Part shown: positions 1-64,000 of the stretch, one piece after another
Layout: each line of letters starts with the position of its first letter
Position numbering within the stretch: the stretch's first letter is position 1
Origin: Bradyrhizobium sp. CCGB12
Lineage (GTDB): Bacteria > Pseudomonadota > Alphaproteobacteria > Rhizobiales > Xanthobacteraceae
Direction of reading: 5' to 3'
Assembly: GCF_024199845.1 (NCBI RefSeq)
Contig: NZ_JANADO010000001.1
Span: 5,394,001-5,458,000, forward strand
Length of the DNA: 64,000 nucleotides
Program-made: the position numbers and the translations under genes
The notes under the pieces: generated by a model
Database searches by the model: none
The model's input: the letters and a program-made list of their open reading frames with translations, nothing else
Told to the model about the DNA's origin: nothing

Positions 1-205
1 ACCAGACTGTTTTGAAGGACGAACGTCGCGCGCCTTGATGCCGAGCCCGCACAGCTATTGAGAAATAAAGCGATCTTTGTCGAATATGGAATATGCGGTG
101 CGATACGCTGCCTTCACCTTCTCAACCGCAAGACCGTAGCTCGGAAAACCGCCAAAAGAGTGGGTAACAGGGCCCCGAAAGTCCTTGAAAACGCCTGAAG
201 CGAGA
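1..205 (-). pseudogene. LA2681-like HEPN protein, C-terminal fragment (broken)
   Basis: Reading leftward on the minus strand, a stretch resembling the C-terminal part of LA2681-like HEPN proteins is seen, with VEKVKAAYRTAYSIFDK in one frame, then a stop, then GIKARDV in the same frame and SFKTVW in another. The motif order (aromatic-rich helix with AYSxFDK, then VSFxxxW) is what I remember of that family. Its frame is broken at least twice and the window edge truncates it, so it is a relic. HEPN proteins are often found in defence or mobile regions, which fits the neighbouring integrase. The family assignment is from memory and should be regarded as tentative. Confidence 0.42.
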
Positions 206-269
206 TCGTCGCCCACCTCGGCATAACGTCTCGAAAGGCCTTGCCGAGCCCACCAACGAAATCAAGTAC

Positions 270-1507
270 TTACAATGAGCCGCTTCGCTTGATCGGAATC
301 ACCGCACCAGAAACGTGCGTCCTTCGTTCGCCGGCTGTTCCGCGCTTGCCTATTTTCTCGACCGCATCGGATAAATAGTCGGGATGGTGATGGCCGTACG
401 TGTTGAGCAGCACCTGTAGCGACATTCCGAGATAACCTGCGGCCTGCCAAGGATCCGCACCTCTCTGCATGAGCCACGTCGCTGCGGTGTGTCGCAAAGT
501 GTGGGGGGAGATTCCCGGACCAAGTTCCGCAAGCCTAACGGCAGTCCTGAACGCCGTTTTGACCGAGCTCACAGGCTTTCCGTTGTACTCGACAAAATGC
601 TTTGCCTCTGGATCGATCCGATGCCAGCGCCGCAGGTGAGCAAGCAAGCGCAAGGGGATCGGCACAGTCGGCTGTCGCTTGTTGGTCTTCGCCGCCCCCT
701 GCTTCAGACGGTAGTAGCGACCTCGCTCCAGATCTACGTACGATCGACCAAGCGCTGGAATGGGAGATGCGGCTGCGATGGCCCCGGCACGGGTGCCGCT
801 GTAAATTCCCAATAAGATGAAGCGAGCAAGATGTCGCAGTGGCCGTTTGCTCGTTGCGACCTTTATCTCATCCGACCGCCGACGCGAACCCTTCTGCATT
901 TCGCGATGACGCCAGCAGGTCCAGATCAGTTTGGCTGCATCGCTGCGCGTCAACCACTTGTCTCTCGGCTCTTCTCAGGCAGAGAGACCTTCACGATTTC
1001 CCGATGATACCCTTCGTGTGCATGGTGACCGATGGCGGCGCGGAGATCTTCAAGAGCTCGGCGTGCACCGCCCCTTTTGCAACGTTTTCTGGTGTAGGAA
1101 CGACATGCTTCACCATTGACCTCGCCGAGCATTTTTGCCCCCCACCACACATTCAATCGTTCAATTCGTTTTTTGAACTTGCGGATATTTGGGATGTTAT
1201 CTTCGTTTTCGCTATCGACACTGAAGCGACTGCGAAGCTTGTCTAGCTGGGCATCCAAATAAATCGAGAGGACATCCGCAATAGCGATATCGTCTATGTG
1301 ACGAACTCGTCGCTTCGGAATGTGCTTGGAAGTTATGTAGTCCCTTAGTCTTTCTTCCGCGAGCGCAATCTCATCTGGAGCGCAGCCTGTGCTGACATCC
1401 CGTCCGCTGTCTCTGATGATCCATGTCGCTTGGTGAGTGACCTTTCGGTTTTTATCTCGGCGGGCGGCCTTGAGCTGGAGTCTGGCGCCCTTGCTTCTTC
1501 GCGGCAT
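270..1507 (-). pseudogene. Tyrosine site-specific integrase, split by a frameshift
   Basis: Two abutting reading frames together make one rhizobial-type phage integrase. The N-terminal part (1507 to 950, 185 residues) holds the SAM-like core-binding region and ends in SLPEKSRETSG. The C-terminal part (953 to 270, 227 residues) holds the catalytic domain, with the first Arg in YSGTRAGA, the HTLRHTAATWL box and the Tyr region LLNTYGHHHPDYL. The expected joint SRDKWLTRSDAA is readable only by shifting frame at a GAGA microrepeat near 961-965, so the gene looks inactivated by a small indel unless this is a sequencing error. Such integrases insert or excise genomic islands at att sites. The gene overlaps the upstream excisionase-like gene. 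No tRNA target is visible. Confidence 0.85.
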
Positions 1508-1704
1508 AGCTTTCGCATCCGTTCGATATGCGCCAGCGTGGTAAATTCCTTGCCGGCAATCTTTTCGATCACTAACCGGCTACGATCGCGCTCACGGCGC
1601 AGTCCCGCGACAGTCATTCCTCCTAAAGGAAATGCTATCTTCGCGGCATCGGCAAGGCGAAGAGGGGTATCAGGTGTAATTTCAGATTGCGTTCGATCAG
1701 ACAT
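1345..1704 (-). CDS. Excisionase-like small DNA-binding protein
   Basis: The 119-residue product begins with an AlpA/Xis-like helix-turn-helix region (RLADAAKIAFPLGGMTVAGL, then RRERDRSRLVIEKIAGKEF) of the kind found just upstream of this integrase type in rhizobia. The tail is polar, with a conserved-looking SAQAALQMRL segment. It overlaps the integrase N-terminal frame by about 160 bases in another frame; in relatives I recall the same overlap, so both frames are probably genuine. The likely role is to bind att DNA and bias the integrase toward excision, or to regulate it. Start ATG at 1704 is the only reasonable one. Function is inferred from context and the HTH-like region. Confidence 0.65.
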   Translation of the reverse strand: MSDRTQSEITPDTPLRLADAAKIAFPLGGMTVAGLRRERDRSRLVIEKIAGKEFTTLAHIERMRKLCREEARAPDSSSRPPAEIKTERSLTKRHGSSETADGMSAQAALQMRLRSRKKD

Positions 1705-2215
1705 CGACGCTTTTCAGCTGTGGTGGAGCTCATACGAGTAGATCATTGCAGAGAGTTACATTCGCATAAAGTATCGACTCTCCTTCATCGCATGATTGCG
1801 GCCGTCCTCGCGCAAACGAACAGGATAGCGTAGGAAGAGAAAATGGATCGGTCGCTGCAAAGGCGAGATGGTGGATAGAGCTTTTACGCGAGGGAGTGCT
1901 CCCATCCCGCTTGCTGCTTTGGTCGTCACAGCCATTCGCCGGGTCAAGGATAGTTAATGACTTACCGATCGCATACCTGGATGCCCGGGAGCGAGAGCTC
2001 AGTCGGATCTCATGTCACCTTTTTTACGGCCGTACAGTCGGTTTTGTGGCGGTTGAAATTACGTGGATGCGAGGCCGGAAACAGAAGCGAATTCCTAACC
2101 GGGCCTCGCGATCGCCGTTCCCCTCGGAGAGAGAACGACGAGGCGCTCGCCATCAGCCAGCTGCGGCGCTGCCTTCGCTGAGAGGCCTGAGCCAGCCTCT
2201 CCAATAGTGAAGGAT
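1705..2215. other. Intergenic stretch, nothing recognised
   Basis: About 510 bases between the excisionase-like gene and the csbD terminator. Several short open frames exist on both strands but none has recognisable motifs or convincing codon use. Confidence 0.5.
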
Positions 2216-2241
2216 AAAAAAATGGCCGCCCGGAAGGCGGC
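2216..2241 (-). terminator. Rho-independent terminator after csbD
   Basis: On the minus strand a GCCGCC stem, TTCCG loop and GGCGGC stem is followed by CATTTTTTT. It starts about 24 bases past the csbD stop codon and is a textbook intrinsic terminator for that leftward gene. Confidence 0.8.
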
Positions 2242-2264
2242 TAGTTCTTGGTCTTACCATCTTA

Positions 2265-2457
2265 CTACTTTTTCAGGGCGTCACCGGCGTCGCGCGCCGC
2301 ATCCTTCACATCTCCCGCGGAGTTGTGGGCGGCCCCCTTCGCTTTGTCGATCTTGCCTTCGGCTTCCATGTCTTTGTCGCCACTCAGCTTCCCGGCACCT
2401 TCTTTGAGGACGCCTTCTGCCTTGTCAGCAGCGCCCCTTCACATGTTCGCGGTCCAT
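2265..2457 (-). pseudogene. CsbD-family stress protein, one-base frameshift
   Basis: From ATG at 2457 the frame reads MDREHVKG. The continuation is in another frame (AADKAEGVLKEGAGKLSGDK and onward to DAGDALKK), ending in TAG at 2265. The span is 193 bases, i.e. 64 codons plus one base; removing one G from the GGGG run (plus-strand CCCC 2434-2437) restores a complete 63-residue CsbD protein including its stop. CsbD proteins are small hydrophilic general-stress proteins of unknown biochemical role, with Lys/Ala/Gly/Asp-rich repeats as seen here. A proper terminator follows, so the break is either recent or a homopolymer sequencing error. Confidence 0.85.
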
Positions 2458-2612
2458 GATCGTGTTCCCTCGCTAGTCCGGCTGCCAGGTCGACCAAAAA
2501 GTTGCGCAGCGGTTCCTCGGAGGGACCGGCGTGTGTTGAAACTACCAAAGCCGGACACCTTTCTTCGAAGGCAGACCTATTTGCCATTTCCTCCTGCAAC
2601 TCCTCAGCTTTG

Positions 2613-2798
2613 TTAGCGCTGATGACCCAGGCCGATGCCCAACCCGAGGGCTTTTTGACGCAGTGAACCAACGGTTCGCTTCATCTCCTTCGATATTTTC
2701 GAAACGGGTGTTCGATCCTTCGAATGTCTCTTGAGAACCCGCAGATCAGCGGGCGTCCACTCGCGTCGCGTTGGCTTCTTTTTGGCAGGTTGTTTCAA
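2613..2798 (-). CDS. Small conserved rhizobial protein, SANT/HTH-like
   Basis: The 61-residue basic protein has a Lys-rich start (MKQPAKKKPTRREWTPADLR) followed by KTPxxKISKEMKRTVGSLRQKALGLGI-like spacing typical of a short Myb/SANT-like or sigma-like helix-turn-helix found in many rhizobia, often annotated as hypothetical. The spacing of W18 and the TVGSLRQKA helix suggests DNA binding, but this is inference. It is a stand-alone gene upstream of csbD in the same direction, and no operon partner is close. Confidence 0.7.
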   Translation of the reverse strand: MKQPAKKKPTRREWTPADLRVLKRHSKDRTPVSKISKEMKRTVGSLRQKALGLGIGLGHQR

Positions 2799-4197
2799 CT
2801 TGTTAGCTCCTTACTCTTCATTAGGCGGCGCTGTTAGCACAGCGAGCGGAATTTTCAACCAACGAGTTCGTCATTGCGATCAACGTCTAAGATTCTGTAA
2901 CCTGTGGATGAGCAAGTTCCAGACCTAAGCGCATTAGATTTGGAGCTCTGCACGCGCGGGTCCATTTCGCCGCTCGGCATGTGCTATCGTAACAGAATTC
3001 GGTACGCAAAAGGCGCGGATCCCATCACAGGGCCTCTGCTCCAGCTCGACGAAGGGTTCATGAATGGCCCTGCCGTTTGGCGCGCTCGCCAGCGTCTTAT
3101 TACGGTTGTTTGTGATGTTTTGTGGAGGACATCGGCAACTGCTGCGGCAGGCGACGCCGCGTCCAACCCGGAGAACGATGCGACTTTCGAGGCTGCGCCC
3201 GCACGTGCGAAGTAGCTGCGGAGAGGCGGCGGCGAGCTGTACGCGCTGACAAGCGCCATTGCCGCGAAGCGATTTACCGCGTGAGCCGCGGGCTTTATGG
3301 CTGGTCAGGTCTTCGGCGCCGTATAAGCACTTGCGCCTCATATCTCGCATCGAGCTGCGGGAGTGAAATTGTTGCTGATCGGAAGGAAGCCGATACCTCA
3401 AAGTGATCCGCACCAGGCAGGAGAGATTGCTGCAACACGGTTGACAATCACGTGCTTTCTCAGGGCGAGCGGCTCCGGGACATGGAGTTCGGATCAAACC
3501 GCCCATCTGCAACTGGATATAGGAACGTAGAATGTAAAGAACTATTCTCGTGTATGCCCTTCAGTCCCTGACGAACGGAGCTGCCAGTCTTTGGGGCCAA
3601 GAGGAGAGTGTCAGTAGCTAGACTCTGGCGAATATGCGGTGTCGCCCGGCGCCGCAACGGGGGCTTCCGATCGCGCGTTCCTCAGATGATTGCGATCTCG
3701 AACTCGATCGCGTCCTCTGCGCTGGACTTTCCGCGAAGACGCAAGTCGAGCCTCAGGTATCGCTTTGGACGGACGAAGCAATGCTTGTACATCCGAACCA
3801 CCGGCGAAGCTGGCGCTAAGCAACTGTTACTTGGACGCATCTTGCTGGTCTTGACCTTTCAAGAGAGGATGGCAACGCTTTACCGACCTGCGACCAGGCA
3901 GACCACCCGCCTACGCTTGCTGCTCGACTTCCCGGGCTTTTCTTTGCCGAATAGGGCGTTGCACTGCCCGGCAGTATGCCGTTGCGTACTGAACGATGGT
4001 GCGCCCGAATCGCATGATCCCGCTAGCGCAATTTGAAACTCGTTGATGGGACGTCGGCCGCAGCCGGAATGATAGATCCTATCTGAACGCATCGAGGTTT
4101 GGTGAATGGCTGAATTTGACTTGCCGCAATTGAGTTTTCACCGGATGAAGGTGAGCTAACCCCGACGTTCAGACGGCTTTGATCAGGACTTCGCCGC
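2799..4197. other. Long gene-poor stretch
   Basis: About 1.4 kb without a recognisable gene. Overlapping open frames of up to 192 codons on both strands (for example around 2904-3512 and 3608-4036) have no known motif, their composition looks like shadow coding, and none has a good ribosome-binding site. It is probably decayed accessory DNA. Confidence 0.5.
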
Positions 4198-4617
4198 TTA
4201 CGCGCAATCCCGTACGGCGTGCATGACGTTTTCGCGGGAAATAATGCCGGCGAGCCGCTGATTAGCATCGAGCACCGGCATGCTCCTAAGACGATGATTG
4301 ACCATCAAGCCAAGTACCCGCGTCAGCCGAGTGTCCGGGGCAACATAGATGAATTCGGAGGTCAGTAGATCGGCTACCGTGCGCTGCATCAGATCGGGGT
4401 ATCGCGGAATCATGCGCGTGGCTGAGAAGTCAAAGCAGGACAGGTAGTCGAGCTTTGAGACTACGCCGAGCACCTGCCTGCCATCCGTGGCCGGATAAGC
4501 GTTGAAGTCTTCGGTTTTGAAAAGCTCGCCGAGCTCGCGCATCGTCGTGTCGCGCCTGACCGTCCTCGGCCTACGTGTCATATAATCGCCAACTATTTTC
4601 TCGACGAACTTGTACAC
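4198..4617 (-). CDS. CBS-domain pair protein
   Basis: The 139-residue protein consists of two CBS motifs: roughly residues 8-60 (VGDYMTRRPRTVRRDTTMRE ... NAYPATDGRQVLGVVSKLDY) and 78-136 (VADLLTSEFIYVAPDTRLTR ... RSMPVLDANQRLAGIISREN). Such stand-alone pairs bind adenine nucleotides and act as cytosolic energy or stress sensors; partner proteins are unknown here. Upstream, centred about 82 bases before the start codon, is a symmetric FNR/FixK-type box (4693-4706), so expression under low oxygen or in nodules is likely. Several CBS proteins belong to FixK2 regulons in Bradyrhizobium, which supports the reading. Confidence 0.88.
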   Translation of the reverse strand: MYKFVEKIVGDYMTRRPRTVRRDTTMRELGELFKTEDFNAYPATDGRQVLGVVSKLDYLSCFDFSATRMIPRYPDLMQRTVADLLTSEFIYVAPDTRLTRVLGLMVNHRLRSMPVLDANQRLAGIISRENVMHAVRDCA

Positions 4618-4692
4618 GGCCTACGCCTCGGTTCCGGCCCCGCCGCCGCTTTCGTTCTAGGTAAAATTCTAGCATACTTTGCGGCAACGAGA

Positions 4693-4706
4693 TTGACCTA
4701 TGTCAA
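4693..4706 (-). promoter_or_regulatory. FixK/FNR-type box upstream of the CBS gene
   Basis: The site reads TTGACCTATGTCAA, a perfect TTGA-N6-TCAA dyad matching the FNR/FixK core. It lies upstream of the leftward CBS-domain gene, at a distance suiting a promoter with a short leader. Assignment to FixK2 rather than another CRP/FNR protein is inference. Confidence 0.65.
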
Positions 4707-4859
4707 AGCTCACGGGGCAACAACAAGCAACACTTGGCATGCGAACTGATCGCTGCGTCAAGCAATGAGTGGTCCGTTCGCCCAAAACCCGGCTTCTCAG
4801 GAAGATCGCATTTCCCAACAGACCTCAAGCACGCGGAATATATTCGGTCGGGAATCTAG

Positions 4860-5090
4860 TACAGCTTCAGCGAGCGGAGCAGAGAAGCTCATGTAGGCGA
4901 GCACATCAGCCTCGGCTTCATCCAGGAAGGCGGCAAGTTTTGGTAGTTTGGACGGAGCTGGTCGGCGACTCTTGCGCCACTGTGTCCTGCCCGCTTCGGC
5001 ATCATCCTGGCGATTCCAGTGGCGATGAAAGCGGAGACGAGGCACCTTCCGCCTTTGCCGGCATGCGCCGGGTTCCGCATGAAGTGGACG
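4860..5090 (-). mobile_element. IS256/Mutator-type transposase fragment
   Basis: Minus-strand pieces in two frames match the C-terminal half of IS256-family transposases: HFMRNPAHAGKGGRC, SAFIATGIA, then (shifted) QDDAEAGRTQWRK and PKLAAFLDEAEADVLAYMSF. After that the match stops, so both ends and at least one frameshift are lost. The neighbouring copy at 8760-9750 carries the same family, suggesting repeated insertion and decay around the kinase gene. Confidence 0.7.
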
Positions 5091-5643
5091 CGGGGCCCTT
5101 GAAACAGTCCGAATTGACTCGTTCCGTTCTTGTGCGATTCGCGATCGGCGGCAAGCGAGATGCCGGGGACATTTGAGAGGCTCTGTGGGCGTCTGGAGCG
5201 CGAGCGAGTTTGATCGCGCGCCGACGAGGACAATTCCAGAGTAGAAGTCCCCCACCTGTTGCAAGTTGATTGGCGACGCGTCTCCCGGCCGCTGCTTTAT
5301 AAGTTTAAGTGGTCCGAGGCCTTTGCTGTCGCGAATGTCGACCTTCTCACAATGCAGGTTAGACAGGCCAGCGCTCATATGGCTGGAAAATCGTGCAGAG
5401 CGCTGCCGAGCGGCCTCTGTGAACCGGCTACTGCGCAACTGCAGAAACATAGAGCCGGGCGAAGCCTTCAGGGATGCCCGGAACGCCCCTGAATTTGTTG
5501 TGATGCCCAGCTCCGCGAGTCCGAACTCGCGGCTGATTACCTGTCCATTGGACCGGCAGCCGACCAGCTTTAACACTGCCTGCTCGCGCGGGCTTAAGGT
5601 CTCAGATAAGGACTTGAAGGTTCACGCACGTCTGATTTTCCGA
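5091..5643 (-). other. Decayed stretch downstream of the kinase, possible response-regulator relic
   Basis: No intact gene. Reading leftward immediately after the kinase stop, the frame gives ETLSPREQAVLKLVGC, which resembles the start of a LuxR/FixJ-type output helix-turn-helix (SPREREVLxLV), then degenerates. NodV-like kinases are normally followed by a NodW/FixJ-type regulator, so this may be its remnant. The resemblance is short and the call weak. Confidence 0.3.
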
Positions 5644-8301
5644 TCACGACACCACCGGCAGGGCAAATCGAAAAGTCGCGCCCGGCACTTGCTTGCGGTC
5701 GATTGATAGGCAACCTCCATGAGCTTCTACGATCGAACGACAGATCGCGAGACCCATGCCAAGGCCGCTCGATTTGGTGGTGAAAAAGGGATCTAAGATC
5801 CGGACACTAACATCCTCACCAATCCCGACGCCGCAATCAGTCACGCTGAGCTCCACGCGCCCCATATTGTCCCGGGATGACTGAATCACCAGTTCGCGCG
5901 TCCTGTCATTAACTGCTTGCATGGCCTCGATTCCATTCATCACCAGATTAATGATCACTTGTTGCAGCTGAACCCGGTCGCCGAGGATCGTGGGAAGTGC
6001 CGGCGCCATCTCGGTACGCATAGTCACGTGGTGATTCAACAGCTCACGTGTCAACAGCGCGATGGCCTCGTTAATGACGTCATTGATATCGAGCGGTACC
6101 ATCTCGACATCACCTTTCTTCGCAAGTGTGCGGACCCGGCGGATCACGTCGCTTGCCCGTATAGCGTCGTCGATGATCCACCCCAGCGATCTGCGCGCGG
6201 CGGACACATCGGGAGTTTCGCGCCCAATCCAGCCGAGGCAGGCATCCGCGTTATTGACAATGGCCGCGAGCGGCTGGTTTACTTCGTGGGCGATGGAGGC
6301 TGCTAGTTCTCCCAGCGTCGTCACGCGCGTCACATGTGCAAGATCCGCCTGTGCCTTCCGCAGTTCTTGTTCGGCCTGATCTGCTCGTATCTTCGCGGTA
6401 ATGTCGCTGCTGACGCCGCGGTAGCCGAGAAACTTGCCGCTTACATCAAAAAACGGCTTGCCGCTCGTCCGGACGTAGATCGCAGATCCGCTGCTGTTCA
6501 CGGCGCGATAGATCAGATCGCGAAATGGGAGGTGTGCATCTAGAATGGCCCGATGCTGCTGCCATTTCTCGGGTTCTTCTTCGACGTCGCACGCAATTTC
6601 CCAGCGAGGCAGGCCGAGATGATGCCCTGTGGCCAAGTCGCCCGCAGCGCTTGCGTGTTCTGATATGAGGGTGACCACGTGGTCCGGCCCGGTCTCCCAG
6701 AGCCCGTCGGAAGCAGTTTCGGCATAGTCACGAAAGCGCTGCTCGCTCTCACGTAGCGCAGCAAGAGTGTTTTCCAACCGTTCCCTGGCTGCGTGTTGCT
6801 CGGTGACATCCATATGCGTTCCGATGAGTTCGACGGTCGAGCCGTCGCTTCCCACCACAGCGTGCGCAACTGAGTGTATGTGCCTTATCGTGCCATCGGG
6901 AAGACGGATTCGGAAATCGTACTCGAAGTTCCCTTTTTTCTGTTCGATAGCCTGACGCTGCACTTCCTGCTGCAGCGGCAGGTCATCCGGATGGATGCGC
7001 GCTCGGATGGCCTCAAGCGACACGAGCTCGTCCGGATCAAAGCCAAAGAGACGACTGACCTCGGCGGAGCGATAAGCAAAACAGCGACCCTGACAGTCCC
7101 AGGACCAAGTGCCTGTGCGACTGAGCTGCTGCGCGTCGGCCAGATATGCTTCGCTGCGACGCAGTTGCTGTTCCGTCTGCTTTGCTGCCGTGATGTCCGT
7201 CGCCGCCCCGACAAATTCCATAACACCAGACGCGTTTCTCGTGGCCCGTGCCAGCGCGTGAATGTGCTTTACCGACCCATCCGGCATCAGCAATCGGTAT
7301 TCGTGTTCGAAATCCTCGCCTCGAGACGCTCGATCCAGAGTATCCTGGACGGATGCTCTATCTTCTGGGTGAGTGCGATCAAGGACGTGCTGCGGTGTCG
7401 GTTTCGTTTCCGGATCGTACTGGAAAATCCGAAACGTCTCCTTCGACCAAAAGACCTCGCCAGCGAGGTTCCAGCCGAAGCTGCCAGTGCGGCTTAATTC
7501 CTGTGCCTGAGCCAAATGAGCTTCGCTCCGCTGCAGAGCAAGTTCGGTTCGCTTTTGCTCGGTGATATCTTCGCAGGCGATCAGGACGAGTGGCTTGTCG
7601 TCGGCGCCCAGCATGGCCTTGGCGCTTTCGCGCACCCACAACACCGAGCCGTCTTTTCTGACCTTCTGGATGTCCCAGGTACGCAATTGCGCGATATCTG
7701 TAAGACACTCCCCGATGCGTTCGCGGGCGACCTCACGATCGTCTCCCAGGAAGACATTCAGCACGGATCGGCCAACTAGTTCTGCAGGCGTATAGCCGAG
7801 TTGACTCGCGCCGAAAGTATTGACGTTCAGGACCGTACCAGCTTCATCGACCATGAAGTACATAGCCGGATTATGCTCAAAGATTGCGCGCCACAGTTTC
7901 TCTCGATTATGCAGATCGGCCACGCTGTGCCGTAACTTGGCTGCGATCTCACGCGCAGCTTCCAGTTCGTGGCGGACACTTCCGATCAGGTGCGTTCCGA
8001 CAATTGAGGCACTAAAGAATGCGACAACCACCAAAAGGTCCGGGTGGTCATCGATCCGGAGACTGATCGTGGGCAACGTGAACACGTAGACTAAAGCAGC
8101 GACGGAGGCGATGGAAAGCGCCAATGATGCGATGAAGCTGCCCATCAGCGAAAACAACAAGATCACCACCAGGCAGGCGAACGCCGTGGCTGCGAACGGA
8201 CTGTGAATGTACATGGAAGCCAGCGTCACCACCGCAAGCGTAATACCACCGAAGACAAACTGAGTGGCTGAACGTCCCAACGTGGCGAGCTGGTAAAACA
8301 T
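5644..8301 (-). CDS. Multi-PAS sensor histidine kinase, NodV/NwsA-like
   Basis: 885 residues. The N-terminus has about four hydrophobic segments (residues ~12-110). Then come four PAS/PAC modules (about 135-250, 260-380, 385-505, 515-640), each typified by phrases such as [24 protein letters not shown] and [10 protein letters not shown] HisKA domain follows with the phospho-acceptor in [11 protein letters not shown] (His672), and a HATPase_c domain with N box [11 protein letters not shown]-x-G box TDCGVGIG, F box [13 protein letters not shown]. Size and plan match NodV (close to 890 residues), the flavonoid-sensing kinase of Bradyrhizobium, and its paralogue NwsA; exact orthology cannot be decided here. 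No intact response regulator lies next to it. It is flanked on both sides by IS256 relics. Confidence 0.92.
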
Positions 8302-8759
8302 GCTTGTCGCCTTCTGGCCTTATAGCGAGAGTGATCATCAATTCAGACAAAATACAGCAATTTGTTCGACTCCGACAGGCACTCGTGAGCGGTTTGGAGA
8401 TCGGTTGCTGAACTGAGCACAGTCGCAAAATGTCGTATTCCATACCTTCGTATAGTTGTTTTAAAACACTAACATCGAATGCTCATATCGAAAATCAAAC
8501 CCTGGTCTCGCGGTTTGAGCGCCTTTCTCCTCGATGGCAACGCCGGTCAGTCCGGATTGCCGCGGAGCCGGCAGAAAGCTCGAAGCCAGTTGCAATGGAG
8601 ATCGTGCCCCGTGGCGTGGTGTAGCTGAGTTTCGGTCGCCACGGTTCATCCGGCATGGGCCAAATCGGTCAGCTGGCGATTGGCAGCAATCTGACGGCGG
8701 GATCATCGCTCGACGGCGCGACCGTTTCCACCGTCATGTAGCAGCCACGCTGGACCGCT
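8302..8759. other. Upstream region of the kinase, nothing recognised
   Basis: About 450 bases. The first 150 are moderately AT-rich and may carry the kinase promoter, but no convincing -35/-10, nod box or sigma-54 element was found. The rest holds only shadow frames. Confidence 0.45.
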
Positions 8760-9750
8760 CATTCATCGTTCTTTTCGAGTAGGATGCCGCCGACCAGGCG
8801 GGCGATGGCGTCCTCGTTACGAAGGATGCCGACCAGGTCGGTCCGCTGCTTGATCTCGCCGTTGACCCGTTCGAGCGGATTGGCCGAGGGCAGCTTGGCC
8901 GGTGCGCGGCCGGGAAGCTCATGTAGGCCAGGGCGTCGGACTCAGCCTCATCGAGAGGAACGCCGCGAGCTTCGGGGACGCAGCTGGTTGGCGATACGCC
9001 GCCATTGCGGCTGCGCCACGTCCGTACCGTCCTGAGTTATGGCGCGTCGCGATGAAGGCCGGACGACACGCCGCCCAACTTTGCCGTCATGCCCAATGGG
9101 TTGCGCAACCACTTCTTCAACGGCCCCCGCGGCAGCGCTCCCAGCTGGCGTTGAGCACCTTGGCGACCGCCACCTTGTTACCTTCGTGAGCAACCGAGAT
9201 TTTGAGCTTGATGCCGCGCAGGCCGCGGCAGGCGAGCTTGCGCAAGAGTGCCGTCCAGAACATCTAGGCCTTGGAGGAGGCCATGTCCCCGAGCAGATTA
9301 TCGTGCCGGGCATCCTGTTCTCGCCGGCCGCGATGATAATCGCAACCGAAACGATATGGCCATTTTGGCGTACCTTCACGTAGCTGGCATCGAGCCATAA
9401 ATAGGGCCGGTCGCGCTCGATCGCGCGGCGCTAGGAAGGTTTTCATCTTCTCGATCTCTTCTAGCCGACTCACCTGGCTCTTGGAGATCCCGCTCATTCT
9501 CATCGTCAGCATCAGATCGTCTAAGAGCGGGTCGCGCGCCACCCTACGACTAGGCTTCCTGGATCCCGGCGGTCAGCGCCGTCTCGGAGATTCGGCACAG
9601 CTCCAGGAAACCCGGGAAGTCGCTTCCCTTGCGCGGCTTGGGGATGCGCAGCTTGCCCGCGCCGGCGCGCGTCTCGGAGGCCCTGTCGCGGTCGCCATCG
9701 CTGAGGGCGAGGCGCTCGGCGTTCTTCTCTCTGTAGGCCCCGCCGGTCAA
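8760..9750 (-). mobile_element. IS256/Mutator-type transposase relic
   Basis: In order along the minus strand and jumping among three frames one reads GAYREKNAERLALSDGDRDR, ETRAGAGKLRIPKPRKGS, FPGFLEL, MSGISKSQVSRLEEI, KVRQNGHIVSVAIIIA, then WRRIANQLRP, YMSFPAAHR, a frame-shifted NPLERVNGEIKQRTDLVGI and GGILLEKNDE. This is the full collinear path of an IS256-family transposase with several frameshifts and gaps, so it cannot be functional. Terminal inverted repeats were not found by eye. Confidence 0.8.
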
Positions 9751-10042
9751 GCTAGCAAGCGGTGGTCCGCGACCAGCGGCAGCTGTTCAAACTTACAGAG
9801 GAGTTGGGCGTTCAAGCCGCGCTCGCCGGCGCCACGCTTGACGGGCGCTGTACCTTCGCGCCGATCGTGATCAGGCTCAGGTTTTCCGGCAACCGTCTCA
9901 GAGGGATAGTCTTCACGTCTTCGGCGCCAATCACGCGGCGCCGCACGGGGATGGCAGTTGAATCCTAGCTACGGCTTGCCACCGCAGCGCGGGCGCATGC
10001 CCCCATGCGCGCGTCCCTATCGAGGCAGCACGACAGCAGAGC
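9751..10042. other. Short spacer with a stem-loop
   Basis: It holds GCGCATG-CCCC-CATGCGC at 9993-10010, a perfect 7-bp stem downstream of cspA on the minus strand. No T-tract follows, so it is not a standard terminator. Confidence 0.35.
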
Positions 10043-10249
10043 TTAACTAATGCGCAGGTCTTCGGCTGATGTTTTGCCAGAGCGTCCGGTCACTGGTTCG
10101 TAGCTGATCTTGCGTCCTTCCGGCAGCTCGGTCAGTCCCGCTTTCTTGAGCGCAGACATGTGCACGAACACGTCAGGACCGTCTTCGTCGGGCTTAATGA
10201 ATCCATAGCCCTTGATCGCGTTGAACCACTTCACAGTTCCCATCGCCAC
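10043..10249 (-). CDS. cspA: Cold-shock domain protein CspA family
   Basis: 68 residues, the normal length for CspA. The RNP1-like KGYGFIKPD and RNP2-like DVFVHMSAL motifs are intact, preceded by GTVKWFN. These proteins bind single-stranded RNA/DNA and melt RNA secondary structure in the cytosol. The start ATG at 10249 gives MAMGTVKWFN; an alternative Met two codons later would also fit. The gene stands alone, transcribed leftward, with roughly 280 bases of gene-free upstream DNA that may encode the long 5' leader usual for csp genes. Rhizobia carry many paralogues, so a specific paralogue name is not assigned. Confidence 0.95.
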   Translation of the reverse strand: MAMGTVKWFNAIKGYGFIKPDEDGPDVFVHMSALKKAGLTELPEGRKISYEPVTGRSGKTSAEDLRIS

Positions 10250-10527
10250 TTCAGTCGCTCCTCAAAACACTTCGCTGCGGCGAACATGATTGTTCGCTCG
10301 GCGTGACGGCGAGCCGATGACTAAACGCCGACGCTCACTTGGTACAGCCACGCTCGCTCCACCGCAACGGAAAACGCGAGGCTGTACCAACCATGACAAT
10401 ATGGCTTGATTAACCCATCACTCATCGGAACACTTTAGATCGCCGCGGTGCATTCGTTCGCAAATGGGCCGGGACATGGCGTTCGGCCGAATAGGACTTT
10501 TCTCGAACGCCATGCCAAACGCAGCGA

Positions 10528-10728
10528 TCAACACTCTACGTCGTCATCACTCCCCTGCCGCCCCTCCGCTAATCGGGCCAGCCTCTCGTATTCCTCGGCG
10601 ACCCTCATGAGCCTGTCTCTGGATCTTTCGCTGTCAAGGGAAGCAGCTTTGGTCCGCGTCGCTTCCGCACGACGTCGCCAGTGTTGGGCGTCGCAGAATG
10701 TTTTTTTCTCTTTCATGCAGACGAACAT
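10528..10728 (-). CDS. Small conserved hypothetical protein (helical, rhizobial type)
   Basis: 66 residues, or 62 from the second Met (MKEKKTF). The pattern HWRRRAEATRTKAASLDSER followed by MRVAEEYERLARLAE recalls a large family of short Bradyrhizobium proteins with the signature HWRxRAEExRxLA...MxxIAxxYExLAxRAE, predicted to form a helical hairpin. Function is unknown. No operon partner is adjacent. Codon use and the match to the family signature make it more credible than the overlapping plus-strand frame. Confidence 0.6.
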   Translation of the reverse strand: MFVCMKEKKTFCDAQHWRRRAEATRTKAASLDSERSRDRLMRVAEEYERLARLAEGRQGSDDDVEC

Positions 10729-11674
10729 GCTTCTGATAGATCAAGAAAATGCGACACATGCACTACGTACGATCACGTAGGCCGACTTTCACAATGCAGC
10801 CTCATTTGTCGTCGTGTGTCGATGACTTCCCGCGATGGCGAGGCATTCAGGAAGCCGCGTAGCAAGGGCTCGAGCCCGACGCCTCTCAGCGGCAACCAAG
10901 ATGAGCCTGGTCTGTCCGCCTTCACCCCATCGTTCCCAAAATGTGCGAGTCTCGACATAAAGCTTGAATCGCACGTGGCGTCAGATTGTAGGGTCCTAAC
11001 GCAGGTGACGACGGTGTCTAGCGATCAAGCGCTTACGGCCAACGAGAATTGGGAATGTCTCACGATCTTGCGCTCACATTGCGCCCCCCCGGTGTGTCCT
11101 CGAACACGCTAATAGAAACTCCGTCGCACCCTCGATTCCCATCGGCACTCTGGTTTCACGCGCCCGGAACGAGCGAGTCTCGTCAAATGCTTCAGCCCGC
11201 GGTCGGGCAAGGCTATCGCCAGTTGCTATCGCCCAGGACCCTTCTCCGACACGCATGGCACAATTCCAACTTTGGCAATCAGGGTTCGCTTGTCCCCCAC
11301 AGTTTTGGCGATGGTGAGAAGAGACCATCTTTCAGCAATCTATCCTGCTGATTACAGAGGAAGCATCACCATGCCAATGAAACACAGAACAGAAGCGCGC
11401 GCTTGCCCAGATGGTTTCACCATGTGGCCAGACGCACCGACCTGTAATCGGACTTCGATGGCTATCGGCAGTTCGAGCGAGCTTCGCCATGCGACGACTT
11501 GCAATAGCGCCGGTCAAGTCGGTCAGCCGGAGTACCCCAAGTCACATCAGCGCCGAAACAATCTAACTCTGCCAAGTCTGTGCCCCCTGGGCTCGCGCCG
11601 TCACGCCTTACGACAGCCTTGCAGGCTCACGAACGAGGCGCTGATGAACATTGTTTTGACAAACGATCTGGAAA
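10729..11674. other. Gene-free upstream region of the carboxylase operon
   Basis: About 950 bases without a recognised gene. It contains the first of three MerR-type promoter elements (10964-10994). Small plus-strand frames follow it (for example from ATG 11056) but have no recognisable family. Confidence 0.5.
10964..10994 (+). promoter_or_regulatory. MerR-type promoter element, copy A
   Basis: -35 TTGAAT (10964-10969), an exactly 19-bp spacer containing CGCACGTGGCGTCAGATTG, and -10 TAGGGT (10989-10994). The long spacer with an imperfect dyad (TTGA..CGC / GCGTCAG around ACGT) is the hallmark of MerR-regulated promoters. Two near-copies exist at 16662 and 22600. It lies about 680 bases before the carboxylase operon. 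Confidence 0.5.
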
Positions 11675-13150
11675 ATGAAGCGATTGCCCTTTGATACAGT
11701 CTTGATCGCCAATCGGGGCGAGATTGCTGTACGTATCATCAAGACCTTGCGCAAGCTCGGGCTTCGCTCTGCACTCGTATACCACGAGATCGATGCGGAC
11801 ACTCTCGCCGTGTCCATGGCCGACACCGCTATCCGCATTAGCGGGCTTACCCCCATTGCGGCCTATCTCGATATCGCGCAGATCATCGCTGCTACTCACA
11901 AAGCGCGTGCTGGCGCCCTTCATCCTGGCTACGGCTTTTTATCGGAGAATGCAGAGTTCGCCCGCGCGGTGATCCGGGCCGGCATTACGTTTGTCGGTCC
12001 GACTCCCGATAGCATGGAACTGATGGGCGATAAGATTCGAGCTCGCAACTTTGTCCAGCGGAACGGATTCCCGGTCGCTCCTAGCACCGTAGAAGAGGAC
12101 GACCCCGGGACATTCTTATCCCGGGCACGAGCAGTTGGAGCCCCTTTGCTCGTCAAGCCTTCGGCAGGCGGCGGAGGCAAGGGCATGCGGATTGTGCGCG
12201 ATCTCAATTCGCTGGAGGACGCGATTGCACAAGCTCGCAGTGAGGCTCAGCGTTACTTCGGAGACGGTCGACTCTACGTCGAACGATATGTCGAACACCC
12301 ACGTCATCTTGAAATTCAGGTGCTCGGCGACGAGTTTGGACACGTGGTTCATCTTTTCGAGCGCGAGTGCTCGATCCAGCGGCGATTCCAAAAACTCATC
12401 GAGGAGACGCCATCGCCGGCACTGTCTTTAGAGATGCGTCAACGATTATGCGACGCCGCCGTCGGAATCGCGCGTGCCGCCAATTATCGTAATGCCGGAA
12501 CTGTCGAGTTTATTTTCGATGGAGCAAATTTCTATTTTCTAGAGATGAACACCCGCCTACAGGTCGAGCATGCAGTGACCGAGATGACCACCGGCATCGA
12601 TCTTGTTGCAGAACAGATCTATGCTGCCGCTGGTTGTCAACTCGGATTTACGCAATCCGACATCTTGCAAAATGGGCATGCGATCGAGGTCCGACTGTGT
12701 GCGGAAGCGCCGCAACGCGCGTATGCCCCCACAACCGGCAGGATACTTATGCTCGAATACCCGGATGGCGACGACGTGCGGATCGACAGTGGCATCTTGG
12801 AAGGCCAACGAATTACGACAGCGTTCGATCCTATGCTGGCGAAGATTATCGTGCATTCGCCCACGCGCATCGAAGCTGCGCAGAAGGCATGTCGCGCTAT
12901 GCGCGAACTGATTCTTCTTGGTTGCGAAACGAACGCGAGCACCCTGGCGCGCATCCTAGCGGACGACGGATTTCTGCGCGGCCAAGTTCATACCGGATAT
13001 CTGGACGAAAATCCTTTTCTTGCCGAGGGCGACGCCGAATCCGCACTACCGGCCTTCTTGGCGGCGGCCGCGCTGCTGACAAGACCGGTCCGTGACTCGG
13101 CAGATGCCGTGCCAGAGCTTCACGCAGCGCTAGGCAGCTGGAGAAATTGA
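11675..13150 (+). CDS. Acyl-CoA carboxylase, biotin carboxylase subunit
   Basis: 491 residues. The protein opens with DTVLIANRGEIAVRIIKT, the ATP-grasp N-lobe, and contains the Gly-rich ATP loop PSAGGGGKGMRIV, the HPGYGFLSEN motif, the bicarbonate/ATP motif ERECSIQRRFQKLIEE and the catalytic EMNTRLQVEHAVTEM. It lacks a biotinyl domain, which is encoded by the next gene. It carboxylates carrier-bound biotin using ATP and bicarbonate. First gene of a tight three-gene operon (next start 1 base after its stop). The partner carboxyltransferase is of the acyl-CoA (methylcrotonyl/propionyl) type, so this is probably not the housekeeping AccC. Substrate is unknown. Confidence 0.95.
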   Translation: MKRLPFDTVLIANRGEIAVRIIKTLRKLGLRSALVYHEIDADTLAVSMADTAIRISGLTPIAAYLDIAQIIAATHKARAGALHPGYGFLSENAEFARAVIRAGITFVGPTPDSMELMGDKIRARNFVQRNGFPVAPSTVEEDDPGTFLSRARAVGAPLLVKPSAGGGGKGMRIVRDLNSLEDAIAQARSEAQRYFGDGRLYVERYVEHPRHLEIQVLGDEFGHVVHLFERECSIQRRFQKLIEETPSPALSLEMRQRLCDAAVGIARAANYRNAGTVEFIFDGANFYFLEMNTRLQVEHAVTEMTTGIDLVAEQIYAAAGCQLGFTQSDILQNGHAIEVRLCAEAPQRAYAPTTGRILMLEYPDGDDVRIDSGILEGQRITTAFDPMLAKIIVHSPTRIEAAQKACRAMRELILLGCETNASTLARILADDGFLRGQVHTGYLDENPFLAEGDAESALPAFLAAAALLTRPVRDSADAVPELHAALGSWRN

Positions 13151-13151
13151 G

Positions 13152-13655
13152 TTGAAACACCACTTTGAGGTCGATGGAATAGACTATCCATTGTGGCTCG
13201 TACGCTGCGCAGAGGGATATCGCCTTAGCATGGATAATGGGGTGCTTGCCTCACTGAGATTCTCCCGCCAATCGGAGCGTCGCGGTACTCTCACTATCGC
13301 CGGCGAACGCGAGCCAGTCAGGTTCGTCATCGATGGTGAGACAATCCATTTGCATATGCGCGGGCTGGCGCGCAGTTTGCGTTATCGTGATCCGATGCGA
13401 GCTTTCGCTTCGGCAAGCCGGGAAGCCAATCATCTGATGGCCCGGGCGCCAATTCCTGGGATCGTGCTTACGATCGCCGTTTCGCCGGGGCAATCCGTGT
13501 CGGCCGGCACGGCGTTGATGACCATCGAGAGCATGAAGTTGGAAACCACCATACGCGCTCCAAAGGACGGCGTTGTCAGCCGCATTCACTTCAAAGAAGG
13601 TGAAAGCTTCGAGCGTGACGCCGTACTGGTTAGCCTTTTAGAGGAAGGACTCTAG
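13152..13655 (+). CDS. Biotin carboxyl carrier domain protein of acyl-CoA carboxylase
   Basis: 167 residues from a TTG start at 13152, with GGAG nine bases upstream. The C-terminal biotinyl domain (residues ~95-167) starts at the APIPG turn and carries IESMKLE, a variant of the usual EAMKM, with biotinylated Lys at about residue 129. The N-terminal ~90 residues are a beta-rich region (HFEVDGIDYPLWLVRCAEGY) comparable to the BT region that docks the carrier to the carboxyltransferase in fused alpha subunits. The protein shuttles carboxybiotin between the flanking subunits. In most methylcrotonyl- or propionyl-CoA carboxylases this domain is fused to the biotin carboxylase; here it is free. Confidence 0.9.
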   Translation: MKHHFEVDGIDYPLWLVRCAEGYRLSMDNGVLASLRFSRQSERRGTLTIAGEREPVRFVIDGETIHLHMRGLARSLRYRDPMRAFASASREANHLMARAPIPGIVLTIAVSPGQSVSAGTALMTIESMKLETTIRAPKDGVVSRIHFKEGESFERDAVLVSLLEEGL

Positions 13656-13656
13656 A

Positions 13657-15264
13657 ATGCAGCGGATCGCCTCTCAGGTAGACCCACGATCGGAGGAGTT
13701 TAGGCTCAACGAACTTCACAATATGCGTCTTGCATCCGAGTTGAAGGCACTCCAGCATGCCATCCGCTTCGACCGGCCGGCGCGAGAGATCGAGCGGCTG
13801 CATCAGCAGAAAAAGATGTTCGTTCGCGATCGCATTGAGACATTGCTCGATCCTGATACGCCGTTCCTGGAACTTTCGACATTGGCTGGCAACAGGGCAT
13901 ACGACGGTGAGGTGCCGGGTGCGGCCCAAGTCGTCGGCCTAGGAATCGTTGCGGGCCGTGAGGTCATTGTTCACGCGGATGACCCCAGTGTGAAAGGCGG
14001 GGCCTGGTATCCGCATTCGGTCAAGAAGATCGTGCGAGCTTTGGATATAGCGATTGAAAATCGTCTGCCCGTGATTCATTTGTGCGATTGCGCCGGCGGC
14101 TTCCTACCGATGCAAGCGGAGTTCTTTGCAGATAAGTATCATGCCGGGCGAATCTTTCGGAACCAGTCCATACTGTCCAAAATGGGAGTGCCGCAGGTCG
14201 CTATCGCAATGGGTCATTGCACCGCAGGCGGCGCGTACGTTCCGGCACTCAGTGACTACAACATCATCGTCGAGGGTACGGGAGCGATTTTTCTCGGCGG
14301 CCCTCCAGTCGTCAAGGCTGCCACTGGCGCGGTAGTTTCTGCCGAAGAGCTTGGCGGCGGTCACGTACACACCAGCGTGTCCGGGACCTGCGACTATTCC
14401 GCAACGTGCGAGGCACATGCGATTGCTATCACGCGGGATATCGTTGCTCGTTTCGATCAGCCTGCAAAGACCCTGATCAATCGGGCCGCTCCGGAGGCCC
14501 CCGCCTATGACGCGTCAGAACTCTATGGCATCCTTCCAAGGGATCCACGCCTGCAACTCGAGATGCGAGAGGTCATCGCTCGCCTGGTCGATGGCAGTCG
14601 ATTCCACGAATACAAGGCGTGCTATGGCGACACTCTGGTGTGCGGCTTTGCACAGCTGCATGGCTATCAAATTGGTGTCCTGGCGAACAATGGTGTGCTC
14701 CTGAGTGAAAGCGCACTGAAAGGTGCTCATTTCATTCAGTTGTGCGACAAGAACCGAACACCCCTCCTCTTCCTGCAGAACGTCACCGGCTTCATGGTTG
14801 GCCGCGATTACGAAAGACGCGGCATAACCAAGGACGGCGCTAAATTGATCATGGCCGTCGCTGGAGCGTCTGTGCCCAAATTCACGCTCGTTTGTAACAG
14901 TTCCCACGGAGCCGGTACCTACGCTATGGCAGGACGAGCTTTCGATCCACGCTTTCTATTTTCTTGGCCGCAGTCACAGATCTCAGCAATGGGCGCTGAA
15001 CAGGCGGTGGGCGTGCTAACACATGTCAAGGCAAAGCAATTAGCGCGCCACGGTCGGCGCCTTTCGGAAGAGCAGCTGGCGGCCATTCGCGAGCCGATAG
15101 TGGAAGAGTATCGAGAGCGGTCGAACGCCTACTATGCGACATCCGAAATATGGGATGACGGAATTCTTGATCCAGTGGACACAAGGAACGCTCTTGCTAT
15201 GGTTCTTAGCGCCTCACTCAATGCGCCGATCGAGGCACCTCATTACGGCGTCTTTAGAATGTAG
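13657..15264 (+). CDS. Acyl-CoA carboxylase, carboxyltransferase subunit (MCC-beta-like)
   Basis: 535 residues, the usual length of methylcrotonyl-CoA carboxylase beta subunits. The N-terminal crotonase-fold half has the oxyanion/acyl-CoA-binding segments VKGGAWYPHSVKK, DCAGGFLPMQ, GHCTAGGAYVPALSD, FLGGPPVVKAATGAVVSAEE; the C-terminal half has FLQNVTGFMVGRDYE and GAGTYAMAGRAFDPRF. The sequence aligns by memory best with MccB/LiuB rather than AccA/AccD. It transfers CO2 from carboxybiotin to an acyl-CoA. It starts 2 bases after the carrier gene with GGAAGG upstream. The actual acyl-CoA (methylcrotonyl, geranyl, propionyl or a symbiosis-specific one) cannot be told from sequence. Confidence 0.93.
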   Translation: MQRIASQVDPRSEEFRLNELHNMRLASELKALQHAIRFDRPAREIERLHQQKKMFVRDRIETLLDPDTPFLELSTLAGNRAYDGEVPGAAQVVGLGIVAGREVIVHADDPSVKGGAWYPHSVKKIVRALDIAIENRLPVIHLCDCAGGFLPMQAEFFADKYHAGRIFRNQSILSKMGVPQVAIAMGHCTAGGAYVPALSDYNIIVEGTGAIFLGGPPVVKAATGAVVSAEELGGGHVHTSVSGTCDYSATCEAHAIAITRDIVARFDQPAKTLINRAAPEAPAYDASELYGILPRDPRLQLEMREVIARLVDGSRFHEYKACYGDTLVCGFAQLHGYQIGVLANNGVLLSESALKGAHFIQLCDKNRTPLLFLQNVTGFMVGRDYERRGITKDGAKLIMAVAGASVPKFTLVCNSSHGAGTYAMAGRAFDPRFLFSWPQSQISAMGAEQAVGVLTHVKAKQLARHGRRLSEEQLAAIREPIVEEYRERSNAYYATSEIWDDGILDPVDTRNALAMVLSASLNAPIEAPHYGVFRM

Positions 15265-15880
15265 CGGTGGGCACCAGAGATCAAGATCAGATGAAGGAAC
15301 GATGTTTCTCCGCTACATCAGAGCCGGACTGGCATTCTCGTTCCGAAACGCGCGCAGCCAAAGCGCTGCGCTCCGGTACTCACGAATGTAGACCTCACGT
15401 CATCGAAAGTTCAAAACACCGTCGCGCTATAATCCGAGGACTTGGTTCGCGAGCTGCCCTCATCACGGGGGCAAGCATAGCGTTGCGCTCTGCTCGACGA
15501 CAAGAGCGAGCGCCCGCTCGAATTTCTCAGCGGGGAACTTGAGTTGGCTTTGTGCGACCACTTTGACACGGAGGGGCGGTGAAGCGGCAGATCCGGTTCA
15601 ATGACAATAATCCAACTGAGCGTCGATGGACTTTTTCATCGAGCGCGCGTTCTGATCCACCGTACTTGTCTAGCTCGCGCTGGTTGCTCACGAGCATCTC
15701 AATGGGAGAAACGGCTTTTTACGTCCTTGGGCTTCTACCGCGCTCGTCGCGATCGTTGCTCGTTCTAGAGCCTGAAAGATTCTTTTTCAATCTCAATGCT
15801 TCAGCGGACGTAGCGCCGCTAAGCAGTCGTCCAGCTGATTGCCACATCGGGCGAGCTCAGCCGCCGGGGAAACCACGTCT
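15265..15880. other. Spacer after the carboxylase operon
   Basis: About 600 bases, no clear gene or intrinsic terminator. Open frames at 15267-15542 and 15579-15956 have no family resemblance. Confidence 0.45.
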
Positions 15881-16171
15881 ATGCTGTGCCCGAAATGCCA
15901 CGCAGATAAATGGCATCAGACTGCCTTGCACGACCCTTGGACTGGCCGGCCGGTGATCGCCTGTAGCGCTTGCGGCGAGTATACCGATTACGACTGCGCG
16001 TTGCACGACAAAGCGCTTGCGCTCATCGCCGGCGCACTATCGGTTGACCTGAGCAAAGAGTGCCGGGGCAGCCCGCGAGTGGTTGCAGGCAAGATCTTGG
16101 ATGCTCTCGAAAAGGCCGGCCTTACAATCACTCGCACTGAGACAATATTGACGCGCCTATGGCGCGATTAG
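15881..16171 (+). CDS. Hypothetical protein with CxxC zinc-ribbon start
   Basis: 96 residues from ATG 15881 (the frame is open further upstream to 15839 but that extension looks non-coding). It begins MLCPKCHADKWHQTALHDPW and continues VIACSACGEYTDYDC, giving two CxxC knuckles consistent with a small zinc ribbon, then a helical tail with SPRVVAGKILDALEKAGLTI. I do not recognise the family; ribbons of this type occur in nucleic-acid-binding proteins. No close neighbours in the same direction. Confidence 0.5.
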   Translation: MLCPKCHADKWHQTALHDPWTGRPVIACSACGEYTDYDCALHDKALALIAGALSVDLSKECRGSPRVVAGKILDALEKAGLTITRTETILTRLWRD

Positions 16172-17089
16172 GTCCCTCTGTCCGCCATCGGCAGCGCGCC
16201 GCCGCATGATGGCTCTTGCCGAGACCAGACTAAGATCGTCGTTAGGCGAGCCGAGCTACTACCGCCAAGTGAAACTCAAAGGCGATGGTGGGATCTCGCG
16301 GCTCGGCACAGCTTATTCGCGGTCACTTCAAACGCAGCGCCAATGCCAACTCGAATCTTCAGCCTGGGTCGGTGAACGAATCGATCGCACCGCCTCCCAA
16401 GTGGAAACCAGGTTCATCTCCGCCGCAGGTGCTCATCGCTTCTCGTTCTGACCTCGACGCAAAGCGCAAGCATTGTTCGTTCCGGTGCTATGCCCGAGGT
16501 CGGCTGATCGGAGTGATCGGCAGGGAACGACCATTCTTCAATACAGCGAGGCCGCTTAGCTCTCCCGACTGCCAATGCAGGTAATCTAGCTACCCGTTCG
16601 CGGTTAGCGTCTGTAAAACGTCCATCCGGTAAAATAAACCGTTGGAACGGCATCGGAGGACTTGAAGCGTACGTTGCGTCAGGTTGTAGCCTGCAGTGAG
16701 TGACACTGACCTCGAACCATTTAGCGCTGACGCTGCTAGCGCAATTGAGTGGAGAAAGGGCAGCATAGGGGAAGGTCCGCGTGCATCGACTTATAACTTG
16801 TGAAGCGGACAGACCGCGAGCGCCGGCGCACTCTCATGAGCCAGGCACCAGGCCGTACGCGGCGCAAGACCGAACGGCGGCATCCGAAACGCCGCTTTGC
16901 TTTGCGGTTTCGACTGCCTGCGCGAAGCGCCAAGGAACGCCGCGAACAGATATACCCAGCCTGATTTTGCGAGCGGAAGCTCGTCCTTGGCCGCCGAGAT
17001 GAAATGCTGACAACCGTCTGCGTACACCCGATTGGCTAGATAACGCAGCTTCTGCAATCGCAGCAACCAAGATACGGCTCGCAATTACC
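16172..17089. other. Upstream region of trpDC
   Basis: About 920 bases without a recognised gene. It contains the second MerR-type promoter element (16662-16692), roughly 400 bases before trpD. Confidence 0.5.
16662..16692 (+). promoter_or_regulatory. MerR-type promoter element, copy B
   Basis: -35 TTGAAG (16662-16667), 19-bp spacer CGTACGTTGCGTCAGGTTG, -10 TAGCCT (16687-16692). Same layout and core (CGNACGTNGCGTCA, then TTGTA) as copies at 10964 and 22600. It faces trpD-trpC. Confidence 0.5.
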
Positions 17090-18103
17090 ATGGATTCCCT
17101 CAAGTCTCTTATTGGGAAAGTCGCCACCGGAGCCGGGCTGACCCGCGAAGAAGCGGCATCGGCGTTCGAACTAATCATTTCAGGCGAGGCCACGCCTTCA
17201 CAAGTCGGCGGGTTCCTGATGGCGCTGCGGGTGCGGGGCGAAACCGTAGAGGAGATCACCGGAGCGGTTTCGGCCATGCGCAGCAAGATGCTGCGGGTGA
17301 GCGTGCCCGCTGAGGCGATCGACATTGTGGGCACCGGCGGGGACGGTTCCGGTTCGGTGAACGTGTCGACATGTGCCGCTTTCATTGTCGCAGGCGCCGG
17401 CATTCCGGTTGCAAAACATTGCAATAGCGCGGCCTCCTCCCGCTCAGGCGCCGCCGACGTCCTAGCATCGCTCGGGGTGAAGCTCGATCTCGATCCTGAT
17501 CACGTTGGTCGTTGTGTGCACGAAGCTGGTATCGGATTTATGTATGCGCCCGTCCATCATCCGGCGATGAAGCACGTCCGCACGACACGGGTCGAGCTAG
17601 CGACCCGCACCATCTTCAATATGCTTGGCCCGCTGGCCAATCCGGCAGGGATCACGCGGCTGGTGGTGGGGGTTTTTTCGCGCGGCTGGGTGCAGCCTTT
17701 CGCGCAAGTGCTGCAGACTCTTGGCGCTAACTCGGCGTGGGTAGTGCATGGTTCGGACGGCCTTGACGAGATCACTCTTACTGGCTCGACTCTTGTCGCC
17801 GCACTTAGCGAGGGCTGTATCCGAACATTTGAGGTGACGCCGGAGGAAGCGGGCCTCACTCGCTGTAGCGGAGAAAGTCTAAAGGGCGGCGACGCCCACG
17901 CCGGCGCAGTCGCGCTACAAAGCGTGCTGGACGGAATACCAAGCTCGTATCGCGACATAGCGATCTTCAACGCCGCCGCAGGACTGGTGGTCGCCGGACA
18001 CGCCAAGTCCTTAAAGGACGGCGTTGCCATCGGAAAGCAATCAATCGATACGGGCGCGGCAGCGGCACGACTGAAACGTCTGATCGAAGTGTCAAACGCT
18101 TGA
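17090..18103 (+). CDS. trpD: Anthranilate phosphoribosyltransferase
   Basis: 337 residues, normal length. It joins anthranilate to PRPP in tryptophan synthesis. The PRPP loop [17 protein letters not shown] and the downstream ASLGV segment are conserved, as are the anthranilate-side motifs [11 protein letters not shown] and [15 protein letters not shown] and the acidic pair in GSDGLDE. One oddity: the usual KHGNRxxSS motif reads KHCNSAASS, so a Gly and the Arg of the substrate loop are replaced. It is followed 14 bases later by trpC. trpE/G and trpA/B/F are absent from the block, so this is an extra partial trp set and not the housekeeping operon. Confidence 0.95.
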
Positions 18104-18117
18104 CAGTGGGCTAGCGA

Positions 18118-18936
18118 ATGTACGACTTTCTGAGCAGGATCGAGGCCTACAAGCGCGAAGAGATCGTCTACGCGAAGGGAGCGGTGCCGCTATCAGAGGT
18201 CGAGGCCCTCGCACGGCATGCTCCGGCGCCGCGCGGATTTGTCAGCGCGATTCGCAACAAGCATATTGCGGGCGAGTACGCACTTCTTGCCGAGATAAAG
18301 AGGGCCTCCCCCTCCAGAGGCCTCATTCGCGCTGACTTCGATCCGTCCTTGCTGGCCAAGGCCTTTGAGGCCGGCGGAGCGGCCTGCCTCTCAGTCCTAA
18401 CGGATGGAAAGTCCTTTCAGGGACACCTCGATTTCATGACGGCGGCCCGAGCTGCAACAAACCTACCGATACTGCGTAAGGACTTCATCTTCGATACCTA
18501 TCAGGTAACCGAAGCACGCGCCTACGGATCTGATTGTATCCTGATCATCATGGCGGCTCTCGACGACGGCGCTGCCCGCGAGATCGAAGCCGCCGCACAC
18601 TCATATGGTATGGACGTTTTAATTGAGATCCATGATCACGATGAGCTCGAGCGCGCACTAACACTTCGTTCGCCAATGATTGGCATCAACAACCGAAATT
18701 TGCGTTCTTTCGTGACAACGCTAGCGACCACCGAAACGCTAGCGCCGCTGGTTCCAAAAGACCGTGTAACCGTCTGCGAAAGCGGCATCTTTGCGAATGC
18801 CGATCTGCACAGACTCTCACGGGCTGGCGTCTCAACCTTCCTCGTCGGCGAGAGTCTGATGCGGCAGTCCGATGTCACGGCAGCAACCCTTGCGCTGCTA
18901 TCACGTCAGCCTAACGTTGAGCTCGGAACGCATTGA
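18118..18936 (+). CDS. trpC: Indole-3-glycerol phosphate synthase
   Basis: 272 residues, a single-domain (alpha/beta)8 barrel. Catalytic elements are present: [13 protein letters not shown] (Glu, Lys), [12 protein letters not shown] (catalytic Lys), [13 protein letters not shown] (Glu), [10 protein letters not shown] (Asn, Arg) and [11 protein letters not shown], plus the phosphate-binding VGESLMR. It decarboxylates and closes CdRP to indole-3-glycerol phosphate in the cytosol. It is coupled with trpD. Together they would raise flux to indole, useful either for tryptophan or for auxin via the aminotransferase/monooxygenase pair 5 kb downstream (inference). Confidence 0.96.
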
Positions 18937-19541
18937 TGGTGCAGACTCTTTCGTCCGGCTCGATTATCGCGGGTTTGCGTTCGGCAAGACCATCATCAGC
19001 CTATCCCTTTGGTGGCAGCAATCCGCTCGACCGTGGCGCACTCGGTTTGCCTGCTGACGCTATGACCGCGACGCCTCTTGGCCGATATGTATCGTCCACC
19101 CCACGTCACGGCTCACCATGGTTCACACCATTAACCAGCAACCCCGCCTAGCAAGGTTGGTGTACGCGTCAATAGTGGGTTCTTTAAAGTCGAGTTGTGG
19201 CCGCAAACTGACCGAACCGATCGCAACTGCCTCGCGGCTGCCGAGGGCGAATGGGGCCGTGTGTGAGATCGCTAGCGTGCCGATGCAATCTGCCGCGGCT
19301 CAATTGAAGAGGATGAAGAATGACACCATAGGCGAGCCAAGACTTGTCACGTGCCTTCGCGCATAGAGGCGGCGGCAAGTCGATCTGCGATCACTAGGAC
19401 CATACCGAGGTGACATCCAGTCCGTCGACGCAAATCGAATTTCGGCAATGCGAAACCGCTGGTAAGCATCAGGGCACGACCTAGGGCTGAGTATCGCACA
19501 GAATCACTCCAATCAACGAGCCATCTTCCATACATGTCGCA
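18937..19541. other. Spacer after trpC
   Basis: About 600 bases; short frames only, no terminator or known motif seen. Confidence 0.45.
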
Positions 19542-19844
19542 ATGATCATCGAATACTCACCTGAACGTGGCCTACACCTGCTGGATCCCTTGGAGTTTCG
19601 TAAGCTTAAGCTCGTGTGCAAGGTCGAACCCACTATGGGATCGCCTGCCTTAAGAGGAATTGCGCTCGTGGATCGGGATAATGCGCTGGTGCCTATTGAT
19701 CTTATTCGGATTTTGCCAGGCCGGCCGGATGACGACAGCTCCTGGGAAACAGGCTACCGAAAGATGATTGCAGCGGCCCGCGCGCTCGACTGGATCGATG
19801 CCGATGCAAACGCAATTCGCGTGCACATCGAAAGGACGTTCTGA
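19542..19844 (+). CDS. Hypothetical protein, 100 residues
   Basis: The product (MIIEYSPERGLHLLDPLEFR... ending VHIERTF) has an even, protein-like composition with alternating hydrophobic and charged residues and no low-complexity tracts, which favours a real gene. I do not recognise a family; there is no signal peptide, membrane span or metal motif. It sits between trpC and the acyl-CoA ligase in the same direction, so it could be part of that transcription unit, but the gaps (605 and 271 bases) are long. Confidence 0.55.
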   Translation: MIIEYSPERGLHLLDPLEFRKLKLVCKVEPTMGSPALRGIALVDRDNALVPIDLIRILPGRPDDDSSWETGYRKMIAAARALDWIDADANAIRVHIERTF

Positions 19845-20115
19845 TCATGGACGACCGATTTCCGTAACGAGGCTGACGTCATCCCTCCGTTGCCCGCAGG
19901 TATTCTCGCAACGGTCATTGAGGAGCAAAGAGAGCGGCCTGCGGGATGCAAACGGGATCTTGGATGGACTCGCCGTTCTGGCCCGGCGATCGCCGGGGAG
20001 CCGCTCGTCAATCAACCGACAACAGCCCAATCGAGCCCCTCGAACCACGATCGGAATCTCACTTTTGAGCGCGTCCGAACGAAGACGAGGTCAATGTCAA
20101 AAGAGTGAGCGACTG

Positions 20116-21654
20116 ATGATTAATCTCAGCACCCTGATTGAGCGAAGCGCGGCGTTCGATCCCGATAAAGCGGCAATCCATTTCGAGGGGGCCACTTTAA
20201 GCTATGCCGCTCTCCTCCGTCGTATCGAGCAGGCCGCGCGTACTTTGGAAACCCGCCTCGGCATCGAGAGAGGGGACCGCATTGCGATCCTCAGCCTCAA
20301 CCGGCCTGATTATCTCATTCTGTTGTATGCTTGCGCGCGACTCGGCGCAATCCTCGTGCCATTGAACTGGCGGCTTGCGATCGCCGAGCAGCTCTTCATT
20401 CTGTCCGATGCTGGTATCAAAGTCCTGGTGCTTGAACAGGCCTTCGACGAAATCCTACCGATGCTGGCGCAGGAGTTGCCCTTTGCGGCCATTATCGGAT
20501 TCGACTTTGATCCCGTCGGCGGAAGCAATTGGCATGAGCTGCTCGAGCAAGCGCGCGGCGATGATCGCAACGCGCATGTCGATCTCTCCTGCCCACTCCT
20601 GATCGTCTATACGTCGGGGACCACAGGACGCCCCAAGGGCGCGGTGCTGCGCCAAGAAGCCTTGCTTTGGAATGGCGTCATGAGTCGGCACATGCATGGG
20701 CTCAGCGCGACCGATCATATCCTATCCGTGTTGCCATTGTTTCACGTCGGCGGCCTCAACATTCTGACCACGCCAGCCTTGCATTACGGCGCGACCGTTA
20801 CGCTCCACAGGCGGTTTACGCCAGAGGCAACCCTTGCAGCATTTGAGCGCGATCGGCCCACGCTAACCGTATTGGTGCCAGCTACGATCCAAGCTCTGGC
20901 CGATCATCACGGATGGCCTATGGTCGACGTATGCTCCCTTAAGGCCATCTCCACAGGTTCGACCATGGTGCCACGGCACGTTATCGAACAATTGACCGGT
21001 CGCGGGATAACGGTGCTGCAGGTGTACGGCTCAACGGAAACCAGTCCCATTGCTCTCTATACAAGGCTATGCGGCGATCTCACACGCGATGGTTCGACGG
21101 GACTACCCGGCCTATGCTGCGAGGCCGCAATCGTGAATGATGCCGGCGACAGGCTACCGCCAGGCACTGCAGGCGAGATTGCGGTACGCGGGCCCAATCT
21201 CTTCAGTGAATATTGGAACAACCAACAGGCAACCCGAGAGGTTTTGCGCGACGGCTGGTACTATACCGGCGACATTGGACGCCACGATGCGGACGGATAT
21301 TTTTGGGTTCTCGATCGCAAGAAGAATTTGATCATTTCCGGTGGAGAAAACATCTACCCGGCGGAGGTGGAGCGTGTGCTTACGGAGCATCCGGATGTCG
21401 CGGAATGTGCCGTTGTCGGCCGGCCCGATCCTCGTTGGGACGAAGTGCCGGTCGCCTACGTGGTCAAGCAGCCAGGAGCCCGGATTGAGGCGGATGTTCT
21501 GATCGCATATGTCAAGGTGCAGCTCGCGCACTTCAAGGCGCCACGCGAAATCATCTTTACAGACGAGTTGCCGCGAAACGAGTTGGGCAAAATCCAGCAT
21601 TTCAAGTTGAAGAAGCTCGATGCCCACTCGAGCAATCAAACCGAGGCAAATTGA
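20116..21654 (+). CDS. AMP-dependent acyl-CoA synthetase/ligase
   Basis: 512 residues from ATG 20116 (the frame stays open to 19768 but the extension is not family-like). Adenylate-forming superfamily signatures are all present: A3 loop LLIVYTSGTTGRPKGAVL, A5 VYGSTETSPIALYTR, A7/A8 WYYTGDIGRHDADGYFWVLD and DRKKNLIISGGENIYPAEVE, and the C-terminal catalytic Lys region LPRNELGKIQ. It activates a carboxylic acid as acyl-AMP and forms the CoA thioester. The size and the LPLFHVGGLN segment suggest a long-chain fatty acid or aromatic acid ligase; substrate is uncertain. Its position after trpDC makes an aromatic acid such as an anthranilate- or indole-derived acid conceivable. Confidence 0.92.
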   Translation: MINLSTLIERSAAFDPDKAAIHFEGATLSYAALLRRIEQAARTLETRLGIERGDRIAILSLNRPDYLILLYACARLGAILVPLNWRLAIAEQLFILSDAGIKVLVLEQAFDEILPMLAQELPFAAIIGFDFDPVGGSNWHELLEQARGDDRNAHVDLSCPLLIVYTSGTTGRPKGAVLRQEALLWNGVMSRHMHGLSATDHILSVLPLFHVGGLNILTTPALHYGATVTLHRRFTPEATLAAFERDRPTLTVLVPATIQALADHHGWPMVDVCSLKAISTGSTMVPRHVIEQLTGRGITVLQVYGSTETSPIALYTRLCGDLTRDGSTGLPGLCCEAAIVNDAGDRLPPGTAGEIAVRGPNLFSEYWNNQQATREVLRDGWYYTGDIGRHDADGYFWVLDRKKNLIISGGENIYPAEVERVLTEHPDVAECAVVGRPDPRWDEVPVAYVVKQPGARIEADVLIAYVKVQLAHFKAPREIIFTDELPRNELGKIQHFKLKKLDAHSSNQTEAN

Positions 21655-23476
21655 TCGTCTAGGGTTGACACCTACGGCATATCTACCTGCGAACTGATCG
21701 TACGCAACTCAAGCCTTATGACAGCCAGACCGCATCTGGCCCTACCGTGTGGAACAAGATCGCGGTAGCCGGTTCAGAGTTGTCACTTGCGTGCGATTGA
21801 CACCCAGCGGTCGACATTGCCAGCGGGTCGATGACGCGTGGCAGAGAACGAGTTTCGAAGTCGTGCTTGGCATTCTTGTTCGCAGTGGCACTGGAGCGGA
21901 AACCTTCTCGAGCGAGGGCCACAATAGGTAGTCGCCCGTAAGAATCCGGAAGTCGGACGAGCTGAAGCGGGAGCGCATGAACCTGATGAGGATTTGGCAC
22001 GACAACAGCTGATCCAACTTGGGAGATGGCGGACGTTATTAACCACAGTGGCGCGGATGGCGTCGATGGCGTCTCCTTCGATGGCATAGGCAATTAACCC
22101 ATGCCGTACTTGGATCTGATCCTGTCGATGAGCGGCGCGACAGTGCAAACCCGCAGAGCTCGCTTTGATCTGTGGCGTCACCCGCCATTTTGCTGCGGAG
22201 ATGAACACCCCGAGCTTGGAACGAGGCGGGACGTGACCGCGATAAGCATTGACAAGGAACGCGCGCTACATGGTGTTTGATCAGCCCCCCATCTGGAAGA
22301 TGACAGTTGCAAGTGTGGCCGTAATGACCGTTCCAGCCATCACCTCCACACGGGCCACGAACTGCCCGCCCTGGCGTGCGCCGACTCGGTGGCGAGCTAG
22401 ACCTTGTCTCCGACTCGCAAGGTCCGTGTGCCCAGCTCTTTCTGACGTATTCCATCTCCGGCGCGAGCAATGAGTAGACCATCGGCTCACGCTAGGTGCG
22501 GTTCTGCTCCAAGCACGCGTCGCACAAGCGCCAGCATACGCTCCATCGCTTTTGAGCCTGCGGACTCTAGTAAATCAATTGAAAAGAGCCCTGGGGGGCT
22601 TGAATCGCACGTAGCGTCAAATTGTACCGTCTAAGACAAGGAGACGGTGACGTACAACCGGACGCAATCCGGCTAAGCCGCGGCTTGGATCTCAGAAGCG
22701 CTACTTCTGCACTTCTCGACAAGAGGTTCCGAGGGAGCGGACGACTGTCGTCGCCTACGAGGGTAAGCGGCCACAAACCACTCGATCGCAAAGGACCGAG
22801 GAATGTACTGGACAGCGGAACGATGATCGACATGGCTCCAGTCTTTGGACGAAAACTTCGCGCGACAAACCCTGTGGACCCCGTTCGTTCGCGGCCGCTA
22901 TTCATTCATAGGCCCAACAACACGCTCCGCCTGCTTGAAACTAAGCTACCCTCGTTTCAAGCATCATCGTGCCGAACTGCTGCTGGCCGCGGCAGCAACG
23001 ACACGGTTGAATGCGAGGTCGGCGCGACACCTGCAGCAACAAATGTCAACCTTTCGCGCTTGTCGATTCCATCAGCAGACAGCATCATTCCGCGCAGCGC
23101 ATACGAAATCGTAGGCAGGCGACGCGGATCAGCATTGCTTCCAGCTAATCAACTGAAGTGCGTCGCTCGTTGACGAACTGGATCTCGTACCCTTTCACAA
23201 GGAAGTCTGATGCGGAAGACTCAGTTCGCTCGATGTGCTTACCGAGCTCAGATGACGGTGTATCGGTGGATCGATCGGATCAATTGAGAGTGTCGCCGCT
23301 GCTCACAACATTGGAGATAACTCGCCGGCCTAGGTGACTTCAGCCGACCTTCGTGGGGGCACTGACCCGATACGCTCGCCCGAATTAAAGACTGCTAACA
23401 CTCAGCCCGTCCGCAGCTATCAGCGCGCTTGCCGAACTTCTTGCGCAGAATTCCTCTACCAAAGAAACCGGAGATA
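21655..23476. other. 1.8-kb gene-poor region before the aminotransferase
   Basis: No intact gene. The minus strand near 22300-22480 reads ELGTRTLRVGDKV then a stop and other-frame fragments, suggesting a decayed gene I cannot identify. The region holds the third MerR-type element (22600-22630). I searched the last 250 bases for a nod box, because the comparable y4wEFG locus of NGR234 has one, and found none convincing. Confidence 0.45.
22600..22630 (+). promoter_or_regulatory. MerR-type promoter element, copy C
   Basis: -35 TTGAAT (22600-22605), 19-bp spacer CGCACGTAGCGTCAAATTG, -10 TACCGT (22625-22630). It is almost identical to copy A and close to copy B. It lies about 850 bases upstream of the hisC-like gene. 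Confidence 0.5.
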
Positions 23477-24580
23477 ATGATGACGGACGCAAAGTTACGG
23501 AATCTGCTATCGTCGCTTACTCCGATCGCTCGCGAATTGGACGCTCTCCCGGCTGGCCGACCAGCCCCAGATGATAGTTATGTGAAGCTAGATACGAATG
23601 AGAATCCATTTCCGTTGCCAACCATCGTGATGCGAAGTGCAATTGCAGCTCTAGAGCGGCAATATCTGTATCCGGAGAATGACAACGTCAGCTTGAGGGA
23701 AGCAGCGGCCGCTGCCTATGGCATGTCCGCGGATCGCGTCATGGCTGGTAATGGATCATCTGAACTTCTTAGTCTAGTTTATAGAGCCTTTCTCGCGCCG
23801 GGTGACAGCATAGCAATGATGTCGCCGGGGTTTTCGTTCAACCGTAAGCTAGCGATGTTACAAGGGGCGCAGCTTCTTGAAGTCCCCTGCGACGAACATG
23901 ACAGCCTACCGATCGATAAGTTGCTCTTCGGCCCTGCAAGACACGCCAAGTTCATTCTGTTGGCTAATCCGAACAATCCCACGGGCGCCTTTGTGCCGGT
24001 CGCTGAGATCGAGCGCCTCGTCGCGCGATATGACCGATTGGTCGTGCTGGACGAGGCATATATTGATTTCGCGCCCGAGAACGGACTGCATCTGCTGACT
24101 CGGTATTCGAATCTTCTTGTTTTGCGTACGTTCTCCAAGAGCTACGCAGCTGCGGGCATTCGCGTTGGCTTCGCGTTCGGCCACCCCGAGTTGATCGGGA
24201 GGCTTCGCAACATCCAGAACGTTTTCAACATGAATGTGATCGGGCATGCCGTCGGCATGAGCATCCTTGCGCATCGCCGCGCTTATGACGAGAACCATAG
24301 CTACATCAAGCATGAACGGCAGCGAGTCTCGGACGCACTCTCTCACTTCGGGTTCGCTGTAACGCCCTCGCATGCGAATTTTCTGCTCGCCCGTGTGCCT
24401 GCGGGTCAGGACGGCAGATGGTGGCAGAGCGCTCTTGAACGTCAGAAGGTTCTTGTCGCCTTCTTTGCGGATGATGGCATGCAAGATTGCATCCGCGTTA
24501 GCATCGGTACGAAGGAGCAGATGGACGCGTTTCTTACCGCCGTCCGCAAGCTTCGTTACGGAGCAGACAGCGCTTCTTGA
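23477..24580 (+). CDS. HisC-like aromatic aminotransferase (y4wE-like)
   Basis: 367 residues from ATG 23477 (a second ATG follows directly at 23480 and fits the GGAG at 23470 slightly better). It is a fold-type I PLP aminotransferase of the histidinol-phosphate subfamily: substrate start KLDTNENPFPLP, AGNGSSELLSLVYR, LANPNNPTGAF, VLDEAYIDFA, and PLP Lys in LRTFSKSYAAAGIRVGFAFG. HisC-type enzymes often accept tryptophan, phenylalanine or tyrosine. In Rhizobium NGR234 a HisC-like aminotransferase, Y4wE, followed by a luciferase-like Y4wF is required for flavonoid-induced indole-3-acetate production; the same gene order here supports tryptophan transamination to indole-3-pyruvate. A plain histidine-biosynthetic role is less likely without other his genes. 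Confidence 0.88.
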   Translation: MMTDAKLRNLLSSLTPIARELDALPAGRPAPDDSYVKLDTNENPFPLPTIVMRSAIAALERQYLYPENDNVSLREAAAAAYGMSADRVMAGNGSSELLSLVYRAFLAPGDSIAMMSPGFSFNRKLAMLQGAQLLEVPCDEHDSLPIDKLLFGPARHAKFILLANPNNPTGAFVPVAEIERLVARYDRLVVLDEAYIDFAPENGLHLLTRYSNLLVLRTFSKSYAAAGIRVGFAFGHPELIGRLRNIQNVFNMNVIGHAVGMSILAHRRAYDENHSYIKHERQRVSDALSHFGFAVTPSHANFLLARVPAGQDGRWWQSALERQKVLVAFFADDGMQDCIRVSIGTKEQMDAFLTAVRKLRYGADSAS

Positions 24581-24816
24581 CGGCCTCCTATTCAACACTC
24601 ATCCGGCGGACCGGCATGTGCGCCAGAACGTTTTTGGGCGTCGGGCCAGTCTCCTCGCTAGGCCTCTTTGAGCGCTGTCGGACGCACCTCTGGAATCCAA
24701 GAGTTATCGCCGCGGGGCATTAGACCGCCCTGCATCACAAGCAATGCATTCCGTTCAAGGCCCTCCGGCCTTTGACAGCCAGCAGAGCTCAACTTCTCTT
24801 AGTTGGAGATAATCGA

Positions 24817-25842
24817 GTGACTAACATCCCTGTTTCGACTCTCACTTGCGGCATCTTCGATCATTTTGATGAGAATGGGCGCAATATCACCGAACAATAT
24901 GCGGACCGCATGGTCTTGGCAGAGGCCTACGATCGCCTCGGATTCTACGCGTATCATCTGGCGGAGCATCACTGTACCCCCCATGGACGAAGCCCCTCGC
25001 CGAACTTGTTTCTGTCCAGCGTCATACAGCGCACCCGGCGGCTTCGTGTCGGTCAACTGGTCATGCTGCTTAACCTCTATCACCCCCTGCGCGCGTTCGA
25101 GGAGATCTGCATGTTGGATCACTTGAGTAATGGCAGACTTGAAGTGGGTATTGGTCGCGGCTCCCTCCCGTTGGAACTGACATATTTCGGGGTCGATGCG
25201 GATGTGGCTGCTAGTCGTTACGAGGAAGCTTCCCAAATTCTTGCTAATGCGATGAATGGTGGCCTTTTAAACTATCGGGGGCAGCATTTTGTGCTCGACG
25301 ATGTTCCCTTGACCCTTTCGCCCCACCAGCGTCCACACCCCCCAACGTGGGTCGCCACAAATCGGCCAGAGTCAGCCAGTTGGGCGGCAGCAAATGGTGC
25401 AAACCTTGCGTGTGTGGGGCCGTCTTCTGTTGTTCGAAAAGTCACCGACGTGTTTCGGGCTCATGGAAACACCGAGCGCTCCGCTGACGGAAGGGACCGC
25501 TTTATTGCGTTGCTCCGCATGATCGTGATTGGACGTTCTGAGGCAGAGGCCCATTCGCTCGCCGCACCTGCTTACGAACGCTGGCTCGCTAATTTTAAGT
25601 TCCTGTACGAGTTAAAGGACATATCACTGCCCTCCAACCTTCCCCCCACCTTCGAGGCCGCAATCGAAAGTGAACTGTGCGTCGTAGGAACGCGCGCTTC
25701 TGTGCGGCAGACCGTTCTTAATCATCTGGAGGAAGCCGGCGCCAATTATCTGCTTTGTCAGCTCGCATTTGGAAGTCTGCCAGTCGATGCAGCCCTCAAT
25801 AGCGCAGCTGCGATCCATTCCGAATTCATCGCGCCTCAGTGA
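24817..25842 (+). CDS. Luciferase-like flavin monooxygenase (y4wF-like)
   Basis: 341 residues from GTG 24817, chosen because GGAG stands eight bases upstream; the frame also runs back to a TTG at 24772. The protein is a bacterial-luciferase-type TIM barrel: LAEAYDRLGFYAYHLAEHH near the start, LVMLLNLYHPLRAFEEICML, then LSNGRLEVGIGRGSLPLE, the flavin-phosphate-binding signature. Family members use reduced FMN and O2 (LLM class). Together with the HisC-like gene 236 bases upstream it recalls y4wE-y4wF of NGR234, the locus for indole-3-acetate synthesis, where the monooxygenase may oxidatively decarboxylate an indole intermediate. Reaction is inferred. Confidence 0.88.
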   Translation: MTNIPVSTLTCGIFDHFDENGRNITEQYADRMVLAEAYDRLGFYAYHLAEHHCTPHGRSPSPNLFLSSVIQRTRRLRVGQLVMLLNLYHPLRAFEEICMLDHLSNGRLEVGIGRGSLPLELTYFGVDADVAASRYEEASQILANAMNGGLLNYRGQHFVLDDVPLTLSPHQRPHPPTWVATNRPESASWAAANGANLACVGPSSVVRKVTDVFRAHGNTERSADGRDRFIALLRMIVIGRSEAEAHSLAAPAYERWLANFKFLYELKDISLPSNLPPTFEAAIESELCVVGTRASVRQTVLNHLEEAGANYLLCQLAFGSLPVDAALNSAAAIHSEFIAPQ

Positions 25843-26381
25843 CTGTTTTCGAGATCCACTCAACTGAACCTCGGCGTGAGACGCTCGACGAAATCCAGAC
25901 GCTAAACAAACGAATCGTTTGGTCGGGACGCTAGCGACAGGAGGACGGGATGTTTGTGGATCCCGCGAGTCGATGAGGCCAGCGCGGGAGCAACGCGTAG
26001 AGATCCCAATTTTGCCCGCGCTGGCCCCAAACGTGATTGATTCAGCCTGCGCCTGCATATTGGCGACAGGGGCCCAACGTGGTGTCTGCGGCGCGTTGAA
26101 GAGGAGGTCTATATTCGACGCTTATGATCTGGTATCACCTCGGCGTCATCCGCGTGTAGTGGATTTCACGTATTAGTTCGAACGCCTACTCTCAGCAATC
26201 GGCAACGTGGAGGCGGCGGCCAGCTGCCTAAAGACATCTGATACGGCCGGCATTCTTCTCCATCTCGATGTCGTCGCCGACTTGTTGGGCATCTCTTTGC
26301 CGCCGCTATCTGCCTTCCGATATCTTCCAGTTTTCAGCAGTGCCTCGACACGCGTCCGCTAGCCGTCTTGTACTGTCTTGA
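25843..26381. other. Spacer between y4wF-like gene and MFS gene
   Basis: About 540 bases between convergent genes. No third gene equivalent to y4wG was recognised and no intrinsic terminator was found. Confidence 0.45.
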
Positions 26382-27572
26382 TCATGCCCCACTCGCAGCT
26401 TCTACCGGTTCTGGATTGCGCACGAAGGCAACAGCAAGCCCGACGCCGGCAAGGCCAATCAGGATGGACGCCGCGGCCAGGGATTTGGCCCCGCTGTTCT
26501 CGAGGATAACTCCGCCGAGAAAAGCGCCAATGGCGATGCCCGCGAAGGTAGTCGAGCTGTTCATCGCCAGGACCAGCCTCGACCTGCCCCCGGCTACGCC
26601 GAGGAGCCGGTGCTGGATGGGGACGAGATACATGTAGCTTACGTTGCCCCAAAGGAAGGCGATGAGCAGGGTGAGGAAACCATCTTGTCCGAAGGCAATA
26701 AGCCCTATCAGCAGGAGTGGTTGTGCCCCGACCGCCACGATGAGGACCTTGTAGGGCCCGAAACGGTCGGTCAGAAAGCCACAGGCTGCGTTCCCGGTCA
26801 CGGCTCCGAGACCATAAGCAAAGAGTGCGGCCGAGAGCAGCGGCACCCCGGCAAGCAGAGAACCGGTGATGAAGACACTGACGTAGGAATAGACGACGAA
26901 TTCGGAAACGACAACGAACAGTGTCACGGAAAGGACACCATAGATGATCTTGGGGAAGTCTTTCGAGGCGAGACCTTTTTCGTGCTCGGGCGCCTTAGCA
27001 GCGATCCCAGACATCATGGGGGTGGAGATCAGCAATGCGAGGAGCCCGGCGATGACAACGAAGACGAAGGCATAGCGCCAGCCGATTGCATCTGCGATCC
27101 AGCTGGTGGCCGGAACGCCAGCAACCTGTGAAACGGTCATACCGCCGAAGATGAGGGACAACGCGATCCCCTTGCGGGCGGGCAGGAGGAGCTCGGTAGC
27201 CAGTGCGTTAGCCGCCGGCGTGAACATCGCCGCGCCATAGGCCGACACGACGCGACCTGCCGCAAGGATTAGGAGATTCGGTGCGATCGCGCAGACCAGA
27301 TTGCCGACGATGAAAATCGAGACAGACAGGATCTGGACATTGCGGCGGCTCATGGTCTTGAACGTCCAGGCATTCAGCGGCGCGAAGAAGGCGTAGCAGA
27401 TTGCGTAGATCGAGATGATCCAGCCCGCCGCGCTGGTAGAAATCGAGAGGTCACGAGAGATCACATCAAGCGCGCCGATGATGACAAAAGTGTTCAGGCC
27501 AATAGCGAAGGCACCAATGGTTAGAGCAGTAAGGATGAGTTTTGTTCTTGCATCGGGAGGGGGTGAGATCAT
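26382..27572 (-). CDS. MFS transporter, DHA1-type drug/metabolite exporter
   Basis: 396 residues with about twelve hydrophobic spans. Features of the 12-TM drug:H+ antiporter-1 group: an Asp-containing first loop (VIIGALDVISRDLSIS), the motif after TM2 NAWTFKTMSRRNVQIL, TM4 AGRVVSAYGAAMFTPAANAL, and motif C-like GGMTVSQVAGVPATSWI in TM5. It is an inner-membrane proton-driven exporter similar to AraJ-like permeases; substrate unknown. It faces toward the aminotransferase/monooxygenase pair (convergent), so export of their product is possible but unsupported by co-transcription. Confidence 0.9.
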   Translation of the reverse strand: MISPPPDARTKLILTALTIGAFAIGLNTFVIIGALDVISRDLSISTSAAGWIISIYAICYAFFAPLNAWTFKTMSRRNVQILSVSIFIVGNLVCAIAPNLLILAAGRVVSAYGAAMFTPAANALATELLLPARKGIALSLIFGGMTVSQVAGVPATSWIADAIGWRYAFVFVVIAGLLALLISTPMMSGIAAKAPEHEKGLASKDFPKIIYGVLSVTLFVVVSEFVVYSYVSVFITGSLLAGVPLLSAALFAYGLGAVTGNAACGFLTDRFGPYKVLIVAVGAQPLLLIGLIAFGQDGFLTLLIAFLWGNVSYMYLVPIQHRLLGVAGGRSRLVLAMNSSTTFAGIAIGAFLGGVILENSGAKSLAAASILIGLAGVGLAVAFVRNPEPVEAASGA

Positions 27573-27954
27573 GATGGTGCCCGCTCACGTTCTTGTAATA
27601 TGTTCAGGGCAGCGCCTCATTCAACTCAGGAGGGAGAGTGGCGATCATGGTATCGGAATAGCGGGGACCTCGGGCCATATAGCAGCCCGGTCGTCACCAC
27701 CTCGCGATCTCCGGCGTTATACTCGCCTTTCAATGAGTTTGTTCTCAACAGCCGCCTTTGTCGTTTCGCAAATCATCTGATTCCAAGCATTCGTGTCGAT
27801 ATATCCCATTGTTGGTTCAGGAAGATGCAGCGTTCGAGGCTCTTTTATGCCCTTGCGTCTGAGGACCGCGATGCGCTGCTGTGCAGTATGAATGTGTCGA
27901 CGACCTACAGACGATCGCGATATTTCGCCGTCCCGAGATGGACATTTAGGCGCG
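27573..27954. other. MFS upstream region
   Basis: About 380 bases; presumably the MFS promoter, but no recognisable operator or other gene. Confidence 0.4.
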
Positions 27955-28752
27955 CTACATTAGAGGACATAGCTGTTCTCCGCGACCTGCTGCCTCAGCC
28001 GTTCCAGCCACGAGATCGTCTAGGAATATGATGTCGCATGCCGAGATTCCCTGGAACTCAAGATACTTGAAGGTCGCATGATGGTGATAGCTTCTCGCTG
28101 GGCCGAGCGTGTAGATGCGGACCATCAGGAGATGTCCTTTTTGCTCGTTTATGATCATGGCTTCGAGTTCGCAGGCTCCCCTGTGATGTGTGCTAAGGAC
28201 AGCACCTAAGCATCCGCTGCGGCGCGCAATCATCGCGTTGTCCGAGCCCGAGGCAAGTTCGAGGAAATTTTCCTTAGTGATCTGCGGGGGGCGGACCTTT
28301 AACGCGTCGGTCACTGACCAACACGCAGAAATGCAGGGGATGATCTCCTCGGGCGAGGCCAGTTCTCCGCGGATGACGCTCACCAGTTGGTGGACTGCCT
28401 CGTAGCTTTCGATGTGTAGAAGGATTGGCACATGAATGCTTCTGGTGCGGCAGCGTCCGAGGTCATTCCGCATCAGGTCGACGATCATGAGATTCTCGGC
28501 CCGGCTCTTTTCGTCCAGGCGCAGTTCTTCTGCGATCCGCTCATCTTCCGCTGGGACCTCATGTCGAGCCGCGGTGCCCTTCATGGGCTTGACGGCGCGT
28601 GCGAGACGGATGCGCCGTGAAAATGGACGATGGATTGATGCCCTAGGCACACTCCCAAGACGGCAACGGTGCTGCCGGCCAGAACATCCATCGCGCAGCA
28701 TATCTCGGAGTATGAGGGTTGCCCGGCCTTGGCGAGAGGATAATGCGTTCAT
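27955..28752 (-). pseudogene. Chorismate-binding enzyme (PabB/TrpE type), degenerate
   Basis: A 265-codon minus-strand frame carries the C-terminal core of a chorismate-utilising enzyme: PMKGTAARHEVPAEDERIAE, then KSRAENLMIVDLMRNDLGR, then HIESYEAVHQLVSVIRGELA and SACWSVTDALKVR in place of the expected FPxGSxTGAPKVR. The Lys in PMKGT points to the aminodeoxychorismate synthase type. After this the match dissolves, and the N-terminal half is missing or scattered upstream (28749-29018 is open but not family-like). Loss of the SITGAPK motif, which is catalytic, shows it is inactive. An intact homologue lies at 62374-63768. Confidence 0.7.
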
Positions 28753-29438
28753 GGGGGATCTTGCGGTTTTCTCTCCATTGCACGCTTATCAAAGATGATG
28801 GGATCTCTACCATTCACCTCACCGACCATCTGCGCGTTGTTGAATGTAAATGACTCGAATTTTTCGATTCGGGGTCTCTCAAAGCCTGTCGCAACTGCTG
28901 CCATATTCCTGCCGCGAGTGATCATGTCGCTTGCAAAGTCGAACGCGCCTTTTAACGAAAACTTGCCGGAGCGCGCCTTCGCGCGCAGAATCCCGCGGCC
29001 GGAGCGTCGGTGGATCAATCATTCGGATGATCTGTGCACCTAGGCAGAGTCTAACGGTCATTAATCAACATTTGCCATGTACCGTGCACCTCGATCAATC
29101 ACTAGGTCCGGTAGTTGACCAGCGGCAAGGGTGGCGCGCCGCTGGCGAACTAGCAGGGTCACGGCTGTTTGGCGTTGATTGAGCTATTTGCGAATCTCAG
29201 TTTTTAATCCGCGGATGTCGCCCGCGTTCGCTCAGTCGGATAACAAGCCAGCTAGCCGATTGGCGAAGTTGCGGGAGCTAGGCTATCTCGTCAGTAACGA
29301 GGCTGCCTTTCAGGCGTACAAGAGTTAAAGCGCGCGGCAGCTAAATTGATAAGAGTTAGCATTTTTCGGGGTGATTTGCATAGAAATCGATTTCAGTCTA
29401 AGCGCAAGCTTTCTCATTTCTTTCGGGAGGCACCCTCA
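28753..29438. other. Decayed stretch upstream of the enoyl-CoA hydratase relic
   Basis: Nearly 700 bases with an 89-codon minus-strand frame (FTFNNAQMVGEVNGRDPIIF) that I cannot identify, and a possible 37-codon plus-strand gene listed separately. Otherwise nothing seen. Confidence 0.4.
29215..29328 (+). CDS. Possible 37-residue microprotein
   Basis: ATG 29215 to TAA 29328 encodes MSPAFAQSDNKPASRLAKLR followed by ELGYLVSNEAAFQAYKS. Its composition is balanced and protein-like, with a basic amphipathic middle. There is no clear ribosome-binding site, and it could equally be a fragment of a larger lost gene. Weak call. Confidence 0.25.
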   Translation: MSPAFAQSDNKPASRLAKLRELGYLVSNEAAFQAYKS

Positions 29439-30220
29439 ATGACTGAGAAGTCCGATCTCATCCACTCGACGACTCCTAAGGCCCATGTGCGCGTTGTGAT
29501 GTTGAACAGGGCGCCGAAACGAAATGCCTTGAGCAACGATCTGATCGCGGAGCTTGCAGCGACCTGCGGCGTGCCGCGGCCGATCAGGATGTTCGTTGCG
29601 TCGTCCTCTGCGGGAGTGAAGCGTTTTTCTCTGCCGGGGCGGATATTAGCGAGATGCAGCAGCGCGGGTTTGAGGCAATCGACAATCCCGCGCGACGTTC
29701 TGTGTGGCGGGACATCGCCAATTTCCCCAAGCCTCTGATCGCCGCGGTTGAGGGCATTTGCTTCGGTGGCGGTCACGAACTGGCCATGCTCGCTGACATT
29801 GTCATTGCAGGCGAAGGAGCGCGGTTCGCGCAGCCTGAGATTAGCATTGGGATTTTGCCGGCCGACGGCCCAACTCAGCGTCTCACGCGCGCGGCAGGGA
29901 AATCTCTGGCCATGCTGATGATACTGACCGGCCAACCCATTTCTGCCCGTGCTGCGATGCAGGCCGGCCTCGTCGCTGAAGTCGTTGAAACCGGTATTGC
30001 ACAGGCGCGAGCGCTCGAAATCGCGGAAATGATCGCCCAGAAGCCTCCCCGCTCGACTGAGCTCGCCAAGGCAGCCGTCCTCGCCGCCTTTCAGACCACG
30101 TTGGATGCTGGGCTCGAATTCGAGCGGAAGGCAATTCGGTGCGCGTTCAGCACGGCTGACCAGCAGGAAGGAATGAACGTTTTTTTCGAGAAACGATTGC
30201 CGAACTATCGCGGAATTTAG
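29439..30220 (+). pseudogene. Enoyl-CoA hydratase/isomerase, one-base frameshift
   Basis: ATG 29439 follows a good GGGAGG site and reads VVMLNRAPKRNALSNDLIAE. At 29562-29565 the frame must shift: the sequence GCGACCTGCGG lacks one base relative to GCGACCCTGCGG, after which LRRAAADQDVRCVVL, GSEAFFSAGADISEM and the rest follow, with oxyanion-hole motif EGICFGGGHELAMLADIVIA and the typical GPTQRLTRAAGKSLAM. The span of 782 bases is one short of 261 codons, so a single deletion accounts for everything. The restored protein would be a normal 260-residue crotonase, hydrating enoyl-CoAs in acid catabolism. An internal ATG at 29654 could still give a truncated 188-residue product lacking the N-terminal CoA-binding strand. 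Confidence 0.88.
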
Positions 30221-31184
30221 AGCGAACGAATGGCCTGACGTTGCATGCCTTCTGGAGGATTTTACTCGCCCGGCGAAGCTTTCCGCTGCAGGCGAAGCGC
30301 TTACGAGTGAAGCGCAGATGGCGGTCATCGGCGCAGTAAACGCAATTGACTACCTGCTTTGAAAGGCGATCGTTGACCGGTGCAACGAGCTTATCCATGT
30401 CCAGTTCGTGCAGCCGCTTGGCTATCTTTGGCGACTGGTTGCGACGAATCAGGTTGGCGAGAGCGGGATGAGCATGAGGTCTTGCTGATGTTCGCCCGCT
30501 ACCTGTAATGATCGGCCTGTCCGACGTGAAAATGGAATGCTTCCCTGGCGGCAACTGCACTTCGTAACCTTCGATAGGTCATGCGCGGGTTCTCGCGATC
30601 TCGCCCATCATCGTCTTGGTGATGCCGGCGGCTCTGGAGTGGTGCCATCCGGCGTCGAGCGGTCGCTTCCGGCGAAGCTCCGTGACGTTTCGTTCGGCGT
30701 CCGGTTTGTCTAGCTGTTCCGCCGACTGAACCCGGACGTGCGCGGTCATGCAAGTCGAAGATAGTCTGGAAGGACAGCGAACCCTTGCCGGGCATCGTGA
30801 TCGCCAGCCAAGGTGCTTCCGGCCAAATCGACCGTCGTCATGGTCGCGGAGTTGAGCGAATAGGCCATCACGGATGCATCACATCACGGATGCATCACAT
30901 TCGAGCTTTCGCGAGAGCCGGATTCCCTCGCGCGAGGACCTCATCCTTTGTCTTGGAAGTTCGTAATATCTCGCTTGCCTGCCCGAAAAGCCTCCATTTC
31001 GGCGTCCATATCTTCTACCTCCCGGTTCTGCCCGACGCACTTTGGTGGGGGCGCCGACGCCTGGGTTTTTGCGCAAAAATCCCGAAGGTGGTCGTTTCCC
31101 GGGAGACAGCCGGAAAGCGGCTCACCACGGCCCGCGGCATCACGTGGTCGCGCGTCGCTGATTTCGTTGGGGATTCCATCATTT
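30221..31184. other. 1-kb region without a clear gene, upstream of hipBA
   Basis: Fragments such as plus-strand CLEDFTRPAKLSAAGEALTS and minus-strand PIITGSGRTSARPHAHPALA suggest decayed coding DNA that I cannot identify. A 16-bp tandem duplication is listed separately. Confidence 0.4.
30867..30898. repeat. 16-bp tandem duplication
   Basis: ATCACGGATGCATCAC occurs twice in perfect tandem (30867-30882 and 30883-30898). Each unit contains the palindrome GATGCATC. It may be slippage or insertion-scar DNA. Confidence 0.85.
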
Positions 31185-31260
31185 TGATATATTTTTCTTA
31201 TCATATCTTGAGCTTGATAAGAATACTTATCGATTGAATCCAGGAATTTGATATATTATC
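31185..31260 (+). promoter_or_regulatory. AT-rich hipBA promoter with GATA/TATC dyads
   Basis: An unusually AT-rich stretch ends 36 bases before hipB. It contains three dyads: TGATA-N9-TATCA (31185-31203), the perfect GATAAG-AATA-CTTATC (31216-31231), and GATA-TAT-TATC (31250-31260). HipB repressors bind inverted TATCC-N8-GGATA sites in E. coli, so these are plausible autoregulatory operators, though spacing and half-sites differ. Confidence 0.55.
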
Positions 31261-31296
31261 GTTGTCTAAATGGTCATTTGATTAGGATTTTACATC

Positions 31297-31875
31297 ATGG
31301 GATATCCCAGCCAAGACCTTATCCGGAGCGTTCAGGCGAAACGCACGCAAGAGCGCATGAGCCAGCGTGCGTTGGCCGTCAGATCGGGTCTGACCCAAGC
31401 GCATATCTCCCAGATAGAGACCGGCCGCCTCGAACCAGGCCTGTCCAGCTTCATCCAGATGGTCCGGGCACTCGACCTTGAGATTGTACTCGTGCCTAAG
31501 AAGCTGCTTCCCGCGGTAGAAGCCGTTCTGCGCTCGAACACCAACGATTTCTCCCTCGAGGAAGGACCCTCAAACCTCTTCGCCAAGGCCGAACGCATCG
31601 TTTCCGGACAAAGGAAACGCCACGGTAGCTCCGCCGCGCTCGACCGCATCGCCGAATACTTACGCTTTCTGAAACAGGTCCACCTTTCGAAAGCTGACCT
31701 GACGGTTGTCAACGACGTCGTCGACACACTGCGAGGCTATCGCGCCGAACCGATCCCCAACTCAGTACTGGAAACTTCAGCAGGCGTATTGCAGGGTCTG
31801 CGCAACCGGATCGCACATCCCGTAGAAACCCCCCGTCCCGCCTACGCTCTCGACGACGAGGACGACGATGCCTGA
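31297..31875 (+). CDS. hipB: HipB-type XRE antitoxin with long C-terminal extension
   Basis: 192 residues, about twice the length of E. coli HipB. Residues ~8-65 form an XRE/Cro helix-turn-helix (SVQAKRTQERMSQRALAVRS, then LTQAHISQIETGRLEPGLSS). The extension (residues ~85-180) is helical, with an RFLKQVHLSKADLTVVNDVV segment and a RNRIAHP motif reminiscent of short helical HEPN-like folds, but I do not assign it. It would neutralise HipA and repress the operon through the dyads just upstream. The stop overlaps the hipA start by 8 bases, indicating translational coupling. Confidence 0.85.
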   Translation: MGYPSQDLIRSVQAKRTQERMSQRALAVRSGLTQAHISQIETGRLEPGLSSFIQMVRALDLEIVLVPKKLLPAVEAVLRSNTNDFSLEEGPSNLFAKAERIVSGQRKRHGSSAALDRIAEYLRFLKQVHLSKADLTVVNDVVDTLRGYRAEPIPNSVLETSAGVLQGLRNRIAHPVETPRPAYALDDEDDDA

Positions 31876-33091
31876 CGTATCGGTCCTAGACGTACGCCTA
31901 CACGACGCCCCTATCGCGACCCTCACGCTGGTGCAGGGCGACCGATCGCTGCTTGCCTTCAACCAGAACTATATCGATAACCTCGCACGTCCGACATTGA
32001 GCCTGTCCTTCAAGGACTCGTTCGGAAACCTGCTCACCTCGTTCAAACCGTATCAGCAGGTCCTTCCACCTTTCTTCTCCAATCTTCTGCCGGAGGGGCC
32101 GCTGCGCCGCTACCTCGCGGAACGTGCGGGCGTGAAGGAAAAGCGTGAGTTTTTTCTTCTATGGATGCTGGGCCGAGACCTTCCAGGCGCCCTGTCGGTC
32201 CAACCGGCGGACGGAGAAGCATTGCCGCCTCAGGTTGAGGAGGATCTCACACCAGACGAACGGCAGAACATGCTGCGCTTCTCGCTCGCGGGCGTGCAGC
32301 TGAAATTCTCCGCGCTCAAGAACGATCCAAAGAGAGGCGGACTAACCATTCCAGTCGAGGGCGTCGGCGGTTCGTGGATCGTCAAGCTGCCCTCCCATCA
32401 GTACACGGGCGTGCCCGAGAACGAATACTCAATGATGACCTTAGCGAAGGACATGGGCATGGAAGTGCCCGAGCTTCAACTTATCGACGTCGAGGCGATC
32501 AACGGACTCCCGGAAGGTATCGGCGAGCTGAAGGGACGGGCGCTGGCCGTTAAGCGGTTCGACCGCACCGCCGACGGGCCGGTCCACATGGAGGATTTTG
32601 CGCAGATATTCGGCGTGTTCCCGGACGAGAAATATGACAAGGCCAACTATCGGAGCATCGCGCGCGTCCTGGGCCTAGAGACCGGCGAGGCCGGCATCGC
32701 TGAGTTTGTCCGACGTCTCGTGTTCAGCACACTGATCGGCAACGCCGACATGCACCTGAAGAACTGGTCGGTGATCTATCCCGACCGCCGGACGCCGGTT
32801 CTGTCGCCCGCCTACGATCTGCTGTCGACCATACCGTACATCGCGGACGACAAGATGGCGCTGAATTATTCGCGCACGAAGAAGATGGCCGAATTCTCCA
32901 AAGACGAGCTGAAGCATCTGGCAGCGAAGGCAAGGATCTCGGAGAAGCTCGCCGTCGACACGGCCGCGGAAACCGTCCAACGCTTCAAGAAGATGTGGAC
33001 GGAGCGCAAGGCAGATCTCCCCCTGGAAAAGAAAGTCGTCGAAGTGGTCGACAAGCACGCCGCTTCGATCCCGATTTACAACGAACTCTGA
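31868..33091 (+). CDS. hipA: HipA-type Ser/Thr kinase toxin
   Basis: 407 residues. The N-subdomain-1 portion (DNLARPTLSLSFKDSFGNLL, LPPFFSNLLPEGPLRRYLA) is followed by the kinase core: Gly-rich/autophosphorylation region FSLAGVQLKFSAL (the usual Ser-containing loop lies here), WIVKLPS with the ATP Lys, EYSMMTLAKDMGMEVPE, ALAVKRFDR, the catalytic loop IGNADMHLKNWSV (Asp294, Asn299), and the Mg-binding LSPAYDLLST (Asp317). In E. coli HipA phosphorylates glutamyl-tRNA synthetase and induces persistence. All key residues seem present, so it is probably active. Codon use and neighbours suggest horizontal arrival. Confidence 0.95.
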   Translation: MPDVSVLDVRLHDAPIATLTLVQGDRSLLAFNQNYIDNLARPTLSLSFKDSFGNLLTSFKPYQQVLPPFFSNLLPEGPLRRYLAERAGVKEKREFFLLWMLGRDLPGALSVQPADGEALPPQVEEDLTPDERQNMLRFSLAGVQLKFSALKNDPKRGGLTIPVEGVGGSWIVKLPSHQYTGVPENEYSMMTLAKDMGMEVPELQLIDVEAINGLPEGIGELKGRALAVKRFDRTADGPVHMEDFAQIFGVFPDEKYDKANYRSIARVLGLETGEAGIAEFVRRLVFSTLIGNADMHLKNWSVIYPDRRTPVLSPAYDLLSTIPYIADDKMALNYSRTKKMAEFSKDELKHLAAKARISEKLAVDTAAETVQRFKKMWTERKADLPLEKKVVEVVDKHAASIPIYNEL

Positions 33092-33098
33092 GCAGTGA

Positions 33099-33389
33099 CC
33101 TACATTTTGGAAACCTTTCCGCGGCGACTTCGAGGATCTGGCTCGGGATCTCGTCGGACGCGAATTCGGCGTCAGGTTCGAGGCCTTCGCAGCCGCGCCG
33201 ACGGCCGGCATGGACGGGCGCCATTCGCAAGGAGACGCAGCCGCGATCCTACAGGCCAAGCATTACGGGAAAGTCCTCTTGCGCCTCGCTCAAATTGCAG
33301 ATGAGCACGAACGACGCGCCATCGAAGGTCTGACCCTACTCAACGTCGCTCGCATGCAAGAGACGCCATGCCGGATGGCGACGAACTGA
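33099..33389 (+). pseudogene. Fragment of a PD-(D/E)XK nuclease-type defence protein
   Basis: An open frame without a start codon, beginning 8 bases after hipA, reads FWKPFRGDFEDLARDLVGRE, then FGVRFEAFAAAP, GMDGRHSQGDAAAILQAKHY. The pattern FEDLxRDLLxxE...GxDGR...ILQAKHY resembles the Mrr-like restriction-nuclease N-terminus found on several defence proteins and STAND NTPases (catalytic Asp and QAK). It then runs out after about 60 further codons, where the frame meets a histidine-kinase fragment. I read it as the 5' end of a lost defence gene. Family naming is tentative. Confidence 0.45.
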
Positions 33390-33943
33390 TCATCACCACC
33401 GATGGCGAATATATCGCACTCTTCATCAAGGATTCGGGATCCGGCATGGCGGCCGAGATGGTCGACCGCGCCTTCGAGCCTTTCTTCACGACCAAGGAAA
33501 CGGGCAAGGGCGCGGGGCTCGGTCTCCGTCAGGTCTACGGCACCCTCCATCAGTCGGGCGGGTCGGCGCGGATCGAGAGTTCGCCGGGAGCGGGTACTAC
33601 CGTTCGGCTTTATCTCCGTAGGCCGGATGCCGCACGCAGCGCGACCAAAGCTCCCGAGGCTCCCGACGCCGTATCAGCCGATCTCTTCGCCGAAGACGGT
33701 CCCGCCAGCCTACCGACGCTCGAGAGGATTGTGCCAGACGCGATGATCTTGGATTTTGCGATGCCCGGCATGAACGGTGCCGCGGTCGCGAAGATCGTTC
33801 AAGACCCCCCGAGGGGCCAATCATATTCGCCAGCCGCTATTCCGAAACGGCGGCCTCGATTCGGTGCGCGGCGGCGCTCGCGCCTTGCAAAAGCCGTTCA
33901 AGGTCCGCGAATTGAGGCCGCCTTGCGCGAACTGCTCGATTAG
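33368..33943 (+). pseudogene. C-terminal fragment of a hybrid sensor histidine kinase
   Basis: The frame begins inside a HATPase domain: LFIKDSGSGMAAEMVDRAFE, FFTTKETGKGAGLGL, SGGSARIESSPGAGTTVRLY, followed by a receiver-like segment (IVPDAMILDFAMPGMNGAAV, phospho-acceptor Asp in ILDFAMPGMNG). Downstream the receiver continues only by changing frame (PIIFASRYSETAA, then LQKPFKVREL), showing several indels. HisKA and the sensory part are missing. It is a 3' remnant fused by recombination to the preceding nuclease fragment. Confidence 0.75.
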
Positions 33944-34435
33944 GATCGGCAGCTACCGCGAAAGCCATCTGATCTAGAAGCAGCTCCATGGCGACGCTGC
34001 GCTTGGTTATATCGAGGAGGTGCAGGTGCACCAAGCAACGTGGCCTCACTGCGTTAGGACTTGAGCGGCATGGAAGAGTGTTTGGAAAAGTTCTTTCTCC
34101 GATCGCGGCAAACCCGATGTAGCCATCGGCCGTTTCTCATCGGGTTTACGACTGATCTACGGTCGCTGTCGTTGCGTACACTGCTTTACGTCAAGCTCGC
34201 GTCACTTCAGCTGCCCCGAAGGGCAATCTGCTTCATCCTGATTCCCTGTTTATTTGCAGCCTTGAGTTGGGTAATTCTGACGCGCCCGGCGCTCCTTTCT
34301 CGCCCAATGTTCGTGAGTACCATCTCTGTTCCTTTAAAGCCGATTAAGCAGAAAGACAGCGGATGACAGCCCCTCTACGCTGATAATCGCCGTGCTGCCA
34401 TGGTAACATCGCGTCGCTATTTACCCGGGGCTAGC
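33944..34435. other. Spacer, nothing recognised
   Basis: About 490 bases. A 101-codon plus-strand frame at 34061-34366 contains one hydrophobic span but no family resemblance and no good ribosome-binding site, so it is not called. Confidence 0.4.
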
Positions 34436-34843
34436 ATGTCATCCCAGAAAATTTCCACGCCGCCGGTCGCTGCTGCCGAGCGGGATCTGATCTTCGTCGT
34501 AATTGAGAAGCATCGCGAACTGTCCGCCCACTACGATGCGGCCGCGTCGGTATTGGCGAAGCTAGAGGGAGGCTCCGAATTTGATGCCGCCGACGAAATC
34601 AGCGTCCAACGGAACTTGGCTCTCACGGAGCATGCAAATGTGCTCATCCGATCGACGCCAACCACGATCGCTGGCGTTATCGCTCTCACCCGATACGTCG
34701 CCAGTCTGCGGGACTGGGAGCTTCCTGATGATGATGGGTGGCATCAAGTCTTCCTAGGAGGACTGGCGGACGCGATCGATGAAATCGCTATGGCTCAGCG
34801 ACGTGCGTATTTAGGCGGATCAAACGTTTCGGCTCGGCCATGA
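34436..34843 (+). CDS. Conserved hypothetical Bradyrhizobium protein
   Basis: 135 residues from ATG 34436. It is mainly helical and acidic: DLIFVVIEKHRELSAHYDAA, then a central segment VLIRSTPTTIAGVIALTRYV, then a C-terminal DDGWHQVFLGGLADAIDEIA. This layout (HRxLSAxYDxA ... TxPTTxAGxxALxRY) recurs in many hypothetical proteins of Bradyrhizobium and relatives, sometimes near mobile elements. Function unknown. Its stop overlaps the start of a 28-codon membrane-peptide frame. Confidence 0.7.
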   Translation: MSSQKISTPPVAAAERDLIFVVIEKHRELSAHYDAAASVLAKLEGGSEFDAADEISVQRNLALTEHANVLIRSTPTTIAGVIALTRYVASLRDWELPDDDGWHQVFLGGLADAIDEIAMAQRRAYLGGSNVSARP

Positions 34844-34926
34844 CACTCGCTTTCATAATCCGGGGGATCGTTTTCTGGGGCGCTATCGCTTCGCTTCTCT
34901 ATTTGCTTTGGAAATTGCCCTTCTGA
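34840..34926 (+). CDS. 28-residue single-span membrane peptide
   Basis: ATG 34840 overlaps the preceding stop in ATGA, the classic coupled arrangement. The product is MTLAFIIRGIVFWGAIASLL followed by YLLWKLPF: essentially one membrane helix with a single Arg near the start and a Lys at the end. The overlap with a conserved gene and the coherent hydrophobicity support it despite its size. No homologue is claimed. Confidence 0.45.
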   Translation: MTLAFIIRGIVFWGAIASLLYLLWKLPF

Positions 34927-35529
34927 ATTCCTGCGCTTCGTGCCCCAAAGTGGTGGCAATCGAGTCCGTCAAAGCGTGCTCCGATGAGAAAATGCGAAAG
35001 CGGCGCTCTTCGGCGGCAACGCTGGCTGCGTTCCGATTCAACACGATGAAGTAGCCTTGAGACGTCGCTCAAATCGTCGGAAATTCCGGCGCTCCTGTCT
35101 GATTTGTTGATTTCAATGGATCCATCGGCACGATCAAGACAGAGCCCGTCGTCGCCGAGACAAGCGGCATGCTGGCTTCGCAACGCCAGACATCAGACCG
35201 TCCGCTCTCATTCCGGGATCTCAACAGCACCAGCTGTCGCTCGTGAATGGGATGGCGCGATAATAGATTGAGTGGTCATTCAAAGTTTGAGGATCAACGC
35301 AAACGCCACAGCCACGGGAGCGCAAAAGCGGCACAGCTCTAGCAGAGTAGTTGCGCGTTTGGTAGATCATAATACCAGCGCTACCTTGGTAATGCGAAAT
35401 TTCAGAATGCTTCGTCTATTCAACCGACTTGCGTTCGGCCGGGTCAGTCGATCGACCCAGCTGCAGCTTGACATGGGCAGGCGCTTTCGAGGAAATGATC
35501 GTTCATGAATGCTATGGATGTTAGCGTCA
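34927..35529. other. Spacer before the HU/IHF gene
   Basis: About 600 bases; shadow frames only. No promoter element recognised. Confidence 0.4.
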
Positions 35530-35850
35530 ATGATTAGGTCCGAACTCGTGGAGCGTATCGCCCGCCGAAACCCGCGCCTTTACCGGCGCGACGTCGAGAA
35601 CATTGTAGATGCAATTCTCGGCGAGATCGTCGCTGCGCTCGAGCGCGGAGATCGGGTTGAGCTTCGTGGCTTCGGAATCTTTTCTACCAGGCTACGGCGG
35701 GCTCGCATGAGTAAAAATCCGCGAACGGGTGAGCTCGTGCGAGTTAATGAGAAGCGCTTGCCGCACTTTAAGGCCAGCAAGGAGATGCACGGGCGCTTGA
35801 ACGTGACGCGAAACCGAAAGTCGGCAACTTTGCCGTCCGAGGCAGCTTAA
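35530..35850 (+). CDS. HU/IHF-family DNA-bending protein (IHF-beta-like)
   Basis: 106 residues from ATG 35530; an upstream ATG at 35509 is possible. The core [20 protein letters not shown], then [39 protein letters not shown] and the flexible arm tip KNPRTGE (intercalating Pro) follow the IHF-beta/HimD pattern, with a 12-residue extra tail. It bends DNA at promoters, recombination sites and sigma-54 enhancers. As a second copy in accessory DNA it may act on local promoters or integrase sites. HU versus IHF-beta cannot be fully settled, though the SxLVERIA start favours IHF-beta. Confidence 0.9.
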
Positions 35851-36482
35851 CGGTGACGTCGGGCAGTTTAAGTGGCAACAGTGAGCACCCGATGTGGTGA
35901 AGAAGCAGCGTTAGTGTTGTTCCCGCATCAGAAGCCGCAATCGAGGCCTTACAACCCTCAATGGACGAGTCGGGATGGGCTACATTGCGTCTGATTAAGC
36001 TATCCGCCCGGCAGCCGCGGACGTCGTGTGTGCTGTCAAAAATGCGGTGTCCTTCGCCATCCACGAACACCGCATAGCCCAGAAAGGCCTCGGCCGGCGC
36101 GCCAGCTTTCGTCAGAACGGCGGCGTTGAGCTCGGGCCGCCATTCAACTATGAAACAGCACCGCCGCGAAGATGAAATTCCACCAAGCGGCGAATGCGGC
36201 GATGAACGCCGACACGATGCCAGCCCCAAACCAAAATAAAGCGACTGATTAGGATGGAGGATGTTCTAGGGCATGCGCTTTGAAAAGAACCCCGACCTAG
36301 CGCCTAGTGTATGAGCCACAGGTATTGACCAGCCAACGACCGTATTCGATCTGTGCTGCCCTAGCGACGCTTTTCCACAATTCGAAGCTGAGCTGATACG
36401 CAGCTTCAGCCTGTCTCCTGTAAGTCTCCGGATCAAGGCTCATTCGACTTCCCCTACTAGGCTGCGCGTCCGCGATCCATGA
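35851..36482. other. Spacer between HU/IHF and HsdR-N genes
   Basis: About 630 bases. A minus-strand frame at 35768-36229 (RPELNAAVLTKAGAPAEAFL) overlaps the HU/IHF gene antisense and has no recognised family; it is not called. Confidence 0.4.
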
Positions 36483-37322
36483 TCAAGGAGTAGCGACTGC
36501 TCGTGGGAGGGAAGCGGATGCATCCTCAACCGGGGCAATTATTGGCGCTTCTTCATCAGCGGTTTTCGGCGCGGTTTTCTTCCGGGTGGCAGCCCGTTGC
36601 AAACGCCTGATGTTCTGGAGAGCCGCTTTCGCTTCATCGCTATCCACCAAATCGCGCTTAATGACGTCCTCGCGCAATAAGGTCTTCAGATAGTCGACTT
36701 CCACCTTCACGCCGGAACTCATCCGACGAATCTCTCGACGCAGAACCTCCAGGATGAAGTCGGTCTGCAGAACGGCTGCGACAGTAAACTTGTTCGTGAC
36801 CTGCTTGTGCAGAAGGAACTCGGCCATCGTGCTCTTTGAGAAGCCTTCACGGCTCAAATTCCCAAAACATTCAAGCGCCTCAGGACTCTTGGCGCTTTCC
36901 TCGATCGCGTCCAGTTCGCAAACGAGGATTTTCTCTATCGGCTGGCCGAAATGCACCTTATAGATTCGCCAATGAGCGCCGTTCGTGAGCACTACCCACT
37001 CGATTCCCTCGTTGGCAGCGTAATCGATGGCTTGCTTGACGTGGGCATCCTTGAGATCGATCCCGATGGCCTTTACTTCGATAATGAACCGGATGTCATC
37101 GTCAACCTTCACTGCAAGATCAACATAAGTGCCGCGGATCGCGTATTGACTGGTGACATGTAGATACTTGTCATAGCCGCAGATGTCAGAAAGCATATCG
37201 TTGACGACAGTGACCGTGTCGGCCTCGCTGACATCGCGCTTCAGGAGCCCCGCTAAGACGCTTTGGTATCTCTTGAGTTGAGCGGTGATGCGCGTAGCGA
37301 CTTTCGTTGAGAGTTTCGCCAT
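36483..37322 (-). CDS. HsdR N-terminal (PD-(D/E)XK) domain protein, stand-alone
   Basis: 279 residues. Residues ~30-130 match the N-terminal nuclease domain of type I restriction HsdR and related stand-alone proteins: VNDMLSDICGYDKYLHVTSQ, YVDLAVKVDDDIRFIIEVKA (Asp and ExK of the PD-(D/E)XK fold), then AIDYAANEGIEWVVLTNGAH, WRIYKVHFGQPIEK. The remainder is helical, ending in a low-complexity Ala/Lys/Pro tail. The helicase motor of HsdR is absent, and no hsdM/hsdS is nearby. Such proteins are common single genes of unknown role in bacteria; nuclease activity is plausible but unproven. Confidence 0.88.
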   Translation of the reverse strand: MAKLSTKVATRITAQLKRYQSVLAGLLKRDVSEADTVTVVNDMLSDICGYDKYLHVTSQYAIRGTYVDLAVKVDDDIRFIIEVKAIGIDLKDAHVKQAIDYAANEGIEWVVLTNGAHWRIYKVHFGQPIEKILVCELDAIEESAKSPEALECFGNLSREGFSKSTMAEFLLHKQVTNKFTVAAVLQTDFILEVLRREIRRMSSGVKVEVDYLKTLLREDVIKRDLVDSDEAKAALQNIRRLQRAATRKKTAPKTADEEAPIIAPVEDASASLPRAVATP

Positions 37323-37638
37323 GATTCGTCCCCAAAACTATGGACGTGAGCATCATGCAACCTTTCGGCGAGCACAACCCCCTATTTAGTCAAAATGGGC
37401 TGCATCTCGTCGTCTCGGGCCGCCAGCGATGCTTGCGATCCTACTGCTGACGGTAGTTGCGTGTGATGGCCCGCCAGCGTCGGCCTGCGGGCCGCTGGCT
37501 ATTAGCTCAGCGCCATTTTTGCGCACCTCGAGCCTGCGCCAATCCCGCGGCAAATTCAGTACCTTCTGCTGAGAAGCGCCCCGGCTCCCAAGCAGCGGTG
37601 CTCAGTCCCCGGTATGGCATCGTGGATGTGCCGCGGGG
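37323..37638. other. Short spacer, nothing seen
   Basis: About 315 bases, possibly including the promoter of the HsdR-N gene; no motif recognised. Confidence 0.4.
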
Positions 37639-38143
37639 CTATCGAGCTCGAAGCCGGCGACGTGGATTTTCATCAAGAGGACCATTGCCCGTGAGCGCGG
37701 GCTCAGCCAGTACGCGCTTGGCTGCACGAGACGCACTGCTTACAGCGCGCTCCCATTCCTGTTCGCCGCCTTCTGCCCGCGCGTCGCTGACGATGGAGAT
37801 CCGGCTTGGGAGGCCGGAGTGTGGAGCCGCAGAGTTTCCATCAAAAACCCGATCTAGCGACTGACCGTAGCTGCTGAGAAACTCTATTGCAGCTTCGCGC
37901 AATTCTTCATCATCCGACCCGTCGGTTGCCGATTTCCGAAAGTATGCAGCGCCCGCTCGGCAGCCACCTCATCGATCTTCCACCCCTCTGGTGCGTCGCG
38001 GGTGCGCAGTAGGTCTACGACCGCTTCTGCGTGTGCCAACATCGCGACGAGGCGATTGTGCCATTGGACTGATTGCCTGCGAGCGCTTGCGCGGCGGAGG
38101 GTACTGCGGCGACGGCAGTAGCTGCCGATACGAACATGTTCAT
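37639..38143 (-). pseudogene. Conserved Bradyrhizobium hypothetical protein, two frameshifts
   Basis: ATG 38143 begins MNMFVSAATAVAAVPSAAQA, a signal-like start. The protein then continues only by changing frame: LVAMLAHAEAVVDLLRTRDA, PEGWKIDEVAAERALHTFG, then a second shift to KSATDGSDDEELREAAIEFL and SSYGQSLDRVFDG. This is the layout of a family of short exported-looking or twin-arginine-like proteins abundant in Bradyrhizobium. Two small indels inactivate it. No function is known. Confidence 0.65.
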
Positions 38144-38597
38144 GATGGGCCTCCTGCTGATCTTCGCCCCTATCGAAGGATTTGTTGCGCCCCGGGAAGG
38201 TTCTCCGTCAACATGGCCGCCCAGATATGCGCTAGAACCCCCTTCGTCGAAAGATTCCTCTTCGACTTCGCCGCATCGAGTTGCGCGCGCGCCTTGGCAA
38301 TGATGTGTCTCGCGCCTACGATCGATATCCGCTAAGATATCTCGGTACCGAGACTTCGCGGCTGTGTCTTCGCTCGGACAACAGGGCCGGTACAATCTCG
38401 AAGAGACGGGTCCTGCCCAATCGGGCAACTGCGCGCGGCAGTACAGGTGACGAGTGCTGGAGAGCGCTAAAGTACCTTGATAGTCTCCTGATCGAGTCCA
38501 GTTGAACAACCCGCTCCTCGCCCCTGACAAAGTACCAGCGACCACATCGCATCAGCTTAACGTCCACCGAATGAGCTTTTTCAGCGCGTTAACCGGT
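38144..38597. other. Spacer downstream of lysR
   Basis: About 450 bases; antisense and shadow frames only, no terminator found. Confidence 0.4.
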
Positions 38598-39485
38598 TCA
38601 CTTCATCTCGAATGAGGCTCTCGCTGCCTTGACGGAAGCGGTGAGAAAACGATGCACCTCCTGAACTCTCCTGGTCTCGTGTGAGTCGGGATGAGAAGTG
38701 AGCCAGTAATTCCGGACGAACCGCACATCGGGAAGAAGGCGGATCAATTCCGGATAGCGCTGTGCAGCATAATCGTGGAGAATTCCAATGCCATGTCCGC
38801 TTCGAACAGCTTCTAGTTGCGCAACAACACTCCCGCATTCGTATCGGCGCGACATCAAACGGCCAAGAGCAGATGCATAATCCAGCGCCCGGCTGTATAC
38901 GAAGTCTTCTACGTGGGTAACGAAGAGGCGGCCGGCAAGATCGGCCTGATCCTTGATGACGCCCTCGCGCGCAAGATATCTTTCGGAAGCGTAGACGCTG
39001 AGAGTGTAGCCAGTGAGCTTCGACAGGATCAGACGCCCCTGCTTCGGTCGATCCAAAGTGACTGCGATGTCTGCCTCCCTTCGAGACAGTGAGAACGTCC
39101 GCGGCAAGGGAACCAACTGGATCACGAGGCCTGGATGTCTCGCCGCCAACGCTCCCAAACGATCAGCAAGGAAATAGTTGCCGAGCCCATCGGGTGCACC
39201 CACTCGCACCGTGCCGGTAACTGCCTCCGCCGAACCGGCAATGCTCGATCCGACCTTGAGAAATTCGCTCTCCGCTCGCTCGGCAGCGGCAATCAAGGCC
39301 TCCCCCGCTGCCGTCAGCGTGCAGCCTGACGTGTGTCGTTCAAGTAGCGTGGCATTCAGGCTCCGCTCCAAAGCGGTGAGCTGGCGGGCCACCGTGGCGT
39401 GATTCAACTTCAGGCGCTTTGACGCTCTTAATATCTGCCCAGCGCGCGCGACCTCGAGAAATATGCGAACTCGTTCCCAGTCCAT
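38598..39485 (-). CDS. LysR-family transcriptional regulator of mmsA
   Basis: 295 residues from ATG 39485 ([20 protein letters not shown]); the frame is open to 39515 but this start matches the family. The winged HTH occupies residues 1-60 ([20 protein letters not shown]), the effector domain ~88-290 ([20 protein letters not shown] ...). It is divergent from mmsA with 98 bases between, containing a perfect GCAT-N4-ATGC palindrome suited to LysR binding. It probably controls methylmalonate-semialdehyde dehydrogenase expression in response to a valine, beta-alanine or inositol catabolite. Confidence 0.9.
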
Positions 39486-39531
39486 AACTACACTTTCTGC
39501 ACAACGGGACCGCAAATTCGGCGATTGTTAC

Positions 39532-39543
39532 GCATTTTTATGC
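39532..39543 (+). promoter_or_regulatory. Palindrome in the lysR-mmsA intergenic region
   Basis: GCAT-TTTT-ATGC at 39532-39543, extended imperfectly by flanking TTAC and CACTT. A symmetric AT-rich dyad between divergent lysR and target genes is the usual LysR operator location. Confidence 0.5.
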
Positions 39544-39583
39544 ACTTCATATTGTAGGCAATCAAGCTTGTGGGGGAGTACCT

Positions 39584-41083
39584 GTGACCGCGTCCATACC
39601 AAATTTCATCGACGGCGCATTGGTAGCGAGTCGAAGCACGCGCACATCACCCGTCTACAACCCAGCCACTGGAGTGCAGACAGGAACGCTGGGCCTAGCA
39701 TCGGCCCTCGACGTGAAATCGGCCGTGACCGCGGCTAGGAAAGCGTTTCCGATCTGGGCGAGCGCTCCTCCTCTTCGCCGTGCGCGGGTACTCAACCAAT
39801 TCCTGCGAATGATCGAAGGTCGGATCGACGAGCTCGCTCAGGTGATCTCCTCCGAGCATGGCAAAGTGTTCTCCGACGCGAAGGGCGAAATCCAGCGCGG
39901 CATGGAAGTGGTGGAGTTTGCGACCGGCGCGCCCCAACTTTTAAAGGGGGAAGTCACGGAAAACGTCGGCACACGCGTGGACAGTTATTCGCTGCGCCAG
40001 CCACTTGGCGTCGTGGCCGGAATCACGCCGTTCAACTTTCCGGCTATGGTGCCGATGTGGATGTTTCCGGTCGCTCTTGCCTGCGGAAACACTTTCATCC
40101 TCAAGCCGTCGGAGCGCGATCCATCCGCCCCGCTCCTGCTTGCGCAATGGCTAAAGGAAGCGGGGTTGCCTGACGGGGTCTTCAACGTCGTCCAGGGCGA
40201 CAAGGAGGCGGTGGACGCAATTCTCACTGAACCCGATATCGTCGCCGTCAGCTTCGTCGGCTCAACCCCTATTGCCCGCTACATTTACGAGGCGGCAACG
40301 CGGAATGGCAAGCGCTGCCAGGCGCTTGGGGGCGCCAAGAACCACATGATTGTGATGCCCGACGCCGATATGGATCAGGCGGTCGATGCGCTGATGGGCG
40401 CCGCATACGGCTCCGCCGGCGAGCGTTGTATGGCAATCTCGGTCGCTGTGCCCGTTGGGGACACGACGGCAGAAAGACTGATCGAAAAGCTGGCACCGAA
40501 GGTGCGTGCACTGAACATCGGACCAGGCACAGATCCCGACGCGGAGATGGGTCCGCTGGTCACAAAGCAGCATCTCGAAAAGGTTCGGGCTTATATTGAT
40601 GCCGGCGTCGAGGAAGGCGCAAAACTGGTCGTCGACGGACGCGACTTCCGACGTCAGGGATATGAAGGAGGATATTTCATCGGCGGAACTCTGTTCGACG
40701 ACGTCACGACCGACATGAAGATTTACAAAGAGGAAATCTTCGGGCCGGTGCTCGCAGTCGCCCGCGCCAAATCGTACGACGAGGCTGCCGAGATGATAAA
40801 CGAACACGAATTCGGCAACGGCACCGCGATCTTCACTAGAGACGGCGACGCGGCCCGCGAGTTTGCCCATCAGATTCAGGTTGGAATGGTCGGCATTAAT
40901 GTACCCATTCCCGTTCCGATGGCATTCCACTCGTTCGGCGGCTGGAAAGCTTCACTGTTCGGCGATCATCACATGCATGGTCCAGAAGGGGTTCGCTTCT
41001 ACACCAAGCTGAAAACTATAACGACCCGATGGCCGACGGGAATTCGCACCGGTGCGGAGTTCGTGATGCCGACCATGAGCTAA
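39584..41083 (+). CDS. mmsA: CoA-acylating methylmalonate-semialdehyde dehydrogenase
   Basis: 499 residues, standard for MmsA/IolA. Aldehyde dehydrogenase fold: NAD site [63 protein letters not shown], catalytic Cys in [15 protein letters not shown]-terminal EIFGPVLAV and [15 protein letters not shown]. The Arg in GERC and FNFP motif distinguish MmsA from other ALDHs. It converts methylmalonate or malonate semialdehyde plus CoA and NAD to propionyl- or acetyl-CoA with CO2 release, in valine, thymine, beta-alanine and myo-inositol catabolism. A good terminator follows. A monocistronic gene with its own regulator. Confidence 0.96.
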
Positions 41084-41163
41084 TGACCAGCGGCTCACCG
41101 CCACTTATTGCGCTTCGGCCGCTTCCCGGCCGGACAAGGAGAGAAATCAGGCTCTCTTTAGCT

Positions 41164-41196
41164 GCAGCCCCGCTTTCATGCGGGGCTGCCTTTTCC
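41164..41196 (+). terminator. Rho-independent terminator after mmsA
   Basis: Perfect 10-bp stem GCAGCCCCGC / GCGGGGCTGC with TTTCAT loop (41164-41189) followed by CTTTTCC, 80 bases past the mmsA stop. The T-tract is short but the stem is strong. Confidence 0.8.
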
Positions 41197-41600
41197 TTAA
41201 CGGATCAAGTCAACGAAGCGGATTTGATGTAAGCATCAGTGTCAATTCCACCAACGATCGTTCGCAAGACAGGAGTATTCAAGATTGGGTCGCTCGGGCA
41301 CGTCATTGGATCCCTCCCAAGCATGACGAAATTGGCGAGTTTGCCGACCTCGATGCCTCCAATCTTGTCTTCCATCTGAAGCTGATACGCCGCCCGAGAA
41401 AATGTTCAAGCCGCAGGGGCATTCGTACCTATACGCGGAACCGGGAAACTTCGGCCGCCTCTGCGCCAGGATGGTCCGAGACCTGAGAGGAGGACGGCGC
41501 TCGTACCGGGCCGAGCTTCGAAGGCGCGATCGCGGGCGCATCGAATTATCGGCGCGACCGAAAAAGCGGCCGTAAGCGGAAGCCGCCGTCTGGCTTGACT
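41197..41600. other. Debris before the PIN-domain relic
   Basis: About 400 bases; no identifiable gene. Short frames in all directions, probably decayed. Confidence 0.4.
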
Positions 41601-41870
41601 TCACACCGGTCCACGCATCGGATTGATGGTCTGGACACCGGCAAAGTCTTTCTCGTTGTCCGTTACCACGACGCAGTCGTTCGCACTGGCGACGGCGGCG
41701 ATAATGCACGTCGGGCTGGAGGGCACGATGAACGCCTTGTTCCTGAAGGACCTCGCGGACAAGACGCGGCGAGTCTGCATGGCCGCGCCGCGGACGGCAA
41801 GTCGGGCGGCGGGCTGTGCTTCGGTTATTAGGTCGCCAAGCAATTCGCGGGTGATGGCGAGCGATCCGAG
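41601..41870 (-). pseudogene. VapC/PIN-domain toxin, C-terminal relic
   Basis: Minus-strand codons give SLAITRELLGDLITEAQPAA at the upstream side and IIAAVASANDCVVVTDNEKD, FAGVQTINPMR at the C-terminus. The latter is the PIN-domain signature (A-x-A-xx-N-xx-xx-TxNxxDF) of VapC-type RNases. The N-terminal acidic residues are missing or out of frame and no vapB antitoxin is visible, so it is non-functional. It abuts the serine recombinase relic. Confidence 0.6.
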
Positions 41871-41871
41871 G

Positions 41872-42780
41872 TGACCGTACCATCAACGAGGCCGAATCGG
41901 CTGTCGTCCGCCGCATCTTCGCAGACTACCTCGCCGGCAAGTCCTCGCGCACGATCGCTTTCGAGCTGAACCGCGAAGGTGGGCCTGGACCGCAAGAGGC
42001 TAAAGGGGGGTCATCAACCGTTCACGGCAACCCAAAGCGCGGCGTTGGCATCCTCAACAACGAGATCTATGTGGGCCGCCCGTGTGGAATCGGCTCCGCT
42101 TCAAGGACCCGGATACTGGAAAGCGCGTTTCTCGTCTGAATCCTGAAACCCAATGGGTGATCCAGGAAGTCCCCGAGCTGCGCATTGTCGATCAGGAAAC
42201 ATGGGATGCAGTCAAGGCGCAACAGCAGGCGCTCGCCTACGAGTCGTCAGCGCCTGGCGAGAACAAGCTTTACGATTGCCGCCGGCCCAGATACCTTTTC
42301 GCCGGCCTCGTGAAGTGCGGCTGCCGCGGCGGCGGGTACACGATGATTTCGAAGGACCTGCTCGGCTGTGCAACCGCGCGCAACAAGGGAACGTGCACTA
42401 GAGTGGAGGAGCACGCGCGGGCTGAACTCGGCCCTCCTCGCGCTGCTATCAGCTCTCCTCGCGAGTTATGCTCTCCGAATCAGCTACAAGAAAAAATCCA
42501 GGCGAAAGCGCAGTTTTTGATCGGCGGAAAATCGGCTGAAGTCATTTCGGTCTATGAAATGTGCGAAGCGATGGGTTTGAAGGTTTTAAGGATGGATGCG
42601 AGGCGACGGATTTTCAAAGATTTCTTTGGGGGGGGGGTTGGCGCATCTCTGCGGCGAGTTGACTTGTCAGATCGTGAACCGCGAGAGGAAATGGGTGGTG
42701 GCGGCTTCTTAAGGTGTCCTCATACCTGCTCTTCATTTAGAAACTCCGGTGAGAAGCAGCGAGTGAATTTCTTGAAGTAG
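41872..42780 (+). pseudogene. Large serine recombinase, decayed
   Basis: In the plus direction one frame reads TINEAESAVVRRIFADYLAG, KSSRTIAFELNREGGPGP, HGNPKRGVGILNNEIYVGRP; a shift leads into WNRLRFKDPDTGKRVSRLNP, ETQWVIQEVPELRIVDQETW, RPRYLFAGLVKCGCRGGGYT with the zinc-ribbon CxC and later GTC. This is the Recombinase/zinc-ribbon part of resolvase-type large serine recombinases. The N-terminal catalytic domain with the Ser is missing, and the C-terminal tail is degenerate, including a run of ten G at 42628-42637. Confidence 0.8.
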
Positions 42781-42889
42781 GCGGCCCGCGTCGCAGCAGC
42801 CCCTGTGTGGACGGAAGTTGCGCTAGGGACACGCTCCGATTAAGCTCTCCGGCACTCTATAGGAAAGGTAGTGACCGGGGGCGGGCGCT

Positions 42890-43693
42890 GTGACCGATCC
42901 AATTGTAAAGTCGACAAGCATAGTCTCTCGAACGAACCTCGCGGCTGCTGCTCGGCTCATGGTCCGCTCGATATTTTTTCTGCTGCCACTCATTTTCACA
43001 TGGCTAAAGCTTCGCAACTTATCTTCAGCCGACATCGCACAGCTAATCACTGATGCGTCTGCCAGCGACGTTATCTGGAAGACCGCTCTGATCATCTATT
43101 TCTTCGCGTGGGTGTGGGGCACGCTCTGGGATGTTGGATTGCAGGAGCGGGTTTATCTGGAGGCCCCGAATAAAGGCAGGATGCCTTGGCAGGCGATTGG
43201 GTTCGCGGCCGCCATCTCTGTTTTCGGTGCCGTCCTGGTGTGGGTGGACACATTCGTTCAGTTCGTTGGCGCCCTGGCGCTGTTTACGGCTGTCGATCAC
43301 GCCGCATGGCGTTACCTGGTGGGCTTTCTCCAGCCGATGATTCAAAGAGCACGTGAAGGATACGCGGGGGACGCAATTGGGTTGGAGCAGCTGCATTTGG
43401 TCGAGAACCAAGTGTGCGGCGGTTGGAAATGGTGGCGTGGGCTGGTGGGGGTTATTGGGATTTTTGTCATGTTGGCGCTCGCTCTCGTGATGTCGCCAGA
43501 AACCTCCATTGAGGTTGGCCGAATGGAGCTTCCTTGGGGTTTCGTCCAGGCGGCGAGCATTCTCGTATGGGTTTTGCTCATGGAGATTTGGCATTGGTAC
43601 GTTCGCATTGTAACGAGGGTTGCTGTTGATACGTTGGAGCATCTGCGCGACAAATATAGGCTCGCCGCTCTTTCGCTTGGGCCTTCGGTATGA
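42890..43693 (+). CDS. Multi-span membrane protein of unknown function
   Basis: 267 residues with about five to six hydrophobic spans: ~27-42 (RSIFFLLPLIFTWLKL), ~62-84 (VIWKTALIIYFFAWVWGTLW), ~100-138 (AIGFAAAISVFGAVLVW and FVGALALFTAVDH), ~186-206 (LVGVIGIFVMLALALVM), ~222-245 (FVQAASILVWVLLMEIWHWY). Charged cytosolic loops include YLEAPNKGRMPWQ and the acidic REGYAGDAIGLEQL. No transporter, kinase or protease signature is seen. The stop codon overlaps the start of the Gly-rich gene that follows (ATGA), implying a functional pair. Its intact state contrasts with debris on both sides. Confidence 0.7.
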   Translation: MTDPIVKSTSIVSRTNLAAAARLMVRSIFFLLPLIFTWLKLRNLSSADIAQLITDASASDVIWKTALIIYFFAWVWGTLWDVGLQERVYLEAPNKGRMPWQAIGFAAAISVFGAVLVWVDTFVQFVGALALFTAVDHAAWRYLVGFLQPMIQRAREGYAGDAIGLEQLHLVENQVCGGWKWWRGLVGVIGIFVMLALALVMSPETSIEVGRMELPWGFVQAASILVWVLLMEIWHWYVRIVTRVAVDTLEHLRDKYRLAALSLGPSV

Positions 43694-43941
43694 CCGCGGC
43701 TCGCGTGATTGCGGAGAAGCTCCTCGATGACAAAGTAAAAGAGATACCGCCCGGCATTCTGAATCTCGCCGTTCTTGTGCGCGGACTTGATGGAGGCGTA
43801 GGCGGCCGGGGTGGGGTCGGTGGCCGAGGTGGAGCGCCGGTTACTCCCGGAAGCGGCGGCTCCGGCGCGGGAAGGAATGGATGGCGCGGGCCCTCGGGTC
43901 CCCGCTCGCCGGGACTATCCAAACCCTCCGAATCTCGGTAG
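43690..43941 (+). CDS. Small Gly-rich protein coupled to the membrane protein
   Basis: 83 residues. A helical leader MTAARVIAEKLLDDKVKEIP is followed by a short hydrophobic strand GILNLAVLVRGL and then a disordered Gly/Arg/Pro-rich tail with two GGVGGRGG repeats and GPSGPRSPG. Start ATG 43690 overlaps the stop of the membrane protein by four bases. The reading frame may be shortened by a downstream indel, since an alternative frame continues with a similar PxPPNLGSGTNGPDGP composition to about 43980. Function unknown. Confidence 0.5.
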   Translation: MTAARVIAEKLLDDKVKEIPPGILNLAVLVRGLDGGVGGRGGVGGRGGAPVTPGSGGSGAGRNGWRGPSGPRSPGLSKPSESR

Positions 43942-44109
43942 CGGCACAAACGGACCCGATGGGCCATGGGCAAGATGTCTGTCATCCCTGTCAAGAATCT
44001 CGATCCTTATTTCTGAGACGCAATACGACGACGCGCGCATGTGGTGCGCAAAATTTCGGACACAACAGAGCCGGGCCGCCTGCGCGGCCCGGCCTACTCG
44101 CCAGAGTCG

Positions 44110-44310
44110 ATTATGCGTCCAGCTGGCTCCGACACGTGTTGCGACATCCGCCGCACCTGCGGCAGCCAGCCCCTTGTCGGCCAGCAACCTATCGGCGCCC
44201 TCGGCCATCGCGGGCTTCTTCAAATACGCCAGTTGTGCCGCGGCTTCCTCGACACGCCTTGGCAATCCAAATACCTGCCCCTTACGCGCGCAGGCCCGGA
44301 CGAAGGATCG
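44110..44310 (-). pseudogene. ParB-family protein, C-terminal fragment
   Basis: The minus strand encodes FGLPRRVEEAAAQLAYLKKP, AMAEGADRLLADKG, and one frame over WLPQVRRMSQ, which matches the conserved C-terminal tail of ParB/Srx-like proteins widespread on rhizobial islands and plasmids. The ParB N-terminal nuclease/DNA-binding domain is absent. It is a relic of a larger accessory gene. Confidence 0.5.
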
Positions 44311-44638
44311 ACCGCCAGGCACGAACAAAGGAACGCGCGAAGTGAGGAGCTATCGATGACGTAAGATACATTACCCGCCGAGGTCTGCGAGAGGATGAGA
44401 CGGCGATGAAGGATCGGTCTTCCCGGCGCATGCGAACACCGGTGACCCAAATGGCCCGTCCCAGGCCTGTCCGCTAACCAGATCGCATTGCGCGCTGATA
44501 TCCATGATGGCCCGGAGCACTGCGCTCCAAGCAGAGGCCGGATACATCGATGCACGACCGCATCTACCGGATCGTCGAACTCTTCTTGCACCGCACGGTC
44601 GAAACCGTACTTGGGTCATTTTCGCCGGGCGCAGGGTG
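44311..44638. other. Spacer between relics, nothing recognised
   Basis: About 330 bases of presumably decayed sequence; shadow frames only. Confidence 0.35.
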
Positions 44639-44859
44639 TCACCATTCGGTTGACCAACGGAATTTTTCCGCATTCTCCGCGGCAACTGCTAGGGCCTGAG
44701 AGAGCTTGAGCGCCTGATCGGCCGTTACCTGAAAATGAACGTCCACAACGCTCACGATAGCGACGGTGATCTCGTCCTCGATCTGCTCAACTATGATCGC
44801 AGCCGACCCGTCGGTTTCGATCTCTGCGATACGCCTAGGTCGTCAGGGTCCTTTGCCAT
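44639..44859 (-). pseudogene. Small conserved hypothetical protein, one-base deletion
   Basis: ATG 44859 reads MAKDPDDL, then the frame must shift near the CTAGG at 44835-44840, after which RIAEIETDGSAAIIVEQIED, EITVAIVSVVDVHFQVTADQ, ALKLSQALAVAAENAEKF continue to a TGA at 44639. The span (221 bases) is one base short of whole codons, so a single deletion explains it. The repaired protein would be about 73 residues, a beta-then-helix miniature fold, unknown function. Confidence 0.55.
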
Positions 44860-46508
44860 TGCTACACTCTCCATGCGCCCCCCGGCACTGGTATAATGGA
44901 GGTCCCGTCTTAGGTCGCTACGAAATTTTCTGGGCACGGAAAGAGCTCGCGGGCTGGAATGCTCGGGCACTGCACCTGACTCTGATCATCCAAAAAAGGC
45001 CGCCATATAGCGGATTGCGACGAAAGTCCCAACGACAACCGCTGCCGTGATAGCGACTGAAAATCCGACTCGAGCCAAGAACTGGCCAGGGCTAAGTCCG
45101 TCCCATGAACTCATTTTCTTGCTTTGCTTTGCATCAGACAAGCAGCCTTTACGCTGACCGTTCACCAGTCTCGTGACAATGATCCTATCGGTCTCTCCAT
45201 GGGTCGTAGCATGCGTCTAGCGCCTCAGCTGTCGACGCCGCTTGGATGAACCATACGGAATCCAGGCCCTCATCTTTGATGTGATGTAGCGTTAAACAAG
45301 ATCATCAGATTCTATCGAGCCTGCGCGTAATTCGCCTTATGTTTGTTCAAATTCCAGTGACCAAATACACAGGAATTACTGAACTCCATAATTCACGTAA
45401 GCACGCTCAGAATGATCATATCGCACGCGCACTGCGCGTAGTCGGCGAAATCTCGGTTGCCCCCGCTGTGAATCATCGCGCGTGTTGAGGAACGCGCCGG
45501 AAATCCGGCTTCAGCACAGTTCCGGTAGCATCGTCGCCGATGCGCGGTTCACCCACGGCGGAGGGCGTTGTGGCGGTGCTGCCGTCAGGGCGAGCGCCGG
45601 CCTTTCCAGCCAATATCGCCGGCGGCTCGTGCTAGCATTTGAAATTCCGGCGGCAATTTCGTCAGACGGCCAGCGCCATCTAGATTGCGGGTTCTGTCGG
45701 GAGCAGCAACGTCGTGGTAACGGCTCAATGTTACCCGCTTGAGTTCTCGTGCCGCACTAAGTTTACGGCCACCAGCCATCTTCCTGTTTCCCGGTGCAGC
45801 GGGCCTAAGATCGATGACCCCGCCGGTTTGCAGCGGGCTTGCGCGCCTTATTGATACCCACTGTTAGGCTCCCCGACAGGTCCGTCGTTAGCTTTTTCCG
45901 CGTGTTGAGAACCTTTAACTTGGGAGCGTCCTAGCACTGGCCCGGGGGCAGCAGGCCATTGGTGGAGGACAAGCAAGAATGGGCTTGACCAAGGCAAGAG
46001 CCAGGGACACCGCGTCGACTTCGTCCGCATGTCAAATTCGTCGCTTTGGCGGATCGCCTGAAGCGCCCACAAGTCGCGATCGTCGATGCGCCGAAGCGCC
46101 TCGGCGCGAATGTCGGTGGCCTGCCGAAGTGTCGAGGAGGCGATCAATTTGCGCCTGCTTGAGCCTGTGTCGGCACTCCTCCTCCTGCCTCACCTCCGGG
46201 TTTCCGCCGCAGCTAGCCTTACGGTCCCAGCGCTGCGTGTCGAGGATCGCCCCCTGCACTGTGCCCTTTTTCTCCAGTATCGAAGTCATCTTCAGAACAG
46301 CCCCAATAAACGGCTGCATCCTCTTTCGCGAGCCGACGCGGGAAATCGATCGAGGCTATGCTGATCCCACCCCATGCCGCCCGATCAGACTCGCGCAGTG
46401 CCACTCGCCTTAACGGAGGCCGCCCATGCCACGTGACACGCAGACCCCATGCCGCACTTCCAACGCTGTCGTTTCCGGGCCGCCGCCGCTGGCACGCATG
46501 CTCCGCAC
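44860..46508. other. 1.6-kb debris region
   Basis: No intact gene. Around 45900-46320 the minus strand shows pieces such as CRHRLKQAQIDRLLDTSAGH and, in another frame, SSTLRQATDIRAEALRRIDD then RDLWALQAIRQ, which resemble the C-terminus of an accessory helical protein of unknown function seen in rhizobia. Otherwise unreadable. Confidence 0.4.
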
Positions 46509-46524
46509 TGGCACTTGTTTTGCT
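46509..46524 (+). promoter_or_regulatory. Canonical sigma-54 (-24/-12) promoter
   Basis: TGGCAC-TTGTT-TTGCT matches the RpoN consensus TGGCAC-N5-TTGCW at every conserved position, with GG and GC spaced exactly ten bases. The predicted start of transcription is near 46535 and the next ATG is 46569. A NifA upstream site (TGT-N10-ACA) was sought in the 250 bases upstream and not found. Confidence 0.75.
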
Positions 46525-46568
46525 GATGAGACGGTGGACCGACCATTAACATTGAAACGTGTGCCGCA

Positions 46569-46778
46569 ATGAAATCCATGGTGTTTCAAAAAAATGCGGC
46601 TGGCATTGGTGTCAGATACGCACCTCCGTTCTCACTGGGCCGTCTGCTGACACGGCGAAAAACCCTCCGGCTGCGCCGCAAGCTGCCCTCCTGGACGGGC
46701 CTTGCGCTACTGGTGCTCGTCGGGGACATCCTGATGGCAGTGTTCGCCTGGGTCACCGCGAGCTTCGTCCTGAACTGA
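46569..46778 (+). CDS. Small RpoN-promoted membrane protein
   Basis: 69 residues. The N-terminal half is basic (FSLGRLLTRRKTLRLRRKLP), the C-terminal half is a single hydrophobic span (SWTGLALLVLVGDILMAVFA WVTASFV). The start lies 45 bases after the -12 element of a perfect sigma-54 promoter, a spacing expected for a short leader. Similar short proteins with FSLGRLLTRRR...LPSW...LALLVLxGD recur in rhizobia from memory. With RpoN control it may be expressed under nitrogen limitation or in bacteroids. Function unknown. Its 3' end overlaps a converging relic by 72 bases. Confidence 0.6.
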   Translation: MKSMVFQKNAAGIGVRYAPPFSLGRLLTRRKTLRLRRKLPSWTGLALLVLVGDILMAVFAWVTASFVLN

Positions 46779-47011
46779 GATGTCTCCCTTATGCAGACGA
46801 AACGCTGCCAGAAGGTAGGCGAGCTGGCCGACGACGAGGCATCCGATGACCACCGAAACGCCAGCGCAGAAGCCAAGGCCGTAGACCTGAAGAACGATCG
46901 CGGCGAGGACCGCGATCGTCGAGGACACTAGCACCAAGGCCCAGACTGAAAGAACAGACCCGTCGCCAGTCCGATGATCGCGCTCCCTAGCAGGGCTAGG
47001 ATAATCGTCAC
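46707..47011 (-). pseudogene. Small membrane protein, one-base deletion
   Basis: From a GTG at 47011 the frame reads TIILALLGSAIIGLATGLFF and then hits a stop; shifting one base near 46945-46950 gives SVWALVLVSSTIAVLAAIVL, QVYGLGFCAGVSVVIGCLVV, GQLAYLLAAFRLHKGD. The restored ~100-residue protein would have three to four membrane spans, as in a family of small rhizobial inner-membrane proteins. The span of 305 bases is one short of whole codons, so one deletion suffices. The last 25 codons are antisense to the RpoN-promoted gene. Confidence 0.6.
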
Positions 47012-47491
47012 ATTTCACTTCCAGTTTGAGTGCGAGCCGCACTGCAATCCCTCATCTGGATCGTTCTAACAAGAATGGCGTTGTCCGGCGCGCCGACAGA
47101 GCGGTGTTAGTGTTAACCTCGATAATGTCCTTTAAATCGATGCGGGCTAGACCTGTTCTGCGGGGCTCGTCTCGAAAACACCTCGACCGGACTTACCGCG
47201 GCGGACGGCAAGAGCACGGGATATGAACAACCGCCGCCATCCTGCAATGGCACGTGAGCTAAGACAGTTTCATCTACGTTGTCTTCCCACAACTTTCGAG
47301 GCTCGGGGCTATGAAATCTTATCTGAACCAAAAGGTCTGGCGGTGACCACCGACCGCCCCTTTGCCCACGGAAGCCGCCGCCCGCAAGCTGGTCGATATC
47401 GATTCGTCGCTCAGTGTTAGGCACCGTCGTTGCTAGCCGACAGGCACTTTTAGCTTGGTCAAGGCGCAAAAACGCAACTAGCGCATTCACT
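47012..47491. other. Spacer, nothing recognised
   Basis: Shadow frames on both strands up to 130 codons, without family resemblance. Confidence 0.35.
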
Positions 47492-47590
47492 TCAAGCGAA
47501 CACAAAGGCGAGCAGGCTCGAGCAGAGCATCACCAAGCCGACCGCGGTCAGTGTCAGGAAGCTGTCGGAGACAAAGTCACGATTGTGCAT
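47492..47590 (-). CDS. Possible 32-residue membrane peptide
   Basis: ATG 47590, preceded by a GGGGG tract four bases away, encodes MHNRDFVSDSFLTLTAVGLV followed by MLCSSLLAFVFA: a short polar start and one hydrophobic helix. The frame is open further upstream but the extension is Arg/Gly-rich shadow-like. Plausible small membrane protein; weak evidence. Confidence 0.35.
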   Translation of the reverse strand: MHNRDFVSDSFLTLTAVGLVMLCSSLLAFVFA

Positions 47591-48428
47591 GAAACCCCCA
47601 CGATTGCTCCGCAGGAGCGGGGGCAGCCCCGCCTTGGCGCAACAGCCCCGCCACCGCATCAAGCGCCTTTTGCCGCGAGCGCCCCTACTTAGGTCTCGGG
47701 AATGGGACACCGGCTACCGGGATGAGGATATTGTTGTGCCTACCCATTACCTCTATGGCCTTGTCGATATTAGACCTGCCTTTGCGCTCGTATCGTGCGC
47801 TTCTTGCGTTGAAGCCGCAGAATTGCTTCGTTCTATCGGACATGGTGCTGGAAAGCGGCGAGATGTCGCGCACAAGCTGCGTTAGGCCTAGGTCAGTACG
47901 CAACGTAGAGAACTATGCCCCGCGTTTGCGGAGATAGAGGACACGGGGGCCGGCCAGCCCTCGGCTCCGCCTTAGCCGCCGCCAAATAATGAATTCGGCT
48001 ACCCCATGCCGCACCGGACGCGGCGAACTTCAAGAATTTATCTTTTCTCAAACGTTTGCCCTGACCTTTCAGCACTGCGGGCAACGTCAGAACCAGTCCT
48101 GCGGGGGCTTTCACAATTCCATCGGGCTCGTTGCTGGAAAGCTGGCTGGCCATCTCGCCAAGCATTCGACTTGATTGTCGCCGGAACTGAGGTCGCAGAA
48201 ATCCCGCCGAGCCTCGAGTTATTGCTCATGCGAGGCCTGATCGCGGCCATCTCCGTACACTGTCCCGTCGACAGCGTGCAGGACTTTCTCATCCCTGTCG
48301 GCCTTCTCACTTTCGACAAGCCGGTGGTTCAGCGGATCCAGAATGTTCTGCAGGAGTACAGTCGGTACTACACAGCAACTGACAACGGCATGAATCTATC
48401 GGACTTGCTCGACCAAACCATTGGCTGA
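47591..48428. other. Gene-poor stretch with an unidentified plus-strand tail
   Basis: The plus-strand frame from about 48177 to 48428 (EIPPSLELLLMRGLIAAISV, LIPVGLLTFDKPVVQRIQNV, LQEYSRYYTATDNGMN) looks protein-like, but its upstream part does not and no family is recognised. It might be the 3' end of a lost gene. Confidence 0.35.
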
Positions 48429-49658
48429 TCCACAATCACGCGAAAACTCCCCGGCCGGCTGCGATCCGACCTGGCCAGGCGAATGAAGAGCACATTCTCT
48501 GGAAGTGATTGCTCGATCCGACCGACCACAATGGGGCCTGCGGGGAATTCAATTCGCCCTCTTCATCTCATGATCCATGGTTCTCAGCGTTCGCTTACAG
48601 AGTCCCTCTCCGATCACGATTCGCCAGTGAACCCGATTGCCGCGTTGGCGTCGCAGTCAACAAGGTTTCTTGGGGAGTCCGTTGATTGCCGCCGAACCCA
48701 CGATCCGTTCCGGTCGAGATGAAAAGCCCATCGTCCTTACGGACGACAGTACCGAGTTCAGCGCAGTTCCGTGGCACATCAAACACGCTCGCTTCGTCGA
48801 CTCCATTCGAATCTTGGGAACGAGGATGCCCATATAATGTATGTTGCCTGACAGCCATGAACGCTTCGGCGACTTCGACTTCACTAAAACTCAACCAGAA
48901 AACCGATTAGGGTTTGAGATTGGTATTCTCTCAAACATCGAGATGGTGGCGTTCTTCCTCAACCATGTTCCAGCAATTGGCGTGCCAATTGGTCGGGTTT
49001 CGATGACCGCGCAAGGTACGAGCGAACGCATGACTGTCGTTTGGCGCGAGCCAAATGGGTGGCTGATAAGGGCTATCGGCACCTGGTGCGTGGAGATGTC
49101 CTGAATCTTCACTGAGCAGCATGCAAGCAAGATGCGCCGTAGGCCACTCTTCTCACCTATCGCCTGATCAGGCGAGATGAGTCTCTCGATCGCGGCGACG
49201 GCGCCACATCCGGTAGGATTATCGTCACGCGGTGAGCAATCATCGGACAATTAGGCGTCCTCCGCCACGTCGGCTCGCCGTCCTGAATATCCTCTAAGAT
49301 CTGCTGCCGAAGCTTCGGCCCTCGATTAAGCTGTCGCCCGAGACTTCATGATCACTTGACGATGCTCCAACTTCATGATCACTTCCGGCCCCCGCGCCGT
49401 CATGTCAGACTTAAGCGTGTGGTCAAGCATAGATCGTTCGAAAAGATCCTGGAGCTCGCGTATCCCATGTGCCGCGAGAAGTTTGGAAGGGAACTACGCT
49501 TACGCTCTAATACCTCACGAGCTCAGTAAAGATGGTCGACCTGCTCGCACGACGACATCCGGCCAAGCGCCGCGTATAGGATTCATGGGCAGGCTTGTCA
49601 CGCCATAATTCACTGGCGCAATGATTACCAACTTGCTTCAACGGGCGAGACCAACCGG
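48429..49658. other. 1.2-kb gene-poor stretch
   Basis: No intact gene recognised. A protein-like tail RHVRLKRVVKHRSFEKILEL, AYPMCREKFGREL is readable on the plus strand at about 49400-49500 without a start, family unknown. A 14-base direct repeat CTTCATGATCACTT occurs near 49345 and 49370. Confidence 0.4.
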
Positions 49659-50165
49659 TTACCAGATGAACTTTGCGCCCTCCGGCAGCTCGCAGACAAA
49701 CTCGCCCTGATTCACGACATCGACTGTGCCGACCACAAGTTTAGATGCGCGCACGGTGAGCTTGCCCTCGCGGCTGAGGTTGTGCCGAATGTATTCCGTC
49801 ACCGCTTGCCCCGAACTATCGAGGGTTTGATGTGTATTGGCGAAGCTGATGCCATTCTTGGGGGTCACCCGGAAAGCATTGATGACCAATCCACCCTGCG
49901 TCGCCGGGCCTGGCTTTCCACCATCGGCAACTGTACAGCGACTCAGATCCATCACGACTCTCACGTTCTTTCCCGCCTGAAGGGCGTTCAGCACCTCGAT
50001 GTATTTCGGCGAAGGTTCATCTGCCCTCACGAGGGTGCTCACGCTTGCGGCCGCAATCAAGGACACAGCAAGCGACAGGCCCGTGTTTCTAAACGGCCTG
50101 CAACGTTTTACCTCTGATCGCTCAGCCACAGAGACGATGGGCGAAACACTGCTTTGATTCCACAT
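49659..50165 (-). CDS. virK: VirK-family secreted protein
   Basis: 168 residues from ATG 50165; a GTG at 50129 would give a cleaner signal peptide. After an N-terminal hydrophobic stretch LSLAVSLIAAASVSTLVRA (signal peptidase site near VRA-DEP) comes the VirK domain: VLNALQAGKNVRVVMDLSRC, TVADGGKPGPATQGGLVINA, FRV, HQTLDSSGQAVTEYIRHNLS, and a terminal GEFVCELPEGAKFIW. VirK is a periplasmic or secreted protein first described in the Agrobacterium vir regulon, of unknown biochemical function, also found on rhizobial symbiosis islands. Its two Cys (SRC and FVC) could form a disulfide. No vir box was checked. Confidence 0.85.
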   Translation of the reverse strand: MWNQSSVSPIVSVAERSEVKRCRPFRNTGLSLAVSLIAAASVSTLVRADEPSPKYIEVLNALQAGKNVRVVMDLSRCTVADGGKPGPATQGGLVINAFRVTPKNGISFANTHQTLDSSGQAVTEYIRHNLSREGKLTVRASKLVVGTVDVVNQGEFVCELPEGAKFIW

Positions 50166-51097
50166 GCGATGACCATTCTGTCTGCTACTTTTCGCGGCGC
50201 CGTCAGCCTATGGTCCTCGATAGTGGGCCTAGCTGACGGCAAGCTGACACACACCTCGTCGCAAGTGGGAATTTGACTTGGTATCGCGGTCCACGAGGCC
50301 GCGATCAGCGGCGAGCTTCCTTGGCATGATTTCCTCCGATGGGCGCTTGGGCCCGTAAACCACGTGCCAATCCTCTTCCGAAAGACCGCAGTGGCGAGAA
50401 GGCTAGCCCTCATTTCTTACGCCCTAACAGGCTTTCGCACGAAGGTCGGGTAAGATTGGGTGACGCCTAAAAGCCGATGATGCAAACAGGAACTGCGGGC
50501 CCCGAGAAAGCTCTGCTGGCGAGGAGGCATTGCTAAACCTGGATGCATGGAGCCAGCGCCGGAAAAACGGCGGCATCGAAGAGACGTTTATTTTGCAAGC
50601 GATGTCTGCTCGATCTGTCCGGCCACAGCTTGTCAGTGACATAGAACGGCTCGCCAGCAATTCAAAGTGTGGGCTGTCGAAGCTGGGATCCCAATTGGTC
50701 GAGGAGCGGAATGCAGCCGCGATAGTTAGGATTTGGTCTTCGGCATGAGATGATGGTCGCCTGGGCAAAGGCAGGTGACCAAAAGGGTCCATCTCGCCGC
50801 GGCGCGCGCGCCGAGCTGGAAGAATTGCCGGCCGTGCGGAAGCTGCAGTGTCCCACGCAGGACTTGGCCGCCGCCTACCATGACTCAGTCTTCTTTATGG
50901 CACGCGGCACCGCCTCCCGCGCCCCCTAAAAACCGGCAGAGGGACAGGAGTTGGCTTTCCTTATAAGATCCTCCAGCCCAAATTTCGGCATGACTAAATA
51001 CAGCCGGTAGTCACATGCTAAGAAGCGCAACCTTTCACTCCGAATGAAACCTCGGACCGCCGTGGTCCGGGCCTGAAATGATGCAGGGGAGATCGAC
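50166..51097. other. Spacer between virK and the XRE-cupin gene
   Basis: About 930 bases between divergent genes. A plus-strand tail (ARAELEELPAVRKLQCPTQD, LAAAYHDSVFFMARGTASRA) at 50800-50930 reads like protein but has no start or known family. Nothing else seen. Confidence 0.4.
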
Positions 51098-51709
51098 ATG
51101 GATGGTCGCGTCGCGACAAAAGGCAGGAAGGACGATCCGGCGATCGAGGCTGACGATGCTGTTGATCTGCGCCTCGGCGAGACCGTGCGGCTGCTGCGTC
51201 AGCGAGCCGGCTTCTCGATCCAGGACGTCGCCAACAAGACCGGTCTCTCTATCGGCATGATCAGCCAGCTCGAACGCGCGCGTGTCACGCCGTCGATCCG
51301 CACGCTGCGCTTGCTCAGCATCGCGCTCGATGTGCCCATCTCCTACTTCTTCGAAACCAGAGATCCCGCCGACGTGCAGCCCTACGTCGTACGCAGGAGT
51401 AACCGCCGGCTGCTGCGGCTCACCGCCAGCGGCGTGGTCAAGGAAGCGCTCATGCCCGACGGCAAGGGTCAGCTCGAACTTTACGAACTCACGCTCAATC
51501 CCGGCGCCTCGTCCGGCACCGACTTCCTGCAACACACCGGCGAGAAGGCCGGCTACATCGTTTCGGGCAGCCTACGGCTGTGGCTCGACAACCAGGCCCA
51601 TGTGCTGGAAGCCGGCGACAGCTTTCGCTTTCCGAGCATCGTGCCGCACATGTTCGACAATCCGACCCAGCAGGCGGCGCGTGTGGTCTGGGTAACGACG
51701 CTGCGGTAG
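51098..51709 (+). CDS. XRE-cupin transcriptional regulator (PuuR-like)
   Basis: 203 residues. Residues ~27-82 form an XRE helix-turn-helix (GETVRLLRQRAGFSIQDVAN, KTGLSIGMISQLERARVTPS); residues ~125-200 a cupin barrel (SGTDFLQHTGEKAGYIVSGS, LRLWLDNQAHVLEAGDSFRF, PHMFDN). The architecture is that of regulators of amino-acid or polyamine catabolism such as PuuR and SutR. GGGGAGAT lies 12 bases before the ATG. It controls unknown targets; no adjacent intact metabolic gene suggests its ligand. Confidence 0.92.
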   Translation: MDGRVATKGRKDDPAIEADDAVDLRLGETVRLLRQRAGFSIQDVANKTGLSIGMISQLERARVTPSIRTLRLLSIALDVPISYFFETRDPADVQPYVVRRSNRRLLRLTASGVVKEALMPDGKGQLELYELTLNPGASSGTDFLQHTGEKAGYIVSGSLRLWLDNQAHVLEAGDSFRFPSIVPHMFDNPTQQAARVVWVTTLR

Positions 51710-51850
51710 CTCCGCGTCAATTGCTCCAAACAGCGACATTGACCGGCAGCTTCGGTGGAGGTGTTGGAGATCCAGCTGATGAGGTCCCCGATCTCCTGGA
51801 TTGCGAGGGAGCCTGCTTAGCCGATTGGATACATCGGCTTGATCTCGCCT

Positions 51851-52036
51851 TTAGCCGCTCGCAAACGCACGGAGCCAGTTATGGTCGGCCTTCTGCCGCT
51901 CTTTGAAACGGACCACGCATTTCTTGGAGCACAGGGCCGTTCGCCAGTGATAATAGCGGACGAGCCCAAATCTTCGATCACACATTGCGCAGCATTTCAC
52001 CGAGGATTGCTGGGAACTATAGGGTCTAACGTTCAT
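51851..52036 (-). CDS. Small Cys-rich conserved protein
   Basis: 61 residues. CCAMCDRRFGLVRYYHWRTA, LCSKKCVVRFKERQ contains CxxC and CxxxC pairs that form a probable zinc knuckle, a pattern common in very short Bradyrhizobium proteins (CxMCxxxFGLVRxYxWRTxLCSxKCxxRF). It is probably a DNA- or RNA-binding peptide of unknown role. The ATG at 52036 is the only suitable start. It lies alone. Confidence 0.6.
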   Translation of the reverse strand: MNVRPYSSQQSSVKCCAMCDRRFGLVRYYHWRTALCSKKCVVRFKERQKADHNWLRAFASG

Positions 52037-52748
52037 TCTCGCCTCCCGTCGGCGTTACCTGGATGCCCTTCCACTTCCTCCACTGCGTCACCGGACTTGG
52101 TTCGACGATGCCAAATCTCGCGACGTACGGCTGCCGCAAGCATTGCGAACCGATGTCTTTTCCTTGGCGAAAACGCACGTTAGTGCCTCGCCGAGACCAG
52201 CCAACACTAACGATTCTTCAATCTCGAATCATGCAATGAATAGCGCGTCCACTGTGAAATCCTGCGGCGCGCCGCACATTCTCGACGAGAATCAACAGAT
52301 CGGGCTGGCCGGAGTACGTTCAGCTGCGTCGCATTGAAGCCGTGGGTGCAAGCTCGTTTAACGAGAGCGATATCCATCCTTCTACTTAACGCATGCTTCA
52401 TGCCGGTATGAGTGTGAGATAATCCATTTTACGGCTATTTTGGCGAGACGGCGCTGCCTCCTATTCTTTAGAAAAGCGTGCGGAGAGATCTAATGCCGCG
52501 CCGGGCGCATTCTCGCTTGCGTTCGAAGAGAGGATAGAATGGACGAGCTTGCGATCGGCCCAGCCGAACGGATGTCACGGGCTTGAGATCGACGATCGCG
52601 TTGAATTGCGAGTGATAAGCCGAAAGCCATTCAGGTGGCTGTGTCCTTCAAACAGTTTCCCTCGAAAACTGCGAGAAGATCAAAGCGCGAGACGAGCGTG
52701 CGTCGGTGACGCCAGCGAGTCCACCTCAATCCATGCTCGCATTACACG
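52037..52748. other. Spacer downstream of panC, nothing recognised
   Basis: About 710 bases with only shadow frames and no intrinsic terminator for panC. Confidence 0.45.
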
Positions 52749-53597
52749 TCACACTTTTGGCTTCAGGATGATGTTGTCGATCAAGCGGGTCGAGCCGACA
52801 TAGGCCGCGGCGCAAAGAGCTGCAGGACGACTCAACGGTCTCGTGGCCGGCTTGAGTGTGTCGGTATCGACGAGTTCGACGTACTGCACGCGATCGATTT
52901 CATCCAATTGCCGCCTGACGATTGCTACGAGTGCCTCAACATTGCGCTCACCTATCTGAAACTCTGCCCCTGCAGCGAACAGCCCTCGGCTGATGGCAAG
53001 AGCACGCCGACGCTCCTCCTCGCCGAGATACCGGTTACGGCTGCTCATCGCGAGCCCGTCCGGTTCCCGCACGGTTGGCACGGTAATAACCTCGACCGGA
53101 AGATTGAGATCAGCTACCACTCGGCGCACGATCGCGCATTGCTGAAAGTCCTTCTGCCCGAAAAACGCGACGTCCGGCCGCACCAAATTGAACAGCTTGC
53201 AGACGATAGTCGCAACACCACGAAAGTGCCCGGGTCTGAAAACTCCACATAGCGAATTTGCGAGCTCACCCGGCTCGACGAAAGTCTCAAAGTGGGTCGG
53301 ATAGAGCTCCTGTACATTTGGCGCAAAGACGATCGCAACGCCAGCTTCGCGGCACAGTCTTTCATCGCGCACTAAGTCGCGCGGATAAGTGGCGAGATCC
53401 TCGCTTGGTCCGAATTGGGTCGGGTTAACGAAGATACTTACGACCGTAACATCGCTTTGCGCCCGGCTCGCCTCGATCAGCGCCAGATGTCCCTCGTGCA
53501 GATAGCCCATTGTCGGTACTAGTCCGATGCGCTTGTCAGCATTGACAGCCTCTGCGAGAACCTGACGCAGCTCAAGGACCGTGGTGATTGTTTGCAT
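52749..53597 (-). CDS. panC: Pantothenate synthetase
   Basis: 282 residues, normal for PanC. It condenses pantoate and beta-alanine with ATP to pantothenate in the cytosol. Nucleotidyltransferase motifs are present: VPTMGYLHEGHLALIEASR (HxGH), VVSIFVNPTQF, RDLVRDERLCREAGV, FFGQKDFQQCAIVRR, and the KMSKS-like MSSRNRYLGEEER. It starts 9 bases after the panB stop, so panB-panC form an operon. The third pan gene, panD, sits in the bio operon 6 kb away. Confidence 0.97.
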   Translation of the reverse strand: MQTITTVLELRQVLAEAVNADKRIGLVPTMGYLHEGHLALIEASRAQSDVTVVSIFVNPTQFGPSEDLATYPRDLVRDERLCREAGVAIVFAPNVQELYPTHFETFVEPGELANSLCGVFRPGHFRGVATIVCKLFNLVRPDVAFFGQKDFQQCAIVRRVVADLNLPVEVITVPTVREPDGLAMSSRNRYLGEEERRRALAISRGLFAAGAEFQIGERNVEALVAIVRRQLDEIDRVQYVELVDTDTLKPATRPLSRPAALCAAAYVGSTRLIDNIILKPKV

Positions 53598-53606
53598 GTT
53601 GAGCTT

Positions 53607-54482
53607 TTATTTGGTTGGGTTGGAAGGCGTCCAATTTGCGATCGTTTCGCGTAGACCCTCAGGAAGTCGATATGATTCTCCGGGTGCCGGGAAGGCACCG
53701 TTGCGGACATCCGCAGCCCAGCGAGACAGCGCCTCCTTTAACAGCTGGAAGCCCTCCGCATAGGCGCGAACGAATTTGGGGCGGCGACCTTCAGTCAAGC
53801 CCAGCACATCGTGGAGAACGAGTACCTGGCCTGAACAATCAGGACCTGCTCCGATTCCAATGGTCGGAATCGTCAGGAATTCGGTCACTCGCGCGGCGAG
53901 TTCGGCCGGGATTCCTTCCAGGACCAGAGCAAAGCATCCGGCCTCCTGCAGTCGCTGCGCATCATCGAGTAGGCGCAAAGCGTCATCGGCTGTACGCCCC
54001 TGAACTTTGAATCCACCCATTATGTTGACACTTTGAGGGGTGAGGCCGAGATGGCCCATTACAGGAATCTCGCAATCGACCAGGGCGCGCACCATTTCGG
54101 CACGCTTGGCTCCGCCCTCCAATTTGACGGCATCCGCCCCACGCTGCAGGAAGCCGCCGGCGCTGCGTATCGCCTCTTCTCGGCTGAGATGAAAGCTAAG
54201 ATAGGGCATATCGGCCACGAGCAAGCCACGCGGCCTTGTGCGCGCGACCGCCTCAAGATGATGGTTCATCATCGCCACGCTGACCGATAGCGTGTTTTCG
54301 AAGCCGAGGCAGACATTGCCGACGCTGTCGCCGACTAGGATGATATCTACGACGCGGTCGGCAATGCGTGCAGTGACGGCGTCGTAAGCGGTAGTCATTA
54401 CGACACGCCGGCCCTCGCTTTTCCAGCGCAGCAGGATTGGAATCGTGGTACGTTCAATAGGCGATTCCGAATTGTGACTCAT
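53607..54482 (-). CDS. panB: 3-methyl-2-oxobutanoate hydroxymethyltransferase
   Basis: 291 residues from ATG 54482 (MSHNSESPIERTTIPILLRW); an upstream in-frame ATG at 54521 would add a non-family extension. TIM-barrel PanB motifs: MTTAYDAVTARIADRVVDII, LVGDSVGNVCLGFENTLSV, MPYLSFHLSREEAIRSAGGF, VKLEGGAKRAEMVRALVDCE, IPVMGHLGLTPQSVNIMGGF, IPTIGIGAGPDCSGQVLVLH. It transfers a hydroxymethyl group from methylenetetrahydrofolate to ketoisovalerate, giving ketopantoate. First gene of panBC. PanE (ketopantoate reductase) is not in the window. Confidence 0.97.
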   Translation of the reverse strand: MSHNSESPIERTTIPILLRWKSEGRRVVMTTAYDAVTARIADRVVDIILVGDSVGNVCLGFENTLSVSVAMMNHHLEAVARTRPRGLLVADMPYLSFHLSREEAIRSAGGFLQRGADAVKLEGGAKRAEMVRALVDCEIPVMGHLGLTPQSVNIMGGFKVQGRTADDALRLLDDAQRLQEAGCFALVLEGIPAELAARVTEFLTIPTIGIGAGPDCSGQVLVLHDVLGLTEGRRPKFVRAYAEGFQLLKEALSRWAADVRNGAFPAPGESYRLPEGLRETIANWTPSNPTK

Positions 54483-54806
54483 CTCAGATCCCGAACGGCT
54501 GGCCCGCATCCCTCGTTTCATCGCTTCCTAAAGAAAGCGACAGGAAACTGTCAATGGTGGCAAACAAAGAAACTTGCGCGTCAACTTGGTGGCGCAGTGA
54601 CTACACACCGGGGAGAGCACATCGCAGTTTCCCAACACTCCTCGATCCTTAGCAACCGATCCTCCGCAAACCTGAACGGTGGATTCGACCGAGCTCAACC
54701 TTGAGCTCCCGGATGGGAAAGCTGACGCGGCCCGGCATGATCGCTGGCGCCATCACCGGAACGTATGGTGAGCTTTGGGCCGTCGGCAAAAGCCGGGGTT
54801 TCCATG
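54483..54806. other. panB upstream region
   Basis: About 320 bases; presumably contains the panBC promoter, but no element was recognised. Confidence 0.4.
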
Positions 54807-55112
54807 TCAAGCGCTCTGCCGCTGGTCAGAATCGAACCGAGCGAATCCGTAGTCGACGACGATCCATTTGCTCATAGTGACCGCGCGACCCAACTCGTTC
54901 TGTGTTGCCACCCGGGCTGCTTCGAGTTTATTTCCGGCAACGACCAAGTTATCAAAGGCGCCGACCAGGGTCGTGTTCGGAAGCCGATACCACAGATTGT
55001 TGGAGGCAAGAATCCAACAACTCCAGCCGTAGGCTATGGCCCGCTTCAGAAATATGGGATGGGGATCAGGACTCGTTTCCTTCAGATCATACGACGCAAG
55101 ATAGTTAGGCAT
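54807..55112 (-). CDS. SinR-like small protein (hypothetical)
   Basis: 101 residues from ATG 55112 (MPNYLASYDLKETSPDPHPI). The opening MPxYLxxYDL, the middle AYGWSCWILASNNLWY and a second half with GAFDNLVVAGNKLEAARVAT resemble a family of short proteins annotated SinR-like or Cas2-like ferredoxin folds (MPTYLVGYDLNK..., then a helical and beta segment). The resemblance is partial, and no CRISPR array or cas gene lies near, so it is not a Cas2. Function unknown. Confidence 0.6.
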   Translation of the reverse strand: MPNYLASYDLKETSPDPHPIFLKRAIAYGWSCWILASNNLWYRLPNTTLVGAFDNLVVAGNKLEAARVATQNELGRAVTMSKWIVVDYGFARFDSDQRQSA

Positions 55113-56133
55113 TCCAGACCCCCTAAGCACACCTTCAAGTAATCACGACCTGACGGCGGCGAACAATTTCGACATCGACTTTTCAACGATGGCTGGCTTT
55201 GGCGAGGCGCATCCGCAGACGTGAGCGTGCGCGAGAACGAGTTCGAGTGTCACTACCTAGCGCCGAGGTGCACGATGCGTATCCTGCCAAAGGCTTGGTT
55301 GTCGCGGCCCTGCGCTTCGATTACAACGGCACTCAGCGATAGATTCTGTGAGATCCTAAGAGACTGATCGCTGACCTTGGCGATAGAGCTGAGCATTTGC
55401 TCGGCCGCGGCTGCCGTGAGTTCGCCTTCGCAGCCATCGTTGGCAGCGGCTTCACTTCGCGCCCTATCAGGTCAAATCGACGATCATCATTACCCGCGGA
55501 GCCCTCCGATCGTCGCATAGAGCGCGCCAGTAGATCTGCCTGTATACACTTCGCAGTCGTCGAGGCGGACATCACATTCCCAATCACTGCCTGCGCGAAC
55601 ATATTCGCGTGCCATTTGATCAGCGCGCTCAAGAACTGATTTCGCGAGACCTGCCGATCGTTCGCTTGCCCGTTAGTGGCGATGAGTTAAGTGGACTGAA
55701 CTTGGCCACCTGCAAAATGTGCCGGGTGCGGCTTAGGAGTGCGTTGGAGCACAACACGTGGGAACCTCCCGAGCAACGTTTAAAAAGCCTATCACCGCTT
55801 TCTCGCCGTAAACTGATCAGACCGGAAAATCGACGCACAAGTTCGGCGAATTTCGGCCAAACGGCGCAGGATTCGTTCTCACCAAGAGTGATCATGACTT
55901 TTAGGCGGGTAGCCGTTACACCGCATTTGGCTGGCGCCTCCCGTCCACGATGCAGACGGTCACGGCCGCGCAGGAGGGCGGCACGTTGGTCCACTCTTGC
56001 GGTTTTGCGCATGGCGCTGCGCGAGCTTCGTGAGGGTTAGGCTGCCTCCTCACGAGGGGGATCGGCGACGCAATGAATATCCTAAGCGGTGCGCCTAACT
56101 GCAGCACCGGCTGTAATCTTAGCCTAATCTGCA
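55113..56133. other. 1-kb gene-poor stretch downstream of bioA
   Basis: No gene recognised. Frames at 55333-55632 (minus) and 55609-56040 (plus) overlap slightly and have no family resemblance. Confidence 0.45.
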
Positions 56134-57435
56134 CTAGAGGGCTCCGGCTCCCGACGCACGGTAGACGCACCTCGAGGTCAGCACATCGGCGGCCTCCCTG
56201 ATGCCGGCGTAGATTTCATCAAGATCTGCCGCAGTGACGCAATAGGGCGGCATTACGTAAATCGTATCGCCGAGCGGTCGCAACAGCAAATTTCGGTCTC
56301 TAAAGAATGCTTGAAGCTTGGGAGCGATCTCGGAGAGATAACCCGCATCGCTCGTTATCAGATCGAGTGCGGTAATCGTGCCGAGGCGTCGAACGTTCCT
56401 AAACCGGTCGTCTGCGCGGAATGCCCCAATTGCCTGCTCTTGCATGATGGAGACCGACGCGACGCGCTGACGATTTTCCGGATCCTGCCAGAGCTCCAGA
56501 TTGGCCCTCGCAGCGGCGCAGGCCACCGGGTTCGCAGTATATGAACTCGAATGGAAGAACGTGCGCGTGCGATCTTTCGAATAATGAGCATCGAAAATAT
56601 CTGCGCGGCAGAGTGTCACCGCAAGTGGAAGCGCCCCTCCGGTAATTCCCTTGGAATAGCAAACGATGTCGGGCGTGACATTGGCCTGCTCGCAGGCGAA
56701 TATTGTTCCGGTGCGGCCCCAGCCCGTCATGACTTCGTCCGCAATGAAGAGGACATCCATGGCTTCGCAGATCCGCTTCATCTCCCTCAGCACCCAGGCT
56801 GGGTACATCAGCATTCCACCCGCCCCCGATATCAGAGGCTCCACGATAAAGGCGGCCGGAATTTCGTTTCGACAAGCGGATTCTAGCGCATCGAGCGTCG
56901 CCTGCTCGCGACCTTTCGCTGGGAACGGGATTGATCTGACGTCGAATAGTAGGGGTCCATATGACGCATTGAACACACCTCGGGCACCAACCGACATCGC
57001 TCCAACCGTATCGCCGTGATAGGAATGCTGCATTACGATGATACGGATTCTCTGTTCACCGATATTGTGCCAATAGCCGAGGGCCATCTTCAGGGCCACC
57101 TCGACACTGGTTGATCCACTGTCAGAGAAGAAAACATAGTCAAGGCCTGGAGGTGCGAGCTTCAAGAGTAGCGCAGCAACATCCTCAGCGGTCTCGTGAG
57201 TATGGCCGGCAAACACCACCTGGTTGAGCTTGCTTGCCTGGTCCTGAATGGCGCGCACAATGTGCGGATGGCAATGACCGTGCGTCACCACCCACCAGGA
57301 TGAAATTGCATCTACGATACGGCGGCCATCTGCGGTGTAGAGGTAGGCACCATCAGCACGCACCACCTTTGTCATCTCGTGTTGAAGCGCATGTTGTGTG
57401 AAAGGATGCCAGATCGGCGACATTGACTTCAGCAT
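56134..57435 (-). CDS. bioA: Adenosylmethionine-8-amino-7-oxononanoate aminotransferase
   Basis: 433 residues from ATG 57435, which overlaps the bioD stop (TAATG); the frame is open further upstream inside bioD but not coding there. Class III PLP aminotransferase: SPIWHPFTQHALQHEMTKVV (SAM/KAPA site), DAISSWWVVTHGHCHP, FFSDSGSTSVEVALKMALGY, MQHSYHGDTVGAMSVG, VLFIADEVMTGWGRTGTIFA and PLP Lys in CYSKGITGGALPLAVT. It converts KAPA to DAPA using SAM as amino donor, the antepenultimate biotin step. Last gene of the operon, translationally coupled to bioD. Confidence 0.97.
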   Translation of the reverse strand: MLKSMSPIWHPFTQHALQHEMTKVVRADGAYLYTADGRRIVDAISSWWVVTHGHCHPHIVRAIQDQASKLNQVVFAGHTHETAEDVAALLLKLAPPGLDYVFFSDSGSTSVEVALKMALGYWHNIGEQRIRIIVMQHSYHGDTVGAMSVGARGVFNASYGPLLFDVRSIPFPAKGREQATLDALESACRNEIPAAFIVEPLISGAGGMLMYPAWVLREMKRICEAMDVLFIADEVMTGWGRTGTIFACEQANVTPDIVCYSKGITGGALPLAVTLCRADIFDAHYSKDRTRTFFHSSSYTANPVACAAARANLELWQDPENRQRVASVSIMQEQAIGAFRADDRFRNVRRLGTITALDLITSDAGYLSEIAPKLQAFFRDRNLLLRPLGDTIYVMPPYCVTAADLDEIYAGIREAADVLTSRCVYRASGAGAL

Positions 57436-58067
57436 TACAGATTGAAGTCGTCGCGGCGGAATGAGGCTTTGAACGTGGACTGCAGCGTGTCGGTCGTCAG
57501 GCAAGAGAGCCAGGGCAAGCGACCCAGCCAACGTACCCGCCCAATCTCGCGAATTGCAGTCTGAGCTTCAGCATTTCTTTCGCCAATGAAGGCAATCCCA
57601 AGAATGCGGATCTCGCGCTTTCGCAGAGCCTCTATTGCCAACAGCGAGTGGTTGATAGTGCCAAGCGCCGTACGCGCGCAAAGAACGACTGGAAGGCGCC
57701 ATCGCTCAATGACATCAATGTAGAGCGTATCGCCCCTCAGCGGCACCATCAGCCCGCCGGCGCCTTCGATCACGAGCGGCCGGTCCGCGGTCTCCGGCAC
57801 ATTCAGCGAGTCTGGGTCGATGCGAACTCCGTCAACTTCGGCAGAATGATGGGGCGAGGCAGGCGTCGTGAGGCGGTAATGCTCCGGCACAATGCGATCG
57901 GGGGCCAGACCGCCCAGTCGTGTGACGATCTCGGTATCGGTCTCCCCTTCAAGGCCGGCCTGGATCGGCTTCCAATAGCTGGCGCCGAGGAGATCGACGA
58001 GCCCCGCGGAAAAAACCGTTTTCCCGACACCAGTATCCGTACCGGTCACCACGATCTGCTGACCCAT
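57435..58067 (-). CDS. bioD: Dethiobiotin synthetase
   Basis: 210 residues from ATG 58067 ([20 protein letters not shown]), the P-loop at the expected position; the frame extends back to 58100. Other motifs: [20 protein letters not shown] (catalytic Lys), [20 protein letters not shown] (Glu of the EGAGG motif), [20 protein letters not shown]. It carboxylates DAPA with ATP and CO2 to dethiobiotin. It lies 102 bases after orf89 and overlaps bioA by one base. Confidence 0.96.
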
Positions 58068-58169
58068 CAAGCTACTCCCCTCGTCCTCTCGTGCGCGCAT
58101 CGCGCATCGAATGCCCTACCCTCGACTGAGGGTTTTCGTATTCGCATTCTTATTGCCTGAATCGTGAGC

Positions 58170-58439
58170 CTAACGTGCCCAATATTGAGCCCCTTGTTGC
58201 CGAATTTCGGCATCCGATGAGGCCAATACAAAGCTTTTCATGCCATCACGCATCGGATCTGCGAGTTTGCTCGAGCAGACCACGATGAGTGATCCGAGGT
58301 TTGCAACCCAGTACGGTTTGACATCGCCAGGCCATGCGACGAGCTCGATGCCGATCTCTCCTTCGAGACCAGAAACGACCCGGTTCCCGATAGCTCGCAG
58401 GAGCTCGGTCATCCCTTGTGAAAACAGCCGTAGCGGCAC
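58170..58439 (-). CDS. Unidentified 89-residue protein within the bio operon
   Basis: The frame starts 12 bases after bioF and reads MPLRLFSQGMTELLRAIGNR, VVSGLEGEIGIELVAWPGDV, then KPYWVANLGSLIVVCSSKLA, DPMRDGMKSFVLASSDAEIR. An internal Met (58412) may be the real start. There is no membrane span, metal motif or family I know. Its position between bioF and bioD, where other rhizobia may place bio accessory genes such as bioZ, suggests a link with biotin synthesis, but it is not a BioZ (FabH-like) protein by length or motif. Could be a non-coding spacer with a chance frame. Confidence 0.5.
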   Translation of the reverse strand: MPLRLFSQGMTELLRAIGNRVVSGLEGEIGIELVAWPGDVKPYWVANLGSLIVVCSSKLADPMRDGMKSFVLASSDAEIRQQGAQYWAR

Positions 58440-58451
58440 GATTTTGCCGGG

Positions 58452-59588
58452 TCATGGAGGCTGACATGCTGCCTCCTCGACAAGAGCATCGAGCATAGCA
58501 CGCACATCCTCCTCGGCGACGTTGAGCGTCAGTGAGATGCGAAGACGAGCTGTGCCTGCCGGCACGGTTGGTGGACGGATTCCGCGGACGTCGAAGCCGC
58601 GGGCCTGCAGCGCAGAGGCAATCCGCATTGCTCGTGCATTATCGCCGACGACAAATGGCACAATCTGCGAGCGCGAAAGATTTCGCCAGCCACGGATTTC
58701 CATCTGCCGATGCGTGAACGCGACAAGCCTCGCCAGGCGCTGCTGTCGCTCGGGCTCCTGCTGCAGGATTAGCACTGCTTCCCGCACGGCGAGGGCCATC
58801 AAGGGTGATGGGGCGGTCGCGAAGATGAAGGGGCGGCAGCGATTGACCATGAAATCACGCAGCACCGCTGCCGTAGTGACAAGAGCGCCGGCGGCACCGA
58901 GTGCCTTGCCGCACGTATGAACCACCAGAAGATTCTCGCGCCCCTCATAAGGGGCGGTAAGCCCCCGCCCCTGCTCGCCGTAGACGCCTGTGGCATGCGC
59001 CTCGTCCACGATGAGAAATGCATCGTAGCGATCAGCGATCCCGACCAAGTCTTCGAGCGGCGCGAAATCGCCATCCATACTGTAAAGACTTTCGACCACG
59101 ATCCAGACGCGGCCGACTCCGCCCTTGGCCCGCCAGTCACAAATTGTGTTTTCGACAGACTGGGGCTCATTATGGGCGCTCACTCGAAACTCGGCCCGAC
59201 TGGCACGCGCACCTTCGTGAACGCTTGCGTGCACCAAAGAATCCAAGACGAGCAAGTCGCCTCGCTGCGGCAGCGTTGTCAGGATAGCGAAGTTTGCGAC
59301 ATAACCGCCGCCAAAGAAGAGTGCCGCATCTGCCTTAAAGAATCTGGCAGCTTCTGCCTCGAGATGTTCATGCTCTTCACAGTTGCCGTGCAAAAGCCGC
59401 GACCCGCCGGCTCCGATCGGCGTGCCAGCCTCGAGCCCAGCCAAGAGAGCCTTTTTCATCCGCGGCGCGCTTGCGAGGGCGAGGTAATCGTTCGAAGCAA
59501 AATCGACGCCTGCGCGCGGTTTGAGGCCACGCAGCCGGCCGGCTTCTTTCAGGTCATGCAACGCGGTGACATAAGCATGAAGCGTCAT
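58452..59588 (-). CDS. bioF: 8-amino-7-oxononanoate synthase
   Basis: 378 residues, standard length. Alpha-oxoamine synthase family: GVDFASNDYLALASAPRMKK, GAGGSRLLHGNCEEHEHLEA, FFGGGYVANFAILTTLPQRG, LIVDEAHATGVYGEQGRGLT, and PLP Lys in VHTCGKALGAAGALVTT. The usual SFSKALG motif thus reads HTCGKALG, as in many alphaproteobacterial BioF proteins. It joins pimeloyl thioester and alanine to KAPA, the first committed step. It lies 92 bases after panD in the operon. Confidence 0.96.
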   Translation of the reverse strand: MTLHAYVTALHDLKEAGRLRGLKPRAGVDFASNDYLALASAPRMKKALLAGLEAGTPIGAGGSRLLHGNCEEHEHLEAEAARFFKADAALFFGGGYVANFAILTTLPQRGDLLVLDSLVHASVHEGARASRAEFRVSAHNEPQSVENTICDWRAKGGVGRVWIVVESLYSMDGDFAPLEDLVGIADRYDAFLIVDEAHATGVYGEQGRGLTAPYEGRENLLVVHTCGKALGAAGALVTTAAVLRDFMVNRCRPFIFATAPSPLMALAVREAVLILQQEPERQQRLARLVAFTHRQMEIRGWRNLSRSQIVPFVVGDNARAMRIASALQARGFDVRGIRPPTVPAGTARLRISLTLNVAEEDVRAMLDALVEEAACQPP

Positions 59589-59680
59589 GAGGAGGATTGG
59601 ACCTATCGCTCACCATGGCAAGCCCAAGACGTGCCAAGCGATGTTGAGGGTTACGGGAACGAACTTGAGGGTGGTCGATT

Positions 59681-60034
59681 TCAGCCCGGCAAAATGCGAT
59701 TTTCTCGGTCCACCAGCACAATGCGCGGCTTGAACGTTTTTGCTTCGACCTCGTCGAATGAGGCATATGCAACAACGATAACTTTATCGCCAGGCAATGC
59801 GAGCCGCGCCGCCGAGCCGCTCAAGCTTATGATGCCAGAGCCTCGGGGCGCCTCGACGACATCGGTTGCGAAACGCGCTCCGGTTTCGATGTTGTAGATC
59901 TCCACGCGTTCATTGACGAAAAATCCTGCAGCGTCCAGCAGTGCACGATCGATTGAGACTGAGCCTTCATAGTGCAAATCGGCCTCAGTCACCGAGGCGC
60001 GATGAATTTTGCCCTTCATCAAGGTAATCTGCAT
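59681..60034 (-). CDS. panD: Aspartate 1-decarboxylase precursor
   Basis: 117 residues. The self-cleavage site is intact: [10 protein letters not shown] with Gly24-Ser25, which produces the pyruvoyl group. Other family features: [60 protein letters not shown]. It decarboxylates aspartate to beta-alanine for PanC. Unusually it is in the biotin operon, 52 bases after bioB and before bioF, rather than with panBC. Co-transcription would link pantothenate and biotin supply to BioR. Confidence 0.97.
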
Positions 60035-60086
60035 TTGTTACCTAACACTGCAGTTTGCGAAGAATAAACCGGCTTCCCTGTCTCAC

Positions 60087-61078
60087 TCAGGCAAGCGCAG
60101 AAGTGACGCCCAGCCGACTCAACAAGTTCGCATCGCGGTCACGCTGCGGATTCTTTGTAGTCAGTAACACATCGCCGATGAAGATCGAATTCGCACCGGC
60201 CAAAAAGCAAAGCGCCTGCAGCTCATCAGTCATGTACTGCCGTCCCGCGGATAGCCGCACCACGCTCCTCGGCATCATGATCCGGGCCGTGGCCACCAGG
60301 CGCACCATCGCATCGAATCGGGACGCTCCGCAGTCTCATTCACCGGCACGCCCCGAACTTCGTTCCACACATTGATCGGCACGCTCTCCGGATGCGCCGC
60401 AAAGTTGGCGAGCAGAACAAGCATCGCAAGGCGGTCCTCGACGTCCTCGCCCATGCCCAGAATGCCGCCGCAGCATACCTTGATGCCCGCATCGCGCACC
60501 TGCGCGAGTGTGTCGATGCGGTCCTGCAAGGTGCGGGTGGTGATGATCTTGCCGTAGAACTCCGGCGAGGTATCGACGTTATGATTGTAGAAATCGAGCC
60601 CTGCTTCAGCGAGCCGTATAGCCTGGTTCGGCGTCAGCATGCCGAGCGTGACGCAAGTTTCCATGCCAAGCTCCTTGACCGCGCTGACCATGTCGCAGAC
60701 CCGATCGAGATCGCGTCCCTTAGGGCTGCGCCAGGCTGCGGCCATGCAGAATCGGGTCGCCCCGGCGTCCTTGGCGCGCTGCGCTGTGGCGATGACCTCG
60801 GCGCGATCGATGAGGCGCGTGGCTTTCAGCCCGGTGTCGTAATGCGCGCTCTGCGAGCAATAGCCACAATCTTCAGGACAACCGCCGGTCTTGATGCTGA
60901 GCAGGCTTGCGGTTTCAATGTGGTTTGGATCGAAGTTGGCGCGATGAACGCCCTGCGCCTGAAACATCAGATCGGCAAAAGGCAGGCTGTAGAGCGCCGC
61001 GGCATCGGCGCGCTTCCAATCACTGCGAACCGGCGCGCTGTTGCCGCTCCCGCTCTCTTCTTTCAAGACATCCACCAT
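60087..61078 (-). pseudogene. bioB: Biotin synthase, one-base deletion near the C-terminus
   Basis: From ATG 61078 the protein is a normal BioB up to ERPDS: radical-SAM CxxxCxxC in [60 protein letters not shown]. At about 60310-60313 one base is missing (ATGCGATGG for ATCGCGATGG), so the frame ends early after 267 residues. The true C-terminus ([54 protein letters not shown]) is intact in the next frame to 60087. The truncated form lacks the VRLSAGR Arg that ligates the [2Fe-2S] cluster in E. coli BioB (Arg260), so it should be inactive. A sequencing error is the main alternative. Confidence 0.93.
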
Positions 61079-61094
61079 AAGCTTGCTCGCAAAA

Positions 61095-61123
61095 TCATAG
61101 ATAGTCCGTAAAATTATCTATGA
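61095..61123. promoter_or_regulatory. Two BioR boxes upstream of bioB
   Basis: TCATAGATAG (61095-61104) and TTATCTATGA (61114-61123) match the alphaproteobacterial BioR operator TTATCTATAA (or its complement) at 8 and 9 of 10 positions. They lie 17 and 36 bases before the bioB start codon, where a repressor would block the promoter. Confidence 0.75.
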
Positions 61124-61177
61124 CTATTGTTCTGGATTGATGCTAACTGAGGTCGCCCACGAGCGCACTGGTTTTTC

Positions 61178-61187
61178 CGATAGATAA
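61178..61187. promoter_or_regulatory. BioR box at the bioR start
   Basis: CGATAGATAA matches the complement TTATAGATAA at 8 of 10 positions and is embedded in the perfect palindrome ATAGAT-A-ATCTAT (61180-61192), which overlaps the bioR start codon. It suggests autoregulation. Confidence 0.65.
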
Positions 61188-61190
61188 TCT

Positions 61191-61838
61191 ATGATGACTG
61201 ATGGCGAGAACTTGACGACAGCTGGCCGCATTGCCGAGTCGATCGGCGAACGCATTATCACCGGCGCCCTGCAGCCGGACGCCCCACTCCGCCAGGATCA
61301 TGTCGCGCGAGAATTCCATTCAAGTCACGTTCCGGTGCGCGAGGCATTTCGGCAGCTCGAGGCTCGACATCTTGTCGTTGCCGCGCCTCGTCGTGGCGTT
61401 CGAGTTGCTCCGCTCGATATCAATTCGGTGAAGGAGATCGCCGAGATGCGTGCCGCGCTAGAGGTGGTCGCGTTACGTAATGCTGCTCCAAGGCTCACAT
61501 CGGCCCATTTGGCACGGATCGAGCTCGCTTTGATTGAAGGAGACAATGCCGAGACGCTCCAGGATTTTGAAACGGCCAACCGCGCCTTTCACCACGCATT
61601 GGTGGCGCCCTGTGCGATGCCGCGACTGCTGGCGAGCCTTGGCGGCCTGCAGCTTGCAAATTCTAGGCTGGTGTTCGCGATGGCGCGCAGCGCTGGCTGG
61701 CGACCTCGGCCCAATCAGGATCACCGCCTGATTCTGCAATCACTGCGCGCGCGCAACGTCGATCAAGCCTGCAACCTGCTCACGCGCCACATTCAGACGA
61801 TCGAGCGCCTTGCCTGCCTACGTCCCGACAAAGGATGA
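61191..61838 (+). CDS. bioR: GntR-family biotin regulator BioR
   Basis: 215 residues from ATG 61191 (ATG at 61194 is also possible). N-terminal winged HTH ~10-75 (AESIGERIITGALQPDAPLR, VPVREAFRQLEARHLVVAAP), C-terminal FCD effector domain ~85-205 (ALEVVALRNAAPRLTSAHLA). BioR is the alphaproteobacterial repressor of bioBFDAZ, usually placed next to the operon as here, with BioR boxes in between. It would sense biotin status and regulate bioB-panD-bioF-bioD-bioA. Divergent from bioB with 112 bases between. Confidence 0.88.
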   Translation: MMTDGENLTTAGRIAESIGERIITGALQPDAPLRQDHVAREFHSSHVPVREAFRQLEARHLVVAAPRRGVRVAPLDINSVKEIAEMRAALEVVALRNAAPRLTSAHLARIELALIEGDNAETLQDFETANRAFHHALVAPCAMPRLLASLGGLQLANSRLVFAMARSAGWRPRPNQDHRLILQSLRARNVDQACNLLTRHIQTIERLACLRPDKG

Positions 61839-61923
61839 CCGTTGGTACGTAGCGCTCCGCATTGCGGCGGGCTGCGTTTCAAGATAGTCAGGCGCTTCAA
61901 CTTCGATATTCGTACGGTCAATC

Positions 61924-62244
61924 ATGATTCGTCACATCGTCTTCTTCACTGCCAAGGACAAGGCCCACATTGAACAAATGATCGACGGCCTGTCGGTTCT
62001 CACGGCGATTCCGCATGCACGCCGGCTGGAGGTCTCCCGCAACCGCAAGACCGACCAGCTCGGCAACGACGTCGACGTTGTCGTCTATGGCGAGTTCGAC
62101 AGCGAGGCGGAACTCACAGCCTACAAGGAGCACGCTCTCTACCAGGAATCGATCAGGCGTGTGCGACCGCTGCGAGAACTGCGGTTCGCGGCCGACTACG
62201 ATGTGTCGGCTGAGCGGTTCATCTCCGGGTCAGAAACCGGCTAG
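61924..62244 (+). CDS. Dabb (stress-responsive A/B barrel) domain protein
   Basis: 106 residues: MIRHIVFFTAKDKAHIEQMI, DGLSVLTAIPHARRLEVSRN, DVDVVVYGEFDSEAELTAYK, EHALYQESIRRVRPLRELRF. The pattern MIxHIVxF...YxxHPxYQxxxxxVxP is the dimeric alpha+beta barrel (Dabb) family; the usual HP reads HA here. Members include plant SP1-like stress proteins and small oxidoreductase-like enzymes; function is not known for this one. Same direction as bioR and pabB but with gaps of 85 and 129 bases. Confidence 0.88.
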   Translation: MIRHIVFFTAKDKAHIEQMIDGLSVLTAIPHARRLEVSRNRKTDQLGNDVDVVVYGEFDSEAELTAYKEHALYQESIRRVRPLRELRFAADYDVSAERFISGSETG

Positions 62245-62373
62245 TTACCCAGCGCTCCGGGCGTATTAGCCTGACAAACCATCTCAAGAGTCCGGGTCTA
62301 GAAAAAACATCGCTTCTGCTAGGGTAAGATCCCTAAGTCTTTGCACTCTAACCGGCCGGAGAGCGACAGCCAG

Positions 62374-63768
62374 ATGCAGGTCCGTGAGCTGCCATGGATC
62401 GATCCTGTCACGGCGATGCTCCGTCTCGCGCATCGACCTCACCTCACGTTTCTCGACAGCGCCGCAAGGCATGAGTCGCTGGGACGCTATTCATATCTGG
62501 CTTGCGACCCCTTCAGCACCTATATGGTCATGGACGGACAGGCGAGTTGGGACGGAAGAGCGATAAAGGGCGATCCATGGGAAATGCTCCGCGCCCTTCT
62601 CGCGAAGTATCCCCAGGAGCATCGCCCTGGTCTTCCGCCCTTCCAGTGCGGCGCGGCTGGCTTCCTTGCCTATGATCTGAACCGGACGTTGGAGCGATTG
62701 CCAGCGCCGGCATTTCCCGGTCAGCGCTTGCCCCAATCCATCCTGCATTTTTATGACGTGATCCTCGCCCATGATCATCGTGACGACAGATGCTGGATCG
62801 TTTCTACGGGATGGCCGGAGCAGGATCCCGTATCCCGTAGGGCCCGTGCCGGCCGTCGCGCCGATGAGTTTGCCGCACATCTTGCCGGGCCAGGGCGGCT
62901 GTGGAACGGCTTTCCCGGTACGTTGGGAGAATGGCGCTCGAACTTTAGCCGAGAGGGGTACATTGCGGCAGTACAGCGCGTCATCGACTTGATCTTTGCT
63001 GGAGACATCTTCCAAGCCAACGTTGCGCAGCGCTTCAGTGCCCGGCTGCCGACCTCATTCGATCCGCTGGGCTTCTACTGCCGGCTGCGGTCATTGAACC
63101 CCGCCCCCTTTGCGGCCCTCCTTCGTTACGGCAAGCTGGCTATTGCATCGAGCTCGCCAGAGCGATTCCTGAAGCTTGACGGACGACAAGTTGAAACGCG
63201 CCCCATCAAGGGCACGATGGCTCGCTCCGCTGACCCCGGGGAGGACCGGCGCCGTGCTGAAATCCTTGTTGCGTCTGAGAAGGATCGCGCTGAGAACACC
63301 ATGATCGTCGACCTTCTGCGTAATGATCTGTCTCGCGTGTGCACTGCGCATTCGGTGGAGGTCCCAACGCTCTGCCAACTCGAATCCTATGCCTCGGTGC
63401 ACCACCTCGTGTCGGCCGTCTCGGGTGAACTTGCAGCAGACCAAGACGCCGTTAGCCTGTTGCGCGCTTGCTTTCCCGGCGGCTCCATTACCGGGGCACC
63501 GAAGGTGCGAGCAATGGAAATTATCTCGGAAATTGAGCGTGTGGCGCGCGAGGTCTATTGCGGGGCGATCGGCTTTATCGGCTTTGACGGTCATATGGAC
63601 ACGAACATCGCGATCCGCACCGTCACGATCAGCGACGACTTGGCCGTGTTTTATGCGGGTGGCGGTGTGACGGCGATGTCGAACCCAGAGGCAGAATACG
63701 AGGAGACACTCGCCAAGGCACAGCGAATATTTGATGCATTCCGGGCCGAAACATCCGGTTCGCCATGA
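62374..63768 (+). CDS. pabB: Aminodeoxychorismate synthase component I
   Basis: 464 residues from ATG 62374 (the frame extends back to a TTG at 62341), with GGAGAG upstream. N-terminal Trp/effector-like domain (FLDSAARHESLGRYSYLACD), C-terminal chorismate-binding domain: VDLIFAGDIFQANVAQRFSA, PSPERFLKL variant SSSPERFLKLDGR, ETRPIKGTMARSADPGEDRR, KDRAENTMIVDLLRNDLSRV, FPGGSITGAPKVRAMEIISE, GAIGFIGFDGHMDTNIAIRT. The Lys in PIKGT marks PabB rather than TrpE (PIAGT). It forms 4-amino-4-deoxychorismate with PabA for folate synthesis. It overlaps pabA by four bases (ATGA). Confidence 0.93.
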   Translation: MQVRELPWIDPVTAMLRLAHRPHLTFLDSAARHESLGRYSYLACDPFSTYMVMDGQASWDGRAIKGDPWEMLRALLAKYPQEHRPGLPPFQCGAAGFLAYDLNRTLERLPAPAFPGQRLPQSILHFYDVILAHDHRDDRCWIVSTGWPEQDPVSRRARAGRRADEFAAHLAGPGRLWNGFPGTLGEWRSNFSREGYIAAVQRVIDLIFAGDIFQANVAQRFSARLPTSFDPLGFYCRLRSLNPAPFAALLRYGKLAIASSSPERFLKLDGRQVETRPIKGTMARSADPGEDRRRAEILVASEKDRAENTMIVDLLRNDLSRVCTAHSVEVPTLCQLESYASVHHLVSAVSGELAADQDAVSLLRACFPGGSITGAPKVRAMEIISEIERVAREVYCGAIGFIGFDGHMDTNIAIRTVTISDDLAVFYAGGGVTAMSNPEAEYEETLAKAQRIFDAFRAETSGSP

Positions 63769-64000
63769 TTGCGATCATCGACAATTACGATTCCTTCGTC
63801 TTCAACATCGCCCGGCATTTCAAGGCGCTTGGAGAACCAACCGAGGTCGTTCGCAACGATGTGGTCAGCATCGGTGATCTTGTTGCGCTCAAGCCGCGGG
63901 CAATCGTCATCTCCCCCGGTCCCTGTACGCCAAGTGAGGCCGGAATATCTACCGCCGTCATACGCGAGCTTACGGGGCACGTCCCAATTCTCGGCATCTG
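63765..64000 (+). CDS. pabA: Aminodeoxychorismate/anthranilate synthase glutaminase, truncated by window end
   Basis: First ~78 residues of a PabA/TrpG-type class I glutamine amidotransferase: MIAIIDNYDSFVFNIARHFK, PRAIVISPGPCTPSEAGIS, VPILGI, where the catalytic Cys motif GxCxGxQ would follow just past the window end. It starts inside the pabB stop (ATGA), so the two subunits are translationally coupled. It supplies ammonia from glutamine to PabB. PabA versus TrpG cannot be told from this part; pairing with pabB decides the name. Confidence 0.9.
   Translation, partial: MIAIIDNYDSFVFNIARHFKALGEPTEVVRNDVVSIGDLVALKPRAIVISPGPCTPSEAGISTAVIRELTGHVPILGI

Follow-up and report, generated by a model that had tools for sequence, protein, structure and literature searches.

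In Rhizobium (Sinorhizobium fredii) NGR234, the genes y4wEFG are reportedly required for the synthesis of indole-3-acetic acid (IAA) (Theunis 2004). Plants make auxin by the TAA1-YUCCA route, in which a tryptophan aminotransferase acts first and a flavin monooxygenase second. The y4wEF pair is alike in logic, but Y4wF has a luciferase fold and is not a YUCCA-type FAD enzyme, and we claim no shared descent between the two routes.

As described in the available text of the respective papers, y4wEF of R. tropici CIAT 899 is induced by apigenin and by salt (PMC4782375), and flavonoids raise IAA in R. leucaenae only when pSym is present (PMC3557214). The same portion of the latter paper recounts that the NGR234 genes are not required for nodulation (PMC3557214), and the accessible text of a review, citing Tullio 2019, names y4wF an indolepyruvate decarboxylase gene (PMC10459833). 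A literature search of titles and abstracts, with most subscription journals outside its coverage, returned no report of the reaction of purified Y4wE or Y4wF.

Here we analyze a y4wEF locus of Bradyrhizobium sp. CCGB12, contained in a 64,000-nucleotide stretch of DNA (G000:C1:5394001-5458000; hereafter the window) from a genome of 9.43 Mb in two contigs. The y4wEF genes of NGR234 and R. tropici were known before; what appears to be new is a Bradyrhizobium version with no recognizable flavonoid-responsive switch in front of it.

Results

The window encodes an intact y4wEF pair

The y4wE gene, encoding a HisC-like PLP aminotransferase of 366 aa, occupies positions 23480..24580 of the forward strand. 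It is followed on the same strand by y4wF (24817..25842), which encodes a luciferase-like (LLM) flavin monooxygenase of 341 aa with a GTG start. Both reading frames are intact and complete, and the initial annotation was thus correct in describing an aminotransferase followed by a luciferase-type monooxygenase in the same direction. The start of y4wE is most likely ATG 23480 (MTDAKL), judged by an alignment with three relatives in which this codon is kept and ATG 23477 is not. For y4wF, the family alignment begins at GTG 24817, upstream of which lies the mechanically called TTG 24772, which is not the family start; the GTG start leaves a gap of 236 bp after y4wE (24581..24816, forward strand). 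Scans of positions 23100-26400, gap included, return 0 terminator-like sites (shuffled sequences average 2.7), and a sigma-70 promoter scan of the same interval returns nothing. As a separate observation, the identical letters GGAGATAAT directly precede the starts of both y4wE and y4wF.

Compared with NGR234, the window Y4wE is 72.3% identical over 98% of the query (tblastn against plasmids; the match lies on pNGR234a, where an LLM oxidoreductase is the gene next after y4wE), and the second product is a homologue of Y4wF, 69% identical over residues 1-338 of 341. The names and the gene order first proposed for the pair are right. For R. tropici CIAT 899, the available text of PMC4782375 places y4wF at coordinates that coincide with the LLM match in the same genome; y4wE is therefore the aminotransferase and y4wF the monooxygenase. 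The closest named locus found is that of Bradyrhizobium yuanmingense (Y4wF 92%, Y4wE 87%). Within its own genome, the window y4wF has no further intact copy above 35% identity.

The y4wEF(G) locus of pNGR234a and the window share homologues of both enzymes, in the same order and on the same strand, each in a symbiosis-gene replicon or island; the window pair differs in showing no upstream nod box, in its flanking genes and in being chromosomal. A tblastn search with NGR234 y4wG gives no match of at least 50 bits in the window or in loci L012-L091. CIAT 899 carries the same y4wEF pair as the window, but with nod box NB4 680 bp upstream according to the available text of PMC4782375, where none was found in the window. 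Plasmid p187_1 of Bradyrhizobium sp. 187 (L002) carries a pair 79% and 78% identical to that of the window, likewise with no nod box found upstream of y4wE. Taken together, we hold with high confidence that the window pair is the Bradyrhizobium orthologue of y4wEF and has a symbiotic role.

The pairing of y4wE with y4wF is conserved

Searching species genomes with Y4wF yielded 204 confirmed stretches, the best 80 of which were used. In 77 of these best 80 of 204 loci, y4wE lies upstream of y4wF, on the same strand and within 600 bp; among those 77 it is cut or broken at two loci (L015 and L033). Since the loci were retrieved with Y4wF alone, the pairing goes beyond chance. The genera among the best 80 of 204 are Bradyrhizobium, Mesorhizobium, Rhizobium, Sinorhizobium, Ensifer, and Microvirga, and every organism-naming title within this set refers to a genus that contains rhizobia, one title (L048) naming none.

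The exceptions to the pairing are three. Two are Microvirga loci, whose genomes give only a HisC-like match of 31-33%; these genomes keep y4wF without a close y4wE, so Y4wF can occur without Y4wE. The third is an Ensifer locus at which y4wE is broken, with a full-length y4wE elsewhere in the genome. The protein-search matches listed also include three proteins from Paraburkholderia that are related to Y4wF at 65-70% identity. The four neighborhoods of more distant Y4wF paralogues (50-53%; G025, two in G144, and G235) contain neither y4wE nor a clue to substrate.

Y4wE is distinct from housekeeping HisC

Many database relatives of Y4wE carry the name histidinol-phosphate transaminase, and Y4wE scores 291.4 bits with the NCBIfam HisC model TIGR01141 against a cut-off of 276.55. 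Passing this cut-off accounts for the usual HisC naming, and the model does not separate Y4wE from HisC. Read at face value, these assignments would make Y4wE a redundant histidinol-phosphate aminotransferase, with the adjoining monooxygenase functionally unrelated.

The initial annotation proposed a tree against true HisC, and a maximum likelihood tree places Y4wE outside the HisC rows used: a branch supported at 100/99 separates all 48 Y4wE rows from the 16 HisC rows. NGR234 Y4wE (L001) falls in the same clade as the window Y4wE. This tree was built from 64 of 97 collected proteins after removal of near-duplicates and of two copies of HisC (L093, L106). Its HisC rows all belong to the same order (Bradyrhizobium and further families), although closer relatives exist outside it, PDB 3hdo for example, and the long branches flagged in the tree make the deep branching order unsure.

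Alignment with E. coli HisC (L115) allowed equivalent residues to be read in 79 Y4wE and 17 HisC rows. The equivalent of E. coli Tyr20 is never Tyr in the 79 Y4wE rows and is Tyr in 16 of the 17 HisC rows. At the Asp85 position, all 79 Y4wE rows have Ser and all 17 HisC rows Asp, while the Arg322 position is Ala (78 rows) or Gly (1 row) in Y4wE and Arg in HisC (17/17). The window enzyme has Leu24, Ser95, and Ala328 at these three positions. The PLP site is by contrast intact, the residues corresponding to Lys214, Asp184, Tyr187, Arg222, and Arg335 of E. coli being conserved in 79/79 Y4wE rows; the PLP lysine of the window enzyme is K221 (367-aa numbering, from 23477). Y4wE also has pocket Phe residues where E. 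coli numbering gives 110 and 243; Phe is common there in HisC too (12/17 and 16/17 rows) and is thus of no use in discriminating the two.

Tyr20 and Arg322 are substrate contacts in E. coli HisC. In M. tuberculosis, according to the available text of PMC4703992, whether an enzyme of this subfamily accepts histidinol phosphate or an aromatic amino acid depends on its pocket and its N-terminal lid, the lid Tyr25 closes on the ligand, and Arg322 of the aromatic aminotransferase binds the dicarboxylate partner. We infer that these Tyr25 and Arg322 positions correspond to E. coli Tyr20 and Arg322. Given the loss of the Tyr20, Asp85, and Arg322 equivalents, Y4wE should not use histidinol phosphate, which is predicted from the alignment not to be a substrate. 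As an equivalent of Arg322 is seemingly absent, Y4wE also departs from the standard type of aromatic aminotransferase, and it may use another amino acceptor or carry out other PLP chemistry.

On the tree and the residues together, we reject a housekeeping HisC identity for Y4wE. A redundant HisC beside an unrelated monooxygenase is barely credible in the face of the separate Y4wE clade, the disappearance of three HisC-typical residues from all 79 rows, the identity of only about 29% between Y4wE and the HisC candidate of its own genome (C1:8085829), the near-constant pairing with y4wF, and the strong co-occurrence with nodC described below.

Y4wF belongs to the luciferase-like monooxygenases

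Y4wF falls within Pfam Bac_luciferase and shows the features of the family fold. Its E50-H51-H52 aligns with the EHH of 1brl_A, which includes the catalytic His44 of luciferase alpha. The fold was predicted from a 69-sequence alignment, which gave a good model and was used; a 24-sequence version was poor (pLDDT 65.8) and was set aside. Among solved structures, the nearest relative shares only 26% identity. RslO1, MsnO8, a PuwE domain, and Baeyer-Villiger enzymes are among the LLM enzymes whose folds lie near that of Y4wF. LLM enzymes as a whole catalyze many different reactions.

The pair co-occurs with nodulation genes

Across 242 evenly drawn Bradyrhizobium genomes, 104 carry both y4wF and nodC, 4 y4wF only, 22 nodC only, and 112 neither (Fisher p 1.7e-40, a value that ignores shared descent). 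Both genes were called at E <= 1e-90, a cut-off at which broken copies count as absent; y4wF matches were at least 63% identical, and the table was drawn up without G025, whose sole match is a 51% paralogue. Where y4wF and nodC lie on one contig (95 genomes), they are less than 20 kb apart in 83, 20-60 kb apart in 8, and further apart in 4. The four genomes with spacing above 60 kb are the one studied here, G079, G188, and G185, the latter three with Y4wF 89-93% identical to that of the window. In 397 genomes of the order, y4wF occurs in 7, nodC in 8, and both in 6.

At E <= 1e-75, 17 of the 22 nodC-only Bradyrhizobium genomes have no y4wE. The matches in the other five comprise 317 of 367 residues (G028), a full-length copy with one stop (G073), and pieces (G037, G205, G229). 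The pair is thus part of the symbiotic gene pool, though not every carrier of nodC has it.

The nod box is split between genera

The initial annotation had carried over to the window the flavonoid induction of the NGR234 locus. We scanned for nod boxes, as well as sigma-54 and NifA sites, with their consensus patterns; nod boxes were scored out of 41, and a site was a score of at least 30 within 1.5 kb of y4wE on either strand. NGR234 itself has such a box 169 bp upstream of y4wE (30/41). The clean count covers 78 loci, leaving aside L005 (a piece of the window) and the truncated y4wE of L015 and L033. Nod boxes are found near y4wE at 3/5 Sinorhizobium, 5/5 Martinezella, 2/2 Rhizobium, and 1/1 Ensifer loci (11/13 in total), two of the eleven (L060, L085) being oriented away from y4wE. 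By contrast, none is found near y4wE at 28 Bradyrhizobium loci (window included), at 36 Mesorhizobium loci, or at the one unnamed locus. The Martinezella loci come from relatives of R. tropici.

In the 64-kb window, the best nod box score is 26/41, and the best within 1.5 kb upstream of y4wE is 24/41, which is background. Applied to 184 kb of this genome, the same scan detects three sites, scored 38, 35, and 32/41, the first of them 0.6 kb upstream of nodA, and ten shuffles of that stretch reach at most 28/41; the scan also scores 36/41 beside the nod genes of Bradyrhizobium sp. 187. The flavonoid induction assigned to the window by analogy with NGR234 is therefore not borne out, and nod-box control of the window pair is very unlikely. 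The new locus thus belongs to a known gene pair and differs from that of NGR234 in regulation.

Induction by flavonoids could still operate here as in NGR234 through a NodD site too divergent for the scan. Consistent with this, 20 of the 28 other Bradyrhizobium loci carry a nodD-like LysR gene no more than 7 kb upstream of y4wE. However, no site above background occurs within 1.5 kb upstream at any of the 28 Bradyrhizobium loci, window included, although the scan detects the genome's own nodA-side box at 38/41; the 64-kb window has no nodD-like gene, and the 1 kb upstream of y4wE has no ATC-N9-GAT motif. We accordingly give a divergent NodD site little chance.

Control by sigma-54 and NifA was rejected for the window pair. 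No TGT-N10-ACA occurs within 600 bp upstream of y4wE, and the best -24/-12-like match scores 9, which 355 of 2000 random 600-bp stretches reach.

A decayed second y4wF lies beside nodABC

This genome carries nodABC, two nodD-like genes, and, at 5524422-5525126, nolA. A NolA-like gene also lies within 7 kb upstream of y4wE at 22 of the 28 other Bradyrhizobium loci, some of which are clipped by contig ends. On p187_1, the pair follows nodD-like LysR and MerR (NolA-like) genes beside nodABC, whereas here the corresponding site holds only a decayed y4wF, directly behind nolA and about 100 kb from the window pair. This remnant (5525308-5525729) shares 66% DNA identity across 445 bp (E 9e-17) with the y4wF region of B. 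jicamae (L027), and its protein matches are interrupted by stops. The intact pair lies 99 kb from nodC. Since the window y4wEF DNA has no match at the decayed site at E 1e-3, the two appear to be separate copies, and it is more likely that the window pair is such a copy than the old one relocated.

Some flanking genes are shared with a few relatives

A second genomic copy of trpD (17090..18103, forward strand) is 75% identical to the copy at G000:C1:2458786, and the second trpC behind it (18118..18936, forward strand) is 73% identical to that beside the other trpD. This trpDC lies 4.5 kb upstream of y4wE. The initial annotation was right that extra trpDC genes stand upstream; the role in indole supply that it gave them fits less well, because only 5 of 10 genomes, all of one clade, have a trpD no more than 10 kb from y4wF. 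In these five (G000, the present genome, G079, G188, G059, and G185) the distance is 5.9-8.9 kb and Y4wF is in every case at least 89% identical. Two other carriers of y4wF, G001 and G002, have a second trpD (77% and 61%) on the same contig at 34-36 kb from y4wF. Only one trpD was found in G076. No y4wF or y4wE was found in G005, which yet has a second trpD of 61% identity, and at L062 a trpDC of 69-73% lies downstream. A local supply of indole from trpDC is possible in this clade, but the genes are not a constant part of the system.

An acyl-CoA ligase-type AMP-binding enzyme is encoded at 20110..21654 on the forward strand, 87-90% identical to enzymes encoded upstream of y4wEF in L012, L013, and L014. 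Its gene lies between trpDC and y4wE in the window and in L012 and upstream of y4wE in L013 and L014; a search of loci with short flanks found it only in these four. Downstream of y4wF, a convergent gene on the reverse strand (26382..27572) encodes an MFS transporter. It shows no significant similarity (best E 0.20) to the MFS gene that precedes y4wE in NGR234, and we rejected it as a counterpart of that gene.

Discussion

We propose that Y4wE would transaminate an aromatic amino acid, which is most likely tryptophan and would then yield indole-3-pyruvate, and that Y4wF, with reduced flavin and O2, would convert the product of Y4wE to indole-3-acetic acid. Y4wF could do so by oxidative decarboxylation of indole-3-pyruvate, or could oxidize indole-3-acetaldehyde as luciferase treats its aldehyde. 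A housekeeping reductase would presumably reduce the flavin. By analogy with the described loci, the product of y4wEF is probably IAA or a close indole acid, and an auxin function of the window pair is plausible.

The pair may instead make another symbiosis-specific small molecule, the loss of IAA in NGR234 being indirect or the indole acid a by-product. Without Arg322 and the lid Tyr, Y4wE differs from HisC and equally from the aromatic aminotransferase of M. tuberculosis; the fold neighbors of Y4wF include RslO1, MsnO8, the PuwE domain, and Baeyer-Villiger enzymes; and in this clade an acyl-CoA ligase and trpDC stand near the pair. Against this, the mutant and plasmid-loss results, as far as the available published text gives them, favor IAA, and among the loci searched the ligase is limited to the window and L012-L014. 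We consider a product other than IAA unlikely, while giving it appreciable weight.

The auxin reading can be extended into a fuller hypothesis, which we offer tentatively and as somewhat doubtful in its entirety. Y4wE and Y4wF might form a bacterial auxin route of two steps, restricted for the most part to nodulating bacteria. Its oxidative decarboxylation of indole-3-pyruvate would fall to an enzyme of luciferase fold, neither a decarboxylase nor a YUCCA-type enzyme. Wiring to NodD would then exist only in Rhizobium, Sinorhizobium, and their kin, with other control in Bradyrhizobium and Mesorhizobium.

Overall, the identification of y4wEF and its gene order stand, and the transfer of flavonoid induction from NGR234 is not supported by the sequence, in which no nod box was found. 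The hisC label in databases hides an enzyme linked to nodulation, whose partner y4wF is present in 108 of the 242 Bradyrhizobium genomes sampled, and the equivalents of Tyr20, Asp85, and Arg322 provide a residue test that tells Y4wE from HisC. Given the split of the nod box between genera, the link from flavonoid through NodD to auxin is not to be transferred to Bradyrhizobium and Mesorhizobium without a test, and the split itself shows which genera to compare. Should the proposed two-enzyme reaction prove true, y4wEF would constitute a compact route to auxin in which the second enzyme is of an unusual kind.

Gene assignment and the upstream stretch in Mesorhizobium

Published names for the two genes are in conflict. 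A table in PMC10970691 assigns the monooxygenase to y4wE and the aminotransferase to y4wF. The coordinates published for Rhizobium tropici CIAT 899 (PMC4782375) give the opposite assignment, namely y4wE as the aminotransferase and y4wF as the monooxygenase.

About 700 bp upstream of y4wE, the stretch EVL.NCDFPGNIRELE was read by eye in two Mesorhizobium loci (L034 and L035). This stretch resembles the way in which a sigma-54 activator domain, for example that of NifA, ends.

Other genes of the window

Consecutive genes for a biotin carboxylase, a biotin carrier-like protein and a carboxyltransferase were recognized by eye from their translations at 11675-15264 (+). At 31297-33091 (+), a gene for an HTH protein, assigned by eye, is followed by a HipA-like gene whose HipA N-terminal domain scores over its cut-off; as judged from sequence, the two form a predicted toxin-antitoxin-type pair.

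A vitamin gene cluster occupies 52749-63768 and comprises panC, panB, bioA, bioD, bioF, bioB and a panD-like gene, all recognized by eye, together with pabB (62341-63768), whose model score exceeds its cut-off. By eye, bioB (59600-61120, (-)) is frameshifted: its open frame stops at 60275 and the remaining protein resumes in a different frame. The break may be a sequence error, or bioB may be a pseudogene. The panD-like reading frame, also assigned by eye, lies after bioB. A pabB-type remnant at 27955-28752 (-), whose match of about 107 residues falls in the central part of the model, is additional to the pabB of the cluster.

Absence, duplication and decay of y4wE and y4wF

In one relative (G140), y4wE is matched over residues 148-318 only and y4wF is intact; an integrase-like gene (L123:9075-10325) adjoins the partially matched y4wE. 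A split integrase-like gene at the left end of the window (270-1507, (-)) appears similar to it by eye. Two Microvirga genomes (loci L050 and L066) retain y4wF without a close y4wE, and in L050 a transposase-like gene, identified by eye, lies upstream.

In two Bradyrhizobium loci (L041:6551-9014 and L049:6549-9017), y4wF is duplicated in tandem after y4wE, with copies that match the y4wF of the window at 66-70%. The source genome itself carries a decayed remnant of y4wF outside the window (L128, G000:C1:5525308-5525729), immediately after nolA and adjoining nodABC. DNA comparison places this remnant nearer to the y4wF of the B. jicamae type than to the window copy.

Y4wF paralogues

Y4wF paralogues, at 50-53%, occur in four Bradyrhizobium neighbourhoods (L116, L117, L118 and L119), and y4wE is absent from all four neighbourhoods as read. 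Such paralogues are a possible non-symbiotic source of y4wF.
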